Translations under genes and position numbers: made by a program | In this document: piece by piece, positions 1 to 48,279 of the stretch | Layout of the letters: the number at the start of each line of letters is the position of its first letter | Position numbering within the stretch: the stretch's first letter is position 1 | Notes under the pieces: generated by a model | Database searches by the model: none | Told to the model about the DNA's origin: nothing | What the model saw: only the letters and a program-made list of their open reading frames with translations | Assembly (NCBI GenBank): GCA_012728375.1 | Contig: JAAYFF010000019.1 | Span: forward strand, 1-48,279 | Direction of reading: 5' to 3' | Origin: Bacillota bacterium | GTDB lineage: Bacteria; Bacillota; Dethiobacteria; DTU022; UBA8154 | Length of the DNA stretch: 48,279 bases

Positions 1-511
1 AATATGGCTACATAGCCGGAGAGGACCGCTTTTTCTTTATCATGAGTATTTTGGATGTATATGACCGTATGATTATCGAATATCATACGGGCTTGAGCTG
101 TACTGGCCATGATGCTGCCTATATCCTTTCCAAGGCCTGTGCCAGGCGTGCTCCTGAAGGGAAAGTGATAGTACGTACTGATAACGGCCCCCAGTTTATC
201 AGCCTGGCATTTGAAACAGCCTGTGAAAAGCTCTCGGTAGAGCATGAACGTATCCCGAACAGCTCACCTAACAGTAATGCTCATATTGAGGCATTCCACA
301 GCATTCTGGAAGATGATTGCCTGAGATTGTACGAGCTTGAAAGCTTTGCTGAGGCATACCAGGTTATTACGGAATTTATGCGCTATTACAATGAGGTGAG
401 GCTCCACTCCAGCATCGGCTATCGTCCACCGCTGGAATACCATAACTGTATCATGAGTAAATCTGAGATAGCTTTAGTAATGAGGGCGTAGTGTTCAGAG
501 TTAGGGGGTCA
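1..511 (+). mobile_element. Right end of an IS3-type insertion sequence (partial)
   Basis: This is the 3' part of an IS3-family-like element; its left part lies outside the window. It holds the end of the transposase and, after the stop, a terminal sequence that read inward from the outer edge starts TGACCCCCTAACTCTG, typical of IS3-family ends beginning with TG and a run of C. From position 512 the DNA is the reading frame of another transposase on the opposite strand, so the element edge is placed at 511. Target duplication cannot be checked because the other end is missing. Confidence 0.7.
3..491 (+). CDS. IS3-type transposase OrfB, C-terminal part (integrase core), 5' cut by window edge
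   Basis: The frame is open from base 3, so the internal ATG at 42 is not the true start. The visible part is the C-terminal half of an rve/DDE integrase core: LDVYDR in the first catalytic strand region, then RTDNGPQF with the second Asp, and NAHIEAFHSILEDD with the catalytic Glu, followed by the usual YYNEVRLHSSIGYRPP ending. IS3-family OrfB proteins use these residues for DNA cleavage and strand transfer. The catalytic end looks intact; whether the element is active depends on sequence outside the window. Confidence 0.8.
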   Translation, partial: YGYIAGEDRFFFIMSILDVYDRMIIEYHTGLSCTGHDAAYILSKACARRAPEGKVIVRTDNGPQFISLAFETACEKLSVEHERIPNSSPNSNAHIEAFHSILEDDCLRLYELESFAEAYQVITEFMRYYNEVRLHSSIGYRPPLEYHNCIMSKSEIALVMRA

Positions 512-1437
512 GCCCGCTCTTCAGTCTCAGTAAGACAAAGTTTACGGCCAAACTCTACAGGAACTCTGCGATTCCCCTTTTTTAGGGGCCTGGCCTCAGG
601 ATCAAAAATGCTTACTACCCTATCTGGAATGTGAGTGTTTCCTGTCAATACTTCTTTGGTCTGCTGAATAACCTGTTCAAGAATTTCTGTCTGCCGCCCA
701 AGTTTTGTTCCCAGGTGCCTATCCTCCAGCTGGTCTTTGATTTTTTTAGCAGAGCCAACAACCTTTTCAGCAATTTCTACAAGTTCAGAAGTGATTTTGT
801 TGATCTGGTCTTTTTTACCCCTAGCGTTGCTGGCTTTAAATGCTCTTTTTTTGGCACTACGGGTACGATCCCTGAAATCCTGGGCTGCTTCTTCACCGGA
901 TTTTCTCAGCTTCTTAATTGTCTTGCTAACGGCTTTAATGCCGTCAGCAAGCAGGCTTGCGTCGGTAGGATAGTGAATGTCGGCTTCTACAGTTGTGCTG
1001 TCAACCCGTAGCTTACGGCCACGGATAACCTTTTTCTCGCGGGCTTTTTCTACCAAAAGTTCATTGATTTCGCTTGTTATTTTTTCTCCGTAGCGCTTAG
1101 TGGCCTTAATCAAAGTTGTGGAATCGGGTACGGGATCAGTTAACTTGAGTTTGCAAAAGGTGCGCCATTTGATACTGTCGCTGATCTCATTAACCAGTGT
1201 TTCATACCCTAACCCGTGACGGTGTTTCAAATACATCATCCGCAGGTAGGTTTCAACAGGCACGGTCGGCCTGCCGGTGCTGGAGTTAAAATGTTCCAAG
1301 AAGGGCTCCATGAAGCGCTCGTCATTTAAAAACTCGTCTATTTTCTTTAGTTCTTCATCAAGCTCAAAAAGCTCTTTGGGTAATCCGGCTTCAAATAGGT
1401 CCATTTGCTTATCCTTTTCATTGTGTAGCTTTAACAT
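512..1437 (-). pseudogene. ISNCY/DUF772-type transposase, C-terminus removed by the IS3-type element
   Basis: The gene starts at ATG 1437 with a strong ribosome binding site (AGGAGGAGG). It encodes an N-terminal DUF772-like transposase domain (STGRPTVPVETYLRMMYLKH) and the first part of a DDE catalytic domain (RGRKLRVDSTTVEADIHYPTD). It then has a lysine-rich, coiled-coil-like insert and reaches VEFGRKLCL. After ETEE at about 520 the frame runs into the terminal sequence of the neighbouring IS3-type element and stops at 451 with an unrelated tail. The rest of the catalytic domain is missing, so this copy should be dead. The family name is from memory of ISNCY-like proteins and is less sure than the transposase call. 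Confidence 0.75.
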
Positions 1438-1546
1438 GCTTTCAATACCTCCTCCTAAGTCTATTCTAGCATAAATTGCTCTTCAGGAGGAGAGGGAAAT
1501 TCGATTTTTTGGGCATTTTTTTAAGGTGTTTTTCAGGGTTAACTAA

Positions 1547-2071
1547 TTAACTCAACTTTCGCGGTTGCCCAACAGCGCTAAAGTATTGAAATATCGATAA
1601 AAAACAAAGTATAAATTGCTCTATTGACAACAAAAGTGCACCAATACACTCTGGAAATATGTTAAAATCGCGCAATTTTTTTTGAGCGGCTTCTTCCAGA
1701 AGCAAGGGAGGCAGTTCCTGATCCGGATTGATAAGCGTATAGAAAGGAAGAAAATTATTGCTTTTGCTTCCGTGTAAAAGAAACTCAACGACACGCTCGT
1801 CAAGCTGCATCGTGCGGGAGAGAAGTGAACCTGAACGGTTGATAAAAGAGGCCCCTTTTAGAAAATATCTGCACAGCTTTTGTCCGGCACCAAAATAATA
1901 ACGAAAAGCCAATTTATCCTCCGGCATAGGACAGAGAAGATCCAGAATTAAACCAACGGTAGGAAGCTTGCAGGTCACATCGTCCTGTAAAAAGCTGTAC
2001 AGCTTTTCATATTTCCGGTCCAGCTCTACCGCCAGACAGATAAGAATACATTCTCTTCTTGTCCAGCTCAA
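1547..2071 (-). pseudogene. Remnant of an eCIS-type AAA+ ATPase (winged-helix N-terminal region)
   Basis: The first two thirds resemble the winged-helix region preceding the AAA+ domain in ATPases of extracellular contractile injection systems (Afp15/PVC-type): ICLAVELDRKYEKLYSFLQD, then PTVGLILDLLCPMPEDKLAFR. Such proteins are normally more than 600 residues; only about 130 recognisable residues remain. No Walker A or B motif follows. The last 40 residues are hydrophobic and look like read-through of a decayed frame. The 5' end is cut where an oppositely oriented coding sequence begins near 2050, so the TTG start at 2071 is fortuitous. Family assignment is from recognised motifs and context; the neighbouring sheath fragment supports it. 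Confidence 0.6.
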
Positions 2072-2807
2072 TGATGCTTATACCGCTTCAGCACCGGTGG
2101 GAGATTTGCATGTTGCGCTGGAGGAAGTACCCCGCAAGCCCTTGATTAAACCCGACGGGTGTTTTGTTTTCACCGATTTGAAAGAGGGGACTTACAGGTT
2201 AAAAATAACACCGGAATACTATCTGAAGGAATACCGGGTGATCACCTTAAGTGAGCAGGGTTCCTCTTTCCCGGCATTAAATATCTCTTTAAAGCCCACC
2301 TTTTCTTATCCTTATTTCAGCGGGGCCACCTGTTGTCTGGCCTCCCTGCGTAAAGACGGGAAAAAAGCAGCGGGAATAAGGGTGCGGGGTACGGTTTTGC
2401 AAGAAAGTTGTGCCATGGCGCGTTTAGCCCAGGATAGAGCTGCCGGGGGAGAAATAAATATTTTTTTGAATAAAAACGGAATTATTCCAGTGGGCGATTG
2501 CTTGCAAATACATGCCAAAGAATCGGGAGCAACCGAATACTGTTATATCGCTGCTATTGATTATGAAACTAATTCTTTCAGATTGTCTTCACCGCTGCAG
2601 AATAGTTACAGAAGGGGAGATTATTTTCTTCCCGTGAGGCTTTTTATCTTCCTGGAGGAATCCATTAAGCGGGGCACGAACTGGGTTGTCTTTGAACCAA
2701 ATGATGAGCGCCTTTGGGCTCGCGTCAGCCGTACCATTGAGGCAGAGTGTTGCAAGAGACATATGAGCAACAGAGGCCTGTGCGCCCCGGACTTCTTTCG
2801 GGATTAA
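2046..2807 (+). pseudogene. Chimeric eCIS remnant: beta-sandwich accessory protein fused to a contractile sheath fragment
   Basis: Homologous-looking sequence starts near 2061 (VQLNDAYT). The first part resembles carboxypeptidase-regulatory-like or Ig-like domains found in proteins of Bacillota eCIS loci: KPDGCFVFTDLKEGTYRLKI, then a second region with INIFLNKNGIIPVGDCLQI and a paired-strand tail ending RRGDYFLPV. Directly after this the frame enters RLFIFLEESIKRGTNWVVFE followed by PNDERLWARVSRTIEAE, the hallmark of the C-terminal domain of contractile tail or eCIS sheath proteins. The match stops after about 35 residues, near 2747, and the last 19 residues are unrelated. The frame thus joins pieces of two genes after a deletion. 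Upstream codons back to 1968 are antisense to the ATPase remnant and not part of the original gene. Confidence 0.65.
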
Positions 2808-2918
2808 ACTACCGGGACGGCAGACCGTGTGAAATAGTTCTTAGCTTTTTCCCCATATCAGTGCTGATCCTTGTATTTCCTGTGGTTTGAAGAAAAAATA
2901 TTAGGGAGAGGAGGTACT

Positions 2919-3780
2919 TTAGGACAGTACCATTGCCCTTCTTTCTCTTAATCTCTTAACTATCTCCTTTGCTCCGAGTATGTTCATTGCACGTTTCATA
3001 TTGTAGGCAAGAAACGTCAGTGACAGCTCGGCAGCAACTGAGACTTTTCGCCTTGTCAGAAAATAGTAGGCTCCCCAACTTCGCTTAATAGTGCCGAAGG
3101 GATGCTCTACAATCATCTGCCGCAGTTTGTATTTGTTCTTGTTAAGCTCAGTTTGGAAGTTAATGGTATCAAGAAAATCCTGGTCTTTATGCCGAAATAT
3201 GGTCCGGCCTCTAGTACTTTTGGTGCATCTATCTTTAAAAGAACAGAGGCGGCAGGCCTTAAAATTGTGGTAATCAAATCCGATAATTTGTCCTTTCATT
3301 TTACGGGTCCTTCCACGGGTAAGCGTTTGGCCTGCCGGGCAGATATATATATCTTGTTCTTTATTATAGGTAAACTTTTCCGGATAAAATACTTTGTCTC
3401 CTGTTTTGTTTGAATAGCCTTGTTTGGTAACATAAGGAGTAATACCATGCTCTACACATTTCTTTAAATCTTCAGCTTTGTAGTATCCTTTATCCGCCAG
3501 TACTTCAAGTTTGTTAACGTTAAAGAGCTTTTTCGCCCGCAGGGCCATATTATATTCTGTTAAGGTATCCGTAAACATAAAGCTTAAGAAGATCCTTAGG
3601 ATCATATGGAGGTCTTCCCATATCAGGCGGTGTTGCCCTTTTAAAACCGAGTTTTTCTAAATCAAGCTGATTGATATATTCATCTATGATTCGTACGCTG
3701 CTGTCTTCACTGATATAGTCGTCAATGCTCTCCGGAAACAGGGTAATTTGATTTCTATCATGACCTTTAATGTATCCCAT
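2919..3780 (-). pseudogene. IS1182-type transposase with large internal deletion
   Basis: The N-terminal piece starts at ATG 3780, behind AAAGGTGG, with the family's opening GYIKGHDRNQITLFPESIDD and GRPPYDPKDLLKLYVYGYLN. It stops at about 3562. The C-terminal piece, in another frame, carries LEVLADKGYYKAEDLKKC, a Cys-rich stretch (CPAGQTLTRGR, CRLCSFKDRC), VEHPFGTIKRSWG with the catalytic Glu, and LTFLAYNMKRAMNILG. Roughly 200 residues between GYLNR and TEYNMALRA, including the first catalytic Asp, are gone. Full-length relatives are near 480 residues. This is a non-autonomous remnant that could move only if a full-length transposase acted in trans. Confidence 0.8.
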
Positions 3781-3835
3781 AAATCCACCTTTTTCGTATG
3801 TTGTCATAGGTATATTATAACATATTTGTTGATTT

Positions 3836-6220
3836 ATGTTAATACCTTGGTGGGTTTTCACACAGTCTGACGGTTCTCTGTACTATTTTTCAACCGCAGG
3901 AGAAGATGAGGTTGCGCTGAACAAATTCGACCTGGCCGGCGGCAGGCAGGAAGTTGTTTACAATCTTATTTTGCCGGAAGAAACATATCTGGCAGGGATT
4001 GACGGGCTGGAACCGGGTGAAGTGTATTATACAACACTGCGGGCAGAAGTCCGCAATGTAACAGGCGCGGGCGAGCATCTGACTGTTTACCCGGATATGA
4101 ATCAAACAGGGGAAGGAATTCCCTTTCCTGTTCACGTTGCTGTAGATCCTGAAAGGGGCGGTGCTTACATTACTGATATCGGGCTGCGAAAGATCGTTTA
4201 TCTTGACCGGTCGGGAGATGCAAGAACTGTCCTGTCCCAGGACGGCCTGGGCGAGCGCGGCTATGCTGCTTCTTTTACCGCCACCACGAGTTTAAAAGTG
4301 GGTGAGGATGGCTCGGTTGCAGTTAGCGTCGGTAATCAGGTAATTTTAATAAAGGCAGGCGGTGAGCTGGAGCGGGTGGTGGCCTACCTAAATCACCCTG
4401 CTGGTGTGCTTCTTTTCAGGTTCGTTGTCTGGCTGGCGGCATTGCTGTTCCTTTTTCTCCTGGTCTGGAGCTTGCGCCTTTATTTTGTAGAAATAAGGGA
4501 GAGGCGGGTTTCTTTAATAACGAAGCAAATCGCTGTTTTTATCCCAATTTTTATTGTTTCCATGGCGTTTGTCTCCTGGTATATAAGGCAGGATTTTGAC
4601 CGGGAATACCAAAAGGAGGTTTTCAGCAAGCTGAGCTTTCTCGTTCATCTGGGCTCTCAGGTTATTGATACAGAACTGGTGGAACGAATAACAAAACCGG
4701 AACACTATATGAATGAAGATTTTCGCCAGGTTTACGCACAAAATCAAGCGATCCTGTCCAGCAATCCCTGGTTGGACCCGGAAGGCCTGTACAGCATGCT
4801 CTACAAAGTAGAGAATAATAATTTATACGTGTTGATGTTTTTCTTCAAACGGGTGGGGACCTATTATCCGTACGATGCTGCTCCCGATTATCTGGAGGTG
4901 GCTAAAAAAGGGTGCATTGTGACAGGTTTCCTCCGGGATGCAGAGGGAGAGTATATGTATGCCCTCGGTCCCCTTTACTCTCCGCAGGGTGAGATCATAG
5001 GCATCCAGGAGGTTGGGCTGGATACCAAAAAGTATAATAGCTACAAGACAGCTCTCTTCTGGAAAGCCAATTTAACTATTGTCATAATTGCTGCGCTCAT
5101 TATTGCCGTGTTCCTCTTTACCGTTTCTTATATGCTGCTAGCCATCGGCAAGCTGCGCCGGGGCGTGGCTGCCCTGGCTGCAGGGAATTTTGATGTCGAT
5201 GTACCGGTAACGACGCGGGACGAATTGGGCGAACTCTCCCACGGCTTTAATGTTATGGCCGGGTACCTGCGCAAATATATTTCTGAAATAAAAGACCTCA
5301 CCGATGCCTGTTTCCATTTTGTGCCTCAGCAATTTTTCCGGTTCCTTGGTAAAAAAAGCATCTTGGAGATAAAACTAGGTGACCAGGTTAAAGAAGATTT
5401 ATGTATTCTCGTTACGGAGATCAGGTCTTTTAGCAACCTCTCCAAAGAAATGACCCCGGAAGAAAATTTTGATTTTATAAACAAATTTTTAAAAATTATG
5501 GGGCCTGTTGTCCGCAAAAACAACGGTATCGTGGATAAGTATTACGGCGGGGGATTGCGGGCGATCTTTCCCGCAACTGCCGATGACGTCCTCAGGTGCG
5601 CTGTGGAGATGTGCCGGGAACTCGAACGCTTTAATGAACAGCTTCGCTTTGCGGGAAAGGAGCCCATTGAAATAGGAATCGGTATCCATAAGGGACCGGT
5701 TATGCTGGGCATTATCGGGGAAGAAAAACGGATGGAGGGGACAGCCATTTCTGAAAGCGTAAACCTTGCCGCTGCTCTAAAAAATTTGACGGAAAAATAT
5801 GGAGCGACAATCCTCATTACAGAGGCTACGCTGGAGGCTGTCCAGGAAATGGAACATTTTCCATACCGCTCCCTGGGTATGGTCGTCGTTGAAGGTATAA
5901 GCGAGGTATTTCGCCTTTATGATGTTTATGCAGGGGATTCGAGAGAAAAGCGGCGTGCCAAAGAAAGGACAAAGGCGCTTTTTGAAGAAGGTGTCATCCT
6001 TTACCAGCAGGGGCGTTTTCTTGATGCCCGCTCTGCCTTTGTGGAGGTACTCAGGCAAAACCATCTCGACAAAGCGGCAATTGCTTATTTTTACCTCTGC
6101 GATGAATATTTTAAGTCAGGTGCACCGGAAGGCTGGAATAGCACGCTAATTCCCAGTATTTATGACCAATTCGGCACCTTTGGGGCTGCGGCCGATTTAA
6201 AGTCAGCTTCGCTGTGGTAA
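3836..6220 (+). CDS. Membrane adenylate/guanylate cyclase-like protein, 5'-truncated, catalytically degenerate
   Basis: Domains in order: end of an extracellular beta-propeller-like sensor (about 10-185), transmembrane segment (about 195-218), a second one (about 230-248), an extracellular region (about 250-415), a further transmembrane segment (about 418-445), HAMP (about 445-500), a class III cyclase domain (about 515-700) and a short TPR-like tail. The ATG at 3836 lies in sequence from the adjacent IS end, so the original N-terminus with signal peptide and most of the propeller has been lost. In the cyclase domain the first metal-binding Asp is Glu (VTEIRSF, residue 528) and the second is Gly (YYGGGLRAIF, residue 572, where the family has GDA). 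The transition-state Arg after VNLA is Ala. If expressed it is probably a pseudo-cyclase; the gene may simply be decaying. Confidence 0.75.
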   Translation: MLIPWWVFTQSDGSLYYFSTAGEDEVALNKFDLAGGRQEVVYNLILPEETYLAGIDGLEPGEVYYTTLRAEVRNVTGAGEHLTVYPDMNQTGEGIPFPVHVAVDPERGGAYITDIGLRKIVYLDRSGDARTVLSQDGLGERGYAASFTATTSLKVGEDGSVAVSVGNQVILIKAGGELERVVAYLNHPAGVLLFRFVVWLAALLFLFLLVWSLRLYFVEIRERRVSLITKQIAVFIPIFIVSMAFVSWYIRQDFDREYQKEVFSKLSFLVHLGSQVIDTELVERITKPEHYMNEDFRQVYAQNQAILSSNPWLDPEGLYSMLYKVENNNLYVLMFFFKRVGTYYPYDAAPDYLEVAKKGCIVTGFLRDAEGEYMYALGPLYSPQGEIIGIQEVGLDTKKYNSYKTALFWKANLTIVIIAALIIAVFLFTVSYMLLAIGKLRRGVAALAAGNFDVDVPVTTRDELGELSHGFNVMAGYLRKYISEIKDLTDACFHFVPQQFFRFLGKKSILEIKLGDQVKEDLCILVTEIRSFSNLSKEMTPEENFDFINKFLKIMGPVVRKNNGIVDKYYGGGLRAIFPATADDVLRCAVEMCRELERFNEQLRFAGKEPIEIGIGIHKGPVMLGIIGEEKRMEGTAISESVNLAAALKNLTEKYGATILITEATLEAVQEMEHFPYRSLGMVVVEGISEVFRLYDVYAGDSREKRRAKERTKALFEEGVILYQQGRFLDARSAFVEVLRQNHLDKAAIAYFYLCDEYFKSGAPEGWNSTLIPSIYDQFGTFGAAADLKSASLW

Positions 6221-6253
6221 AGGGTTGCCATACAGAAAAAGGTGTTATTTGCT

Positions 6254-9200
6254 GTGTTTATAGCTGATTTCCATATTCATTCCAAATACTCAAGGGCTAC
6301 AAGCAAGGATTGTGCGCCGGAGTTGCTCAATTTCTGGGCACGGCGCAAAGGAATCGGCGTGATTGGTACGGGCGATTTTACCCACCGGGCCTGGCGGGAG
6401 GAACTGAAGGAGAAGCTTGTTTCCTCCGGAGATGGCCTTTATTCCCTTAAAAAGGAGTTCCATCAAGGGGATGAGGTGGCCGGAGCAGATCTAGAGCCGA
6501 AATTTATTGTTACCGGAGAAATAAGCTCTATCTACAAAAAAAATGGAAAAGTCAGGAAAGTGCACAACTTGATCATTTTGCCGGGTCTGGAAGATGCGGA
6601 AGCAATATCGCGGCGCCTTGAAGCCATCGGCAATTTGCATTCCGACGGACGGCCCATCCTGGGCCTTGACAGTAAAATTTTGCTGGAGATAGTGCTGGAG
6701 ATATGTCCGGACGCGATCTTTATTCCCGCCCATATCTGGACCCCTCATTTTTCTCTCTATGGCGCATACTCGGGTTTTGACCACATCGAAGAATGTTTTG
6801 AGGATCTTACCGGATGCATATATGCCCTGGAAACGGGCCTCTCCTCGGATCCTCCCATGAACTGGCGTCTTTCCGCACTGGACAAATTTACACTGGTTTC
6901 CAACTCCGATGCCCATTCCCCGGCAAACCTGGGCAGAGAAGCGAACATTTTTAATACCGAACGTTCTTATCAGGGCATATTGCAAGCTTTAAAAAACCCC
7001 GGCGCAGAAGAGTTTTCCGGCACAATAGAGTTTTTTCCGGAGGAAGGCAAATACCACTATGACGGCCACAGAGCGTGCAAGGTCTGCTTCAAGCCCGCGG
7101 AAACAAAAGCTGCAGGGGGCATCTGCCCCGTCTGCGGCGGCAGAATTACGGTGGGTGTCCTTCACCGGATTGAGGAACTGGCAGACAGGGATGAAGGGTT
7201 TGTTCCGCCGACAGCCAAGCCTTTTGAAAGTCTCGTTCCCCTTCATGAGGTCATCGCAGCCTCCACCGGCTATTCCGTTACCAGCAAAAAGGTGAAGGAA
7301 AAGTACGATGAGCTGATACGTAACCTGGGAGCGGAATTTTTTATCCTTCGGGAGGCATCTTTAAGGGATATCGAGCTGGCGGCAGGACCGCACATCGCAG
7401 AAGGCATCCGCAGGCTGAGAAGCGGCCGGATTGAAAGAAAGCCGGGATTTGACGGGCAATACGGTACAATTACCATACTGGACAAAAGCGAAATTGAGAA
7501 GCTTTCGGGCCAGTTATCCTTTATATATGATGTAAAGAGCCCTTATAAAAAAGACGGGCCAGCACCTAAAATTAAGCAGCAGCAGCAGAAGAAGAAGAAG
7601 AAGAAGAAAAAGAGTACCCCTGCAAAAGCGGATGAGCCTCTTCCAGATGCTAACCCTCTACCGGCTGTTCTCTATGGTTTAAACGAAGAACAGTGGAAAG
7701 CCGTTACCTCCTCCAGCCAGGCAATCGCTGTAATCGCAGGCCCTGGAACCGGGAAAACAAAAACCCTGGTGTCCCGTATCGCCTACCTCGTGGAAAAGTG
7801 CAACATTAAGCCCGCCCATATAACCGCGGTTACCTTTACCAATAAGGCTGCTGCTGAGATGCGCTCGCGCTTGGAGAACCATTTTGCAGGGGCGCATCTT
7901 GCTGAGAAAATAAGCATCGGTACGTTTCACTCCATCTGCCTGCAAATCCTGTCCGGATGGAAGGGCAAGGATAAGGTGACCGTTATTGATGAATATCAGG
8001 CCCTTTCCATTGTCGAAGAAATATTAAAGGAGAAAAAGTTAACCGTTTCTCCCCGCAATGTGCTGCGGGATATCTCCCTGCTCAAAAGCGGTGTCTTCCC
8101 GGAGGATAGAGAAAAAGCAGCTTTCCTAGCGGACATATTCGGCTTGTATTGCTCGAAGCTTCAAAGTTACGGGGTTCTGGACTATGACGATATCCTTCTG
8201 GAAGTCCTTCATCGGCTAACCACAGGGGATGAAGGGGAGACGGGCGTGGAAAACCTTTTCTCCTATCTGTTGGTGGATGAATTTCAGGATATCAACGAGA
8301 TTCAATACCGCTTAATTAAGGAATGGGCTAAAAGAAGCAAGAGCGTTTTTATCATCGGTGACCCCGACCAGGCGATTTATGGTTTCAGGGGTTCGGATTT
8401 CCGCTACTTTGCCAGGTTCATGGAAGATTATCCCGGCGCGCAGCAAATCCGTTTAACTTCCAATTATCGCTCCACCCCCGAGATCATTGCTTCTGCGACG
8501 GCAGTAATCTCCTCACAAAAAACAGAAGGCCGCACCTTTTCCCTTGAAGCAAAAAGAGAAAGCGGCGCCAGGGTGCGCCTGGTGGAAACGGGCAGCGACT
8601 TTTCAGAGGCGCTTTTTGTGGCCAAAGAAATAAATCGTCTCGTTGGCGGAATCGATATGCTTGATACTCAGGCAGTACCTGCACTTAAGAGAAAAAGTCC
8701 GGCAGCAGAGCAACAGAGAGGCTTTTCCGATATCGCTGTCCTTTACCGCACCAATCGCCAGGCGGAAATACTGGAGCAGTGTTTTTTAAAGGAGGGCATC
8801 CAGTACGTGGTCGCCGGGCGTGACGAGTTTCTGGCCGATAAGCCTGTCGTTGAAGCGCTGGCGTTTTTCCGGTTTTTGCTCAACCCCGGGGATATCGCTT
8901 CACTGCTGGTTTGCCTTAAGGCGGAAAGCATCTGCCCGGCGAATTTGCGTCAAAAAGTTCTGGAAAGTTACCTTGGCGCTGAGAAAAGCGTATCATCCCT
9001 GGCGAAGATATGGGAAGGGGTCCAAATGTCGCCGAGTCAGCCGGACAGGCCCTGGAACTTCATCGCCAAGTTAAAGAAATATGCAGCACTTATCAACAAA
9101 GAAAAACCGTGGAAAATTATCGAAACCTGGATTAACGAACACAACTTGACGGATCTGAGAAGTATGGAGCTTCTTTTAAATACTTCTATTATGTATGATG

Positions 9201-9586
9201 AGATGTCTTATTTTCTGCAAAATCTCGTTCTGGGCCGTGAAAGCGATGTTGTCCGCAGCGGCAGGAAGGTTTACGCCGCGGATGCGGTTCAGCTGATGAC
9301 ATTGCATGCGGCAAAAGGCCTTGAGTTCCCCATTGTGTTCATTTGCGGCGTCAATGACGGTATGATTCCGTTAAGGAACAGCAGCTCCGGCTCTGATTCG
9401 GAAGAGGAGAGGCGGCTTTTCTATGTGGGGATGACAAGGGCTCAGGATGAGCTGATCCTCCTCACATCCCGCACCCCGTCCACCTTTATCGGAGATATAC
9501 CTCCTGAAAAGCTCGTCAGAGAGAATGCTTTTACACTGAAGAAAGCCCCCCAATCCCAATATAAGCAAGTAAGCCTTTTTGATTAG
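6254..9586 (+). CDS. EndoQ-type PHP nuclease fused to UvrD/PcrA-like SF1 helicase
   Basis: Residues 1-400 match the PHP-fold EndoQ family (TIGR00375 type), which nicks DNA 5' of deaminated or abasic sites. Visible motifs are DFHIHSKYSR, GTGDFTH, IPAHIWTPHFSLYG and SNSDAHSP for metal binding, and a four-Cys zinc site (CKVCF...CPVCGGRITVGV). A Gln/Lys linker of about 15 residues follows. The rest is an SF1A helicase: Walker A AGPGTGKT near 494, VDEFQDINEIQ, GDPDQAIYGFRG, TSNYRST, LHAAKGLEFP and VGMTRAQDEL. The protein ends in QVSLFD, which fits the beta sliding clamp binding motif. GTG 6254 is chosen because AAAAAGG lies 11 bases upstream and homologues start close to this motif; GTG 6242 is an alternative. 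Likely role: repair of deaminated bases, with nicking and unwinding in one chain. Confidence 0.85.
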   Translation: MFIADFHIHSKYSRATSKDCAPELLNFWARRKGIGVIGTGDFTHRAWREELKEKLVSSGDGLYSLKKEFHQGDEVAGADLEPKFIVTGEISSIYKKNGKVRKVHNLIILPGLEDAEAISRRLEAIGNLHSDGRPILGLDSKILLEIVLEICPDAIFIPAHIWTPHFSLYGAYSGFDHIEECFEDLTGCIYALETGLSSDPPMNWRLSALDKFTLVSNSDAHSPANLGREANIFNTERSYQGILQALKNPGAEEFSGTIEFFPEEGKYHYDGHRACKVCFKPAETKAAGGICPVCGGRITVGVLHRIEELADRDEGFVPPTAKPFESLVPLHEVIAASTGYSVTSKKVKEKYDELIRNLGAEFFILREASLRDIELAAGPHIAEGIRRLRSGRIERKPGFDGQYGTITILDKSEIEKLSGQLSFIYDVKSPYKKDGPAPKIKQQQQKKKKKKKKSTPAKADEPLPDANPLPAVLYGLNEEQWKAVTSSSQAIAVIAGPGTGKTKTLVSRIAYLVEKCNIKPAHITAVTFTNKAAAEMRSRLENHFAGAHLAEKISIGTFHSICLQILSGWKGKDKVTVIDEYQALSIVEEILKEKKLTVSPRNVLRDISLLKSGVFPEDREKAAFLADIFGLYCSKLQSYGVLDYDDILLEVLHRLTTGDEGETGVENLFSYLLVDEFQDINEIQYRLIKEWAKRSKSVFIIGDPDQAIYGFRGSDFRYFARFMEDYPGAQQIRLTSNYRSTPEIIASATAVISSQKTEGRTFSLEAKRESGARVRLVETGSDFSEALFVAKEINRLVGGIDMLDTQAVPALKRKSPAAEQQRGFSDIAVLYRTNRQAEILEQCFLKEGIQYVVAGRDEFLADKPVVEALAFFRFLLNPGDIASLLVCLKAESICPANLRQKVLESYLGAEKSVSSLAKIWEGVQMSPSQPDRPWNFIAKLKKYAALINKEKPWKIIETWINEHNLTDLRSMELLLNTSIMYDEMSYFLQNLVLGRESDVVRSGRKVYAADAVQLMTLHAAKGLEFPIVFICGVNDGMIPLRNSSSGSDSEEERRLFYVGMTRAQDELILLTSRTPSTFIGDIPPEKLVRENAFTLKKAPQSQYKQVSLFD

Positions 9587-9718
9587 GGGGCCAGCACGCT
9601 TTGTCAATTATTTCCTAAACTTTGCCGCCGGGAATTTGATATGCTGCCATTCAGGGGTGTGCTCTTAAGGAAAAGGCCTATTTTTTTATTTTTCATTCTT
9701 TTCCCTGTTCTTTCTTCG

Positions 9719-10546
9719 CTACTCAACCTTCGGCACCGGCTTGAACCCCCATTTCTCCCAGACGGCCATCGCTTTTTTACCGGCGGTAAACTCAACAAAG
9801 CGATTTGCCATTTCCGGGTTGGCAGAGCATTTCAAAGAGACAACCGGGACGGTTTTAATATAATCGGCAAAAACTGCCGTTTCAATCAGTTCCACATCTT
9901 CGCTACCTAGCAGATTATCTTCCCAGATAATTGCAGCATCTGCCTGCTTCAGGGCGAGGTAAGTAAAAAGCTCATTGACCGTTGCCGTCCGGGCAACAAC
10001 ATTTGGTTCAACTTTATCAAAAATACCATACTCTTTGAGCACCTTATCAGCCAGCTTACCGATGGGGTTTGCTTCGGGGTCGCCGAGAACCACCTTAACC
10101 CCCGGGGCACCGAGATCTTCTATCCCGGTAATACCGGCAGGGTTACCCTGAGGAACGGCAAGCACAGGGACATGAAAGACTACCTCTTTTTGCCGGTCGA
10201 TCATCTCCCTTTCAATCAACTCCTTTAACTCCGCCACATCCCCCGGAAGGAAGGCATCTCCCTTGTCGACGGTAAGAATCTTGCCGATACACTGGGCTGA
10301 ACCCCCAAAGGAGAATTGGACCAGAATACCCGTTTCTTCCTGAAACATCACCGCTATCTCTTCCATGGGTTTGCGCAGACCGGCACCACAGTACACCAGA
10401 AGTTCTTCTTGTTTGCTGCCCTGCTGTATCTCCTGATCTGCCCGGGGCAAGGCCGTCGTATCCGTTTCCCCGACTCCGCAACCTCCTGCTGCCCCCAAGA
10501 AAACAACAAGCAAAAATGCAAGACACATTTGCAAAAAGCTCTTCAA
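9719..10546 (-). CDS. modA: Molybdate/tungstate ABC transporter substrate-binding lipoprotein
   Basis: A lipoprotein signal peptide ends in AAGGC with Cys23 as the lipid attachment site. The mature protein has the ModA/WtpA-type fold signatures: LLVYCGAGLRKPMEEIA, VQFSFGGSAQCIGKI (oxyanion-binding Ser and Gly), VPVLAVPQGNP and a C-terminal VVSLKCSANPEMANRFVEF. It would capture molybdate or tungstate outside the membrane for the permease and ATPase encoded upstream. The start is TTG 10546, set by GGAGGG about ten bases before it. It is last in the minus-strand operon, 270 bases after modC, so a separate promoter is possible. Molybdate versus tungstate preference cannot be read from sequence by eye. 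Confidence 0.85.
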   Translation of the reverse strand: MKSFLQMCLAFLLVVFLGAAGGCGVGETDTTALPRADQEIQQGSKQEELLVYCGAGLRKPMEEIAVMFQEETGILVQFSFGGSAQCIGKILTVDKGDAFLPGDVAELKELIEREMIDRQKEVVFHVPVLAVPQGNPAGITGIEDLGAPGVKVVLGDPEANPIGKLADKVLKEYGIFDKVEPNVVARTATVNELFTYLALKQADAAIIWEDNLLGSEDVELIETAVFADYIKTVPVVSLKCSANPEMANRFVEFTAGKKAMAVWEKWGFKPVPKVE

Positions 10547-10816
10547 TTAATATCCCTCCATCCCAGTGAACTTTGCTCCAACTCCCAAGCCTCATTTCCA
10601 CTTCCACAGCTCTTTTCCTGAAGCAAACTTTTCTCCCTTAATTGCTCACCAAGGCGCAGTTTTTCCTCGCATAAACATGCAATGTTATATTTCCGGGTAA
10701 TTTGTTAATCATGCCTTCCCTCAAAGCAAAAATTTTAGCCGGTTAATAATTAAAGACTTATTACCCAGCCGCCTGCGACAATGCTTCTTTCTTGTTGTTC
10801 CGGAACAGGTTGGGCT
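10547..10816. other. Intergenic region between modC and modA
   Basis: This 270-base gap inside the minus-strand mod cluster holds no open frame I would accept. I looked for a Moco riboswitch and do not see its conserved core. On the minus strand the only clear signal is the GGAGGG site for modA. A separate weak promoter for modA is possible but not identified. Confidence 0.5.
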
Positions 10817-11545
10817 TCATCCTGCAAAAACGGTTTTCAAAGGCTCCGCCCCCAGAAAGCTTGCCACCTTCTGATCCAGGGGGTTTTCAAAGACTTCCCT
10901 GGAAACCCCTACCTGTCTTACCCTCCCCTCCAGGATAATTCCGATCCGGTCTGCCAGCATCCCCGCTTCGTTAAAATCATGGGTAACATGGACAACAGTA
11001 TATCGGTATTGCAAATGCATTTTTTTCAGTTCCCGGCATAGCATTCTTTTTGTATTAGGATCGAGGGCGCCGAAGGGTTCATCCAATAAAAGAATCCTCG
11101 GTTTCATGATAAAGGCTCTGGCCAAGGAGACGCGCTGCTGCTCGCCACCGCTTAAAGTGCCGGGGAAACGCTTCAGCAAGTGGGAAATTCCCAGCATATC
11201 AGCCAGATCTTTTACCCTTTCTTTAATTATGGGAGAGGGAATCTTGCCGAGCTGAGGCCCAAAGGCAATGTTTTTATAAACATTCAGATGGGGGAAAAGG
11301 GCATAATCCTGGTAAACAAACCCGATTTCTCTTCTCTCGGGAGGAATGTTTTCAGCATCAACTCCATTAATAAAAACCTTACCCGCATCCGGTCTGTACA
11401 ACCCGGCAATCAATTCCAGAATAACGGTTTTCCCGGTACCCGTCGGCCCCAGGATGGTAAAAAATTCTCCCTCTTTTATCTCTAGATTAACATTCTTTAG
11501 CGAAAAATCTCCCAGTTTAATGGATACATCTGCAAATCTGATCAT
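10817..11545 (-). CDS. modC: Molybdate/tungstate ABC transporter ATP-binding protein
   Basis: This 242-residue ABC ATPase has Walker A GPTGTGKT at 33-40, a Q-loop in VYQDYALFPH, signature [14 protein letters not shown], Walker B ILLLDEPFGALD and an H-loop in VVHVTHDFNEA. The opening and the signature follow the ModC/WtpC/sulfate importer group. It lacks the C-terminal MOP domain of classical ModC, so it is the short type seen in tungstate or WtpC-like systems. It powers import through the ModB permease encoded upstream. About 40 bases separate it from the DUF364 gene, consistent with one transcript. Confidence 0.85.
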   Translation of the reverse strand: MIRFADVSIKLGDFSLKNVNLEIKEGEFFTILGPTGTGKTVILELIAGLYRPDAGKVFINGVDAENIPPERREIGFVYQDYALFPHLNVYKNIAFGPQLGKIPSPIIKERVKDLADMLGISHLLKRFPGTLSGGEQQRVSLARAFIMKPRILLLDEPFGALDPNTKRMLCRELKKMHLQYRYTVVHVTHDFNEAGMLADRIGIILEGRVRQVGVSREVFENPLDQKVASFLGAEPLKTVFAG

Positions 11546-11584
11546 TATCCGACATCCTCAAAGCGTGTTTTTGCAGGCTCCTGA

Positions 11585-12298
11585 TTACGATGATACGGGA
11601 CAAAATCTTTTCAAAGATAGGAGCTTAGCCAAGGCAGCGACAGTTGTTCCATAAAAAAGGATCGGTTTTTTTACTTTCAGGAAGGGATCAATGCTCCCAT
11701 TTACGACCGTGCTCCCCGTCGCCAGAAACAGATCGCACCACTTTTCCACCGCCGCCAGGTCGCATTCCCCGTTTTCAATGGTAACACCATATTTTTTTTG
11801 ACCGATATTTTCCGGATCAAGGTCAAAGACCCTTATTTCAAAATGTTGGGCAAGTTTTTCAACCATGGCAGGCTGAAGCCCGATTACGGCAATGCGTGGC
11901 TTTCCATACTCCGAGGAGATAGCTTCGATAAGTATCTGACTGCATTCGCCCGGTTGTGCATCCTTGCAATGAATGGTGTTTGCTGCTTTGTCCAGTTTGC
12001 GACAGAGGGCATTGAGCGTAGATATAATGACAGCCCGGTTGTAGTTGTTAACTGGGGGAAGATGCAGAGCATCATGCAATGTGCCTTCGTAATTACCCGG
12101 CATATCCGTAAAGGCCTGACCTATAAAACCATCAATAACTGCTTGCATCAGTTTCTCCTTGCCCTTCTGGAGAGGAAAATCGCTCCTTCCCGGGGAGCCG
12201 ATGGCCTCCTCCGGGGTAAGTGTTTTGCAGGAAATTGACACATTTGCTTTAGAAAGATTGGGGTTCTGCAAAAACTTTTCAATATGGGGCTGAAGCAT
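11585..12298 (-). CDS. DUF364 protein (putative heavy-metal chelation domain) in the mod operon
   Basis: The protein is 237 residues. Its C-terminal half has a Rossmann-like pattern (IAVIGLQPAMVEKLAQHF, VFDLDPENIG, CDLFLATGSTVVNG) and the N-terminal half the enolase-like part common to DUF364/DUF4213 proteins (QAFTDMPGNYEGTLHDAL). The start ATG 12298 lies one base after the modB stop, with GAGGTG inside the end of modB, so translation is likely coupled. It is sandwiched between permease and ATPase genes, which ties it to molybdate or tungstate handling. The biochemical function of the family is not established; a chaperone or sensing role for the imported oxyanion or cofactor is inference. 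A paralogue lies at 33735. Confidence 0.75.
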   Translation of the reverse strand: MLQPHIEKFLQNPNLSKANVSISCKTLTPEEAIGSPGRSDFPLQKGKEKLMQAVIDGFIGQAFTDMPGNYEGTLHDALHLPPVNNYNRAVIISTLNALCRKLDKAANTIHCKDAQPGECSQILIEAISSEYGKPRIAVIGLQPAMVEKLAQHFEIRVFDLDPENIGQKKYGVTIENGECDLAAVEKWCDLFLATGSTVVNGSIDPFLKVKKPILFYGTTVAALAKLLSLKRFCPVSS

Positions 12299-12299
12299 T

Positions 12300-13109
12300 T
12301 TAAACACCTCTGGTACCTCCAATAAAATCACCTCCAAATTTATTAAAGATATATAAAGATATTATTGAAATTATTATGAGCAGATTTGCTGCTGCCATAG
12401 CCCCTTCCAAATCTCCGGTGGACATATTTAAAAAAAGGGAAATCGGCAATGTTTCTGTGCGAAAGCGGGTAGCTCCGGCCAGCATCAAAGCCGCACCAAA
12501 TTCTCCCAACGCCCGAGCCCAAGTAATTACAGTCCCCGCGATGATGCCGTTTTTCGAAAGCGGCAGGGTAATTTTCCAAAAAGCCTGGGCCGGCGTGCAT
12601 CCCAAGGTCCGCGCAATAAATTCCAAACGGGGATTAACAGATAAAATCGTCGACTTCATGACCCGAATCATGAAGGGGAGATTGACAAATATTTGAGCCA
12701 TAATGATCCCCTTTACAGTAAAAACAAAGGAAAGGTCGATCTCTTCCAGCCAGGCCCCAAAGGCTGTTGTGCCAAAAATGATCAGGAGGCAAAGGCCTGA
12801 AACCACCGGCGGTAAAGCCAGAGGCAGATCCAACAAAGTATTGAAAAAAGATTTCATGGGGATATCCATCCTGGCCAGAACATAAGCCACAGGGATGGCA
12901 ATTACGATGCAGAAAGCCGTAGAGATCAGCGATGTATAGAGACTTAACCTGATAGCAAACTGAATCTCGGGGGCGGCAAGAGCTTTGCCGATCTGCGGAA
13001 GACCCTTGATCATTAAAGTTGCAACAGCAGTCATCATAAAAAGAAAAGTAAAAAAGGCTACAGCAACCATAAAAAGGTTAAACTTGTCTTGCCACCAATT
13101 TTTCTTCAT
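12300..13109 (-). CDS. modB: Molybdate/tungstate ABC transporter permease
   Basis: The 269-residue integral membrane protein has about six hydrophobic segments and the inner-membrane importer signature EAA-like loop ARTLGCTPAQAFWKITLPLS followed by GIIAGTVITWARALGEFGAA, typical of ModB/CysT/WtpB permeases. It forms the channel for molybdate or tungstate with ModC. It is the first gene of the minus-strand operon modB, DUF364, modC, modA. The start ATG 13109 has GGAGG-like GGAGGTTTGC just upstream. The region before it (13110-13412) has AT-rich promoter-like sequence, but I could not pick a convincing -35/-10 pair. Confidence 0.85.
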   Translation of the reverse strand: MKKNWWQDKFNLFMVAVAFFTFLFMMTAVATLMIKGLPQIGKALAAPEIQFAIRLSLYTSLISTAFCIVIAIPVAYVLARMDIPMKSFFNTLLDLPLALPPVVSGLCLLIIFGTTAFGAWLEEIDLSFVFTVKGIIMAQIFVNLPFMIRVMKSTILSVNPRLEFIARTLGCTPAQAFWKITLPLSKNGIIAGTVITWARALGEFGAALMLAGATRFRTETLPISLFLNMSTGDLEGAMAAANLLIIISIISLYIFNKFGGDFIGGTRGV

Positions 13110-13412
13110 AGCAAACCTCCGACCAATGCTTCCAGTTGTATGTAATATATTCTATCATAAAGCTAAATCTTCCTGCTTGCGAGGCAAAACTTTGTCCAGA
13201 AATCCTGCAAATGCTTTTTAAAAAAAGCTCTATCTTTTTAATAAGCATTTATGAAACCCTAAAAATGTTACCTGATTTTAGAGTGTACATAAGTTGAGAA
13301 ACATCGCCGCCAAGCTGCCACGCAAGATCCAAAAAGATTGCCTGGACCATGTTAAAAGAGTCTTTTATACAGATTCTTAACCTACAGTGCCTTGAGACGA
13401 TCTTTTTATGTA
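13110..13412. other. Divergent intergenic region before modB and the Mn riboswitch
   Basis: About 300 bases with no coding frame. It must contain the modB promoter on the minus strand; AT-rich candidates lie near 13140-13160 but are not decisive. No ModE-like palindrome was recognised. No second riboswitch is seen on either strand. Confidence 0.4.
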
Positions 13413-13442
13413 TTGACTCTAAGTATGGCTTCGTTATATAAT
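13413..13442 (+). promoter_or_regulatory. Sigma-A type promoter for the Mn riboswitch and exporter operon
   Basis: TTGACT at 13413-13418 and TATAAT at 13437-13442 are separated by 18 bases. Transcription would start close to 13449, right at the 5' edge of the riboswitch aptamer. Confidence 0.75.
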
Positions 13443-13447
13443 AAGGG

Positions 13448-13550
13448 TGAAAAGGGGAGTAGCTGGCAGGTTAATTGCCGATCCGGGCCAACAATCACGG
13501 TACTTGTACCTGGCCCGTCGCTTGTATGGACAAGTAGCAAGACCTTTGGC
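13448..13550 (+). ncRNA. yybP-ykoY manganese riboswitch aptamer
   Basis: The conserved 5' strand AAAGGGGAGTAGC (13450-) and 3' strand TAGCAAGACCTTT (13535-13547) are both present and form the closing helix known from Mn2+-sensing yybP-ykoY aptamers. Between them lie a GGCA/TGCC hairpin, a long arm CGGGCCA...TGGCCCG containing the internal loop AACAATCAC, and a CTTGT...ACAAG arm. The family senses Mn2+ and usually turns on export or metal-homeostasis genes. The 3' strand of the aptamer is shared with the following terminator, so ligand binding should prevent termination (ON switch). Confidence 0.9.
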
Positions 13551-13580
13551 ATGACAAATCGTGTCAAAGGTCTTTTTTTC
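13539..13580 (+). terminator. Riboswitch expression-platform terminator
   Basis: AAGACCTTTG (13539-13548) pairs with CAAAGGTCTT (13565-13574), followed by a run of T to 13579. The 5' arm overlaps the conserved 3' strand of the Mn2+ aptamer, so terminator and aptamer are mutually exclusive. Confidence 0.9.
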
Positions 13581-13657
13581 ATGAAATTTAAACGCAGCCC
13601 GGGTTCATATTTTTATGCTAAGAGGAAAATTTCGGCCGTATAAAAGGTGGTGAAAAT

Positions 13658-14365
13658 GTGAGCAATGTAATCCTGAAAGGCAAAAAGGTAAGCAAATGGT
13701 ACAAAATGGGGGAGGTGCGCGTAGACGCCTTAAAAAAAGTCACCTTTGAAATTTATCAAGGGGAGTTTATCGTTGTGCTGGGTCCCAGCGGTTCAGGTAA
13801 GAGCACCTTGCTCAATATCATAGGCGGTATGGACCAGGTTAGCGAAGGGGAGCTGTTCTACCAGGGCAGCCCGCTTCATGGGGCGGAAGAAAGTGTTGTT
13901 ACACGTTACCGCCGCAACGCGGTCGGTTTTATTTTTCAGTTTTACAACCTGATGCCTAATCTTACAGCCTTTGAAAATGTCCAGTTGGCAACGGAGATAG
14001 CAACTGATCCTCTCCCCGCGGCGGATATTTTAGCCGAAGTGGGCCTGGCGGACCGGGCGGGACATTTTCCCGCGCAGCTTTCCGGCGGTGAGCAGCAGCG
14101 GGTGGCCGTTGCCCGGGCTGTGGCCAAAAACCCGGAGCTTTTGTTATGCGATGAACCGACCGGTGCCCTGGATCTTAAAACAGGTATTCAAATATTGAAA
14201 TTGCTGCGAGACTTCAATATTAAATATAAGAAAACAGTCATGGTAATTACACATAATGCCAGCATCGCAGATATGGCAGACCGGGTTTTCAGCTTAAAAG
14301 ACGGTGAACTGGCATCTGTCCGGGTAATCGACAATCCCAAATCCCCGGAAGAGGTGAGCTGGTAA
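13658..14365 (+). CDS. MacB/LolD-type ABC exporter ATPase
   Basis: This 235-residue ATPase has Walker A GPSGSGKS at 42-49, Q-loop in [10 protein letters not shown], signature [14 protein letters not shown] and Walker [13 protein letters not shown]. The TGALD extension and overall layout are those of the MacB/LolD/FtsE group, which drives type VII mechanotransmission transporters. The start is GTG 13658 behind AAGGTGG; an ATG three bases upstream is followed at once by a stop codon. The stop overlaps the next start (TAATG), so the permease is translationally coupled. Expression is under the upstream Mn2+ riboswitch, which suggests a role in manganese or envelope stress export; the substrate is unknown. 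Confidence 0.9.
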
Positions 14366-16722
14366 TGCTGTGGAAAAAAACATGGCGGGAACTACGGGAA
14401 AACAAGGCGGCCTATCTAGCCTGCATTACCGTTATCGCCATTGGCCTGATGTTCTTTGTCTCCATGTCGGTTATTTTTGAAGGGCTCAGCAGTGCTAAAA
14501 ATAAATTTTACAGCGATTATCGCTTTGCCGACGGTTTTGCCGTTGTCCGCGGTCTTTCCGAAACCCAGATGGCGAGGCTGGCTTCTGTGGAAGGAGTTGA
14601 CCGCCTGGAAGGCCGTATGGTCAAAGATGTCCGTGTTTTTGCCCCGGAACGGGAGGAGAATATTTACTTGCGCCTGGTCTCCATTCGGCCGGAACAGGTC
14701 ACCCGCTTAAATGATGTGATGCTCCTCGACGGGGCAATGCCGGCAGGCGGTTCGCACGGCATACTTGTAGACCCTGCCTTTTTAGAGGCAAATAACCTGC
14801 AACCCGGTGATACAATCCACGTGATTATTGCCGGAAACCAGGTAGAACTATCCGTTGCCGGTGCTGCATTCAGCCCGGAATTTGTCTATGCCCTGCGCAA
14901 TCCCATGGATATCTACCCCGATCCTCTCACCTTCGGGGTGGCCTATCTGCCGCTGGAAACGATGCAGATCTTATTTGGGGAAGAGACTCTGAACGACATT
15001 GTTTTTACGTTGTCCGCGGGATACACCTATGAAGATGTCGAGGGCCGCTTGAAGCCGAGGCTCGAAACTTTCGGCCTGGAAAGTATTTATGCCAGGAAGG
15101 ACCAGTTCAGTGAAGTCATGCTTGCCCAGGAACTCCAGGGTGTGCAGTCCATGGTCGCATCAGTCCCGCTCCTTTTTTTAATTGTGGCTGCGACCATCCT
15201 TTATATACTGTTCAAGAGAATGGTGGAACAACAGCGAGGGCAGATCGGCATACTGAAAGCTCTCGGTTATTCCAGCCGGGAAATTCTTCTTCACTATCTT
15301 TCTTACGCACTGATCATCGGCGCCCTAGGGGGACTGCTGGGTTCGCTGCTGGGTTTTTGGCTTTCTTTTCCTCTGATGACCGTGTATGAAGAGTTCTTTA
15401 ACCTGCCCGGGCTCACCGGTCGCTTTTCTTTCGGCTATTTAGTTATCAGCCTCCTTTTTTCCACCGGCTTTGCCGGCCTGGCCGGCTATTTCGGCAGTAA
15501 AGAGGTATTGAAATTGCAGCCTTCGGAGGCGATGAGGCCGCCGGCGCCGCCTGTTGCCAAAAAAACGCTGCTGGAGGGCTGGCACTGCTACTGGGACAAC
15601 TTAACCGTTCAGGGCAAAATGGCCACGCGCAACGCCTTTCGTAATCCTGGCCGCAGCTTTTTCACCCTGATCGGGGTAATGTTTGCTTTCAGCCTCATCG
15701 CCACAACAGGATATTTTTTGTCCATAACCGATCTGCTTATTTTAGATCAGTTCACCAAGGTGCAGACTCACGATGTGAAGGTTGTTTTTGCCGCACCTCT
15801 TGACAGCCGTGATGCCCGGCTGGAGCTTTCCCGTCTACCGGGTGTAAACAGGTTCGAGGCCTACCTGGAAGTACCTGCCATCATTAAGCAGGGCTGGTAC
15901 GAAAAGGATACGATAGTTTTAGGCCTGGAGCCGAATTCTGAAATGTACAATCTTCTGACCAAAAGGGGAGTAAAAGTGCCCCTGCCGCCTGAGGGCCTGG
16001 TTCTTTCCCAAAAGCTTGCCGGGAACCTTCATGCCGGGGTGGGATCCCGGCTGGAGATAGAAAGTCCCTATGCCAAGGAGAATCCTGTTTATGCCGAGGT
16101 GGTGGATATTGTCCCGCAGCATCTGGGAACAAATGCCTATATGGAGATCAATGCTCTTGGACGCCTGCTAGGCCAGGGGCATATCAGCACCGCGGCGCTT
16201 TTAGCCGTGGAGGAGGGTGCATACCCCTATCTGAAAGACCGCTACCGGGAGGCAAAAGGTGTCTTTTCCGTGGAGGAAAAGGGTGCCATGCTTAACAAAT
16301 TCAACGAACTGTTGGAGTCATATAGCTTTACTTATTGGATTCTGGCCCTGTTTGGCATGTTCACAGGTTTCGCCGTCATCTATAACTCCGGGGTGGTTTC
16401 TCTTTCGGAGAGGAGAAGGGAGCTGGCGTCTCTGCGGGTGATGGGCATGACGCCGGCGGAAGTGCTGCAGGTGCTCTCCTTCGAGCAGTGGTTTGTGAGC
16501 CTGTTCGGTATGCTGGCCGGCGTGCCGATGACGATGCTTTTTTTACAGGTTATGGCCAGTGCCATGGACAATGATCTTTTTTCGTTTCCGGTTGTCTTTG
16601 AACTACAGCCGTTTATTATCGGGGCTGTGGGGACCACAGTCTCCATTTGGCTGACGCAAAAGGTTATTTTCAGGAAAATCCGCCGGCTTTCCATGGTGGA
16701 AGCTCTTAAAGAAAGGGACTAG
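14365..16722 (+). CDS. FtsX-like (MacB-type) ABC exporter permease, two FtsX units
   Basis: A 785-residue membrane protein with an N-terminal helix (LACITVIAIGLMFFVSMS), a periplasmic-type domain, three helices with GQIGILKALGYSSREIL, then a second copy: RNPGRSFFTLIGVMFAFSLI, another extracellular domain, and RRRELASLRVMGMTPAEVL with three final helices. The duplicated FtsX architecture in one chain is that of single-subunit exporters such as BceB or large MacB-like permeases in Gram-positives; here it would work with the ATPase upstream and the fusion protein downstream. The first ATG overlaps the upstream stop by one base. Substrate cannot be read from sequence. Confidence 0.85.
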   Translation: MLWKKTWRELRENKAAYLACITVIAIGLMFFVSMSVIFEGLSSAKNKFYSDYRFADGFAVVRGLSETQMARLASVEGVDRLEGRMVKDVRVFAPEREENIYLRLVSIRPEQVTRLNDVMLLDGAMPAGGSHGILVDPAFLEANNLQPGDTIHVIIAGNQVELSVAGAAFSPEFVYALRNPMDIYPDPLTFGVAYLPLETMQILFGEETLNDIVFTLSAGYTYEDVEGRLKPRLETFGLESIYARKDQFSEVMLAQELQGVQSMVASVPLLFLIVAATILYILFKRMVEQQRGQIGILKALGYSSREILLHYLSYALIIGALGGLLGSLLGFWLSFPLMTVYEEFFNLPGLTGRFSFGYLVISLLFSTGFAGLAGYFGSKEVLKLQPSEAMRPPAPPVAKKTLLEGWHCYWDNLTVQGKMATRNAFRNPGRSFFTLIGVMFAFSLIATTGYFLSITDLLILDQFTKVQTHDVKVVFAAPLDSRDARLELSRLPGVNRFEAYLEVPAIIKQGWYEKDTIVLGLEPNSEMYNLLTKRGVKVPLPPEGLVLSQKLAGNLHAGVGSRLEIESPYAKENPVYAEVVDIVPQHLGTNAYMEINALGRLLGQGHISTAALLAVEEGAYPYLKDRYREAKGVFSVEEKGAMLNKFNELLESYSFTYWILALFGMFTGFAVIYNSGVVSLSERRRELASLRVMGMTPAEVLQVLSFEQWFVSLFGMLAGVPMTMLFLQVMASAMDNDLFSFPVVFELQPFIIGAVGTTVSIWLTQKVIFRKIRRLSMVEALKERD

Positions 16723-16763
16723 GCATAAGACTTAAAGACAAGAGAGACAAGGGAGTGATGTTG

Positions 16764-17975
16764 ATGAAAAAGCGTCTTAAATGGATTCTTTGGGGAGTTG
16801 TGGTCGCGGCACTGGTGGGCGTCTCCGTCTATTCCGCGACGCGTCCCCTTCAGGCAGAACTGCTGGAGATAAAGCCTCGGACGATTGAAAAGAAGTTTAC
16901 AGAATCAGGTACGGTCTCTGCCGTCTGGCAGAAAGACTTCTTTAGTGTATCAGGCGGGAAAGTTTTAACTGTAAATGTTAAGGAGGGTGACGAGGTTGCT
17001 GCCGGAGAACTTCTCCTGGCGCTGGATACCCGCGATATCGACTACCAGATTGTTCAGCTGGAGGGACAGCTGATAAGCCTCAGGGGGCAGGAAAGGCAGG
17101 CCCTCAGCGGACTCGGGAAAAGCCAAACATCCCCGCAGCCTGCCATTGAGCAATTGAAAATTCAGCTGCAATCCGCGCAAGAAGAGCATGAGCGGATGGC
17201 AGTTCTTTACCAGGCTGACGCAGTCAGCAAGTCTGACCTGGACGAAGCGGAGAGGGCCGTGAGACAGCTTGAGCTTCTCCTTGCCCAACAGGAACAACTT
17301 TTGCTGGGCGCTAAAGAACAGTTCGCGGGACTTGAGTCTTCCCTGCGCGCTCAGATCGCCTTGCTAGAATACCAGAGGGAAAACGCCGAGTTCATCGCGC
17401 CCGAGAAATCCACCGTTGTTGCTGTACATGTCAAAGAAGGGGAGGTTGTTGCACCGGGAGCACCGCTAATTTCTCTCTATCGTCCCGGAGAGTACGAGGT
17501 GGATGTCTATCTGCTGCCGGAGGACGTGGTTCACGTGCAGCCCGGTATGGATGTCCGTGTAGCCTATAAAGGCCTCAGCGGTGAGGATGAACTTGGCGGC
17601 AAAGTGACGAAAATTGCCCACGCTGCGGTGGAGCGCATCTCTTCACTGGGGTTGGCGGAACAAAGGGTGAAAGTGACCGTCGAACTGTCGGGCGACGTTA
17701 GCAGCCTGCGTTCAGGTTATGCCATGGATGTGACCTTTGTAACCCGGTGTGAAGAGAACAGCCTGGTCGTTCCTAAAACAGCACTTTTTACCTATGAAGG
17801 CGAAAGTGCTGTCTGGGTGGTGCGCCGGGGGAAAGCGGAGATTCAGCCAGTAGAAAAAGGATTGGAAGCGGACGATGAAGTGGCTGTTGTCTCCGGGCTT
17901 GCGGAGGGAGACCTGGTGATCCGCAATACGCGCCTGGAAGGACTAAAAGATGGAGCGAGGATAGTTCAGCAATAA
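16764..17975 (+). CDS. HlyD/MacA-type membrane fusion protein
   Basis: About 403 residues: one N-terminal transmembrane anchor (LKWILWGVVVAALVGVSVY), a lipoyl/biotinyl half (GGKVLTVNVKEGDEVAAGELL), a long alpha-helical hairpin rich in Gln and Glu (about 95-210, coiled coil), the second lipoyl half (STVVAVHVKEGEVVAPGAPL), a beta-barrel, and a membrane-proximal domain. It is the adaptor of a MacAB-like tripartite exporter; in a monoderm it would act with the permease on the outside of the membrane. ATG 16764 is chosen because AAGGGAG ends eight bases before it; GTG 16755 and ATG 16758 are too close to that site. It ends the exporter operon. Confidence 0.85.
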   Translation: MKKRLKWILWGVVVAALVGVSVYSATRPLQAELLEIKPRTIEKKFTESGTVSAVWQKDFFSVSGGKVLTVNVKEGDEVAAGELLLALDTRDIDYQIVQLEGQLISLRGQERQALSGLGKSQTSPQPAIEQLKIQLQSAQEEHERMAVLYQADAVSKSDLDEAERAVRQLELLLAQQEQLLLGAKEQFAGLESSLRAQIALLEYQRENAEFIAPEKSTVVAVHVKEGEVVAPGAPLISLYRPGEYEVDVYLLPEDVVHVQPGMDVRVAYKGLSGEDELGGKVTKIAHAAVERISSLGLAEQRVKVTVELSGDVSSLRSGYAMDVTFVTRCEENSLVVPKTALFTYEGESAVWVVRRGKAEIQPVEKGLEADDEVAVVSGLAEGDLVIRNTRLEGLKDGARIVQQ

Positions 17976-18052
17976 GGCTTTTAACTCTGTCCAGGATTAA
18001 TTGACAGTGATTTCTTCTAAAATATAACTGCTTAGTCTAAGGTATATACCGC

Positions 18053-18127
18053 AAAGCAGGGGATGGTTCCATCGTCTTTCTGCTTTACTTAGGTGCGGGG
18101 ACACACCTCTTGCGGAGGAATGTCCCC
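18053..18127. repeat. Pair of REP-like inverted repeats
   Basis: Two hairpins lie side by side between genes. In 18053-18086, AAAGCAG pairs with CTGCTTT around an inner GATGG/CCATC. In 18097-18127, GGGGACA pairs with TGTCCCC around an inner CCTC/GAGG. The second resembles palindromic REP-type repeats common in Clostridia genomes. There is no T run, so a terminator role is unlikely. Copy number elsewhere is unknown. Confidence 0.5.
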
Positions 18128-18224
18128 AAGTCTATTAAATTTCTGGGCAGTTACTAATATAATTAATTAATCTAGCTTGCAAAGAGTTATATTATTCGCA
18201 GCCCTTATAATTGCTGTACAGGAC

Positions 18225-18806
18225 CTAGTCTGCAATTGAATAAGAATCTAAGAATTGTTGAAACTTGTTTTTCGCCTCCATGTATGCGGCTTCCTTCTCT
18301 TCCAAATCCTTTTTATCTATTTTCCCGGCCTCCAGTTTTTCCCCGGCCAATTCAAGCTCCAGCTTTTTGATTTCATATTCCTGAAGTAATAAAGTTCCCA
18401 AAACGGTATTCGTCCAGTTATGAAAACCCAAATGTTGTATTTCCCAGCCGGTATTCCCCACATCATCCATTTCTTCCTTTGAAATTTTCCCTGCAGCTTT
18501 TTCCGTTAGCAGGCGAAAACTCTTCAACGCGTCAATTATCTGTTCGGTTCGGCAAGCTGCTTCTTCAGCTGAAAATCTTTCCTCAAGCACTTCCCCTTCA
18601 GGCAAGTTGCTTAAATCAAAATCAGCGGTTATTTCGAAACCATTATCCATCTCATTTTCTTGCGCCTGCTCATTTTGTCCGTCCGGGCTGCCTGATTCTG
18701 TTTTTCCGGACTGATCGGCAACGCTCCCCCCGATACATCCTGAAACAAATAAGGCTAGAATTATGAAGACAACGGCAATTCTACTTTTTTTTAAGCAGTT
18801 TATCAT
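18225..18806 (-). CDS. Hypothetical lipoprotein
   Basis: The protein is about 193 residues. A signal peptide (IAVVFIILALFVSGC, Cys24) carries a lipobox, followed by a low-complexity Ser/Gly/Gln/Glu linker and a helical domain rich in Glu and Lys (about 95-190), predicted coiled coil by eye. I do not recognise a family. ATG 18806 is chosen over 18821 because GGGGGG lies seven bases before it. It is alone on its strand, between the exporter operon and the ABC-F gene; no functional link is visible. Confidence 0.65.
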   Translation of the reverse strand: MINCLKKSRIAVVFIILALFVSGCIGGSVADQSGKTESGSPDGQNEQAQENEMDNGFEITADFDLSNLPEGEVLEERFSAEEAACRTEQIIDALKSFRLLTEKAAGKISKEEMDDVGNTGWEIQHLGFHNWTNTVLGTLLLQEYEIKKLELELAGEKLEAGKIDKKDLEEKEAAYMEAKNKFQQFLDSYSIAD

Positions 18807-18945
18807 TGAAGAGCCCCCCATGTTTAATGTGATGTTTTACGATGCTGTTATTAAGACGTGGAAGATGGCTGCAAGGTTCGGTAAAGTTTTATATGGTTCT
18901 ATTGAAGGCAAAGAGACATTCAACGATTGCCTTCTTCACTATGCC

Positions 18946-18974
18946 TTGACAGAACATCTTTCTATTGATACGAT
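18946..18974 (+). promoter_or_regulatory. Promoter for the ABC-F leader transcript
   Basis: TTGACA at 18946-18951 and TACGAT at 18969-18974 are separated by 17 bases. It would start a leader of roughly 335 bases before the ABC-F coding region. Confidence 0.55.
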
Positions 18975-19041
18975 GCTAATATAACGGGTGACTTGCTTCA
19001 CTCCACCAATATTATGTTATTTCAAAGAAGGAGTTGAGAAG

Positions 19042-19062
19042 ATGCGCAACCTTTCTTGCTAG
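19042..19062 (+). CDS. Six-residue leader peptide of the ABC-F attenuator
   Basis: A mini frame encodes MRNLSC with a good ribosome binding site, AAGGAG at 19028-19033, eight bases before ATG. Its codons form the 5' arm of a long leader hairpin. Short leader peptides in this position are established for inducible ABC-F and Erm resistance genes, where antibiotic-stalled ribosomes change leader folding. Translation is inferred, not shown. Confidence 0.6.
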   Translation: MRNLSC

Positions 19063-19140
19063 CTCTCAAAAAGAATAAAGCACTTTCAACATACGGCAAA
19101 GCCCGTCTGTTGCCTTGTGCTCTAGTAGCAAGAAGGTTGC
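19046..19140 (+). promoter_or_regulatory. Leader hairpin / antiterminator switch upstream of ABC-F
   Basis: GCAACCTTTCTTGCTAG (19046-19062, inside the leader peptide) pairs with CTAGTAGCAAGAAGGTTGC (19122-19140) apart from small bulges; AGCAC/GTGCT and GGCAA/TTGCC stems lie in the loop. The 3' arm GCAAGAA can instead pair with TTCTTGC in the 3' arm of the terminator at 19225. A ribosome stalled on the leader peptide would free that arm and favour antitermination. This mechanism is inferred from the complementarity. Confidence 0.6.
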
Positions 19141-19224
19141 CGGATCTTTATTTCCATCCACATTTAAAGAGGATATCCATGTACGGAATATGGAATAAGG
19201 GGTACGATTATCCTGCCTTTTTAG

Positions 19225-19261
19225 GGCTGTAAGAAGCACTTTCTTGCAGCCTTTTTATTTT
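19225..19261 (+). terminator. Attenuator terminator before ABC-F
   Basis: GGCTGTAAGAA (19225-19235) pairs with TTCTTGCAGCC (19241-19251), an 11-pair stem with one G-T, followed by TTTTTATTTT. It lies 55 bases before the ABC-F start and would stop transcription before the gene. Confidence 0.8.
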
Positions 19262-19315
19262 ATTGACTGTCATTGCCTTAACCAAGATCTTTTGCTTATT
19301 AGGAGGTCCTCCCAG

Positions 19316-20842
19316 ATGTCCCTTATAAATATTATTGATTTGACGTTCAGCTACGAGGGAAGCTATGAAAATATCTTTGAAAATGTTTCCTTCCAGATCG
19401 ACACGGACTGGAAACTGGGGTTTACGGGCAGAAACGGCCGTGGAAAGACGACCTTTTTAAAGTTGTTAATGGGGGAATATGAGTACAGCGGAACGATCTC
19501 GGCTTCCGTGACCTTTGACTACTTCCCTTTTCCCGTACAAGCCGGAAGGAAAAACACCCTTGATATTCTCCGCGGAATCAATGCGGATTTTGAAGATTGG
19601 GAGCTGCAGAGAGAGCTATCCCTTTTGGAAGTTGGGGAAGATGTCCTCCACCGTCCCTTTGAAACCCTCAGCAATGGGGAGCAAACAAAAGTTTTGCTGG
19701 CTGTTCTTTTTCTGCAGGATAATCATTTTCTGTTAATCGATGAGCCAACCAACCATCTGGACGTGAATGCCCGCAAAATTGTCAGCGATTATTTAAAGAG
19801 CAAAAAAGGTTTTATCCTGGTCTCCCATGACCGGGCCTTTTTGGACAACTGTATCGATCATATCCTATCCATCAACAAAACAAACATTGAAGTGCAAAAA
19901 GGCAATTTTTCTTCGTGGCTGTACAACAAAAAGTTACAGGACGAATATGAGCTGGCTGAAAACGAAAAGTTGAAAAGAGAAATTCAAAGGCTTTCCCAGG
20001 CAGCGAGGCGAACGGCCGGCTGGTCGCAAAAGGCGGAAAAAACAAAGTTTGGCAGGCACAATTCCGGCGTCAAGCCTGACAAAGGATACGTTGGACACAA
20101 AGCAGCCAAGATGATGAAACGCTCCAAAGTGGCAGAGGCGCGCCGGCAAAAAGCGGTGGAGAAAAAGGCAAAACTCTTAAAAAATATTGAAACAGCGGAT
20201 CCTCTTTCCATTAAGCCCCTTAAATATCATACCGGGAGGATGATTGAGGCTAAAGAGCTTTCCATCTACTACGGTGACAATGAGGTATGCGCTGATGTGA
20301 GCTTTACGGTGAACTGCGGCGATCGTATTGCTCTCACGGGAAAAAACGGCAGCGGAAAGTCCAGCATCTTAAAACTGCTGATTGGAGATAAGATTTCTTT
20401 TCGCGGTGAACTAAGGGTGGGCAGTAATTTGCAGCTTTCCTATGTCCCTCAGGATACTTCTTTCCTGCAGGGCAGTCTAACAGAATTTGCACGGAGCAGT
20501 GGTATCGACGAAAGCCTTTTTAAAACTATTTTGCGCAAGCTGGATTTCTCTAGAGAACAGTTTGAGAAGGATATGCGCTTTTTTAGCGACGGGCAAAAGA
20601 AAAAGGTACTGCTGGCCAGAAGCCTGTGCGAGAGGGCACATCTGTATATCTGGGATGAGCCTTTAAATTACATTGATGTGCTTTCCCGCATGCAAATTGA
20701 GGAGTTAATTTTACGGCACCGTCCGACCATGCTTTTTGTGGAGCACGACAGTTCTTTTCTTTCAGCCGTCGCGACAAAGAGAATTGATTTATCGTTATTG
20801 GCTGCCAAAAAAAAGCAAAATGTATTTGACATATGCCCATAA
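19316..20842 (+). CDS. Lsa-type ABC-F ribosomal protection protein
   Basis: A 508-residue protein with two ABC ATPase domains and no membrane segment. Domain 1 has GRNGRGKTTF, LSNGEQTKVLLAVLF and LLIDEPTNHLD; domain 2 has GKNGSGKSSILKL, FSDGQKKKVLLARSL and LYIWDEPLNYIDV. The linker (residues about 205-290) contains GWSQKAEKTKFG and KAAKMMKRSKVAEARR, closely following the Lsa/Vga-type antibiotic resistance ABC-F group. Such proteins enter the ribosomal E site and displace lincosamide, streptogramin A or pleuromutilin antibiotics; which ones here is unknown. ATG 19316 is set by AGGAGG at 19301-19306; an upstream extension to 19244 would run through the terminator tail. Regulation by the leader attenuator is likely. 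Confidence 0.85.
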   Translation: MSLINIIDLTFSYEGSYENIFENVSFQIDTDWKLGFTGRNGRGKTTFLKLLMGEYEYSGTISASVTFDYFPFPVQAGRKNTLDILRGINADFEDWELQRELSLLEVGEDVLHRPFETLSNGEQTKVLLAVLFLQDNHFLLIDEPTNHLDVNARKIVSDYLKSKKGFILVSHDRAFLDNCIDHILSINKTNIEVQKGNFSSWLYNKKLQDEYELAENEKLKREIQRLSQAARRTAGWSQKAEKTKFGRHNSGVKPDKGYVGHKAAKMMKRSKVAEARRQKAVEKKAKLLKNIETADPLSIKPLKYHTGRMIEAKELSIYYGDNEVCADVSFTVNCGDRIALTGKNGSGKSSILKLLIGDKISFRGELRVGSNLQLSYVPQDTSFLQGSLTEFARSSGIDESLFKTILRKLDFSREQFEKDMRFFSDGQKKKVLLARSLCERAHLYIWDEPLNYIDVLSRMQIEELILRHRPTMLFVEHDSSFLSAVATKRIDLSLLAAKKKQNVFDICP

Positions 20843-20853
20843 TTCTGTATAAT
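20826..20853 (+). promoter_or_regulatory. Promoter with TTGACATATG element for the NifX-MinD operon
   Basis: TTGACA at 20826-20831 and TATAAT at 20848-20853 are spaced by 16 bases. The -35 box continues as TTGACATATGCCCAT, one of six near-identical copies in the window and inferred to be the operator of a shared regulon. It overlaps the last codons of the ABC-F gene. Confidence 0.75.
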
Positions 20854-20994
20854 AAATGATAAGTGGAGGCACAGATTTGACAACTTTTTAAGGTAAAATA
20901 GGAAGGCTGAGGAAAAAATGTTTTTTTGTTTCATAATTCGTTCAGGCTTAAAAAACTTCAGAGAATTTAAAAAAAATAACGTGGAGGCGATTCG

Positions 20995-21360
20995 ATGAAA
21001 ATTGCAGTTCCAGTTGACGAAAAAAATATGGAGACAACTGTATGTCCATCCTTTGGACGTTCCCCGTTTTTCCTGATCTATGATACGGAATCAAAGAATG
21101 CCACTTTTATAGACAATAATGCTGCTGCCAGCCAGGGCGGTTCCGGAATTAAGGCTGCGCAGACGATTGTGGATAATCAGGTCAGTGCATTGCTGACTCC
21201 CCGCTGCGGTGAAAATGCGGCGCAGGTTATTCAGGCGGCTAATATTAAAATATATAAAACCGCGGGTAATTCCCTTCAGGAAAACATTGATGCTTTCATG
21301 GAAGGCAAGTTGCCCGTATTGAATGAAATTCATCCCGGCTTTCATGGAGGCCGCAAGTAA
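20995..21360 (+). CDS. NifX/NifB-type (dinitrogenase iron-molybdenum cofactor) domain protein
   Basis: The 121-residue protein is a single DINITROGENASE FeMo-cofactor-type domain: MKIAVPVDEKNMETTVCPSFGRSPFFLIYD, then ASQGGSGIKAAQTIVDNQV and ALLTPRCGENAAQVIQAANI. Proteins of this size include the orange protein ORP and MTH1175-like proteins, which bind metal-sulfur clusters; the ligand here is unknown. Cys17 and Cys64 region residues could be ligands, which is inference. ATG 20995 has GGAGG ten bases before it. Its stop overlaps the start of the first MinD-type ATPase (TAATG). Confidence 0.85.
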   Translation: MKIAVPVDEKNMETTVCPSFGRSPFFLIYDTESKNATFIDNNAAASQGGSGIKAAQTIVDNQVSALLTPRCGENAAQVIQAANIKIYKTAGNSLQENIDAFMEGKLPVLNEIHPGFHGGRK

Positions 21361-22238
21361 TGAAAATTGCCGTGCTGAGTGGCAAGGGCGGTACAGGAAA
21401 AACCCTTGTATCGGTAAATCTGGCTGCAGCAGCAAAAGCTTCCACATATATCGATTGTGATGTCGAGGAACCAAACGGTCACCTTTTTTTCAAACCGGAA
21501 AAATTAGTCAATGAAACAGTCGCGGTAAAAATACCTGAGGTGGATAACCTGCTTTGCAACGGCTGCCGTAAGTGCATTGAGTTCTGTAAATTCAATGCAC
21601 TCGCCTATATCGGTGATACCTTGCTGGTGTTCGAAGAAGTCTGTCATTCCTGTGGAGGTTGCGCTTTGATTTGCCCGGAAAAAGCCTTGCGGGAAAAGGA
21701 AAAAGCTATTGGGGAAATCCAGCGGGGGGTATCGGGTAATGTTAAGGTGATAACAGGTATTTTGAATACAGGGGAAGCTTCGGGTATTCCTATCATTAAA
21801 AAGCTTCTGGATGATATGCACGAAGGAAATAGTAAAGAGGATAAGAAAAAGAACAATGAAAGCGGGAAAGAATTCGTTTTTATCGATTGCCCGCCGGGTA
21901 GCGCCTGTATCGTGATGGAGAGCATCAAGGATGTGGACTATTGCATTCTGGTGGCAGAGCCCACCCTTTTTGGAGTGCACAATCTCAGTATGGTGCATGA
22001 ACTGGTTAAACTGTTCGGCAAACCCTGCGGAGCAGTGCTGAACAAATGTTTGGATGGGGAAAATCCGGCAGAAAAATATTGCCGGGAAAACGGCATTAAT
22101 ATTTTGTGTCAAATTCCTTATGAAAACGAGATTGGCACAATGAATTCCAACGCTCTGATCCTGGCCAGGGAAAATGACAGGTACCAAGCCTTGTTTAGAG
22201 GTCTGTTGGATGCGGTTGCAAAAGGAGGTGCGCCATGA
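21360..22238 (+). CDS. MinD-superfamily P-loop ATPase with inserted ferredoxin domain (first copy)
   Basis: The 292-residue protein has the deviant Walker A GKGGTGKT at 8-15, DCDVEEPNGHLF, then an inserted double [4Fe-4S] ferredoxin: CNGCRKCIEFC and CHSCGGCALICP. Walker B-like FIDCPPGSACIV and LNKCLDGEN follow in the ATPase. This architecture is typical of ATPases that accompany NifX/ORP-type proteins in anaerobes and are thought to load or transfer metal clusters. The reaction is not established. It overlaps the next gene by four bases (ATGA), so both ATPases are probably made in equal amounts and may form a heterodimer. Confidence 0.85.
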   Translation: MKIAVLSGKGGTGKTLVSVNLAAAAKASTYIDCDVEEPNGHLFFKPEKLVNETVAVKIPEVDNLLCNGCRKCIEFCKFNALAYIGDTLLVFEEVCHSCGGCALICPEKALREKEKAIGEIQRGVSGNVKVITGILNTGEASGIPIIKKLLDDMHEGNSKEDKKKNNESGKEFVFIDCPPGSACIVMESIKDVDYCILVAEPTLFGVHNLSMVHELVKLFGKPCGAVLNKCLDGENPAEKYCRENGINILCQIPYENEIGTMNSNALILARENDRYQALFRGLLDAVAKGGAP

Positions 22239-23095
22239 AGCAGCTATTAATCCTTAGCGGAAAGGGCGGCACAGGTAAAACAACCATCGCCGCTGCCTTT
22301 ATTAAACTTGCCGAGGCAAAAGCTTATGCAGACTGTGACGTGGATGCCCCTAATCTGCATCTTGTTGCCCATCAAGCATCAGAGCCCGCACGTTCAAACT
22401 TTTACGGCATGCCCAAGGCGGAGATAAACGCGGACCTCTGTGTGAAGTGCGATCAGTGTAGAAAGAACTGCCGTTTCGATGCCATTGAGCCCGGCGAAAA
22501 ATACAAGGTTGATCCTTTTGCCTGTGAAGGCTGTGGTGTATGCGAGGCCGTGTGTCCGGAGGGAGCCGTCAGCCTCAAACCGGCAGTGGCGGGAGAGCTA
22601 ATGCTCCATGTAAATGATTCCGTCTTTTCCACGGCTCAGCTCCGGATGGGCAGCGGCACATCCGGAAAACTGGTAACGGAAGTTAAACAACAGATGAACT
22701 CGGTCCCCATTGAGACAGAGATAGCCATTATTGACGGCTCGCCGGGAATCGGCTGCCCTGTTATCGCCTCCCTTAGTGGAGCAGATATGGTACTAGTGGT
22801 GGCTGAACCATCCCTCTCCTGTATTAGCGATATGGAGAGAATTATTCGCACTGCCAAAATATTTGACATGAAGATTGGTGTTTGTGTCAACAAGTTCGAT
22901 ACAAACATTGAAAACACAAAAAAGATTGAAGCCTTTTGTTTGGAACAAAGTATTCCTTTTACCGGCAAAGTGCCCTTCGATGCGGAAGCTGTTAGGGCAG
23001 TGAACAATGGACTGAGCATTGTTGATCTTCAATGTGCGGCCGGGGAGGCGGTAAAAGAAGTATTTCGGGAAACTTTACGAGTGCTGAACGGTTGA
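22235..23095 (+). CDS. MinD-superfamily P-loop ATPase with inserted ferredoxin domain (second copy)
   Basis: The 286-residue paralogue of the upstream gene has GKGGTGKTTI, DCDVDAPNLHL, the ferredoxin insert CVKCDQCRKNC and CEGCGVCEAVCP, and IIDGSPGIGCPVIASLSG as Walker B region. It keeps the same order of domains, but the insert starts after a longer spacer. AAAGGAGG lies just before ATG 22235, inside the end of the upstream gene. Likely partner of the first copy in metallocluster transfer to the NifX-like proteins on either side; this is inferred from conserved clustering, not from direct evidence. Confidence 0.85.
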   Translation: MKQLLILSGKGGTGKTTIAAAFIKLAEAKAYADCDVDAPNLHLVAHQASEPARSNFYGMPKAEINADLCVKCDQCRKNCRFDAIEPGEKYKVDPFACEGCGVCEAVCPEGAVSLKPAVAGELMLHVNDSVFSTAQLRMGSGTSGKLVTEVKQQMNSVPIETEIAIIDGSPGIGCPVIASLSGADMVLVVAEPSLSCISDMERIIRTAKIFDMKIGVCVNKFDTNIENTKKIEAFCLEQSIPFTGKVPFDAEAVRAVNNGLSIVDLQCAAGEAVKEVFRETLRVLNG

Positions 23096-23212
23096 ACATT
23101 TTACAAAAACCGGGCTTACTGCCGCTTTACCCGGATGGGTGGTTTGCTGAAAAAGTAACTTTTCCGGGTCTATAGGCTTAATATTTAAAAAAGAAAAGAT
23201 GGAGGGACAAGG

Positions 23213-23569
23213 ATGAAGATTGCAGTAGCAAGCGAAGGTAAAATGGTTGCGGAGCACTTTGGTCATTGTGTAAACTTTAATATTTTTGATATTGAAGACA
23301 ATAAGGTTGTTAAAATCGAATCAATTCCCAATCCGGGGCACAGGCCCGGCTTTTTGCCGAATTTCCTGAATGATTTAGGCGTAAAGGTCGTCATCTCAGG
23401 CGGCATGGGGGGAGGCGCTGTTAATATCTTTAATGAAAAAAATATTGAGGTGATCATCGGCGTGAGGGGAAGTGCAGAAGACGCAGTGCATAGTTATCTG
23501 CAGGGAACGTTGGAATCCACGGGCTCTGTTTGCCATCAGCACCAGCATCACGATCAGTGCGGTAACTAA
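23213..23569 (+). CDS. NifX/NifB-type domain protein with His-rich tail
   Basis: This 118-residue protein shares the single NifX-like fold (MKIAVASEGKMVAEHFGHCVNFNIFDIE, RPGFLPNFLNDLGVKVVISGGMGGGA, EVIIGVRGSAEDAVHSYLQG). Its C-terminus is HQHQHHDQCGN, a likely metal-binding tail absent from the paralogue at 20995. GGAGGG before ATG 23213 sets the start. A 117-base gap separates it from the second MinD gene; a hairpin follows it at 23586. It is probably part of the same functional unit, but could have its own promoter. Confidence 0.85.
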   Translation: MKIAVASEGKMVAEHFGHCVNFNIFDIEDNKVVKIESIPNPGHRPGFLPNFLNDLGVKVVISGGMGGGAVNIFNEKNIEVIIGVRGSAEDAVHSYLQGTLESTGSVCHQHQHHDQCGN

Positions 23570-23585
23570 AAACAGGTTGATAAAA

Positions 23586-23620
23586 AGGGCTGTGCTTCAA
23601 AGTGCAGCTCTTTACCGGAG
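23586..23620 (+). terminator. Hairpin after the His-tailed NifX-like gene
   Basis: AAAGGGCTG pairs with CAGCTCTTT (one G-T pair) around TGCTTCAAAGTG. There is no T run, so it is a weak terminator or an mRNA-stabilising end. Confidence 0.4.
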
Positions 23621-23761
23621 CAAAAGAGGGCTTTCGTGGTCTCTGATTGAGACTATGGGAGTTCTTTTTTCTGAAAAAGTAATTCGCCGGGCAAAAAAAG
23701 ATGCTTGAAAAAAGACTTGAGATTATAAAGAGGCAGCTGGAGAGTTTTCTGGACACAGAAT

Positions 23762-23793
23762 AAAACGGGGAGATTTGTCTCCCCGTTTTTATT
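23762..23793 (+). terminator. Intrinsic terminator
   Basis: AAAACGGGGAGA pairs with TCTCCCCGTTTT with a short loop, then TTTATT. It separates the NifX-MinD region from sfsA. Confidence 0.85.
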
Positions 23794-23878
23794 CTGCAGG
23801 GAAATAGAGCGGGGTAAAAACGGGGTTGCTTGTTTTCTGCATAGCATGCTAAAATGCCGGGTGAAGGTGGTGGCCATT

Positions 23879-24682
23879 ATGGAGGGGATTTTCATTTCTA
23901 CTGGGCCGGCGCTGGAAGAGGGGATCTTTGTGGAACGGCCAAACCGCTTTCTGATCCGCTGTGCCTTAAAAAAAGCCGTTGACGGGGTTGATTGTGCGCG
24001 GCCGCGAAGCCTCGTGGAAGCACACCTGCCGGACCCTGGCCGCCTGAAGGAGCTTCTTGTTCCGGGGCGGCGAATATGGCTCCGTTCTGTCAACAACATA
24101 CCCCGCCGGAAAACAAAATGGACTGCCGTATTGACCGAGCGGCCGGACGGAAAAGGTTTCGTTTCTCTTGATTCCACGCTGCCGAACCGTCTCATCGCCA
24201 AAGCGCTGCAGAGGGGTGTCATGGAAGAATTTCAAGGGTGGTCGCTTCTTTCTGCCGAGTTCAAGATGGGACATTCCCGGTGGGATTTTTTGCTGGCAGG
24301 CCCCGGTGAGTCCCGTCTTGTTTTGGAAGTGAAAAGCGTTACCCTTGTTGAAAACGGTGTGGGGCTTTTCCCCGATGCCATTACGGCCCGGGGGACCAGG
24401 CACCTGCAGGAACTGGCTGAGATTGCGCAGCAACCGGATTGGAAGGCTGCCGCGCTTTTTGTCCTGCAAAGGGATGATGCCTGCCGGATTGAGGCGGCAA
24501 GGTCCATTGATCAAACTTTTGCCGCTGTGCTGGCGGAGGCCAGAGCCGCAGGTGTCGGCGTCTTTGGCCGGAGATGTATAGTTACGCTGGAAAAGGTAAT
24601 TCTGGGGGAGAGAGTACCTGTGGTGACCCCGGAGGAGAAAAACTCTCTACTCAAGAAATACTGGTCCATACCTGAACGGTAG
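23879..24682 (+). CDS. sfsA: SfsA family protein (sugar fermentation stimulation protein homologue)
   Basis: The 267-residue protein shows the SfsA layout: an OB-like N-terminal domain with EEGIFVERPNRFLIRC and AHLPDPGRLKELLVPGRRIWL, then a nuclease-fold C-terminal domain with SRLVLEVKSVTLVENGVGLFPDAITARGTRHLQEL. In SfsA the conserved Pro-Asp, Glu-x-Lys and Phe-Pro-Asp motifs form a PD-(D/E)XK-like site. Its true role is uncertain; E. coli SfsA was linked to maltose metabolism and nucleic acid binding. ATG 23879 follows GAAGGTGG; an upstream in-frame ATG at 23846 has no site. The gene stands alone. Confidence 0.85.
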   Translation: MEGIFISTGPALEEGIFVERPNRFLIRCALKKAVDGVDCARPRSLVEAHLPDPGRLKELLVPGRRIWLRSVNNIPRRKTKWTAVLTERPDGKGFVSLDSTLPNRLIAKALQRGVMEEFQGWSLLSAEFKMGHSRWDFLLAGPGESRLVLEVKSVTLVENGVGLFPDAITARGTRHLQELAEIAQQPDWKAAALFVLQRDDACRIEAARSIDQTFAAVLAEARAAGVGVFGRRCIVTLEKVILGERVPVVTPEEKNSLLKKYWSIPER

Positions 24683-24793
24683 GTAGAAACTTCGGTTGTG
24701 CTTGCTGAAGAAAAATGGTTCAAGATCAAGCGAAAGGATAATAATTAAAAGGTATAAACATTTTTTCGAGTAAAAGTATAAAAAGGTGATGTT

Positions 24794-25579
24794 GTGACAA
24801 ATAGCAGAGATACCAGGGAGAAACTGGCGAAATCTTTGACGGCAAAGACAACGGAATTGATCCCTTTCCTGCCTTATTTGCTGCAGGATTTGTGGGAGCT
24901 CGGCTCTATTCCGGGAGATATCGAAGCGTTGATTCGTGAGCATGTCAAATCACCCGGACTGATGAGCGTACTCGATCTCGCTTGCGGCAAGGGAGCGGTT
25001 TCTGTCCATCTGGCAAAGGTTTTTGGATGTCGTATCAAAGGGATCGATTTTTTTCCGGAGTTTATTGAGTATGCGCGCCGAAAGGCAGGGGAATTTAGTG
25101 TAAGCGAACTCTGTAAATTTCAGGTGGGAGATATAAATGAGGCTGTGCTCAGCGAGCGCGGCTTTGATATGGTTATTTTCGGCTCGGTTGGCGATGTGCT
25201 GGGGAACTATGGCCGGACGTTAAATATGTTGAGGCAGACGGTGAAAGATGGCGGCTATATCATCATCGATGATGCTTACAACCGGGAAGAAAAAGACGGC
25301 GAATACCTGTCTATTAAAGGGTGGCTGGAGCTGTTCAGAAAGGGGAAAGTGGATCTTTTGGCGTGTAAAACCGTGGATGAGCTTGAACTTGCGGAGATGA
25401 ATGCTGTTCAACAGGCTTCTATCCGCAGGCGTGCGGAGGAATTGAAGTTAAAATATCCGGGAAAAAGCCACCTTTTTGATGGATATGTGGCCAGCCAGCA
25501 GGCTGAGTGTGATGAGCTGGCGGAAGAGATTATGGGAATCACCTGGCTCCTCAAGAAACAAAAGACAGAAAATGCATAG
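24794..25579 (+). CDS. Class I SAM-dependent methyltransferase
   Basis: A 261-residue protein with motif I VLDLACGKGAVSVHLAKVFG, the acidic residue of motif II in IKGIDFFPEF, and the post-I FDMVIFGSVGDVLG region followed by VKDGGYIIIDDAY. This is a standard Rossmann methyltransferase; the C-terminal helical cap gives no clue to the substrate. GTG 24794 is the likely start behind AAAGGTGATG. A strong terminator follows at 25596. No operon partner is visible. Confidence 0.8.
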   Translation: MTNSRDTREKLAKSLTAKTTELIPFLPYLLQDLWELGSIPGDIEALIREHVKSPGLMSVLDLACGKGAVSVHLAKVFGCRIKGIDFFPEFIEYARRKAGEFSVSELCKFQVGDINEAVLSERGFDMVIFGSVGDVLGNYGRTLNMLRQTVKDGGYIIIDDAYNREEKDGEYLSIKGWLELFRKGKVDLLACKTVDELELAEMNAVQQASIRRRAEELKLKYPGKSHLFDGYVASQQAECDELAEEIMGITWLLKKQKTENA

Positions 25580-25595
25580 GTAATGATTACCTGTA

Positions 25596-25644
25596 CCTGG
25601 AGCACGCTAAAAAGGCTCTTTTAGCGTGCTCCAGGCATTTTTTT
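25596..25644 (+). terminator. Strong intrinsic terminator
   Basis: CCTGGAGCACGCTAAAA pairs perfectly with TTTTAGCGTGCTCCAGG (17 pairs, loop of six), then CATTTTTTT. It ends the methyltransferase transcript. Confidence 0.95.
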
Positions 25645-25758
25645 ATCCCGGGAGTGTCTAGCAGCTGCCGGAGTCCCGGATATGTGCATGGTATTCCTGG
25701 CAAAGATTTCTAGCGATACTCTGCAAACTATTTTCTTTTAACGCTGCAATCCCTTAAA

Positions 25759-26601
25759 TTATTTTTGAGAACTATCTTCAAAGGAGGCGCGAGGATAACT
25801 GCCGAGTATCTTTAGAAAGAGGGTCCTATTGCGCATTTCGCTGATGGCAAGGGCTACATTCTTATCGCGGCGATGTCCCTGGATATCCAGGAAAAAGATA
25901 TATTTCCCCAGGTCGCCGCGGATAGGACGGGATTCAATCTTGGTGAGGTTGAGCCCGTGATTTGCCACAACTCCGAGAAGGTCATGCAGACTTCCCGGTC
26001 TGTCCGGCAGCCCGAGGAGCAGCGATGTTTTATCGTCACCCGTAGGCGGGGCATCCTCTGCAGCCAAAATGAGAAAACGGGTGACATTTCCTTTTTCATC
26101 CTGCAGATCTTCACGGAGCACGTTGAGCCCGTAGCGTGCAGCTGCATGGCGGGAAGCCACAACTCCAAGACCGGGGTGCTGCGCGGCCAGGCAAGCCGCC
26201 TCTGCCGTGCTGACCGTCTCCCTTACAGGTATTCCCGGCAGAAGTTCGGCCAGGCTGTGGCGGCATTGGGCCAAAGCCTGGGGATGTGAACGGACTTCTT
26301 TTATTCCGCTCAGCGTTTCCCCTTTTTGCGCCAGCAAACAATGGCGTACCGGAAGGAGGATTTCAGCCCTGATTTGCGCGCTGCTATGGCGCAAAAGGTC
26401 GAGGGTAAGATTTACAGAGCCCTCTAGAGAGTTTTCCACAGGGACGATCCCAAGGTCGGCCTTTTTTTGTTCAACTGCGGCTATTGCCGTATCAATTCCG
26501 GCACAGGGTACCAGAGAGATCGATTTGCCGCCGGCAAAACGGATTGCCGCCTCTTCGCTAAAGGTACCCGGAGGTCCCAGGTAAGCGAGCTTAGCACACA
26601 T
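25759..26601 (-). CDS. pheA: Prephenate dehydratase
   Basis: A 280-residue monofunctional enzyme converting prephenate to phenylpyruvate in phenylalanine synthesis. The catalytic domain has YLGPPGTFSEEAA, VPVENSLEGSVNLTLDLL and NVTRFLILA with the conserved Thr-Arg-Phe. The C-terminal ACT domain has LPDRPGSLHDLLGVVANHGLNLTKIESRPI, with the GALV-like and ESRP motifs for phenylalanine feedback control. Length agrees with the family. ATG 26601 is preceded by AGGAGG. It is transcribed alone on the minus strand. Confidence 0.95.
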   Translation of the reverse strand: MCAKLAYLGPPGTFSEEAAIRFAGGKSISLVPCAGIDTAIAAVEQKKADLGIVPVENSLEGSVNLTLDLLRHSSAQIRAEILLPVRHCLLAQKGETLSGIKEVRSHPQALAQCRHSLAELLPGIPVRETVSTAEAACLAAQHPGLGVVASRHAAARYGLNVLREDLQDEKGNVTRFLILAAEDAPPTGDDKTSLLLGLPDRPGSLHDLLGVVANHGLNLTKIESRPIRGDLGKYIFFLDIQGHRRDKNVALAISEMRNRTLFLKILGSYPRASFEDSSQK

Positions 26602-26798
26602 TTAACGTCCTCCTTTGTTTCTCTGTCTATTCTAGCATTACCCCGGTAGGCAGTCAATAAGATGCATGAAGGTGCGGGAGGATGGTTCATTTATGTGGCA
26701 ACTAAAAACAGAAAGGAAGGATATTAAAACTATCTGTCGAAAGTACAATACCGGAAAATTGTTAAGAGCCAGGCAGGAAAGATAGGGAGGCTTACTAT

Positions 26799-27980
26799 AT
26801 GGCTAAATTACCGGATTATGTGGGTCCCTGCGCCTTGGGAATCAAAATGGGTGTGATCACGCCAAGATGTGACTTGCTCGGTATGATTTGCGAGGCCATG
26901 CAGCAATGTGATAAGGATAATCTTCTTGATGATGGAGATGTTATCTGTATAACAGAATCGTGCGTAGCAAGGGCGCAGGATAATTTTGTCTCCACTGACG
27001 AAATCGCGGCCGAGTTGAAGGAAAAGTACAACGTTAAACCCGACAGCAGGCTCGGTGTTCTTTTTCCCATAACCAGTCGCAACCGTTTTGCTCTTATTTT
27101 AAAGGGTTTGGCAAAAGCTGTTCCCCGGGGGGAAATAATCGTTCAGTTTTCTTTCCCTTCCGACGAGGTGGGCAACATGATTGTTTTACCCGAATTTGCA
27201 GAGGGTTGCAAGGGCGATGAATCATTTTTTTATGAAGAGATTAAGGATAAATGCCGGCATCCCATTACTAACATTGATTATCCCGGCTACTATAAAAAAA
27301 TAATTGAAGCTGAAGGTGCCGGGGCAAAGATTTGCTTTTCCAACAACCCGGAAACCATACTTTCTTTTAAACCGGATTGCCTGGTTATCTCCAGTGTCCA
27401 TGATCGCTTTAAAAAACAAAAAATGTTTGAGGGTACAGGTTTTCGTATTATCACTTTACAGGACATCTGCAGCGACCCCTCTAAACCGGCCTGGTCGGAA
27501 TGGGGGCTTCTGGGAAGCAACATGTCTTCGGATAACCTGCTCAACCTGGCCCCCAGGAACGGTGATGAATTTGCCCTTAATGTGCAAAAAATGATTAAAG
27601 GGAAGTTTGGCAAAGAAGTAGAGGTAATAATTTATGGTGACGGAGCCTACAAGGATCCGGTCACGGGTATTTACGAACTTGCCGACCCGCAACCCAGCCT
27701 CGGCAGCACACCGGCCTTTAAAGACGGCCGTATGCGCGAAGGTGTCAAGTATAAGATGCTGGCGGATACTGCCTTTGCCGAAGGCAAGTCACCGGCGGAA
27801 ATAGAGGAAATGCTGGCAGCTGTTAAAAAGAAGAGGTATGGACAGGACGAGATAGCCAACGAAGGGACAACGCCGCGTAAACTGGAAGATATAATTGCCA
27901 GCCTGGCTGATTTGATAAGCGGCTCCGCGGATGCGGGCACCCCTCTGGTTTTGGTAAAAGGACTATTTAATGTAAGATAA
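26799..27980 (+). CDS. CofE-like (coenzyme F420-0:glutamate ligase family) protein
   Basis: A 393-residue protein of the CofE/FbiB-N type: DDGDVICITESCVARAQDNFV near the N-terminus, LGVLFPITSRNRFALILKGLA, then a long region ending in VIIYGDGAYKDPVTGIYELADP and a GSADAGTPLVLVKGLF tail. In the F420 pathway CofE adds glutamates to F420-0 using GTP. This homologue is longer than archaeal CofE (about 250 residues) and no other F420 gene is in view, so it may act on another substrate. ATG 26799 follows GGGAGG. Confidence 0.75.
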   Translation: MAKLPDYVGPCALGIKMGVITPRCDLLGMICEAMQQCDKDNLLDDGDVICITESCVARAQDNFVSTDEIAAELKEKYNVKPDSRLGVLFPITSRNRFALILKGLAKAVPRGEIIVQFSFPSDEVGNMIVLPEFAEGCKGDESFFYEEIKDKCRHPITNIDYPGYYKKIIEAEGAGAKICFSNNPETILSFKPDCLVISSVHDRFKKQKMFEGTGFRIITLQDICSDPSKPAWSEWGLLGSNMSSDNLLNLAPRNGDEFALNVQKMIKGKFGKEVEVIIYGDGAYKDPVTGIYELADPQPSLGSTPAFKDGRMREGVKYKMLADTAFAEGKSPAEIEEMLAAVKKKRYGQDEIANEGTTPRKLEDIIASLADLISGSADAGTPLVLVKGLFNVR

Positions 27981-28030
27981 TAAGAGTAATTGTAACTGCT
28001 TAAGAGGTTGATATAAGCCCTTATGTAGCG

Positions 28031-28075
28031 AATCGGCACGGCTTTTTCTAAAAATTAGAAAAAGCCGTGCCGATT
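28031..28075. repeat. Perfect 20-bp inverted repeat
   Basis: Arms at 28031-28050 and 28056-28075 are exact reverse complements with a five-base loop. It sits after the CofE-like gene. It has no downstream T run on the plus strand, though AT-rich arms let it act as a bidirectional terminator; part of the stem contains five T in a row. Confidence 0.85.
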
Positions 28076-28131
28076 ATGAAAGCGCCTTTTGTTGTATTTT
28101 CATTATAAAAGTAGAAAGGGTGCAGCAGTCA

Positions 28132-28563
28132 ATGTATTTGCAACGTCAGTACCAGCCTGGCCGGAAGTGGTTAGCCAGGCTGCCTTTTGAGTCAGATTTA
28201 CTTGGGGAAATAGAAAAGTTTGCCGCGGAACAAAATATCAAGGTTGGTCAGGTGAAAGTCATCGGGGCTGTAAAAAAGGCAGTGCTTGGTTTTTATGACC
28301 AGCAGAGCAAGGAATATCGTTCACTTTATTTTAACAAACCTCTGGAAATTTTGCACTGTAGCGGCAACTTAAGCATTAAAGACGGAACCCCGAAGGCGCA
28401 TCTGCATATTGCTTTGGGCAGTGAAGATGGTGCTGCCTTAGGAGGGCATCTCCTACCCGGAACCATTGTTTTTGCCGGTGAAGCAGTAATAGAAGAACTT
28501 ATTGGCCCTGAAATGGTTCGCGGCTATGACCTTCAAACAGGACTTCCCCTCTGGGAAAAATAA
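28132..28563 (+). CDS. PPC/DUF296 domain protein
   Basis: A 143-residue protein with the plant-and-prokaryote-conserved fold: ARLPFESDLLGEIEKFAAEQ, VGQVKVIGAVKKAVLGFYD, and KAHLHIALGSEDGAALGGHL with the conserved His-x-His and Gly-His-Leu metal-site motifs, then GTIVFAGEAVIEEL. Bacterial single-domain PPC proteins form trimers and may bind metal or nucleotides; the function is not established. ATG 28132 is chosen because AAAGGG lies nine to ten bases before it. It probably shares a transcript with the SDR gene 15 bases downstream. Confidence 0.85.
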   Translation: MYLQRQYQPGRKWLARLPFESDLLGEIEKFAAEQNIKVGQVKVIGAVKKAVLGFYDQQSKEYRSLYFNKPLEILHCSGNLSIKDGTPKAHLHIALGSEDGAALGGHLLPGTIVFAGEAVIEELIGPEMVRGYDLQTGLPLWEK

Positions 28564-28577
28564 AGAGGTTTTTACAC

Positions 28578-29318
28578 ATGGAAAATCCAGGAACAGTTAT
28601 TATAACCGGAGCTTCTAGAGGAATTGGAAAAGCGATGGCAAAAGCCTTTGCCGGTAAAGGATATAATGTTCTCATCAACTACAATAAGTCTGAAAATGCT
28701 GCAAAAGAACTGTACAGTCAACTGGTGGAAAAAAATTTATCCGTTGAGCTTTGCAGGGCGGATATAGCAAAGCGCGGGGAAGTTGACTTCATGGTGGATT
28801 TCTGTATAAAAAAATATGCCGGTTTAGATATATTGATCAATAATGCAGGAATAAGCCAATCAAAACTCTTTACCGACATAGAAGAGCATGATTGGGATGA
28901 AATGATCAATATCAATCTAAAGGGTGTTTTTAATTGTGCTCAGAGTGTTTTAAGATATATGCTTCCCAGAAAAAGAGGTAAAATAATAAACGTATCTTCC
29001 GTCTGGGGTATTGTAGGTGCGTCCTGTGAAGTCCACTATTCAGCCGCAAAAGCCGGCGTCATCGGTTTTACGAAAGCGCTTGCCAAGGAACTGGGACCGT
29101 CGAATATACAGGTGAACTGTATCGCGCCGGGAATTATTAAGACAGAAATGCTTGATTCTTACTCACCACAAGAATTGGATGATTTAAAAAATTCAATCCC
29201 GCTAATGAGGCTGGGAAGGCCGGAGGAGATCGCTGCCTGTGCACTGTTTCTCGCGTCCAAAGATGCGGATTACATCACAGGACAGGTAATTAGTCCAAAT
29301 GGGGGATTCGTGATTTAA
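28578..29318 (+). CDS. Short-chain dehydrogenase/reductase, FabG-like
   Basis: A 246-residue classical SDR: NAD(P)-binding TGASRGIGKAMA at 9-20, NNAG, catalytic Ser in NVSSVWGIVG, Tyr-x3-Lys in YSAAKAG, and a C-terminal YITGQVISPNGG typical of 3-oxoacyl-ACP reductases. It is likely an NADP-dependent oxidoreductase; location away from fatty acid genes means the substrate is open. ATG 28578 has AGAGG before it. It ends 28 bases from the convergent DUF134 gene. Confidence 0.85.
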   Translation: MENPGTVIITGASRGIGKAMAKAFAGKGYNVLINYNKSENAAKELYSQLVEKNLSVELCRADIAKRGEVDFMVDFCIKKYAGLDILINNAGISQSKLFTDIEEHDWDEMININLKGVFNCAQSVLRYMLPRKRGKIINVSSVWGIVGASCEVHYSAAKAGVIGFTKALAKELGPSNIQVNCIAPGIIKTEMLDSYSPQELDDLKNSIPLMRLGRPEEIAACALFLASKDADYITGQVISPNGGFVI

Positions 29319-29345
29319 CGAGGTGTCGCGCATAATATGGCGGGA

Positions 29346-29732
29346 TTATTTCTCATCGGGTTTTCCGGAACCGTTCTTTAACCCGCCGGCAAACATGCGC
29401 CTGCGGCAAAAACCAAAACCGCACGATTTTTCCAAACCATCACAAAGCCGGTAATCCCCACCCTCTATTCTTAGCATTTTGCTGTTTACCAGGGAGTCTG
29501 CAATTTTTTTTCTGGCATCATTATAAATCCTTTGAACAGTTGTGCGGGCGATATGCATCTTTTCTGCACATTCTTCCTGCGTGAGCCCCTCTAAGTCGAT
29601 CAGCCTTATCGTTTCATATTCATCAACAGTCATTATTACAAAATGATCCTGACTGAGCAGCGAATTAAGAGGACCAAACCGGCTGCTTTCAGGTAAGCAG
29701 CAGACTTTTCTGCATTTCCTTGGTCTGGCCAT
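29346..29732 (-). CDS. DUF134/UPF0251 DNA-binding regulator, Cys-rich
   Basis: The 128-residue protein has a central helix-turn-helix resembling sigma factor region 4: [20 protein letters not shown], then [19 protein letters not shown]. Cysteines flank it on both sides: [12 protein letters not shown] at the N-terminus and [17 protein letters not shown] at the C-terminus, enough to bind a metal or Fe-S cluster. A sigma-4-like fold fits binding at the -35 box. Its own promoter (29755-29782) carries the same TTGACATATG element as nifX-minD, mrp, DUF364 and the MBL gene, so it may autoregulate and control that regulon. This link is inferred, but strong. Confidence 0.85.
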
Positions 29733-29754
29733 AGATAGATCACCTCTTGTATCT

Positions 29755-29782
29755 ATTATACCATGTTATGAGCATATGTCAA
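29755..29782 (-). promoter_or_regulatory. DUF134 promoter with TTGACATATG operator-like element
   Basis: On the minus strand TTGACA (29782-29777) and TATAAT (29760-29755) are 16 bases apart, with TTGACATATGCTCATAA as the shared element over the -35 and spacer. The core TGACATATGCTCA is an interrupted inverted repeat (TGA...TCA). Confidence 0.8.
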
Positions 29783-29898
29783 TAACATTTATTTTTAGTA
29801 CCCAGCAGATAAACTTTTCTTTTCCGTAGGTAATTTTTGATGTAATATATTAACAGCAGTATCTTATGGCTATTAATAAGGAGATGGAGAAAACAATT

Positions 29899-30285
29899 AT
29901 GAGGGAAAATAAGGAAATAGATTATGACAGGATATTAAAATTTCTTCCCTACTTTGAGGACGAATATTTTAGATTTCTTTATGGGGAAAGAGGTTTTACC
30001 TGTATATTTTCCGATGACATCGCAGGTTTTGTAAATGTTCTTCGGGAAGACGGATTTTTTATTTCGTTTAAGTGGCAAGAATGGCAAGAGGAAGCCGGGA
30101 GGTATATTGATAACCCGGAGTTAATTCTGGAAGCACCGCTTGAAGATTTGCGAAAACTACTAACGACCTTTGTTGAAAGGGATAAAGTAAAGTTGGGATA
30201 TCTGATTTCAGTAATCAGGGATGAGCTGGTCCTTTTAATCCTGAAGCGGTTAAAAGTTCTCGTATCTCATGTTGACCGTTGTTAA
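29899..30285 (+). CDS. DUF6508-like hypothetical protein
   Basis: A 128-residue soluble protein. DYDRILKFLPYFEDE at the start, FKWQEWQEEAGRY in the middle and LRKLLTTFVERDKVKLGYL near the end match my memory of DUF6508 proteins, whose function is unknown. ATG 29899 is chosen over 29866 because GGAG lies nine bases before it. It stands alone, head to tail with nothing obvious; gene order gives no clue to a role. Confidence 0.65.
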   Translation: MRENKEIDYDRILKFLPYFEDEYFRFLYGERGFTCIFSDDIAGFVNVLREDGFFISFKWQEWQEEAGRYIDNPELILEAPLEDLRKLLTTFVERDKVKLGYLISVIRDELVLLILKRLKVLVSHVDRC

Positions 30286-30293
30286 AGAACATA

Positions 30294-30683
30294 TTAAAAA
30301 GCATTTTTAAGGTGCCGCATCTCTTTAGCTGCCTGCTTTTTTTCGTCTAGAAGAATTAAGACGGCATCAAAGCGGCAAAGTGTGAAGTTGCGGCGTTCCC
30401 TTAATAGGTAATATTGGGCCAGCTGTTTCAGCTTTCTTTTTTTGCGATAATTGATAGACTCTGCTGCCATATTCAAAGTTCCGCTACTGCTTGAGCGAAC
30501 TTCGACAAAAACAAGGTACTGCCCATCTCGGCAAATAAGATCGATTTCCCCTACCGGGCAGCGATAATTTCTCGACAAAATTTGGTAACCTTCTTTATTG
30601 CATAGATACTCAGCTGCCAGTTTTTCGCCGGCAGTTCCCAGTTCCTTTTTCCAGCCTGTTTCTTTTTCTTTAATGATAAGCAT
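30294..30683 (-). CDS. yraN: YraN/UPF0102 endonuclease-like protein
   Basis: A 129-residue protein of the PD-(D/E)XK-like UPF0102 family: GTAGEKLAAEYLCNKEGYQI, then NYRCPVGEIDLICRDGQYLV with the Asp and FVEVRSS with the Glu-x-Arg (Lys in many members), and ESINYRKKRKLKQLAQYYL. Usually encoded near rnhB and yifB. ATG 30683 is chosen to match homologue starts; GAAAGG directly precedes it, so ribosome spacing is poor. Its start lies 10 bases after the yifB stop, so both are likely one transcript. Confidence 0.85.
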   Translation of the reverse strand: MLIIKEKETGWKKELGTAGEKLAAEYLCNKEGYQILSRNYRCPVGEIDLICRDGQYLVFVEVRSSSSGTLNMAAESINYRKKRKLKQLAQYYLLRERRNFTLCRFDAVLILLDEKKQAAKEMRHLKNAF

Positions 30684-30693
30684 CCTTTCGCTT

Positions 30694-32229
30694 TTAATAG
30701 TGTCTGTCAAAACTTCGATACTGAATTGCTTCCGCAATATGATGGGCCTGAATGAAGGTTTCTTGTTCAAGGTCCGCGATTGTACGGGCAACTTTTATAA
30801 TCCTGTCATGCGCTCTCATGGAAAGGGATAGAGAATCGAATGCCCGCCCAAGTATCATGCGGGCATCTTTATTTAAAGGGCAAATTTCCTGTAAATGACG
30901 GTTTGTCATGTCGGCATTGCAAGTAATATTCAGGTGGCGGAATCTTTGCCTTTGCAACTGCCTTGCCTTTTCAACCCGTTTTCGGATCGCGGCTGAACTT
31001 TCTGCATGCTGATCATCTTGCAACTCGGAGTATTCCATTGCAGGAACCTCAACATGAATATCGATCCTGTCCATCAGGGGACCGGAGGACTTCAGTCGAT
31101 AACGTCTTATTTGCTGTTCTGTACACTGGCATTCTTTTCTGGGGTGTCCGTAATACCCGCACGGACAAGGATTTCTAGAAGCAACCAGCATAAAGCGTGA
31201 TGGGAAACGAAGAGTCATCTCCGCTCTGGTAATGGTCACGCATCCATCTTCCAACGGCTGGCGCAGACCTTCCAAAACATCCCGTGAATATTCGGGAAAT
31301 TCGTCTAAAAAAAGAACTCCCATATGGGCAAGGGTAACCTCTCCCGGCTGGGGGATCCGTCCTCCGCCGAGCATTCCTGCTGCAGTTGCGGTATGATGGG
31401 GAGAACGAAAAGGTCTTTGGGCAATAAGGGGCGTGTCCTCTTTTAAAAGTCCCGCGACGCTGTATATCTTTGTAATTTCCAGACACTCCTGCAATGTCAG
31501 CGAGGGAAGAATAGAAGGTATCCGTCGCGCCAGCATTGTTTTGCCTGTGCCGGGGGGTCCCGAGAGCAGAATATTATGTCCTCCTGCAGCACTTATCTCC
31601 AGGGCTCTTTTGGCTGCATATTGTCCTTTTACTTCGCTAAAATCAGGATGATCATTTTTGTTTAATTCAGCTAAAAGTTTCTCTGCATTTGTGTTCCCAT
31701 GCGGAAGATCAATTTCCCCTTTTAGGAAAGATACCAGCTCTTGAATTGTTGCTACACCCTGGACGACAATTCCTCCCACCAGCGATGCTTCCGCAAGATT
31801 TCCTCTAGGCACAATTAGTACTATGCCGTCTTTTTCCTGTTCCTTTAAAGAAGCGGCCATGGCCATCGTTCCGGGGACCGGCTTTACTTCTCCATCGAGA
31901 GAGAGCTCTCCCACCAGAACCTTTCCCTTGAGAGAATCTACTGGTATTTGTCCGGAAGAGGCTAATATTCCCGCGGCAATAGCCAAATCAAAAGCAGAGC
32001 CCTCCTTTCGCAAATCCGCAGGAGCCAGGTTAACAGTAATACGCATTACAGGAAAGTCAAAACCGCTGTTTCGCAGGGCGGCGCGCACTCTTTCCCTGGC
32101 CTCTTTCACAGACGGAGCGGGAAGCCCGACTAATGAAAAATTGGGCAATCCACCGTCAAGATCTGTTTCAACCCAGACGCGGACTCCTTCAATTCCCGCA
32201 AGAGCACAGCTGGCTACTTTGGAAAACAA
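30694..32229 (-). CDS. yifB: YifB/ComM family Mg-chelatase-like AAA+ ATPase
   Basis: A 511-residue protein: N-terminal Lon-like S5 domain (ASCALAGIEGVRVWVETDL, GLPAPSVKEARERVRAAL), AAA+ domain with Walker A LSGPPGTGKT, Walker B GVLFLDEFPE, and the C-terminal Mg-chelatase-type region with a four-Cys stretch (CPCGYYGHPRKECQC). Family members such as ComM act as hexameric helicases in branch migration during natural transformation. TTG 32229 is preferred: it aligns with the usual LxSKVxSCALxGIE opening and has AGAGG at good distance, whereas GTG 32238 overlaps the ribosome site. Confidence 0.9.
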   Translation of the reverse strand: MFSKVASCALAGIEGVRVWVETDLDGGLPNFSLVGLPAPSVKEARERVRAALRNSGFDFPVMRITVNLAPADLRKEGSAFDLAIAAGILASSGQIPVDSLKGKVLVGELSLDGEVKPVPGTMAMAASLKEQEKDGIVLIVPRGNLAEASLVGGIVVQGVATIQELVSFLKGEIDLPHGNTNAEKLLAELNKNDHPDFSEVKGQYAAKRALEISAAGGHNILLSGPPGTGKTMLARRIPSILPSLTLQECLEITKIYSVAGLLKEDTPLIAQRPFRSPHHTATAAGMLGGGRIPQPGEVTLAHMGVLFLDEFPEYSRDVLEGLRQPLEDGCVTITRAEMTLRFPSRFMLVASRNPCPCGYYGHPRKECQCTEQQIRRYRLKSSGPLMDRIDIHVEVPAMEYSELQDDQHAESSAAIRKRVEKARQLQRQRFRHLNITCNADMTNRHLQEICPLNKDARMILGRAFDSLSLSMRAHDRIIKVARTIADLEQETFIQAHHIAEAIQYRSFDRHY

Positions 32230-32369
32230 ACAGTTCACCTCTTAGCGGTTTAACAAATTTCTATACTGTAAATTCCACATAAATACTCATTTTTCCTGCT
32301 ATTTACCAATCGTTAGAAAAAGTCAAAAAGGTAAATGATAAAAGATGAAGGAGACTTAAAAAAAAATTT

Positions 32370-32398
32370 TTGACATATGCTCATTAATTGTTTAAAAT
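32370..32398 (+). promoter_or_regulatory. mrp promoter with TTGACATATG element
   Basis: TTGACA at 32370-32375 and TAAAAT at 32393-32398 are 17 bases apart. The element is TTGACATATGCTCATTAA. A second CATATG (in CAGCATATGAC, about 32404-32414) lies just after the -10, a possible second half operator. Confidence 0.75.
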
Positions 32399-32456
32399 AA
32401 ATTCAGCATATGACCGCTAAAAAAATTCGAGGCTCAGAAAGGGGAATTATACGCTT

Positions 32457-33218
32457 ATGAGTTCGGACAAACCATCTGGAATTGAGAAGATACAACGTCA
32501 AGAAATTAAGCATGTCATCGCAGTGGGTAGCGGTAAAGGGGGAGTAGGCAAGTCTTCCATTACTTCTCTTTTGGCTGTAGGAGCCTGCAGGGAAGGTTTT
32601 AAGGCGGGTATTCTCGATGCGGATATCACAGGTCCGAGTATACCCAAGATGTTTGGTTTAAAAAACAATTCCATGAACAAGGGCTTTATCCCTCTGGAAA
32701 CTTCACGGGGAATAAAGGTTATGTCCTTAAATTTACTGCTTCCCAGCGAGGATGATCCCGTAATTTGGAGGGGACCATTGATTGGCGGTGCAGTAAAACA
32801 GTTTTGGACAGAAGTTGACTGGGGAGAACTGGATTATCTCTTTATCGACCTTCCTCCGGGTACGGCCGATGCTCCATTAACAGTTATGCAATTTATTCCA
32901 CTAGATGGACTGGTTATCGTCAGTTCCCCGCAAGACCTTGCGGTAATGGTTGTCAAAAAGGCTTTGAAAATGGCAGCGGCAATGAATGTTCCGGTACTTG
33001 GTTTAATTGAAAATATGAGTTATTTACTTTGCCCCTCATGCGGAGACAAACTGGAAATTTTCGGGGCAAGCAAAGCCAAGGAAGTAGCAACAATAACAGG
33101 CGTACCTCTGATCGACATTCTTCCTCTGGACAAGAAGCTGGCCGAATACTGCGATAATGGTCTAATTGAAAATTACGACACCGATTTATTTAAAAAACTG
33201 AATGTGCAAAAAAGCTGA
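32457..33218 (+). CDS. mrp: Mrp/NBP35-type Fe-S cluster carrier ATPase
   Basis: A 253-residue ATPase with deviant Walker A GSGKGGVGKSS near residue 22, ILDADITGPSIPKMFGL, WRGPLIGGAVKQFWTEVDWG, FIDLPPGTADAPL and the C-terminal Cys pair in LLCPSCGDKLEIFG, which binds a bridging [4Fe-4S] cluster in the dimer. The family carries Fe-S clusters to apo-proteins. It is the first gene of a transcript with an IscU-like scaffold 34 bases downstream, under the TTGACATATG promoter. No ferredoxin insert, unlike the MinD proteins at 21-23 kb. Confidence 0.9.
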   Translation: MSSDKPSGIEKIQRQEIKHVIAVGSGKGGVGKSSITSLLAVGACREGFKAGILDADITGPSIPKMFGLKNNSMNKGFIPLETSRGIKVMSLNLLLPSEDDPVIWRGPLIGGAVKQFWTEVDWGELDYLFIDLPPGTADAPLTVMQFIPLDGLVIVSSPQDLAVMVVKKALKMAAAMNVPVLGLIENMSYLLCPSCGDKLEIFGASKAKEVATITGVPLIDILPLDKKLAEYCDNGLIENYDTDLFKKLNVQKS

Positions 33219-33252
33219 AAAAAGAATGGAGAGATAGGAGGTTTGATGAGAA

Positions 33253-33633
33253 ATGATGTACTCGGAAAAAGTACTGGAACATTTTTTGAACCCCAAAAAT
33301 TTAGGCTATATTCTCGAGCCTGACGGTGTGGGAAAGATGGGGGATCCTTCGTGTGGAGATTATTTGCATATTTATATCAAAGTTAAAGATAACCGCATCG
33401 CGGATATCAAATTCGAAATTTTGGGTTGTCCGGCAGCTATCGCGACAAGCAGTGTACTTACGGAACTGGCAGAAGGAAAAACCCTTGACGAGGCATTAAA
33501 GATTACAGATGATGATGTTGTCAAAGCCCTTGGCGGGTTGCCCGATCCCAAGGTACACTGTTCTAATCTTGGAGCGGAGGCGCTCCACCGCGCTGTGGAG
33601 GACTACCTGGATAAAGTAAAATTTAAAAAATAA
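33253..33633 (+). CDS. IscU/NifU-N-like Fe-S scaffold protein
   Basis: A 126-residue protein with all three scaffold cysteines: GDPSCGDYL (Cys34), LGCPAAIATSS (Cys59) and KVHCSNLG (Cys103), plus the Asp in the first motif. The layout is that of IscU/NifU-N domains, which assemble Fe-S clusters. No cysteine desulfurase is adjacent. ATG 33253 follows GGAGG. It pairs with the Mrp gene upstream, so scaffold and carrier are co-expressed. Confidence 0.9.
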   Translation: MMYSEKVLEHFLNPKNLGYILEPDGVGKMGDPSCGDYLHIYIKVKDNRIADIKFEILGCPAAIATSSVLTELAEGKTLDEALKITDDDVVKALGGLPDPKVHCSNLGAEALHRAVEDYLDKVKFKK

Positions 33634-33643
33634 AAGTGCTTTA

Positions 33644-33672
33644 TTGACATATGCTCAATAACGTTTTAATAA
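33644..33672 (+). promoter_or_regulatory. Promoter with TTGACATATG element before the second DUF364 gene
   Basis: TTGACA at 33644-33649 continues as TTGACATATGCTCAATAAC; TAATAA at 33667-33672 or TTTAAT at 33665-33670 would be the -10 (spacing 15-17). It starts 10 bases after the scaffold gene stop. Confidence 0.65.
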
Positions 33673-33734
33673 GGATATTATTTATATGCCCTTAAAAGCA
33701 AAATGTTGTTTCAAGCGAAGGCGAGGCTCGACAT

Positions 33735-34466
33735 TTGAAAATTATTGAAGATATTATTTCAACACTTGAAAGAGATGCCCCCGTAAGGGAAGTAAGAATT
33801 GGGCCGTTTTGGACGGCTGTCTGGAGCCGTAACTGCGGATTGGCTTCGACAATTTTTGATCATGACCATAGCTCCGGTCCGCCTGTCCGTGACGCAGGCC
33901 TGCTTAAAGAGAAATCAGCGCTTGAGTTGTGTGCATATGCCCTGAGCGGAAGCTTACTTGAACGAAGTGTCGGGCTGGCTGCCATTAATTCGCTGGTGGA
34001 GGTTGACCTTAACCGGTGCCGAAAGATCAATGCTGAAGAAGTTCTTTTGGAAAAGGGAAGGGGTAAAAAAGTTTGTGTTGTAGGCCATTTTCCGTTTATC
34101 CCCCGCTTGCAGAAAGAAGCAGCGAAGCTTTGGGTTCTGGAAAAACGTCCCCGCATTGGCGATTTGCCGGCGGCGGAGGCCGAAAAGATCATGCCGCAGG
34201 CTGATGTGCTGGCCATAACCGCTACAGCTCTTATTAATGATACAATGGACAAATTACTGGCTCTCTGCCGCAGGGATGCTCTGGTAATGGTTTTGGGCCC
34301 TACAACGCCCCTTTCACCCGTTTGGTTCAATTACGGTGTGGATCTGGTTTCCGGTACGAAGGTGACCGAGCCTGAAACTGTGCTCCGCCTAGTCTCGGAA
34401 GGCATTATCTTCAGCCAGTTTCGCAGAAGAGGTGTTGAGCTTCTTACCATGGCCGAAACAAACTGA
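33735..34466 (+). CDS. DUF364/DUF4213 protein (putative heavy-metal chelation), second paralogue
   Basis: A 243-residue protein: N-terminal enolase-like domain (VREVRIGPFWTAVWSRNCGLA, ALSGSLLERSVGLAAINSL) and C-terminal Rossmann-like DUF364 domain (KVCVVGHFPFIPRL, ADVLAITATALINDT, LVMVLGPTTPLSPVWF). It is related to the mod-operon gene at 11585 but longer and complete at the N-terminus. The start is TTG 33735; no strong ribosome site was seen, so the start is tentative. Context with Fe-S genes and the shared operator point to metallocofactor biogenesis; the molecular role is unknown. Confidence 0.8.
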   Translation: MKIIEDIISTLERDAPVREVRIGPFWTAVWSRNCGLASTIFDHDHSSGPPVRDAGLLKEKSALELCAYALSGSLLERSVGLAAINSLVEVDLNRCRKINAEEVLLEKGRGKKVCVVGHFPFIPRLQKEAAKLWVLEKRPRIGDLPAAEAEKIMPQADVLAITATALINDTMDKLLALCRRDALVMVLGPTTPLSPVWFNYGVDLVSGTKVTEPETVLRLVSEGIIFSQFRRRGVELLTMAETN

Positions 34467-34520
34467 TATTTTTTAAGAAGTTTACACAGCAAAATACTAA
34501 TGGCGATAGGAGTATAGATC

Positions 34521-35063
34521 ATGCCCGTATATGAATTTGAAGGTAAAAGGCCCCGTATCGAAGCTTCCGCTTATATTTCTCCAGAAGCTACGATAATAGG
34601 CGATGTTGTAATCGGAAAAGGGTGTTACATCGCTCCCGGTGCCCGCTTGCGGGGTGATTGGGGCGCAATAATTGTCGGACCTTATTCCAATATCCAGGAA
34701 AACTGTGTAATTCATGCAGCTCCCGATAAGAAAGCCGTACTGGGTGAAAGAAGCCATATCGGCCATGGCGCTATTTTGCACGGGCCTGTTTTGGAAGACC
34801 ATGTGACCGTGGGGATGGGTGCTATTGTCATGGATGGGGCTAAGATAGGTACAGGCAGCTGTATCGGTGCCGGTTCCCTGGTTACAGCCGGGTCGGTTAT
34901 TCCTCCGGGAAGATTGTTTGTCGGGGTTCCGGCCAAAGACCGCGGAAAAATAGACGAAGAAATGGAGAAATATTTACAGTGGGGAACAGGAGTTTATATA
35001 GCTCTGCCGCCCCGTTGTTTTCAAGGATTAAGACCGCTTGATTTGAAAGATGTGGTAAAGTAG
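34521..35063 (+). CDS. Gamma-carbonic anhydrase-like hexapeptide protein
   Basis: A 180-residue left-handed beta-helix protein with repeated hexapeptides (AYISPEATIIGDVVIGKGCY). The three metal histidines are placed as in gamma-carbonic anhydrases: NCVIHA, then SHIGHGAILHG. PaaY/YrdA-like members bind zinc or iron, and many lack measurable hydratase activity. AGGAG before ATG 34521 sets the start. A terminator at 35080 closes this transcript. Confidence 0.85.
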   Translation: MPVYEFEGKRPRIEASAYISPEATIIGDVVIGKGCYIAPGARLRGDWGAIIVGPYSNIQENCVIHAAPDKKAVLGERSHIGHGAILHGPVLEDHVTVGMGAIVMDGAKIGTGSCIGAGSLVTAGSVIPPGRLFVGVPAKDRGKIDEEMEKYLQWGTGVYIALPPRCFQGLRPLDLKDVVK

Positions 35064-35078
35064 AAGGTTGTATCAGCC

Positions 35079-35107
35079 AAGCGCCTCGCAGGAGGCGCTT
35101 TTTTTTG
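35079..35107 (+). terminator. Intrinsic terminator
   Basis: AAGCGCCTC pairs with GAGGCGCTT around a four-base loop, followed by a run of T. It ends the DUF364/carbonic anhydrase transcript. Confidence 0.9.
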
Positions 35108-35199
35108 GGGGTAATGATCTGCACGTCATATTAAGGAACTATTTTTATCATGAAAACATAAATTAGACTGCTAGATAAAAAGTGGAGGCATTAAAAGAA

Positions 35200-35979
35200 A
35201 TGATAAAAGAAATTACTATTTTCCCTGGTATTGACAAGAACGGTTTTAAGGAAAAATTTACATATATAAAACTTAAAGCCGGTGAAACCGTTTCCATAGT
35301 GGGGCCCACAGGTAGCGGCAAGACGGCTTTTATTACTGACATCGAACTTCTGGCCCAGGGGGATACTTCCACAAAACGACGCGTTATTATTAACGGTGAA
35401 ATACCGACAGATGAAATCAGATACAACCCCTCCATGAAACCTATCGTTATGATTACACAGAATACCAAGTGTTTTGCTGATTTAACCACGGAAGAATTCC
35501 TGCAAATTCATGCCCGCGCCAGGAAGATTTATGACCAAAAAGTAATTCAGGCAACAATTGATTTAGCAAACACATTTACAGGTGAAAAGATAAAAAGAGA
35601 TACCAGGGTGACTGTTCTTTCCGGGGGGCAGACAAGATCCCTTTTAATAGCCGATGCAATTCTAATCGGAGCTGCTCCGGTAATTTTACTCGATGAAATT
35701 GAAAATGCCGGTATTTTCAAGCAGGAAGTCGTCAGCCTGATTCACAATACGGGCAAAATAGTCATTTTTGTAACCCATGATCCAGTTATTGCCTTGTTGA
35801 CGAAAACGAGGATAATTATGGAAAATGGAGCTGTTAAAAATATTTTGTACCAAAACGAGCCGGAGATAAAAGTTGCACAAAACCTTTTGGAGCTGGATAA
35901 GAAAATTGGCCATGTAAGGGAGGAACTGAGGGCTGGAAAAGCAATTACTTATGATTTTCTTTCTGTAAATTTTGCCTAG
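35200..35979 (+). CDS. Stand-alone ABC-type ATPase (no permease) of the ATPase/GTPase/Fe-S triad
   Basis: A 259-residue ABC ATPase: Walker A GPTGSGKTAF, Q-loop in VMITQNTKCFADL, signature LSGGQTRSLLIADAIL, Walker B VILLDEIENAG, H-loop in VIFVTHDPVI. The last 50 residues are a charged helical tail. No permease gene is near, so it is unlikely to be a transporter. It is the first of three close genes (GTPase, Fe-S protein). ATG 35200 is preferred to GTG 35182 because GGAGG lies between them. An ATP-driven chaperone step in cofactor insertion is a hypothesis. Confidence 0.75.
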   Translation: MIKEITIFPGIDKNGFKEKFTYIKLKAGETVSIVGPTGSGKTAFITDIELLAQGDTSTKRRVIINGEIPTDEIRYNPSMKPIVMITQNTKCFADLTTEEFLQIHARARKIYDQKVIQATIDLANTFTGEKIKRDTRVTVLSGGQTRSLLIADAILIGAAPVILLDEIENAGIFKQEVVSLIHNTGKIVIFVTHDPVIALLTKTRIIMENGAVKNILYQNEPEIKVAQNLLELDKKIGHVREELRAGKAITYDFLSVNFA

Positions 35980-36011
35980 TGGAAAGATAATAACCGGGAT
36001 GGTGAGCTGTT

Positions 36012-36722
36012 GTGAAACTCGTTGTAATTGCCGGCCCTCCTTCAGCAGGAAAAACATCGCTTATTAAGCAGATTGTAAAAAGGTTTAAAGATGAGATAAC
36101 CATAGCCTTTTTAAAAATTGACGTGGTAAAAGCCTTTGAGGATATTGAGCTAAAAAAAGAGTTCGGTATTCTTACGAAAAAAGTATATTCCGGCGATTTG
36201 TGCCCTGATCACGCCGGAGTAATGGTGCTGGGCGATGCTGTGGCATGGGCGGAAAAAAGTGCTGCCGATCTTTTGATAGTCGAGAGCGCCGGATTGTGCC
36301 TGCGTTGTTCGCCATATTTAAACCAGGGCTTGGGAATTATCGTTCTCAGTTCCATTTCAGGTATTCATGTCCCCGAAAAAATGGGAGCGATGGTCAGTCT
36401 GGCCGATGTCGCGGTAATTACAAAAATAGATCTGGTCAGCCAAGCAGAACGGGAAGTGCTCATTCAAAAAATTAAAGAAGTACATACCGGAATTATCCTC
36501 ATGGAAACAAATGCCCTTCAGGGAAATTCCTTGCATCGCCTGTATAAACTCATCAAGAACTCGCCGGATATAGATAAAGACAATCTTTTTTTAAAAGGAA
36601 ACCCACCGCTGGGGACATGTACAATCTGCGTGGGTAAAAAAGAAGTCGGCTGGAAACATCATTTTGGGGTAGTGCAAAAGCTTGATGGTCCTTTCGCCGA
36701 ATATCTTTACCGGGGTGAATAA
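36012..36722 (+). CDS. CobW/HypB/UreG-like P-loop GTPase
   Basis: A 236-residue SIMIBI-type GTPase: Walker A GPPSAGKTSLIK at 8-, LLIVESAGLCLRCSPYL as switch and Walker B region with a Cys-x2-Cys, TKIDLV as the guanine-specificity motif. A second Cys pair plus two His lie near the C-terminus (GTCTICVGKKEVGWKHHFGV), a plausible metal site. HypB, UreG and CobW relatives insert nickel, cobalt or zinc into enzymes. The GTG start at 36012 lies 33 bases after the ABC ATPase and the stop is two bases before the next start. The client enzyme is unknown. Confidence 0.75.
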   Translation: MKLVVIAGPPSAGKTSLIKQIVKRFKDEITIAFLKIDVVKAFEDIELKKEFGILTKKVYSGDLCPDHAGVMVLGDAVAWAEKSAADLLIVESAGLCLRCSPYLNQGLGIIVLSSISGIHVPEKMGAMVSLADVAVITKIDLVSQAEREVLIQKIKEVHTGIILMETNALQGNSLHRLYKLIKNSPDIDKDNLFLKGNPPLGTCTICVGKKEVGWKHHFGVVQKLDGPFAEYLYRGE

Positions 36723-36723
36723 G

Positions 36724-37380
36724 ATGCTTGGAAAAATCAAACCTTCTTGGATACCTCCCGGTAAAAATTGTGGTCTTTGCGGTGAGAAAAACTGCCGAAC
36801 TTTTATCCGTCTGCTTAATGCCGGAGCAAAAGTTTATACGGACTGCCCGTATTACTGTGATCCTCTATTCTCCAAGAAAAGGGACTTTTTAACCGAAGCA
36901 GAATATCCTGAGAAAGATATCCTGGGACATTCTTATGATTTTGTCCTTGGACCTTTGCCGGGGGAGATTTCTGCCCGCAAAATAGTGCTTCCCTTTCGGG
37001 GGGATGTAGTGGAAAAATTGGATATCAAGGCAGGAGACTTTGTTCTGGGAAGGCCGATGGGCGCCGGCTGTCCCATACCTCATGTCTTGCAGGTTATAAA
37101 AGCTGAAAGCATTACGGGATTGCTTTATACCTGGGTTGTAGGGCCAAAGTTTTCCCGGGAACACGAAAGCAAGGATATTGTTGCCTATCACATGATTGGT
37201 TTTGAAGGCCTTGCCGTCAAAATTAACAAAGAGCCTGTTTTCGGCTGCCGTGCTACCTTTTTGCCGGGTTTCTGCATGATGTCCATTAACCATACCGGGG
37301 TCGTTAATATGTTATTGCAAAAAAGCAGTGGATTGCACATCCGAATTGAGGATATCAGAATATTAGCCGGAAGGGAATAA
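36724..37380 (+). CDS. Fe-S domain protein (CdhD/AcsC-type N-terminal cluster motif)
   Basis: A 218-residue protein. The N-terminus has CGLCGEKNC and a fourth Cys in TDCPYYC (Cys16, 19, 24, 41), the C-x2-C-x4-C-x16-C pattern of the 4Fe-4S domain found in corrinoid Fe-S proteins and Rnf subunits. The remaining 170 residues contain GRPMGAGCPIPHVLQV and a beta-rich domain I cannot name. ATG 36724 directly follows the GTPase stop, with GGGGTG before it. It is the last of the three coupled genes and may be client, scaffold or metal acceptor for the pair upstream. Confidence 0.75.
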   Translation: MLGKIKPSWIPPGKNCGLCGEKNCRTFIRLLNAGAKVYTDCPYYCDPLFSKKRDFLTEAEYPEKDILGHSYDFVLGPLPGEISARKIVLPFRGDVVEKLDIKAGDFVLGRPMGAGCPIPHVLQVIKAESITGLLYTWVVGPKFSREHESKDIVAYHMIGFEGLAVKINKEPVFGCRATFLPGFCMMSINHTGVVNMLLQKSSGLHIRIEDIRILAGRE

Positions 37381-37637
37381 AAAAGACGTTCTATCCCGGC
37401 ATTGTTTCGTTCGCTTCAAATATTTGAGCCTTTGTAGGAGTTATTACCGCTGCTTTAATCTGCAGGGATTTTTCCGGAGAAGCTAAAAAGCTGTCAGCAT
37501 CTCCGGTAATAGATGTCTTTAACCGGAGCCGAGATATTTCAAAATTAAAAAAAGGTATGTAAGGGCATTCATAAATATGGTATACTTAGATATATAATTC
37601 AATAACATGAGTGCAACCGGAAATGGAGGATTGTATT
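37381..37637. other. Intergenic region before the PPOX-like gene
   Basis: It contains an inverted repeat CTCCGGTAA/TTTAACCGGAG with a short loop near 37500-37527, without a T run. AT-rich sequence with TATACT (37581-37586) and TATAAT (37593-37598) likely gives the promoter of the next gene. No coding frame is supported. Confidence 0.45.
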
Positions 37638-38033
37638 ATGAATGAAGTGTTAAAGTTTTTAACAGACAACCCTGTGTTTTATTTTGCTACCGTTGATAAA
37701 GATAAGCCGAAGGTTCGCCCTTTTGCTTTTGTTATGATTTATGAAGGCAAGCTTTGGTTTTGCACCAATAACCAAAAAGATGTCTACAAACAGCTGCAAG
37801 CAAATCCATATTTTGAGATATGCACAACAGCACCGGATAAGAAATGGATCCGTCTTAAAGGAAAAGCTGTGTTTAATTCTACTCCAGCCGTCAAGGCAAA
37901 GGCCCTTGAGGTGGCACCTGAACTTAAGAACATGTACTCTGTGGATGATTCTATTTTTGAGGTGTTTTATGTGGCAGAAGGCGAGGCTACCTTTTATTCC
38001 CTGACGGGCGAGATTAAAACAATTAAACTTTAG
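37638..38033 (+). CDS. Pyridoxamine 5'-phosphate oxidase-fold (flavin/F420-type) protein
   Basis: A 131-residue single-domain split-barrel protein: NPVFYFATVDKDKPKVRPFAF, GKLWFCTNNQKDVYKQLQANP, WIRLKGKAVF. This group binds FMN or related cofactors; true PNPOx activity is unlikely. GGAGG eight bases before ATG 37638 sets the start. The 3' end overlaps the convergent ABC ATPase gene by four bases. Confidence 0.85.
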   Translation: MNEVLKFLTDNPVFYFATVDKDKPKVRPFAFVMIYEGKLWFCTNNQKDVYKQLQANPYFEICTTAPDKKWIRLKGKAVFNSTPAVKAKALEVAPELKNMYSVDDSIFEVFYVAEGEATFYSLTGEIKTIKL

Positions 38034-38788
38034 GCTAACCTGCTCAAAAACGCCCTGGTCCGTTCATTTTTTGGATTATCGATTACTTCTTCCGGGCGTC
38101 CTTCTTCAACGATAACGCCTTCATCCATGAAAATAATATGATCAGCCACATCTCTGGCAAAGCTCATTTCATGGGTTACAATTACCATAGTCATCTGTTC
38201 TGCGGCCAAATCCCTGATAACCTTTAAAATTTCTCCCGTTAGCTCCGGATCGAGTGCAGATGTGGGTTCGTCAAAAAAAAGCACCTTTGGATTTAATGCC
38301 AAAGCCCTGGCAATAGAAACACGCTGCTGCTGACCTCCTGATAATTGGTACGGATATGCATTTTCTTTATCGGATAAGGCCATTTTTTCTAACAATTTCC
38401 GGCCAATTTCCAAAGCCTCTTTTTTACTCTTTTTTTGCACGGTAATGAGCGCATCTGTCACATTTCTTAGAACAGAGAAGTGAGGAAACAGGTTAAAATT
38501 TTGGAAAACCAGGCCAAAATAGCCCTGAATTTTTTTAAGTTGTCTGCTTGGCGCAAAAACTGCTTTTCCGTCTGCACCGGTTTTAACAGCGTATTCTCCC
38601 AAATAAAGCAGTTCGCCGGAATCTATTGTCTCCAGCAAGGTGGCACATCTTAACAGAGTGGACTTTCCGGAGCCGGACGGTCCAATAATAGCAACAACCT
38701 GTCCCTCCTCAACATCTAAGGAAATATCCTTTATCACTTCGAGGTCACCAAAACTTTTTTTTAAATTTCTAATTTCCAGATACTTCAT
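38030..38788 (-). CDS. Polar amino acid ABC importer ATPase (GlnQ-type)
   Basis: A 252-residue ATPase with Walker [11 protein letters not shown]-loop VFQNFNLFPHF, signature LSGGQQQRVSIARAL, Walker B VLFFDEPTSALDPEL and VTHEMSFARDVADHIIFMDEG, typical of GlnQ/HisP. ATG 38788 is set by AGGAGG just upstream; the frame is open further but without support. It is the last gene of the operon binding protein, permease, ATPase on the minus strand. Confidence 0.9.
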   Translation of the reverse strand: MKYLEIRNLKKSFGDLEVIKDISLDVEEGQVVAIIGPSGSGKSTLLRCATLLETIDSGELLYLGEYAVKTGADGKAVFAPSRQLKKIQGYFGLVFQNFNLFPHFSVLRNVTDALITVQKKSKKEALEIGRKLLEKMALSDKENAYPYQLSGGQQQRVSIARALALNPKVLFFDEPTSALDPELTGEILKVIRDLAAEQMTMVIVTHEMSFARDVADHIIFMDEGVIVEEGRPEEVIDNPKNERTRAFLSRLA

Positions 38789-38801
38789 ATCCGGCAACCT
38801 C

Positions 38802-39452
38802 CTATTTGAAATAGTTGAATTTATTCTCAACCCATTCCATGAAAAATGCCACGATAAAATTAAAGACATAATAAAAAATACCCGCTGCAACAAAGGGGAG
38901 TACGGATCTCTGAGCTGAGGCGATAGCTTTTGCCGCTGTAAACATCTCTGAAACAGAGATAACGAAGGCCAGGGAAGTATCCTTTATCAGGGTAATAACT
39001 TCATTTGTCACCGGCGGAAGGATGCGCTTAATCACCTGCGGCAGTATTATGCGGATAAATGTCTGGGTTTTATTATAACCCAGTACTTTTGCCGCCTCAT
39101 ATTGTCCTGCCGGCATGGATTCGATTCCGGCGCGATAAATCTCTGCAAAATATGCCGCATAGTTTAAAACAAATCCTATAATAACTGCGATAAAGCGGTA
39201 GCCCTTGGGGGTGGTAATGCCAAAAATAAAATAAGGCCCAAAATAGACCACCATTAGCTGGAGCATTAGTGGAGTTCCCCGCATGATTGAAATATATATT
39301 TTAATTGTATTTCTTAAAAACGGGTTTTTGGACATGCGGCCAAAGGCGACGAAAAGCCCCAGCGGGAGGGAAAAAAGCAGCGTAAGGGTAAAGATCTCAA
39401 CCGATATAAGCATGCCTTCCGCTAATTTTAACAGTAAAACCTGCCATTGCAC
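38802..39452 (-). CDS. Polar amino acid ABC importer permease
   Basis: A 216-residue membrane protein of the HisM/GlnP group: MRGTPLMLQLMVVYFG, YAAYFAEIYRAGIESMPAGQ, and the EAA loop EAAKVLGYNKTQTFIRIILPQ followed by KDTSLAFVIS. Five transmembrane segments are visible. It lies 14 bases from the ATPase start downstream. The binding-protein gene upstream is separated by a hairpin terminator, which would give more binding protein than permease. Confidence 0.9.
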   Translation of the reverse strand: MQWQVLLLKLAEGMLISVEIFTLTLLFSLPLGLFVAFGRMSKNPFLRNTIKIYISIMRGTPLMLQLMVVYFGPYFIFGITTPKGYRFIAVIIGFVLNYAAYFAEIYRAGIESMPAGQYEAAKVLGYNKTQTFIRIILPQVIKRILPPVTNEVITLIKDTSLAFVISVSEMFTAAKAIASAQRSVLPFVAAGIFYYVFNFIVAFFMEWVENKFNYFK

Positions 39453-39472
39453 TGCTCTGCCTCCATTTCCAC

Positions 39473-39514
39473 AAAGAAAGGGCTATCTCGTTTGAAACGA
39501 CAGCCCTTTCTTTA
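39473..39514 (-). terminator. Internal hairpin between binding protein and permease genes
   Basis: AAAGAAAGGGCT (39473-39484) and AGCCCTTTCTTT (39502-39513) pair around a loop that itself contains TCGTTTGAAACGA. On the minus strand T-rich sequence follows the stem, so this is a leaky internal terminator in the ABC operon. Confidence 0.75.
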
Positions 39515-39541
39515 ATTAATTTTATCTATTTATTCATATTT

Positions 39542-40384
39542 TTATTTGCCAATTGTGGTTATATCTTTGCCAAACCACTTCTCGGAGATTTCTGCCATTG
39601 TACCATCGGCAGCCATTTCTTCCAAAGTGGTCTGAACTATATCCCTTAAAGCTTCGTTTCCTAATAAGAACCCCACGCCATAATCTTCCGCTGCCAGTGA
39701 TTCTTCCAATACTACAAAATCTTTTTCTCTTGATTCTATTTGATAGTTCGCGACTGTTTCATCCATGGCTACTGCATCGACCGCACCTGATTCGAGATCC
39801 ATCAAGGCGCTTAAATAATCGGCTGCCTTTATGTAATCTCCAAAGGTATCAACCAGATCCTGTCTGTCTGCGAGCGCTGCTTCGGCGCTGGAGTCCGCCT
39901 GGACAACGACCGTTTTGCCGGCTAAATCTGCGAAAGAAGTTATATCCGAATCAGCTTTTACAACAAAAACCTGCTTATTGGACATATAAGGCACGGTCCA
40001 AGTATAGTCGTCCTCACGTCCGTTGATTGTAAAGCCGTTCCAAATACAATCAATGTTTTTACTGGAAAGTTCCATATCCTTTGCATCCCAAGCAATAGGC
40101 TGCAAAACGAGTTCCAACCCTAAACGGTCGGCAACTTCCGCTGCCAAATCCAAGTCAAAACCGGTAAACTCTCCGTCATCGCCGACGAATCCCATTGGAG
40201 GGAAGTTTTGATCGAATCCTACTGTAAGTTTTCCTTCCACAACTGTTGGTATTTCATTCCCTGTTGCTTCTTCCGGTGTTTCACCGGCTCCGCCGGGAAC
40301 TTCGCTTGGCTCGTTTGATGAACAAGCGGCCAAGCTTAGCATCAGCAGCAATGCCAGTCCCACTAGTAAAAGTTTTTTCCCCAT
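39542..40384 (-). CDS. Polar amino acid ABC importer substrate-binding lipoprotein
   Basis: A 280-residue lipoprotein: signal peptide LLLVGLALLLMLSLAAC with Cys21, a Glu/Pro/Gly linker, then the solute-binding protein family 3 domain: GKLTVGFDQNFPPMGFVGDD, GFDLDLAAEVADRLGLE, FADLAGKTVVVQADSSAE, and DAVAMDETVANYQI. The ligand is an amino acid; which one is not readable by eye. Start ATG 40384 has AGGGGG upstream. Confidence 0.9.
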   Translation of the reverse strand: MGKKLLLVGLALLLMLSLAACSSNEPSEVPGGAGETPEEATGNEIPTVVEGKLTVGFDQNFPPMGFVGDDGEFTGFDLDLAAEVADRLGLELVLQPIAWDAKDMELSSKNIDCIWNGFTINGREDDYTWTVPYMSNKQVFVVKADSDITSFADLAGKTVVVQADSSAEAALADRQDLVDTFGDYIKAADYLSALMDLESGAVDAVAMDETVANYQIESREKDFVVLEESLAAEDYGVGFLLGNEALRDIVQTTLEEMAADGTMAEISEKWFGKDITTIGK

Positions 40385-40428
40385 ACTCGTTAACCCCCTG
40401 TTTTTAATATAGTTTGTCTACGCTGTAC

Positions 40429-40457
40429 ATTTTACCAGAACAGCTTTTTAAAGTAAA
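40429..40457 (-). promoter_or_regulatory. Promoter of the amino acid ABC operon
   Basis: On the minus strand TTTACT (40457-40452) and TAAAAT (40434-40429) are 17 bases apart, about 45 bases before the binding-protein start. Confidence 0.55.
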
Positions 40458-40543
40458 TAAATTAGACTGGGTTCTTCAAGATTTTAATATTGTTAAAGGA
40501 ATAAAAATTATAAATTATCATGAATCTGCTTGCCGCAGTATTC

Positions 40544-40572
40544 TTGTTTATTTAAAAAAATGACGGTATAAT
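40544..40572 (+). promoter_or_regulatory. Promoter before the small membrane protein and recD2
   Basis: TTGTTT (40544-40549) and TATAAT (40567-40572) are 17 bases apart, 20 bases before the ATG. Confidence 0.6.
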
Positions 40573-40592
40573 GTTCTACGGAAAGGGGAGTA

Positions 40593-40931
40593 ATGTTTAT
40601 GCTGCCGACTATTCTTTTATTATGTTTTATTATTGTTTTGCTGCTAGCAGCTTTTTTTTATTCGAAGTACCGCATGAAGAAAGCTCTCAGAGAAGTAATA
40701 AAGATTTTTCGCGTCAAGAAGGCTCTGGACAAGGATAGCGCGAAAACAAGAGAAGAACTGGGACTGGTTCCCCCGAGTTTATTGACGCGGATGATGAGTC
40801 AAAGGGATTACAAGCCTTACGCCCTGCAGTTGATGCTTGGAGCGGGGATCATCCAAACAACCCCGGATGATAAATATTATTTGTCGGAAACAACCCTTGC
40901 TTCCTCGAAACTGAATGAATTTGTCAAGTAA
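40593..40931 (+). CDS. Small membrane-anchored hypothetical protein
   Basis: A 112-residue protein with one N-terminal transmembrane segment (TILLLCFIIVLLLAAFFY), a basic stretch (KYRMKKALREVIKIF) and a soluble domain of about 70 residues with ELGLVPPSLLTRMM and ALQLMLGAGIIQTTPDDKYYL, which looks like a small winged-helix-like fold. No family was recognised. Its stop lies 22 bases before the recD2 start, so they are likely co-transcribed. Confidence 0.65.
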   Translation: MFMLPTILLLCFIIVLLLAAFFYSKYRMKKALREVIKIFRVKKALDKDSAKTREELGLVPPSLLTRMMSQRDYKPYALQLMLGAGIIQTTPDDKYYLSETTLASSKLNEFVK

Positions 40932-40953
40932 CCTTAAAGAGACAGGTTTGGAA

Positions 40954-43116
40954 ATGGAATATTTAAGCGGCATTGTTGAAAGAATTACATATTGCAATGA
41001 ACAAACCGGTTTTAGTGTTATCAAGATCAAATCAAAGGGTTTTGCGGATCTCGTCACAGTTGTAGGCAATCTGGCAACCGTCAACGTGGGATCTGTTCTA
41101 CGGGTGAAAGGTGAATGGAAATTTGACAGCAAATACGGCAAACAGTTTAGCGCGGTTGACTATAGAGAAACAGTTCCCGCTACCCTTGCCGGCATTGAAA
41201 AATACCTTGGCAGCGGCCTTATTAAGGGTATTGGTCCTGTTTACGCGCGAAGGATTGTGAAGCACTTTAAAGAAGATACCTTGCGTGTAATTGAAGAATC
41301 TGCCGATTATTTAATAAATGTAGAAGGTATTGGGCCAAAGCGGGTGGAGATGGTTAAAAAGGCCTGGCGGGAGCAAAAGGAAATTAAAAACGTTATGATT
41401 TTTTTGCAAAGTCATGGAGTTTCCGCTGCCTATGCCGTAAAAATATTTAAAACCTATGGAAATAAAAGTATTGAAATTGTGAGAAATAATCCCTACCGGC
41501 TGGCCGATGATATCTGGGGCATTGGTTTTAAAACAGCCGACAAAATTGCACAGCAACTCGGTTTTGCAAAAAATTCCTATGAGCGCTGTCGTTCCGGTAT
41601 TATCTATGTTTTGAACCAACTTGCCAATGATGGGCATTGTTTTGCCCGCAGAGAACAACTTATAACTGAAGCGGTTAAAGTACTGGAGCTGGAAGAGAGC
41701 CGTATTAATTTTACTCTTGAGAAGATGGCAGAGGAAAAATCGATCATATTGGACGAAAAAGATGCCATCTATCTGCCGCCCTTTTTCTTTAGTGAAACAG
41801 GAACTGCCAAAAGGATCAGGGAGATTATTGCCGGGCAGGGCGCCTTATTTCGTGGAAATGTTGACAGTCTTGTAACAAAACTTCAACGGGAGTTTAATAT
41901 TAAATATGACCAAATCCAACTGGAAGCTATTAAAATGGCTGTGTCTTCAAAGTTCGTCGTGCTGACCGGAGGACCGGGCACAGGCAAGACGACGACTATC
42001 CTCGCCATTATCCGTATTTTTCAAAAGATGGGCAAAAGGGTTCTACTGGCGGCGCCTACGGGACGCGCGGCCAAGAAAATGTCGGAAACCACCGGTATGG
42101 AGGCTAAGACCATACACAGATTGCTGGAATACAACCCCCCGGGGGGGTACCAGAAAAACGCCGAGAATCCCCTGAAATGTGATGTTTTAATTATAGATGA
42201 AGCATCGATGATCGATATTATTTTAATGTATAACCTGCTCAAGGCAGTTCCCGATGAAGCGGCCGTCATTCTTGTCGGAGACGTGGATCAACTTCCCTCG
42301 GTCGGTGCTGGAAATGTATTAAAGGATATTATCGATTCGGATACCGTTAATGTTATTGAACTAAAAAGGATTTTCCGGCAGGCAATGGGTAGCGCCATCA
42401 TTACAAATGCCCACCGTATTAACAAAGGGCAGATGCCTGTTTTAAAAGGCCGAAAAAACAGCGATTTTTTCTTTATCGAGGAGGAAGACCCAAACAAAAT
42501 CGCCGAGACAATTAAACTGCTTTGTACTCAAAGGTTGCCGGCTTATTACAAGGTGAATCCCGTTGAAGATATACAGGTGTTATGTCCCATGCAGCGCGGC
42601 GAAATAGGGGCGCAAAATTTAAATTTGCTTTTACAGGAAGGTCTGAATTCAGGCAATATTTCCATTAAATATGGAGGAACAGTCTTTCGCCTGCATGACA
42701 AGGTTATGCAGGTAAAAAACAACTATGAGAAAAACGTTTTCAACGGTGACATCGGGATAATCAGCAAGATAGATCCGGAAGAAAGAAAATTGACCATCCG
42801 TTTTGACGGAAACGAAGTGGATTATGATGCCTCCGAACTGGACGAGGTGGTTTTGGCTTATGCCACCACGGTCCATAAGAGCCAGGGAAGCGAATACCAA
42901 ATTGTAGTAGCCCCAATTGCCATGCAGCACTACATAATGCTGCAAAGAAATCTTTTATACACCTGTGTGACGAGAGCAAAAAAAGTTATGGTCTTGGTCG
43001 GCACAAAAAAAGCAATTGGGATCGCTGTTTCAAATAACAGTATCAGCCAAAGAAATACCCTGCTGGCCAAAAGGCTTTCTGACACACCCGGTATAGGTTT
43101 TGATGCCGGTTTATAA
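40954..43116 (+). CDS. recD2: RecD2-type SF1B DNA helicase
   Basis: A 720-residue helicase: N-terminal OB domain (EYLSGIVERITYCNEQTGFS), helix-hairpin-helix region (GIGPVYARRIVKHFKEDTLR, VEGIGPKRVEMVKKAW, IWGIGFKTADKIAQQLGF), Walker A GGPGTGKTTT near 338, IIDEASMID, GDVDQLPSVGAGNVL, and C-terminal ATTVHKSQGSEY and NLLYTCVTRAKK. RecD2 moves 5' to 3' on single strands and helps replication-fork and mismatch repair work. ATG 40954 is preferred to 40915, which overlaps the upstream gene and lacks homologue support. Confidence 0.9.
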   Translation: MEYLSGIVERITYCNEQTGFSVIKIKSKGFADLVTVVGNLATVNVGSVLRVKGEWKFDSKYGKQFSAVDYRETVPATLAGIEKYLGSGLIKGIGPVYARRIVKHFKEDTLRVIEESADYLINVEGIGPKRVEMVKKAWREQKEIKNVMIFLQSHGVSAAYAVKIFKTYGNKSIEIVRNNPYRLADDIWGIGFKTADKIAQQLGFAKNSYERCRSGIIYVLNQLANDGHCFARREQLITEAVKVLELEESRINFTLEKMAEEKSIILDEKDAIYLPPFFFSETGTAKRIREIIAGQGALFRGNVDSLVTKLQREFNIKYDQIQLEAIKMAVSSKFVVLTGGPGTGKTTTILAIIRIFQKMGKRVLLAAPTGRAAKKMSETTGMEAKTIHRLLEYNPPGGYQKNAENPLKCDVLIIDEASMIDIILMYNLLKAVPDEAAVILVGDVDQLPSVGAGNVLKDIIDSDTVNVIELKRIFRQAMGSAIITNAHRINKGQMPVLKGRKNSDFFFIEEEDPNKIAETIKLLCTQRLPAYYKVNPVEDIQVLCPMQRGEIGAQNLNLLLQEGLNSGNISIKYGGTVFRLHDKVMQVKNNYEKNVFNGDIGIISKIDPEERKLTIRFDGNEVDYDASELDEVVLAYATTVHKSQGSEYQIVVAPIAMQHYIMLQRNLLYTCVTRAKKVMVLVGTKKAIGIAVSNNSISQRNTLLAKRLSDTPGIGFDAGL

Positions 43117-43203
43117 TCCGGAATATATTTATGATAATTATTTACAAAAAGAATAAGGGGTCAACCCGCCGGTGCTGGATGAACTCCTTTTTTTCAGGCC
43201 GGC

Positions 43204-45174
43204 CTAGTAGTTAAACTTTTTTAATTCTTCGTAAAGGGCTGCGGAGGCGTTTTCCAGTTCTTCAGTTGCTGCGGCAATTTCCTCGACGGCTGCTGATTGT
43301 TCCTGAGTTGAGGCTGCTACTTCCTCACTGGAGGCGCTGAGTTCCTGCGAGGAAGCCGCCACTTCCTCTATTTTAGTCATTAATTTTTGAATGGAAGCGA
43401 CAATCTCGCCAAATGCTTCCGAAGATTTTAACATGGCCAAGCGTCCTGAATCAACCGCAGCAGCGCTTCTGTCCATCCCTTGAACTGCTAATGCCGCATC
43501 TTTTTGTGTATCGCTGATGAGACGCACGATTTCTTCGGTAGAAGCATAAGATCTTTCGGCAAGTTTACGTACTTCGTCGGCTACTACGGCGAAGCCCCGG
43601 CCGTAGTTCCCGGCTCGGGCGGCCTCTATAGCAGCATTTAGTGCCAGCAGGTTCGTTTGTTCAGATATTTCGTTGATTACCTGGATAATTTCACCTATCT
43701 CCGCAGAACGCTGACCAAATTTATCAATGGTTACCTTTAATTCCTGAAAGCTTCCTTCGATAGCTTTCATCTGCTCAAAGGCTTTCTCCATTTCATTTTG
43801 ACTTGAAGAGGCCTTTTCTGCTGTTTCTGCGGCTTCCTCGGACATATCCTGAGAGAGCGAGCTTAGCAGGCCGGTAGAGGACGCCACCTCGTTGGTTGAT
43901 CCGGCAACATCCTGGATTGATGTACTGATGTTTTCCGCTGTTTCGGATACCCCCCTGGACAGGTTGTCTACTTTTCCGGCAAGTTCTCCGATTTGAACAA
44001 CAAAACCCCGCAGGTTTTCCACCATTTGAGCTACGGCCCGTCCCATGAGACCAACCTCATCACTGCCGTATTTTTTTACAGTGACGGTGAAATCTCCCTC
44101 CGCTACAGAACTAAAAACTTTTGAGAGCTCTGTTAGCGGCCTGACAATATTATTGGCAAAAAGGACGGAAACCACGGAAGTTATAATGATCGCTACTGCC
44201 AGCAGGCCGAAGGCAATATTTCTGTTCTGACTTTGCAGGTTATCGTAGAGTAGTGTGGGGGTGCCTGCAAAGAGCATTCCGATAATATTGTCTTCAGCAT
44301 CGCGTATTGCCGTATAGGAACCGAATAAACTGTTGGAGCCGGTTATCTGCAAGCGGCCGGTCCAGCGCCCGCCCTGGTTTAGGACTTCCTCCAGAATTTC
44401 AGGGTGGTCAATGGTTGTTCCTACAGCCCGGTTTCCTTCTTCATCAAATATGGTTGTAGCAATACGTTCATTATTTTTAAAAACTGTAAAATCTACCCCT
44501 ACTTTTTCTTTAATTTGGTCGAGGTAATCGTTGTCAATGGCCCGTCCAATTTCAACGATGCCCGAAAACTGGGTGCTATAACTGGCCACAGGTCCGGCCG
44601 AGTTCAGTACCAGAAGGCCGTCTTCACTAATTTCAAAACCGGATACCACCCTTCCGGAACCGTAACCAAGCGCTTTTTTTAAAAGCGGCCGTTTGCTTCC
44701 ATCCTTACCGTAACTGTCCGGATCATGTATGCTTGCTAATACACGTAAATTAGAATCATTTAATTGCATATGAGTAATACCGTAAGTGTTCTTATATACT
44801 CCGTGAAAAGGGCGCAATGCCGATTCAATATCTTTTCTGTTTCCTTCTGTTAGAAGATCCATAAATTCATATTTCAGAGATTCACATAACGATCTTAGCA
44901 ACGCTTCCTGTTCTTCAAGCAACAGTTGGAAGACAGTTAACTTGGCGTCTATCTCCTTGGTAGCCTGCTTTTCTAAAAAGTTTGCGCACCTGAAATTTAG
45001 GACTACAGTAATAAGAAGGCAAAAAACAGCAACAAGCCCGATAAAACAAATGAGCAGCTTTTTCTTCATGCCGAATTTTACGGCGTTTTTCTTAATTCTA
45101 GCTTTTTTCCCCTTTGGCTTAGCTTCTTTTACTTCTAGTTTAGCTTCTTTTACTCTTTTTCTTGCAAACAACAT
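43204..45174 (-). CDS. Methyl-accepting chemotaxis protein with extracellular cache sensor
   Basis: About 656 residues: a lysine-rich cytoplasmic lead of 36 residues with a repeated VKEAK, transmembrane segment 1 ([20 protein letters not shown]), a cache-type sensor (about 65-320: [37 protein letters not shown]), transmembrane segment 2 ([20 protein letters not shown]), HAMP, and the signalling hairpin with [20 protein letters not shown]. It signals to CheA. ATG 45174 is preferred to TTG 45180 because GGAGGG lies ten bases before it. The ligand is unknown. No other chemotaxis gene is in view. Confidence 0.9.
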
Positions 45175-45429
45175 AAGCAATGTACCCTCCTGTCTTTTAC
45201 AGTAATCTTTTGACTAATTATCTATCCTTTCCAAGGGGATACAAGCGATTATCTTCATATTCCATTTTTCACCCTCTTTCCTATTTTATAATATTTTAAC
45301 ATATTTCTCATAAAAAATTAATGCAATAAATAGAAATAAATCGAACTGTGTAAATTTATAGAAAAGAAAAGTATAAATAGAAACCCTTTGAAAAAAGTCG
45401 TTACTTTTTTCCATCATGATACCGGCAAT

Positions 45430-45630
45430 TCACGCAGTAACAGGTATAGAGACTATTAAGCCGATACTGCCGGCAATTCCGCTTGCAAATTCTGTGGCAA
45501 TCATATCCATGTTTATAATCTTAAGCCAATTCATTTCATAGCCCATGAGCAGCAAAAGCAGGGGCATAGCCCCGCCAACGTAAGCCAGTATCAGTGTATT
45601 GGACATGGTTCCCATGATATCACGCCCCAC
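45430..45630 (-). pseudogene. YibE/F-like membrane protein, C-terminal remnant
   Basis: Sixty-six residues match the end of YibE/F family proteins: GRDIMGTMSNTLILAYVGGA, LPLLLLL-like helix, and ATEFASGIAGSIGLIVSIPV as last helix. Full-length members have 350-400 residues; everything before the GRDIMGTM motif is missing. The upstream side runs into the promoter of the MBL gene. The fragment cannot make a working protein. Confidence 0.7.
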
Positions 45631-45671
45631 TAACCAAAAAAGTAAAGATAATAATTACCTGGAAATTATAT

Positions 45672-45731
45672 TTGACATATGGATATTAACTCTTTACAAT
45701 TATATTTGACATATGTCCAAAACGCTGTAAT
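45672..45731 (+). promoter_or_regulatory. Tandem TTGACATATG promoter elements before the MBL gene
   Basis: First copy: TTGACATATGGATATTAAC with TTGACA at 45672-45677 and TACAAT at 45695-45700 (spacing 17). Second copy: TTGACATATGTCCAAAACG at 45706-45724 with TGTAAT at 45726-45731 as a weak -10 (spacing 14). Two copies 34 bases apart suggest either two promoters or a double operator, with the second lying in the transcribed leader of the first. Confidence 0.7.
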
Positions 45732-45755
45732 TACACAATTAAAAGGATGATTAGT

Positions 45756-46589
45756 GTGACTAAAGTAAAAATAACTACGTTATGTGAAAACAGCTCTCCT
45801 GTTTTTGGCTTGCTGCCGGAGTACGGATTATCCATGCTGCTGGAAACCGGGGGTAAGAGGTTTCTTTTCGATGCCGGCTCAGGTACCAGTTTAACTGTTA
45901 ATGCTCAACTGTTAGATATCGATTTGCGCACCATAAATGCAGTAGTTTTCAGCCACGGCCACTATGATCATACCGGCGGACTGGAAAAACTGCTGGAAAT
46001 AAACAATTCATTGGCTGTTTACGCTCATCCGGATATTTTCAATAAATATCTTGAAAGTGCGGGAGAAAAACCTGCATATGTCGGTCCTCCTTGGAGTCGT
46101 GAATACCTGCAGAAGCGGGATGTTGCATTTTTCCCCGTAGAAGGTCCGCTGGAACTGGAAAAAGGGCTGATTATTACCGGTCCCATTCCCCGCACCGTAG
46201 AGTACGAGGAACAGGAGCCTCGATTCCTGCGAAAAAACAGGCAAGGTTTTGTACGCGATCAGATTTATGATGATCAGGCCCTAGTGGTTGAAAGTTCGAA
46301 GGGAATTGTTGTCCTTTTGGGCTGTACCCATGCGGGGTTAATTAATACTCTTCGTTATGTTGTCTCGCTGACAGGGGCGCATAAAATTCATGCCATACTC
46401 GGCGGTACACATCTGATGAATATATCTGAAAGCAGGCTCGCCTCTACATTAAAAGATCTGCGTAAGTTTGAGATAGAAAAAATTGCTCCCTGTCACTGTA
46501 CCGGGTTTCGGGCAACCGTTGCTTTGCATCAGGCTTTTCCTCAACAATTTTATCTAAATCAGGTGGGCAGCGTTTTTCAGTTTGCCTAA
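45756..46589 (+). CDS. Metallo-beta-lactamase-fold hydrolase (COG1237 type)
   Basis: A 277-residue protein with the MBL metal motif FSHGHYDHTGG, further ligands in GCTHAGLINTL and AILGGTHLM, and the closing APCHCTGF. This is the COG1237 group, which includes methanopterin-pathway-like ribofuranosyl-aminobenzene phosphate synthase homologues of unclear role in bacteria; it often lies near NifX/MinD genes. GTG 45756 is preferred because AAAAGG lies nine bases before it, while ATG 45747 directly abuts that site. It has two copies of the regulon element. Confidence 0.85.
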   Translation: MTKVKITTLCENSSPVFGLLPEYGLSMLLETGGKRFLFDAGSGTSLTVNAQLLDIDLRTINAVVFSHGHYDHTGGLEKLLEINNSLAVYAHPDIFNKYLESAGEKPAYVGPPWSREYLQKRDVAFFPVEGPLELEKGLIITGPIPRTVEYEEQEPRFLRKNRQGFVRDQIYDDQALVVESSKGIVVLLGCTHAGLINTLRYVVSLTGAHKIHAILGGTHLMNISESRLASTLKDLRKFEIEKIAPCHCTGFRATVALHQAFPQQFYLNQVGSVFQFA

Positions 46590-46850
46590 ATGAAAAATCA
46601 TGGCGAGGGAAAAAGGGAAGGGATTATTTTTGCCCGGGGAAACTTATTGACCCTTATGGAAGAACGATTAACTACCTCAGGCTTTCTATAGCGGAACAAT
46701 GCACTTTAAACCGGACCCGGAAAGGAAAGGGGTTGCAGCAATCCCTATGATCGAGTAAAACAATTCCGGCAGAAAAGATCAATGACACAAAGAGGCGGTA
46801 AAGAATAAAGGATAAAATGAAATTCTACTTTAAAACGGAGAGAAATAAAG
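46590..46850. other. Intergenic region between MBL and radical SAM genes
   Basis: About 260 bases. A 19-codon frame at 46699-46758 (MHFKPDPERKGVAAIPMIE) lacks a ribosome site and is not called. No terminator or riboswitch was recognised. Confidence 0.4.
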
Positions 46851-47567
46851 ATGGATAACAAATACTTATTTGGCCCGGTTTCCTCCAGACGTCTGGGGGG
46901 TTCTCTGGGAATCGATCTCGTTCCTTACAAGACGTGCGATCTCGACTGTATTTACTGTGAATGCGGTAAAACTACATGTTTAACCATTGAGCGCAAAGAG
47001 TATGTTCCTGTCCGGGAAGTTTTTAAGGAATTGCAAAATTATTTGCAGGAAAAGCCAAATCTTAATTTTATTACTTTTTCCGGTTCAGGAGAACCGACGC
47101 TGCACAGCGAGATCGGGCGTGTAATTGGGTTTATCAAAGAATTTTATCCTCAATACAGGGTTGCTGTATTAACAAATAGCACATTTTTGCATAAAGGTGA
47201 AGTCAGGAAACAGTTAAAAGGTTCTGATATTGTTATCCCTTCCTTGGATGCTGTTTCGGAGGAGGTATTTAACAAAATAAACCGTCCCCATGCCGGTCTT
47301 GTGTGCAGCGATGTTATATCCGGAATTATTAAGTTCTCCAGGGAATTCCATGGGGAAATCTGGTTGGAAATAATGATTGTTCCCGGTTTAAACGATACTG
47401 AGAAAGAACTTGGCTTATTAAAAGAAGTAATCCAAGAAATAAGACCGGAGCGGGTGCAATTAAATACATTGGACAGGCCGGGAACCGAGCCATGGGTAAA
47501 AGCTGCAAGAAGAACGGATATGGAAAGAATTGCCGCAGCTTTGGGCGGTTCGGAACTTATTGAATAA
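46851..47567 (+). CDS. Radical SAM protein (COG0731-like)
   Basis: A 238-residue protein with the radical SAM motif CDLDCIYC at 24-31, the opening FGPVSSRRLGGSLGIDLVPY typical of COG0731-type proteins, FSGSGEPTLHSEIG as the GGE-like SAM contact and VPGLNDTEKELGLLKE. It probably carries out a radical-based modification; the substrate is unknown. GGAGAG before ATG 46851 supports the start. It stops just before the TPP riboswitch, which reads in the same direction but does not control it. Confidence 0.85.
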   Translation: MDNKYLFGPVSSRRLGGSLGIDLVPYKTCDLDCIYCECGKTTCLTIERKEYVPVREVFKELQNYLQEKPNLNFITFSGSGEPTLHSEIGRVIGFIKEFYPQYRVAVLTNSTFLHKGEVRKQLKGSDIVIPSLDAVSEEVFNKINRPHAGLVCSDVISGIIKFSREFHGEIWLEIMIVPGLNDTEKELGLLKEVIQEIRPERVQLNTLDRPGTEPWVKAARRTDMERIAAALGGSELIE

Positions 47568-47578
47568 TTTTCATTTGT

Positions 47579-47690
47579 AGGGGTGCTTCCGAGCGGGGGC
47601 TGAGAGAGGAACGCGATGAAGTTTCTAAACCCTTTGAACCTGTTTGGCGGAGAATTTTTTCCGCTCTGGGTAATGCCAGCGTAGGGATAA
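47579..47690 (+). ncRNA. TPP riboswitch (THI element)
   Basis: Conserved parts are all present: GGGGTGC, GGGGGCTGAGAGAGG, AAACCCTTTGAACCTG, a GGCGGA...TCCGCT arm, and CTGGGTAATGCCAGCG followed by TAGGGA. These are the core of the thiamine pyrophosphate aptamer. A terminator follows at 47722, so TPP would stop transcription. No intact thiamine gene lies downstream within the window; only a thiC scrap. Confidence 0.95.
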
Positions 47691-47721
47691 TGTACTGCTA
47701 GTTTTTTTGTTTGAATTGAGG

Positions 47722-47753
47722 CGGGCCTACGTTTTGGCCCGTTTTGTTGTTTT
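47722..47753 (+). terminator. TPP riboswitch terminator
   Basis: CGGGCC (47722-47727) pairs with GGCCCG (47736-47741) around TACGTTTT, then TTTTGTTGTTTTG. It is the expression platform after the TPP aptamer. Confidence 0.8.
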
Positions 47754-47768
47754 GTATTAGCTTATCCC

Positions 47769-47873
47769 GAAAAAGAGAACGAAAAAGCCAAGCTTGCTGC
47801 CGCGCAGCAAGCAGGCGCAGATGCCGTTATGGATTTAAGTATGTGGCTCTTATTGTGCTATAAAGATGGTTAA
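47769..47873 (+). pseudogene. thiC: Remnant of thiC (phosphomethylpyrimidine synthase)
   Basis: About 26 codons read EKENEKAKLAAAQQAGADAV followed by MDLS, matching the ThiC stretch before its conserved GADxxMDLSTGGD motif. Both the start of the gene and everything after MDLS are missing; the frame stops at 47871-47873. ThiC makes the pyrimidine part of thiamine. Position right behind a TPP riboswitch supports the identity. Confidence 0.7.
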
Positions 47874-47891
47874 CGAATATCTCTCTTGAAA

Positions 47892-47924
47892 GTCAAAAAA
47901 GCTTTTAATTTGCTTTTTTTTGAC
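47892..47924 (+). terminator. AT-rich hairpin after the thiC remnant
   Basis: GTCAAAAAAGC pairs with GCTTTTTTTTGAC apart from extra T residues. It has the look of a bidirectional terminator that shields the following rRNA promoter. Confidence 0.5.
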
Positions 47925-48104
47925 ATAACGTAAAAATAATTTGCTGATAAACTGCATTTTTTGTTCAAAAATTAGTTTGCAATAGCTTGTAAAATATCTT
48001 AATCCATGCTATAACTCAGAGCCGTGGGGTAAAATTGGAGAGCATCAAAGGGCGCTGCAAGGGGCCACAGGAGCAATAGGTCCAAGAGAAAAGAAAAAAA
48101 AGTA

Positions 48105-48133
48105 TTGACACAGCGCAAAAGAAATGATAAGAT
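48105..48133 (+). promoter_or_regulatory. rRNA operon promoter
   Basis: TTGACA at 48105-48110 and TAAGAT at 48128-48133 are exactly 17 bases apart, very near consensus. It is followed by a boxA-like TGCTCTTCAAAAA, as in rRNA leaders. Confidence 0.8.
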
Positions 48134-48279
48134 AAAAGATGCTCTTCAAAAAGAGTTCTTTGATAACTAAACGAGGTAAGAAGAGGAGTCTTTTGTCAAT
48201 GACTTCGATTTTAGCCTGTATTGATTATGTTAGAAGCGTAATCGAAACAAAGCGTTAAAACAAGCTGGGAAGAACTTAG
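48134..48279 (+). other. Leader of an rRNA operon (5' end of pre-16S rRNA)
   Basis: The leader has TGCTCTTCAAAAA (boxA-like antitermination site, 48140-48152) and TTCTTTGATAACTAAACGAG, which closely resembles the pre-16S leader of Bacillota. The mature 16S rRNA is expected just past the window's right edge. No rRNA sequence itself is visible. Confidence 0.75.

Follow-up and report, generated by a model that had tools for sequence, protein, structure and literature searches.

The locus

The window, a 48,279-nucleotide stretch of DNA from a Bacillota bacterium, carries three neighbouring open reading frames encoding an ABC ATPase, a GTPase and an Fe-S protein (hereafter the trio), which lie where they were first noted. 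They are separated by 32 bases (ABC ATPase to GTPase, previously given as 33) and by the 1 base originally counted between the GTPase and the Fe-S gene. The ABC ATPase starts at an ATG at 35200; an in-frame GTG exists upstream at 35182, but homologues begin at the ATG. The features are as follows, the Walker, signature and P-loop motifs being read from the sequence.

35079..35108, + strand: intrinsic-terminator-like hairpin (stem 35079-35100) and T run, by consensus scan only
35200..35979, + strand: permease-less ABC ATPase, 259 aa (Pfam and homologue comparison; co-conserved in 72/74 loci)
35302..35325, + strand: Walker A of the ABC ATPase, GPTGSGKT (K41 invariant)
35617..35631, + strand: ABC signature, LSGGQ
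35680..35697, + strand: Walker B of the ABC ATPase, VILLDE (D165 and E166 invariant)
36012..36722, + strand: HypB/CobW-type GTPase, 236 aa (Pfam, NCBIfam, alignment to 2hf8)
36033..36056, + strand: P-loop of the GTPase, GPPSAGKT
36201..36212, + strand: C64-P-D-H67 of the GTPase, invariant in 70 sequences and aligned with the C-H metal ligands of MjHypB (2hf8)
36297..36308, + strand: C96-L-R-C99 of the GTPase, invariant, in the region of the second Cys ligand of HypB
36618..36662, + strand: C203-x2-C206 ... H217, a GTPase-specific C-terminal Cys/His cluster, invariant
36724..37380, + strand: COG2000-type Fe-S protein, 218 aa (Pfam and PDB match; the COG2000 name is taken from PMC12068725, not computed)
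36769..36846, + strand: 4Fe-4S motif C16-x2-C19-x4-C24-x16-C41 (PF04060, AcsC/CdhD type), four Cys invariant in 71 sequences
36889..37377, + strand: beta-rich domain with invariant C116, H120, C184 and H190 (conservation and predicted structure)

About 1.6 kb upstream of the trio, on the same strand (32457-33633), are genes for an Mrp/NUBPL-type Fe-S carrier ATPase and an IscU/NifU scaffold, and the space up to the trio is filled by DUF364/DUF4213 and gamma-carbonic-anhydrase-like genes. The stem at 35079-35100 with its T run, which comes from a consensus scan whose overall number of terminator-like stems is not above that of shuffles, sits between the gamma-carbonic-anhydrase-like gene and the trio; because this hairpin intervenes, joint transcription of the Mrp-like and IscU-like genes with the trio is unlikely. 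Just downstream, on the opposite strand (38030-40384), there is a polar-amino-acid-type ABC transporter with ATPase, permease and binding protein, as judged by sequence.

The three proteins

The ABC ATPase matches Pfam ABC_tran (6.5e-15). In agreement with the earlier note, it has all the expected motifs, including an H-loop at H193, and no membrane partner; its catalytic residues K41, D165, E166 and H193 are invariant among homologues. A check for pairing with a permease elsewhere found none, as no permease family recurs beside the trio in the loci from Bacillota and methanogens, and an ABC permease partner was rejected. The amino-acid transporter at 38030-40384 has an ATPase of its own and lies on the other strand.

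The GTPase matches Pfam cobW (6.2e-13) and the HypB model TIGR00073 (2.3e-17), with 63.2 bits against a cut-off of 121.2 bits; NCBIfam gives only sub-threshold matches for the trio proteins, the best being this one. The two Cys pairs and the His pair described before are all present (C96/C99, C203/C206 and HH 216-217), with C64-P-D-H67 in addition. Residues C64, D66, H67, C96, C99, C203, C206 and H217 are invariant, and H216 is kept in 60% of the sequences. When the GTPase is aligned to 2hf8, C64 and C96/C99 come close to the HypB ligands and the His is shifted to H67. The protein keeps HypB-like positions of putative metal ligands, C64 aligning with the Cys of the MjHypB C-H pair.

The Fe-S protein matches Pfam FeS PF04060 (2.7e-8) and, in the PDB, the large subunit of the corrinoid iron-sulfur protein (4djd_C, 7.5e-5), its PDB matches to corrinoid proteins being limited to residues 8-52. 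The CdhD/AcsC-type cluster motif noted before is thus confirmed, with its four Cys invariant. The remainder, described as an unrecognised beta-rich domain, stays so: it belongs to no Pfam family, and its model, predicted alone with pLDDT 86.8 and pTM 0.82, finds no confident fold match in the PDB (Foldseek best E 0.30, VIA-align best Z 3.8), nor does that of the whole protein (best E 0.14 and best Z 4.0), a result that neither shows nor excludes a new fold. The invariant C116, H120, C184 and H190 form a candidate second metal or substrate site.

Conservation of the gene set

When one genome per species was scanned, 23 relatives of the Fe-S protein turned up, in Bacillota and methanogens. Together with loci from two genome sets, a few genomes being taken twice, 74 loci were read, and the order ABC-GTPase-FeS is kept in 72 of them, across two domains; the exceptions are a masked locus where the GTPase is missing (L019) and one cut by the contig start (L079). 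Such constancy excludes a chance neighbourhood, and the proposals that the three genes are a real, tightly spaced unit and that they co-occur across genomes have both held up. In a concatenated tree the bacterial copies group in a single clade next to one of methanogens.

Some individual loci deserve mention. In L078 the trio is interrupted by a cysteine desulfurase gene, placed with an overlap between the GTPase and Fe-S genes, and the whole region (3379-14113) is a sulfur and Fe-S super-locus in which ThiF, SsuA-like, IscU-like, second desulfurase and SufB/SufC-like genes surround the trio. Genome G462 has a second trio copy (L068, 1295-12067) beside ThiF, ThiS, SsuA-like, cysteine-synthase-like, RamA-like and MtaA-like genes. 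An Epulonipiscium-labelled MAG carries a divergent trio amid B12-binding radical SAM genes (L022, 1757-9976), in a genome without ComA and HcyBio. Three loci of one clade (L010, L012, L021) have a TauE/SafE-like membrane protein and, by eye, a CBS-domain protein upstream of the trio. L016, recorded as Desulfovibrio sp. MAG, has its trio inside the Dethiobacter-like Bacillota clade and is probably mislabelled or misbinned.

In methanogens this gene set has been depicted before: Fig 2B of Chadwick et al. 2025 places a COG2000 Fe-S protein, an ATPase and a “Ni2+ binding GTPase” beside coenzyme M genes, and the passages of that paper devoted to the set report co-localisation only and call its role unknown (PMC12068725). 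No functional study of the trio was found in the literature searched. Its bacterial occurrence, its link to ComA, its complementarity with ATP sulfurylase and its clean deletion, described below, are new with respect to the same literature.

Genomic partners in two domains

ComA joins sulfite to phosphoenolpyruvate, and cysteate synthase joins sulfite to phosphoserine. Among 39 archaeal trio loci, cysteate synthase is a neighbour in 31 and ComDE in 27, in the main cluster; a short ComD cluster lies near the trio in 6 loci, and COG1900 proteins are found in 23 (the two tested are MMP16/TIGR03287). At the genome level, with genomes that are not independent and with counts and p values, here and below, not corrected for phylogeny, cysteate synthase occurs in 48/49 archaea with the trio against 38/148 without it (p=6e-21; 197 genomes of one phylum), and ComA in 18/19 bacteria with the trio against 68/230 without it (p=2e-8; 249 genomes of the window's phylum). 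Bacterial trios were called at E below 1e-90, which gives the 19/249, as weaker matches cover only the short PF04060 stretch. These 19 genomes represent nine families, in eight of which the trio-bearing members have ComA, and a second, partly overlapping bacterial sample gives ComA in 18/20 trio-bearing genomes. ComA is missing from the trio-bearing bacteria G056, G259 and G269, and cysteate synthase from the trio-bearing G442.

No neighbour is conserved across the bacterial trio loci. In the window no coenzyme M gene adjoins the trio, and the ComA of the source genome is on another contig. Physical linkage does occur in L098, where comA, comB, ABC, GTPase and FeS genes are contiguous and codirectional, and in L099 and L009, where comA is directly upstream of the trio; ComA and ComB at the comA-adjacent loci were confirmed by Pfam. 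All of them fall in one clade and therefore count as one event. The ComDE model is over its cut-off in 0/249 bacterial genomes, so the common end product is not coenzyme M made by the archaeal route, which was rejected for the trio-bearing bacteria. Since ComA and cysteate synthase both add sulfite, the partner shared by the two domains is the sulfite-fixing step. A tie between the trio and sulfonate biosynthesis is, in our judgement, highly probable, and a link to this pathway of the trio as one functional unit, accessory to C-SO3 synthesis in methanogens and some anaerobic Bacillota, is well supported.

Whether or not the trio is present, comA in many Bacillota stands together with comB and with genes for an MFS-like transporter (27/40 loci) and a small DUF441-like protein (L107-L146). 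Genes of the YeiH family of putative sulfate exporters stand near comA in L132, L135, L139 and L146 (PF03601 was tested in L135), among the genomes read only in those lacking the trio.

Complementarity with ATP sulfurylase and a natural deletion

ATP sulfurylase (PF01747) served to mark the ordinary source of sulfite. Among sulfite-fixers of both domains it is present in 3/66 genomes with the trio against 40/106 without it, as seen with a profile that, of the possible sulfite-source markers (PF01747, CysDN-type ATP sulfurylase, CysH, Asr, Dsr and Fsr), covered PF01747 only. The figures are 1/18 against 30/68 for ComA-bearing bacteria (p=0.002) and 2/48 against 10/38 for archaea with cysteate synthase (p=0.004). 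Across all the bacteria, ATP sulfurylase is positively associated with ComA (31/86 genomes with ComA, 17/163 without; p=3e-6). ComA thus goes with ATP sulfurylase and the trio rarely coexists with it, which is the pattern of two alternative suppliers and one consumer. Within a single family (f14), four trio-bearing genomes have no ATP sulfurylase and two genomes without the trio have it. Both are found together in one bacterium (G061) and two archaea (G280, G306), and neither in 38 bacterial genomes with ComA and 28 archaeal genomes with cysteate synthase, so other sulfite sources must exist. In G347, which has cysteate synthase and neither the trio nor PF01747, a gene for a CysH-type PAPS reductase, a sulfite-making enzyme, lies directly upstream of the COG1900-cysteate synthase genes. 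For the source genome, no match to cysC/D/N/H/I/J appeared in 839 kb of 2.38 Mb (about a third).

A natural deletion is seen on comparing L155 (G300) with L087 (G307), whose flanks are 95-97.5% identical. The order in G307 is cysteate synthase-ABC-GTPase-FeS-ComD-ComE-MMP16; G300 lacks exactly the trio and keeps cysteate synthase, ComDE and MMP16, with a scar in which the opening codons of the ABC gene run into the closing codons of the Fe-S gene. In L163 (G354), too, the trio is missing next to cysteate synthase, ComDE and COG1900. The cassette is thus accessory and removable, which speaks against a maturase on which cysteate synthase, ComDE or MMP16 would depend and in favour of a replaceable supply function.

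Proposed function and rival explanations

Coenzyme M contains a sulfonate, so cells that make it by the known archaeal routes need sulfite. Yet most methanogens live on sulfide, and methyl-coenzyme M reductase is inhibited by sulfite. Where the sulfite for coenzyme M comes from has been described as unclear (PMC6286981). We tentatively favour, as a quite possible reading, that the trio is an accessory metal/Fe-S module supplying sulfite for the making of C-sulfonates in cells that lack sulfate activation. Sulfite would be the common need of both domains, and the trio would supply it from reduced sulfur, either sulfide or persulfide. The individual steps are the least certain part: the HypB-like GTPase could load a metal into the Fe-S protein at the C116/H120/C184/H190 site beside the 4Fe-4S cluster, the ABC ATPase, permease-less as SufC is, could drive a conformational step, and the sulfite used by ComA or cysteate synthase might arise from redox chemistry that the Fe-S protein performs or feeds. 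A supply role fits the genomic partners, the complementarity with ATP sulfurylase, the fact that the trio can be lost, and the cysteine desulfurase found within the trio of L078. Against it stand the possible confounding of ComA by spore formation in Bacillota, the position of all bacterial trios in one clade, and the enrichment of HcyBio within ComA-bearing bacteria (13/18 with the trio against 18/68 without it, p=6e-4). A bolder version, which we regard as doubtful, is that of a hitherto unknown anaerobic sulfite-making machine, in which a catalytic COG2000 Fe-S protein would convert reduced sulfur to sulfite, powered or gated by the ABC ATPase and the metal-loading GTPase; where sulfate activation is lacking, it would feed the synthesis of coenzyme M in methanogens and of sulfolactate-type compounds in anaerobic Bacillota. 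Nothing in the trio sequences shows any sulfite chemistry.

The earlier note had proposed a metal insertase or reactivase of a corrinoid or Fe-S enzyme. The HypB-like positions of putative ligands and the AcsC/CdhD motif speak for its metal side, and metal insertion inside the trio itself, from GTPase to Fe-S protein, is possible. The corrinoid role found no support: the conserved partners of the trio are cysteate synthase, ComA and further coenzyme M genes, no corrinoid enzyme recurs next to it across the loci read, and corrinoid-type neighbours are single cases (RamA-like and MtaA-like genes at the second trio copy of L068, a MetH-like gene seen by eye in L095, B12 radical-SAM genes in L022). 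A maturation or reactivation system for a coenzyme M pathway enzyme, with the ABC ATPase and GTPase building or inserting the centre and the Fe-S protein as scaffold or electron donor, seems to us unlikely. It would account for the conserved putative metal-ligand positions of the GTPase, for an ABC ATPase without permease as in SufC, for the SufB/SufC-like genes near L078 and L079 and the desulfurase within the trio of L078, and for the COG1900 neighbours, MMP16 being a metalloprotein with ferredoxin-like matches. However, there are otherwise syntenic operons, including the recent clean deletion, that have cysteate synthase, ComDE and MMP16 but no trio, and none of cysteate synthase (PLP), ComA and ComDE is known as an Fe-S or nickel enzyme. 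Maturation or reactivation dedicated to cysteate synthase or ComA is in particular disfavoured, because both occur without the trio (38/86 archaeal genomes having cysteate synthase, 68/86 bacterial genomes having ComA) and the natural deletion spares the pathway.

Decidedly unlikely, in our view, is an electron or sulfur donor for COG1900-type aldehyde thiolation, acting on MMP16 (coenzyme M synthase) in archaea and on L-ASST/HcyS (homocysteine) in bacteria. HcyBio is enriched among trio-bearing bacteria (14/19 against 67/230, p=1.6e-4), MMP16 (TIGR03287) directly follows the trio in L020, and the source genome has HcyS/COG1900 followed by NIL-ferredoxin-like and UPF0280-like ORFs (L025 1450-3798, contig C40 of G000; the latter two by eye), the set known for homocysteine synthesis in methanogens. 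But HcyBio is absent from G043, G047, G085, G137, G206 and several others, such as Heliobacterium (L014, L015), none of the bacterial loci read has COG1900 next to the trio, G300 retains MMP16 despite its trio deletion, and ComA, in 18/19, is the stronger partner; a strict dependence on HcyBio/COG1900, weaker than the ComA link and broken in 5/19 genomes, was rejected. The ComA association could also be a by-product of spore-forming, sulfate-free anaerobic life, the true function lying elsewhere, as the lack of a conserved neighbour at most bacterial loci and the single bacterial clade would allow; the linkage to a sulfite-fixing enzyme, seen independently in two domains, and the unbroken comA-comB-trio array leave this improbable. 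We give little credit to sulfonate salvage or desulfonation, in which the trio would release or handle sulfite from coenzyme M or from sulfonates taken up. SsuA-like binding-protein genes lie near the trio in L078, L068, L064, L070 and L023, and complete Ssu-type sulfonate transporter genes follow directly downstream of the coenzyme M operon in archaea lacking the trio (L156, 1950-4517; L162, 2443-5010), but the SsuA-like neighbour does not recur in bacteria or most archaeal loci, no permease accompanies it near the trio, and the set holds no known desulfonating enzyme.

The trio accompanies the sulfite-fixing enzyme in two domains and can be replaced; as a candidate sulfite source it is concrete and genetically testable, and may answer where oxygen-free microbes get sulfite for building sulfonates. 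The methanogen gene set now extends to culturable bacteria, such as Heliobacterium species (L014, L015).

Comparison with known systems

SufC of the SufBCD system is likewise a permease-less ABC ATPase working with Fe-S proteins, but the trio ATPase is not SufC by sequence, the unit has no SufB or SufD, and SufB/SufC-like genes stand separately in some trio regions. The nickel GTPases HypB and UreG (2hf8, 4hi0) share with the trio GTPase the G domain, in which C64 aligns at the Cys-ligand position of HypB and C96/C99 lie near its putative second Cys counterpart; in contrast, the trio protein scores below the HypB and UreG cut-offs, has the extra invariant C203-C206-H217, and is seen with no HypA, hydrogenase or urease partner gene. 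With AcsC/CdhE, the large subunit of the corrinoid iron-sulfur protein, the common element is the PF04060 4Fe-4S motif, about 40 residues of a 218 aa protein (AcsC/CdhE has about 440 aa) in which a beta-rich domain takes the place of the corrinoid-binding and barrel domains. The coenzyme M pathway enzymes (ComA-ComB, cysteate synthase-ComDE-MMP16) are genomic partners of the trio, although its proteins are not homologous to any of them and the enzymes are present also without it. The closest counterpart is the COG2000 trio of methanogen coenzyme M operons: by description and location it is the same three genes, with MMP16, cysteate synthase and ComDE as neighbours, in a figure and passages that do not treat the bacterial copies, the ComA link, the ATP sulfurylase complementarity or the clean deletion (PMC12068725). 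The trio of the window has the same genes in the same order, but sits outside a coenzyme M cluster.
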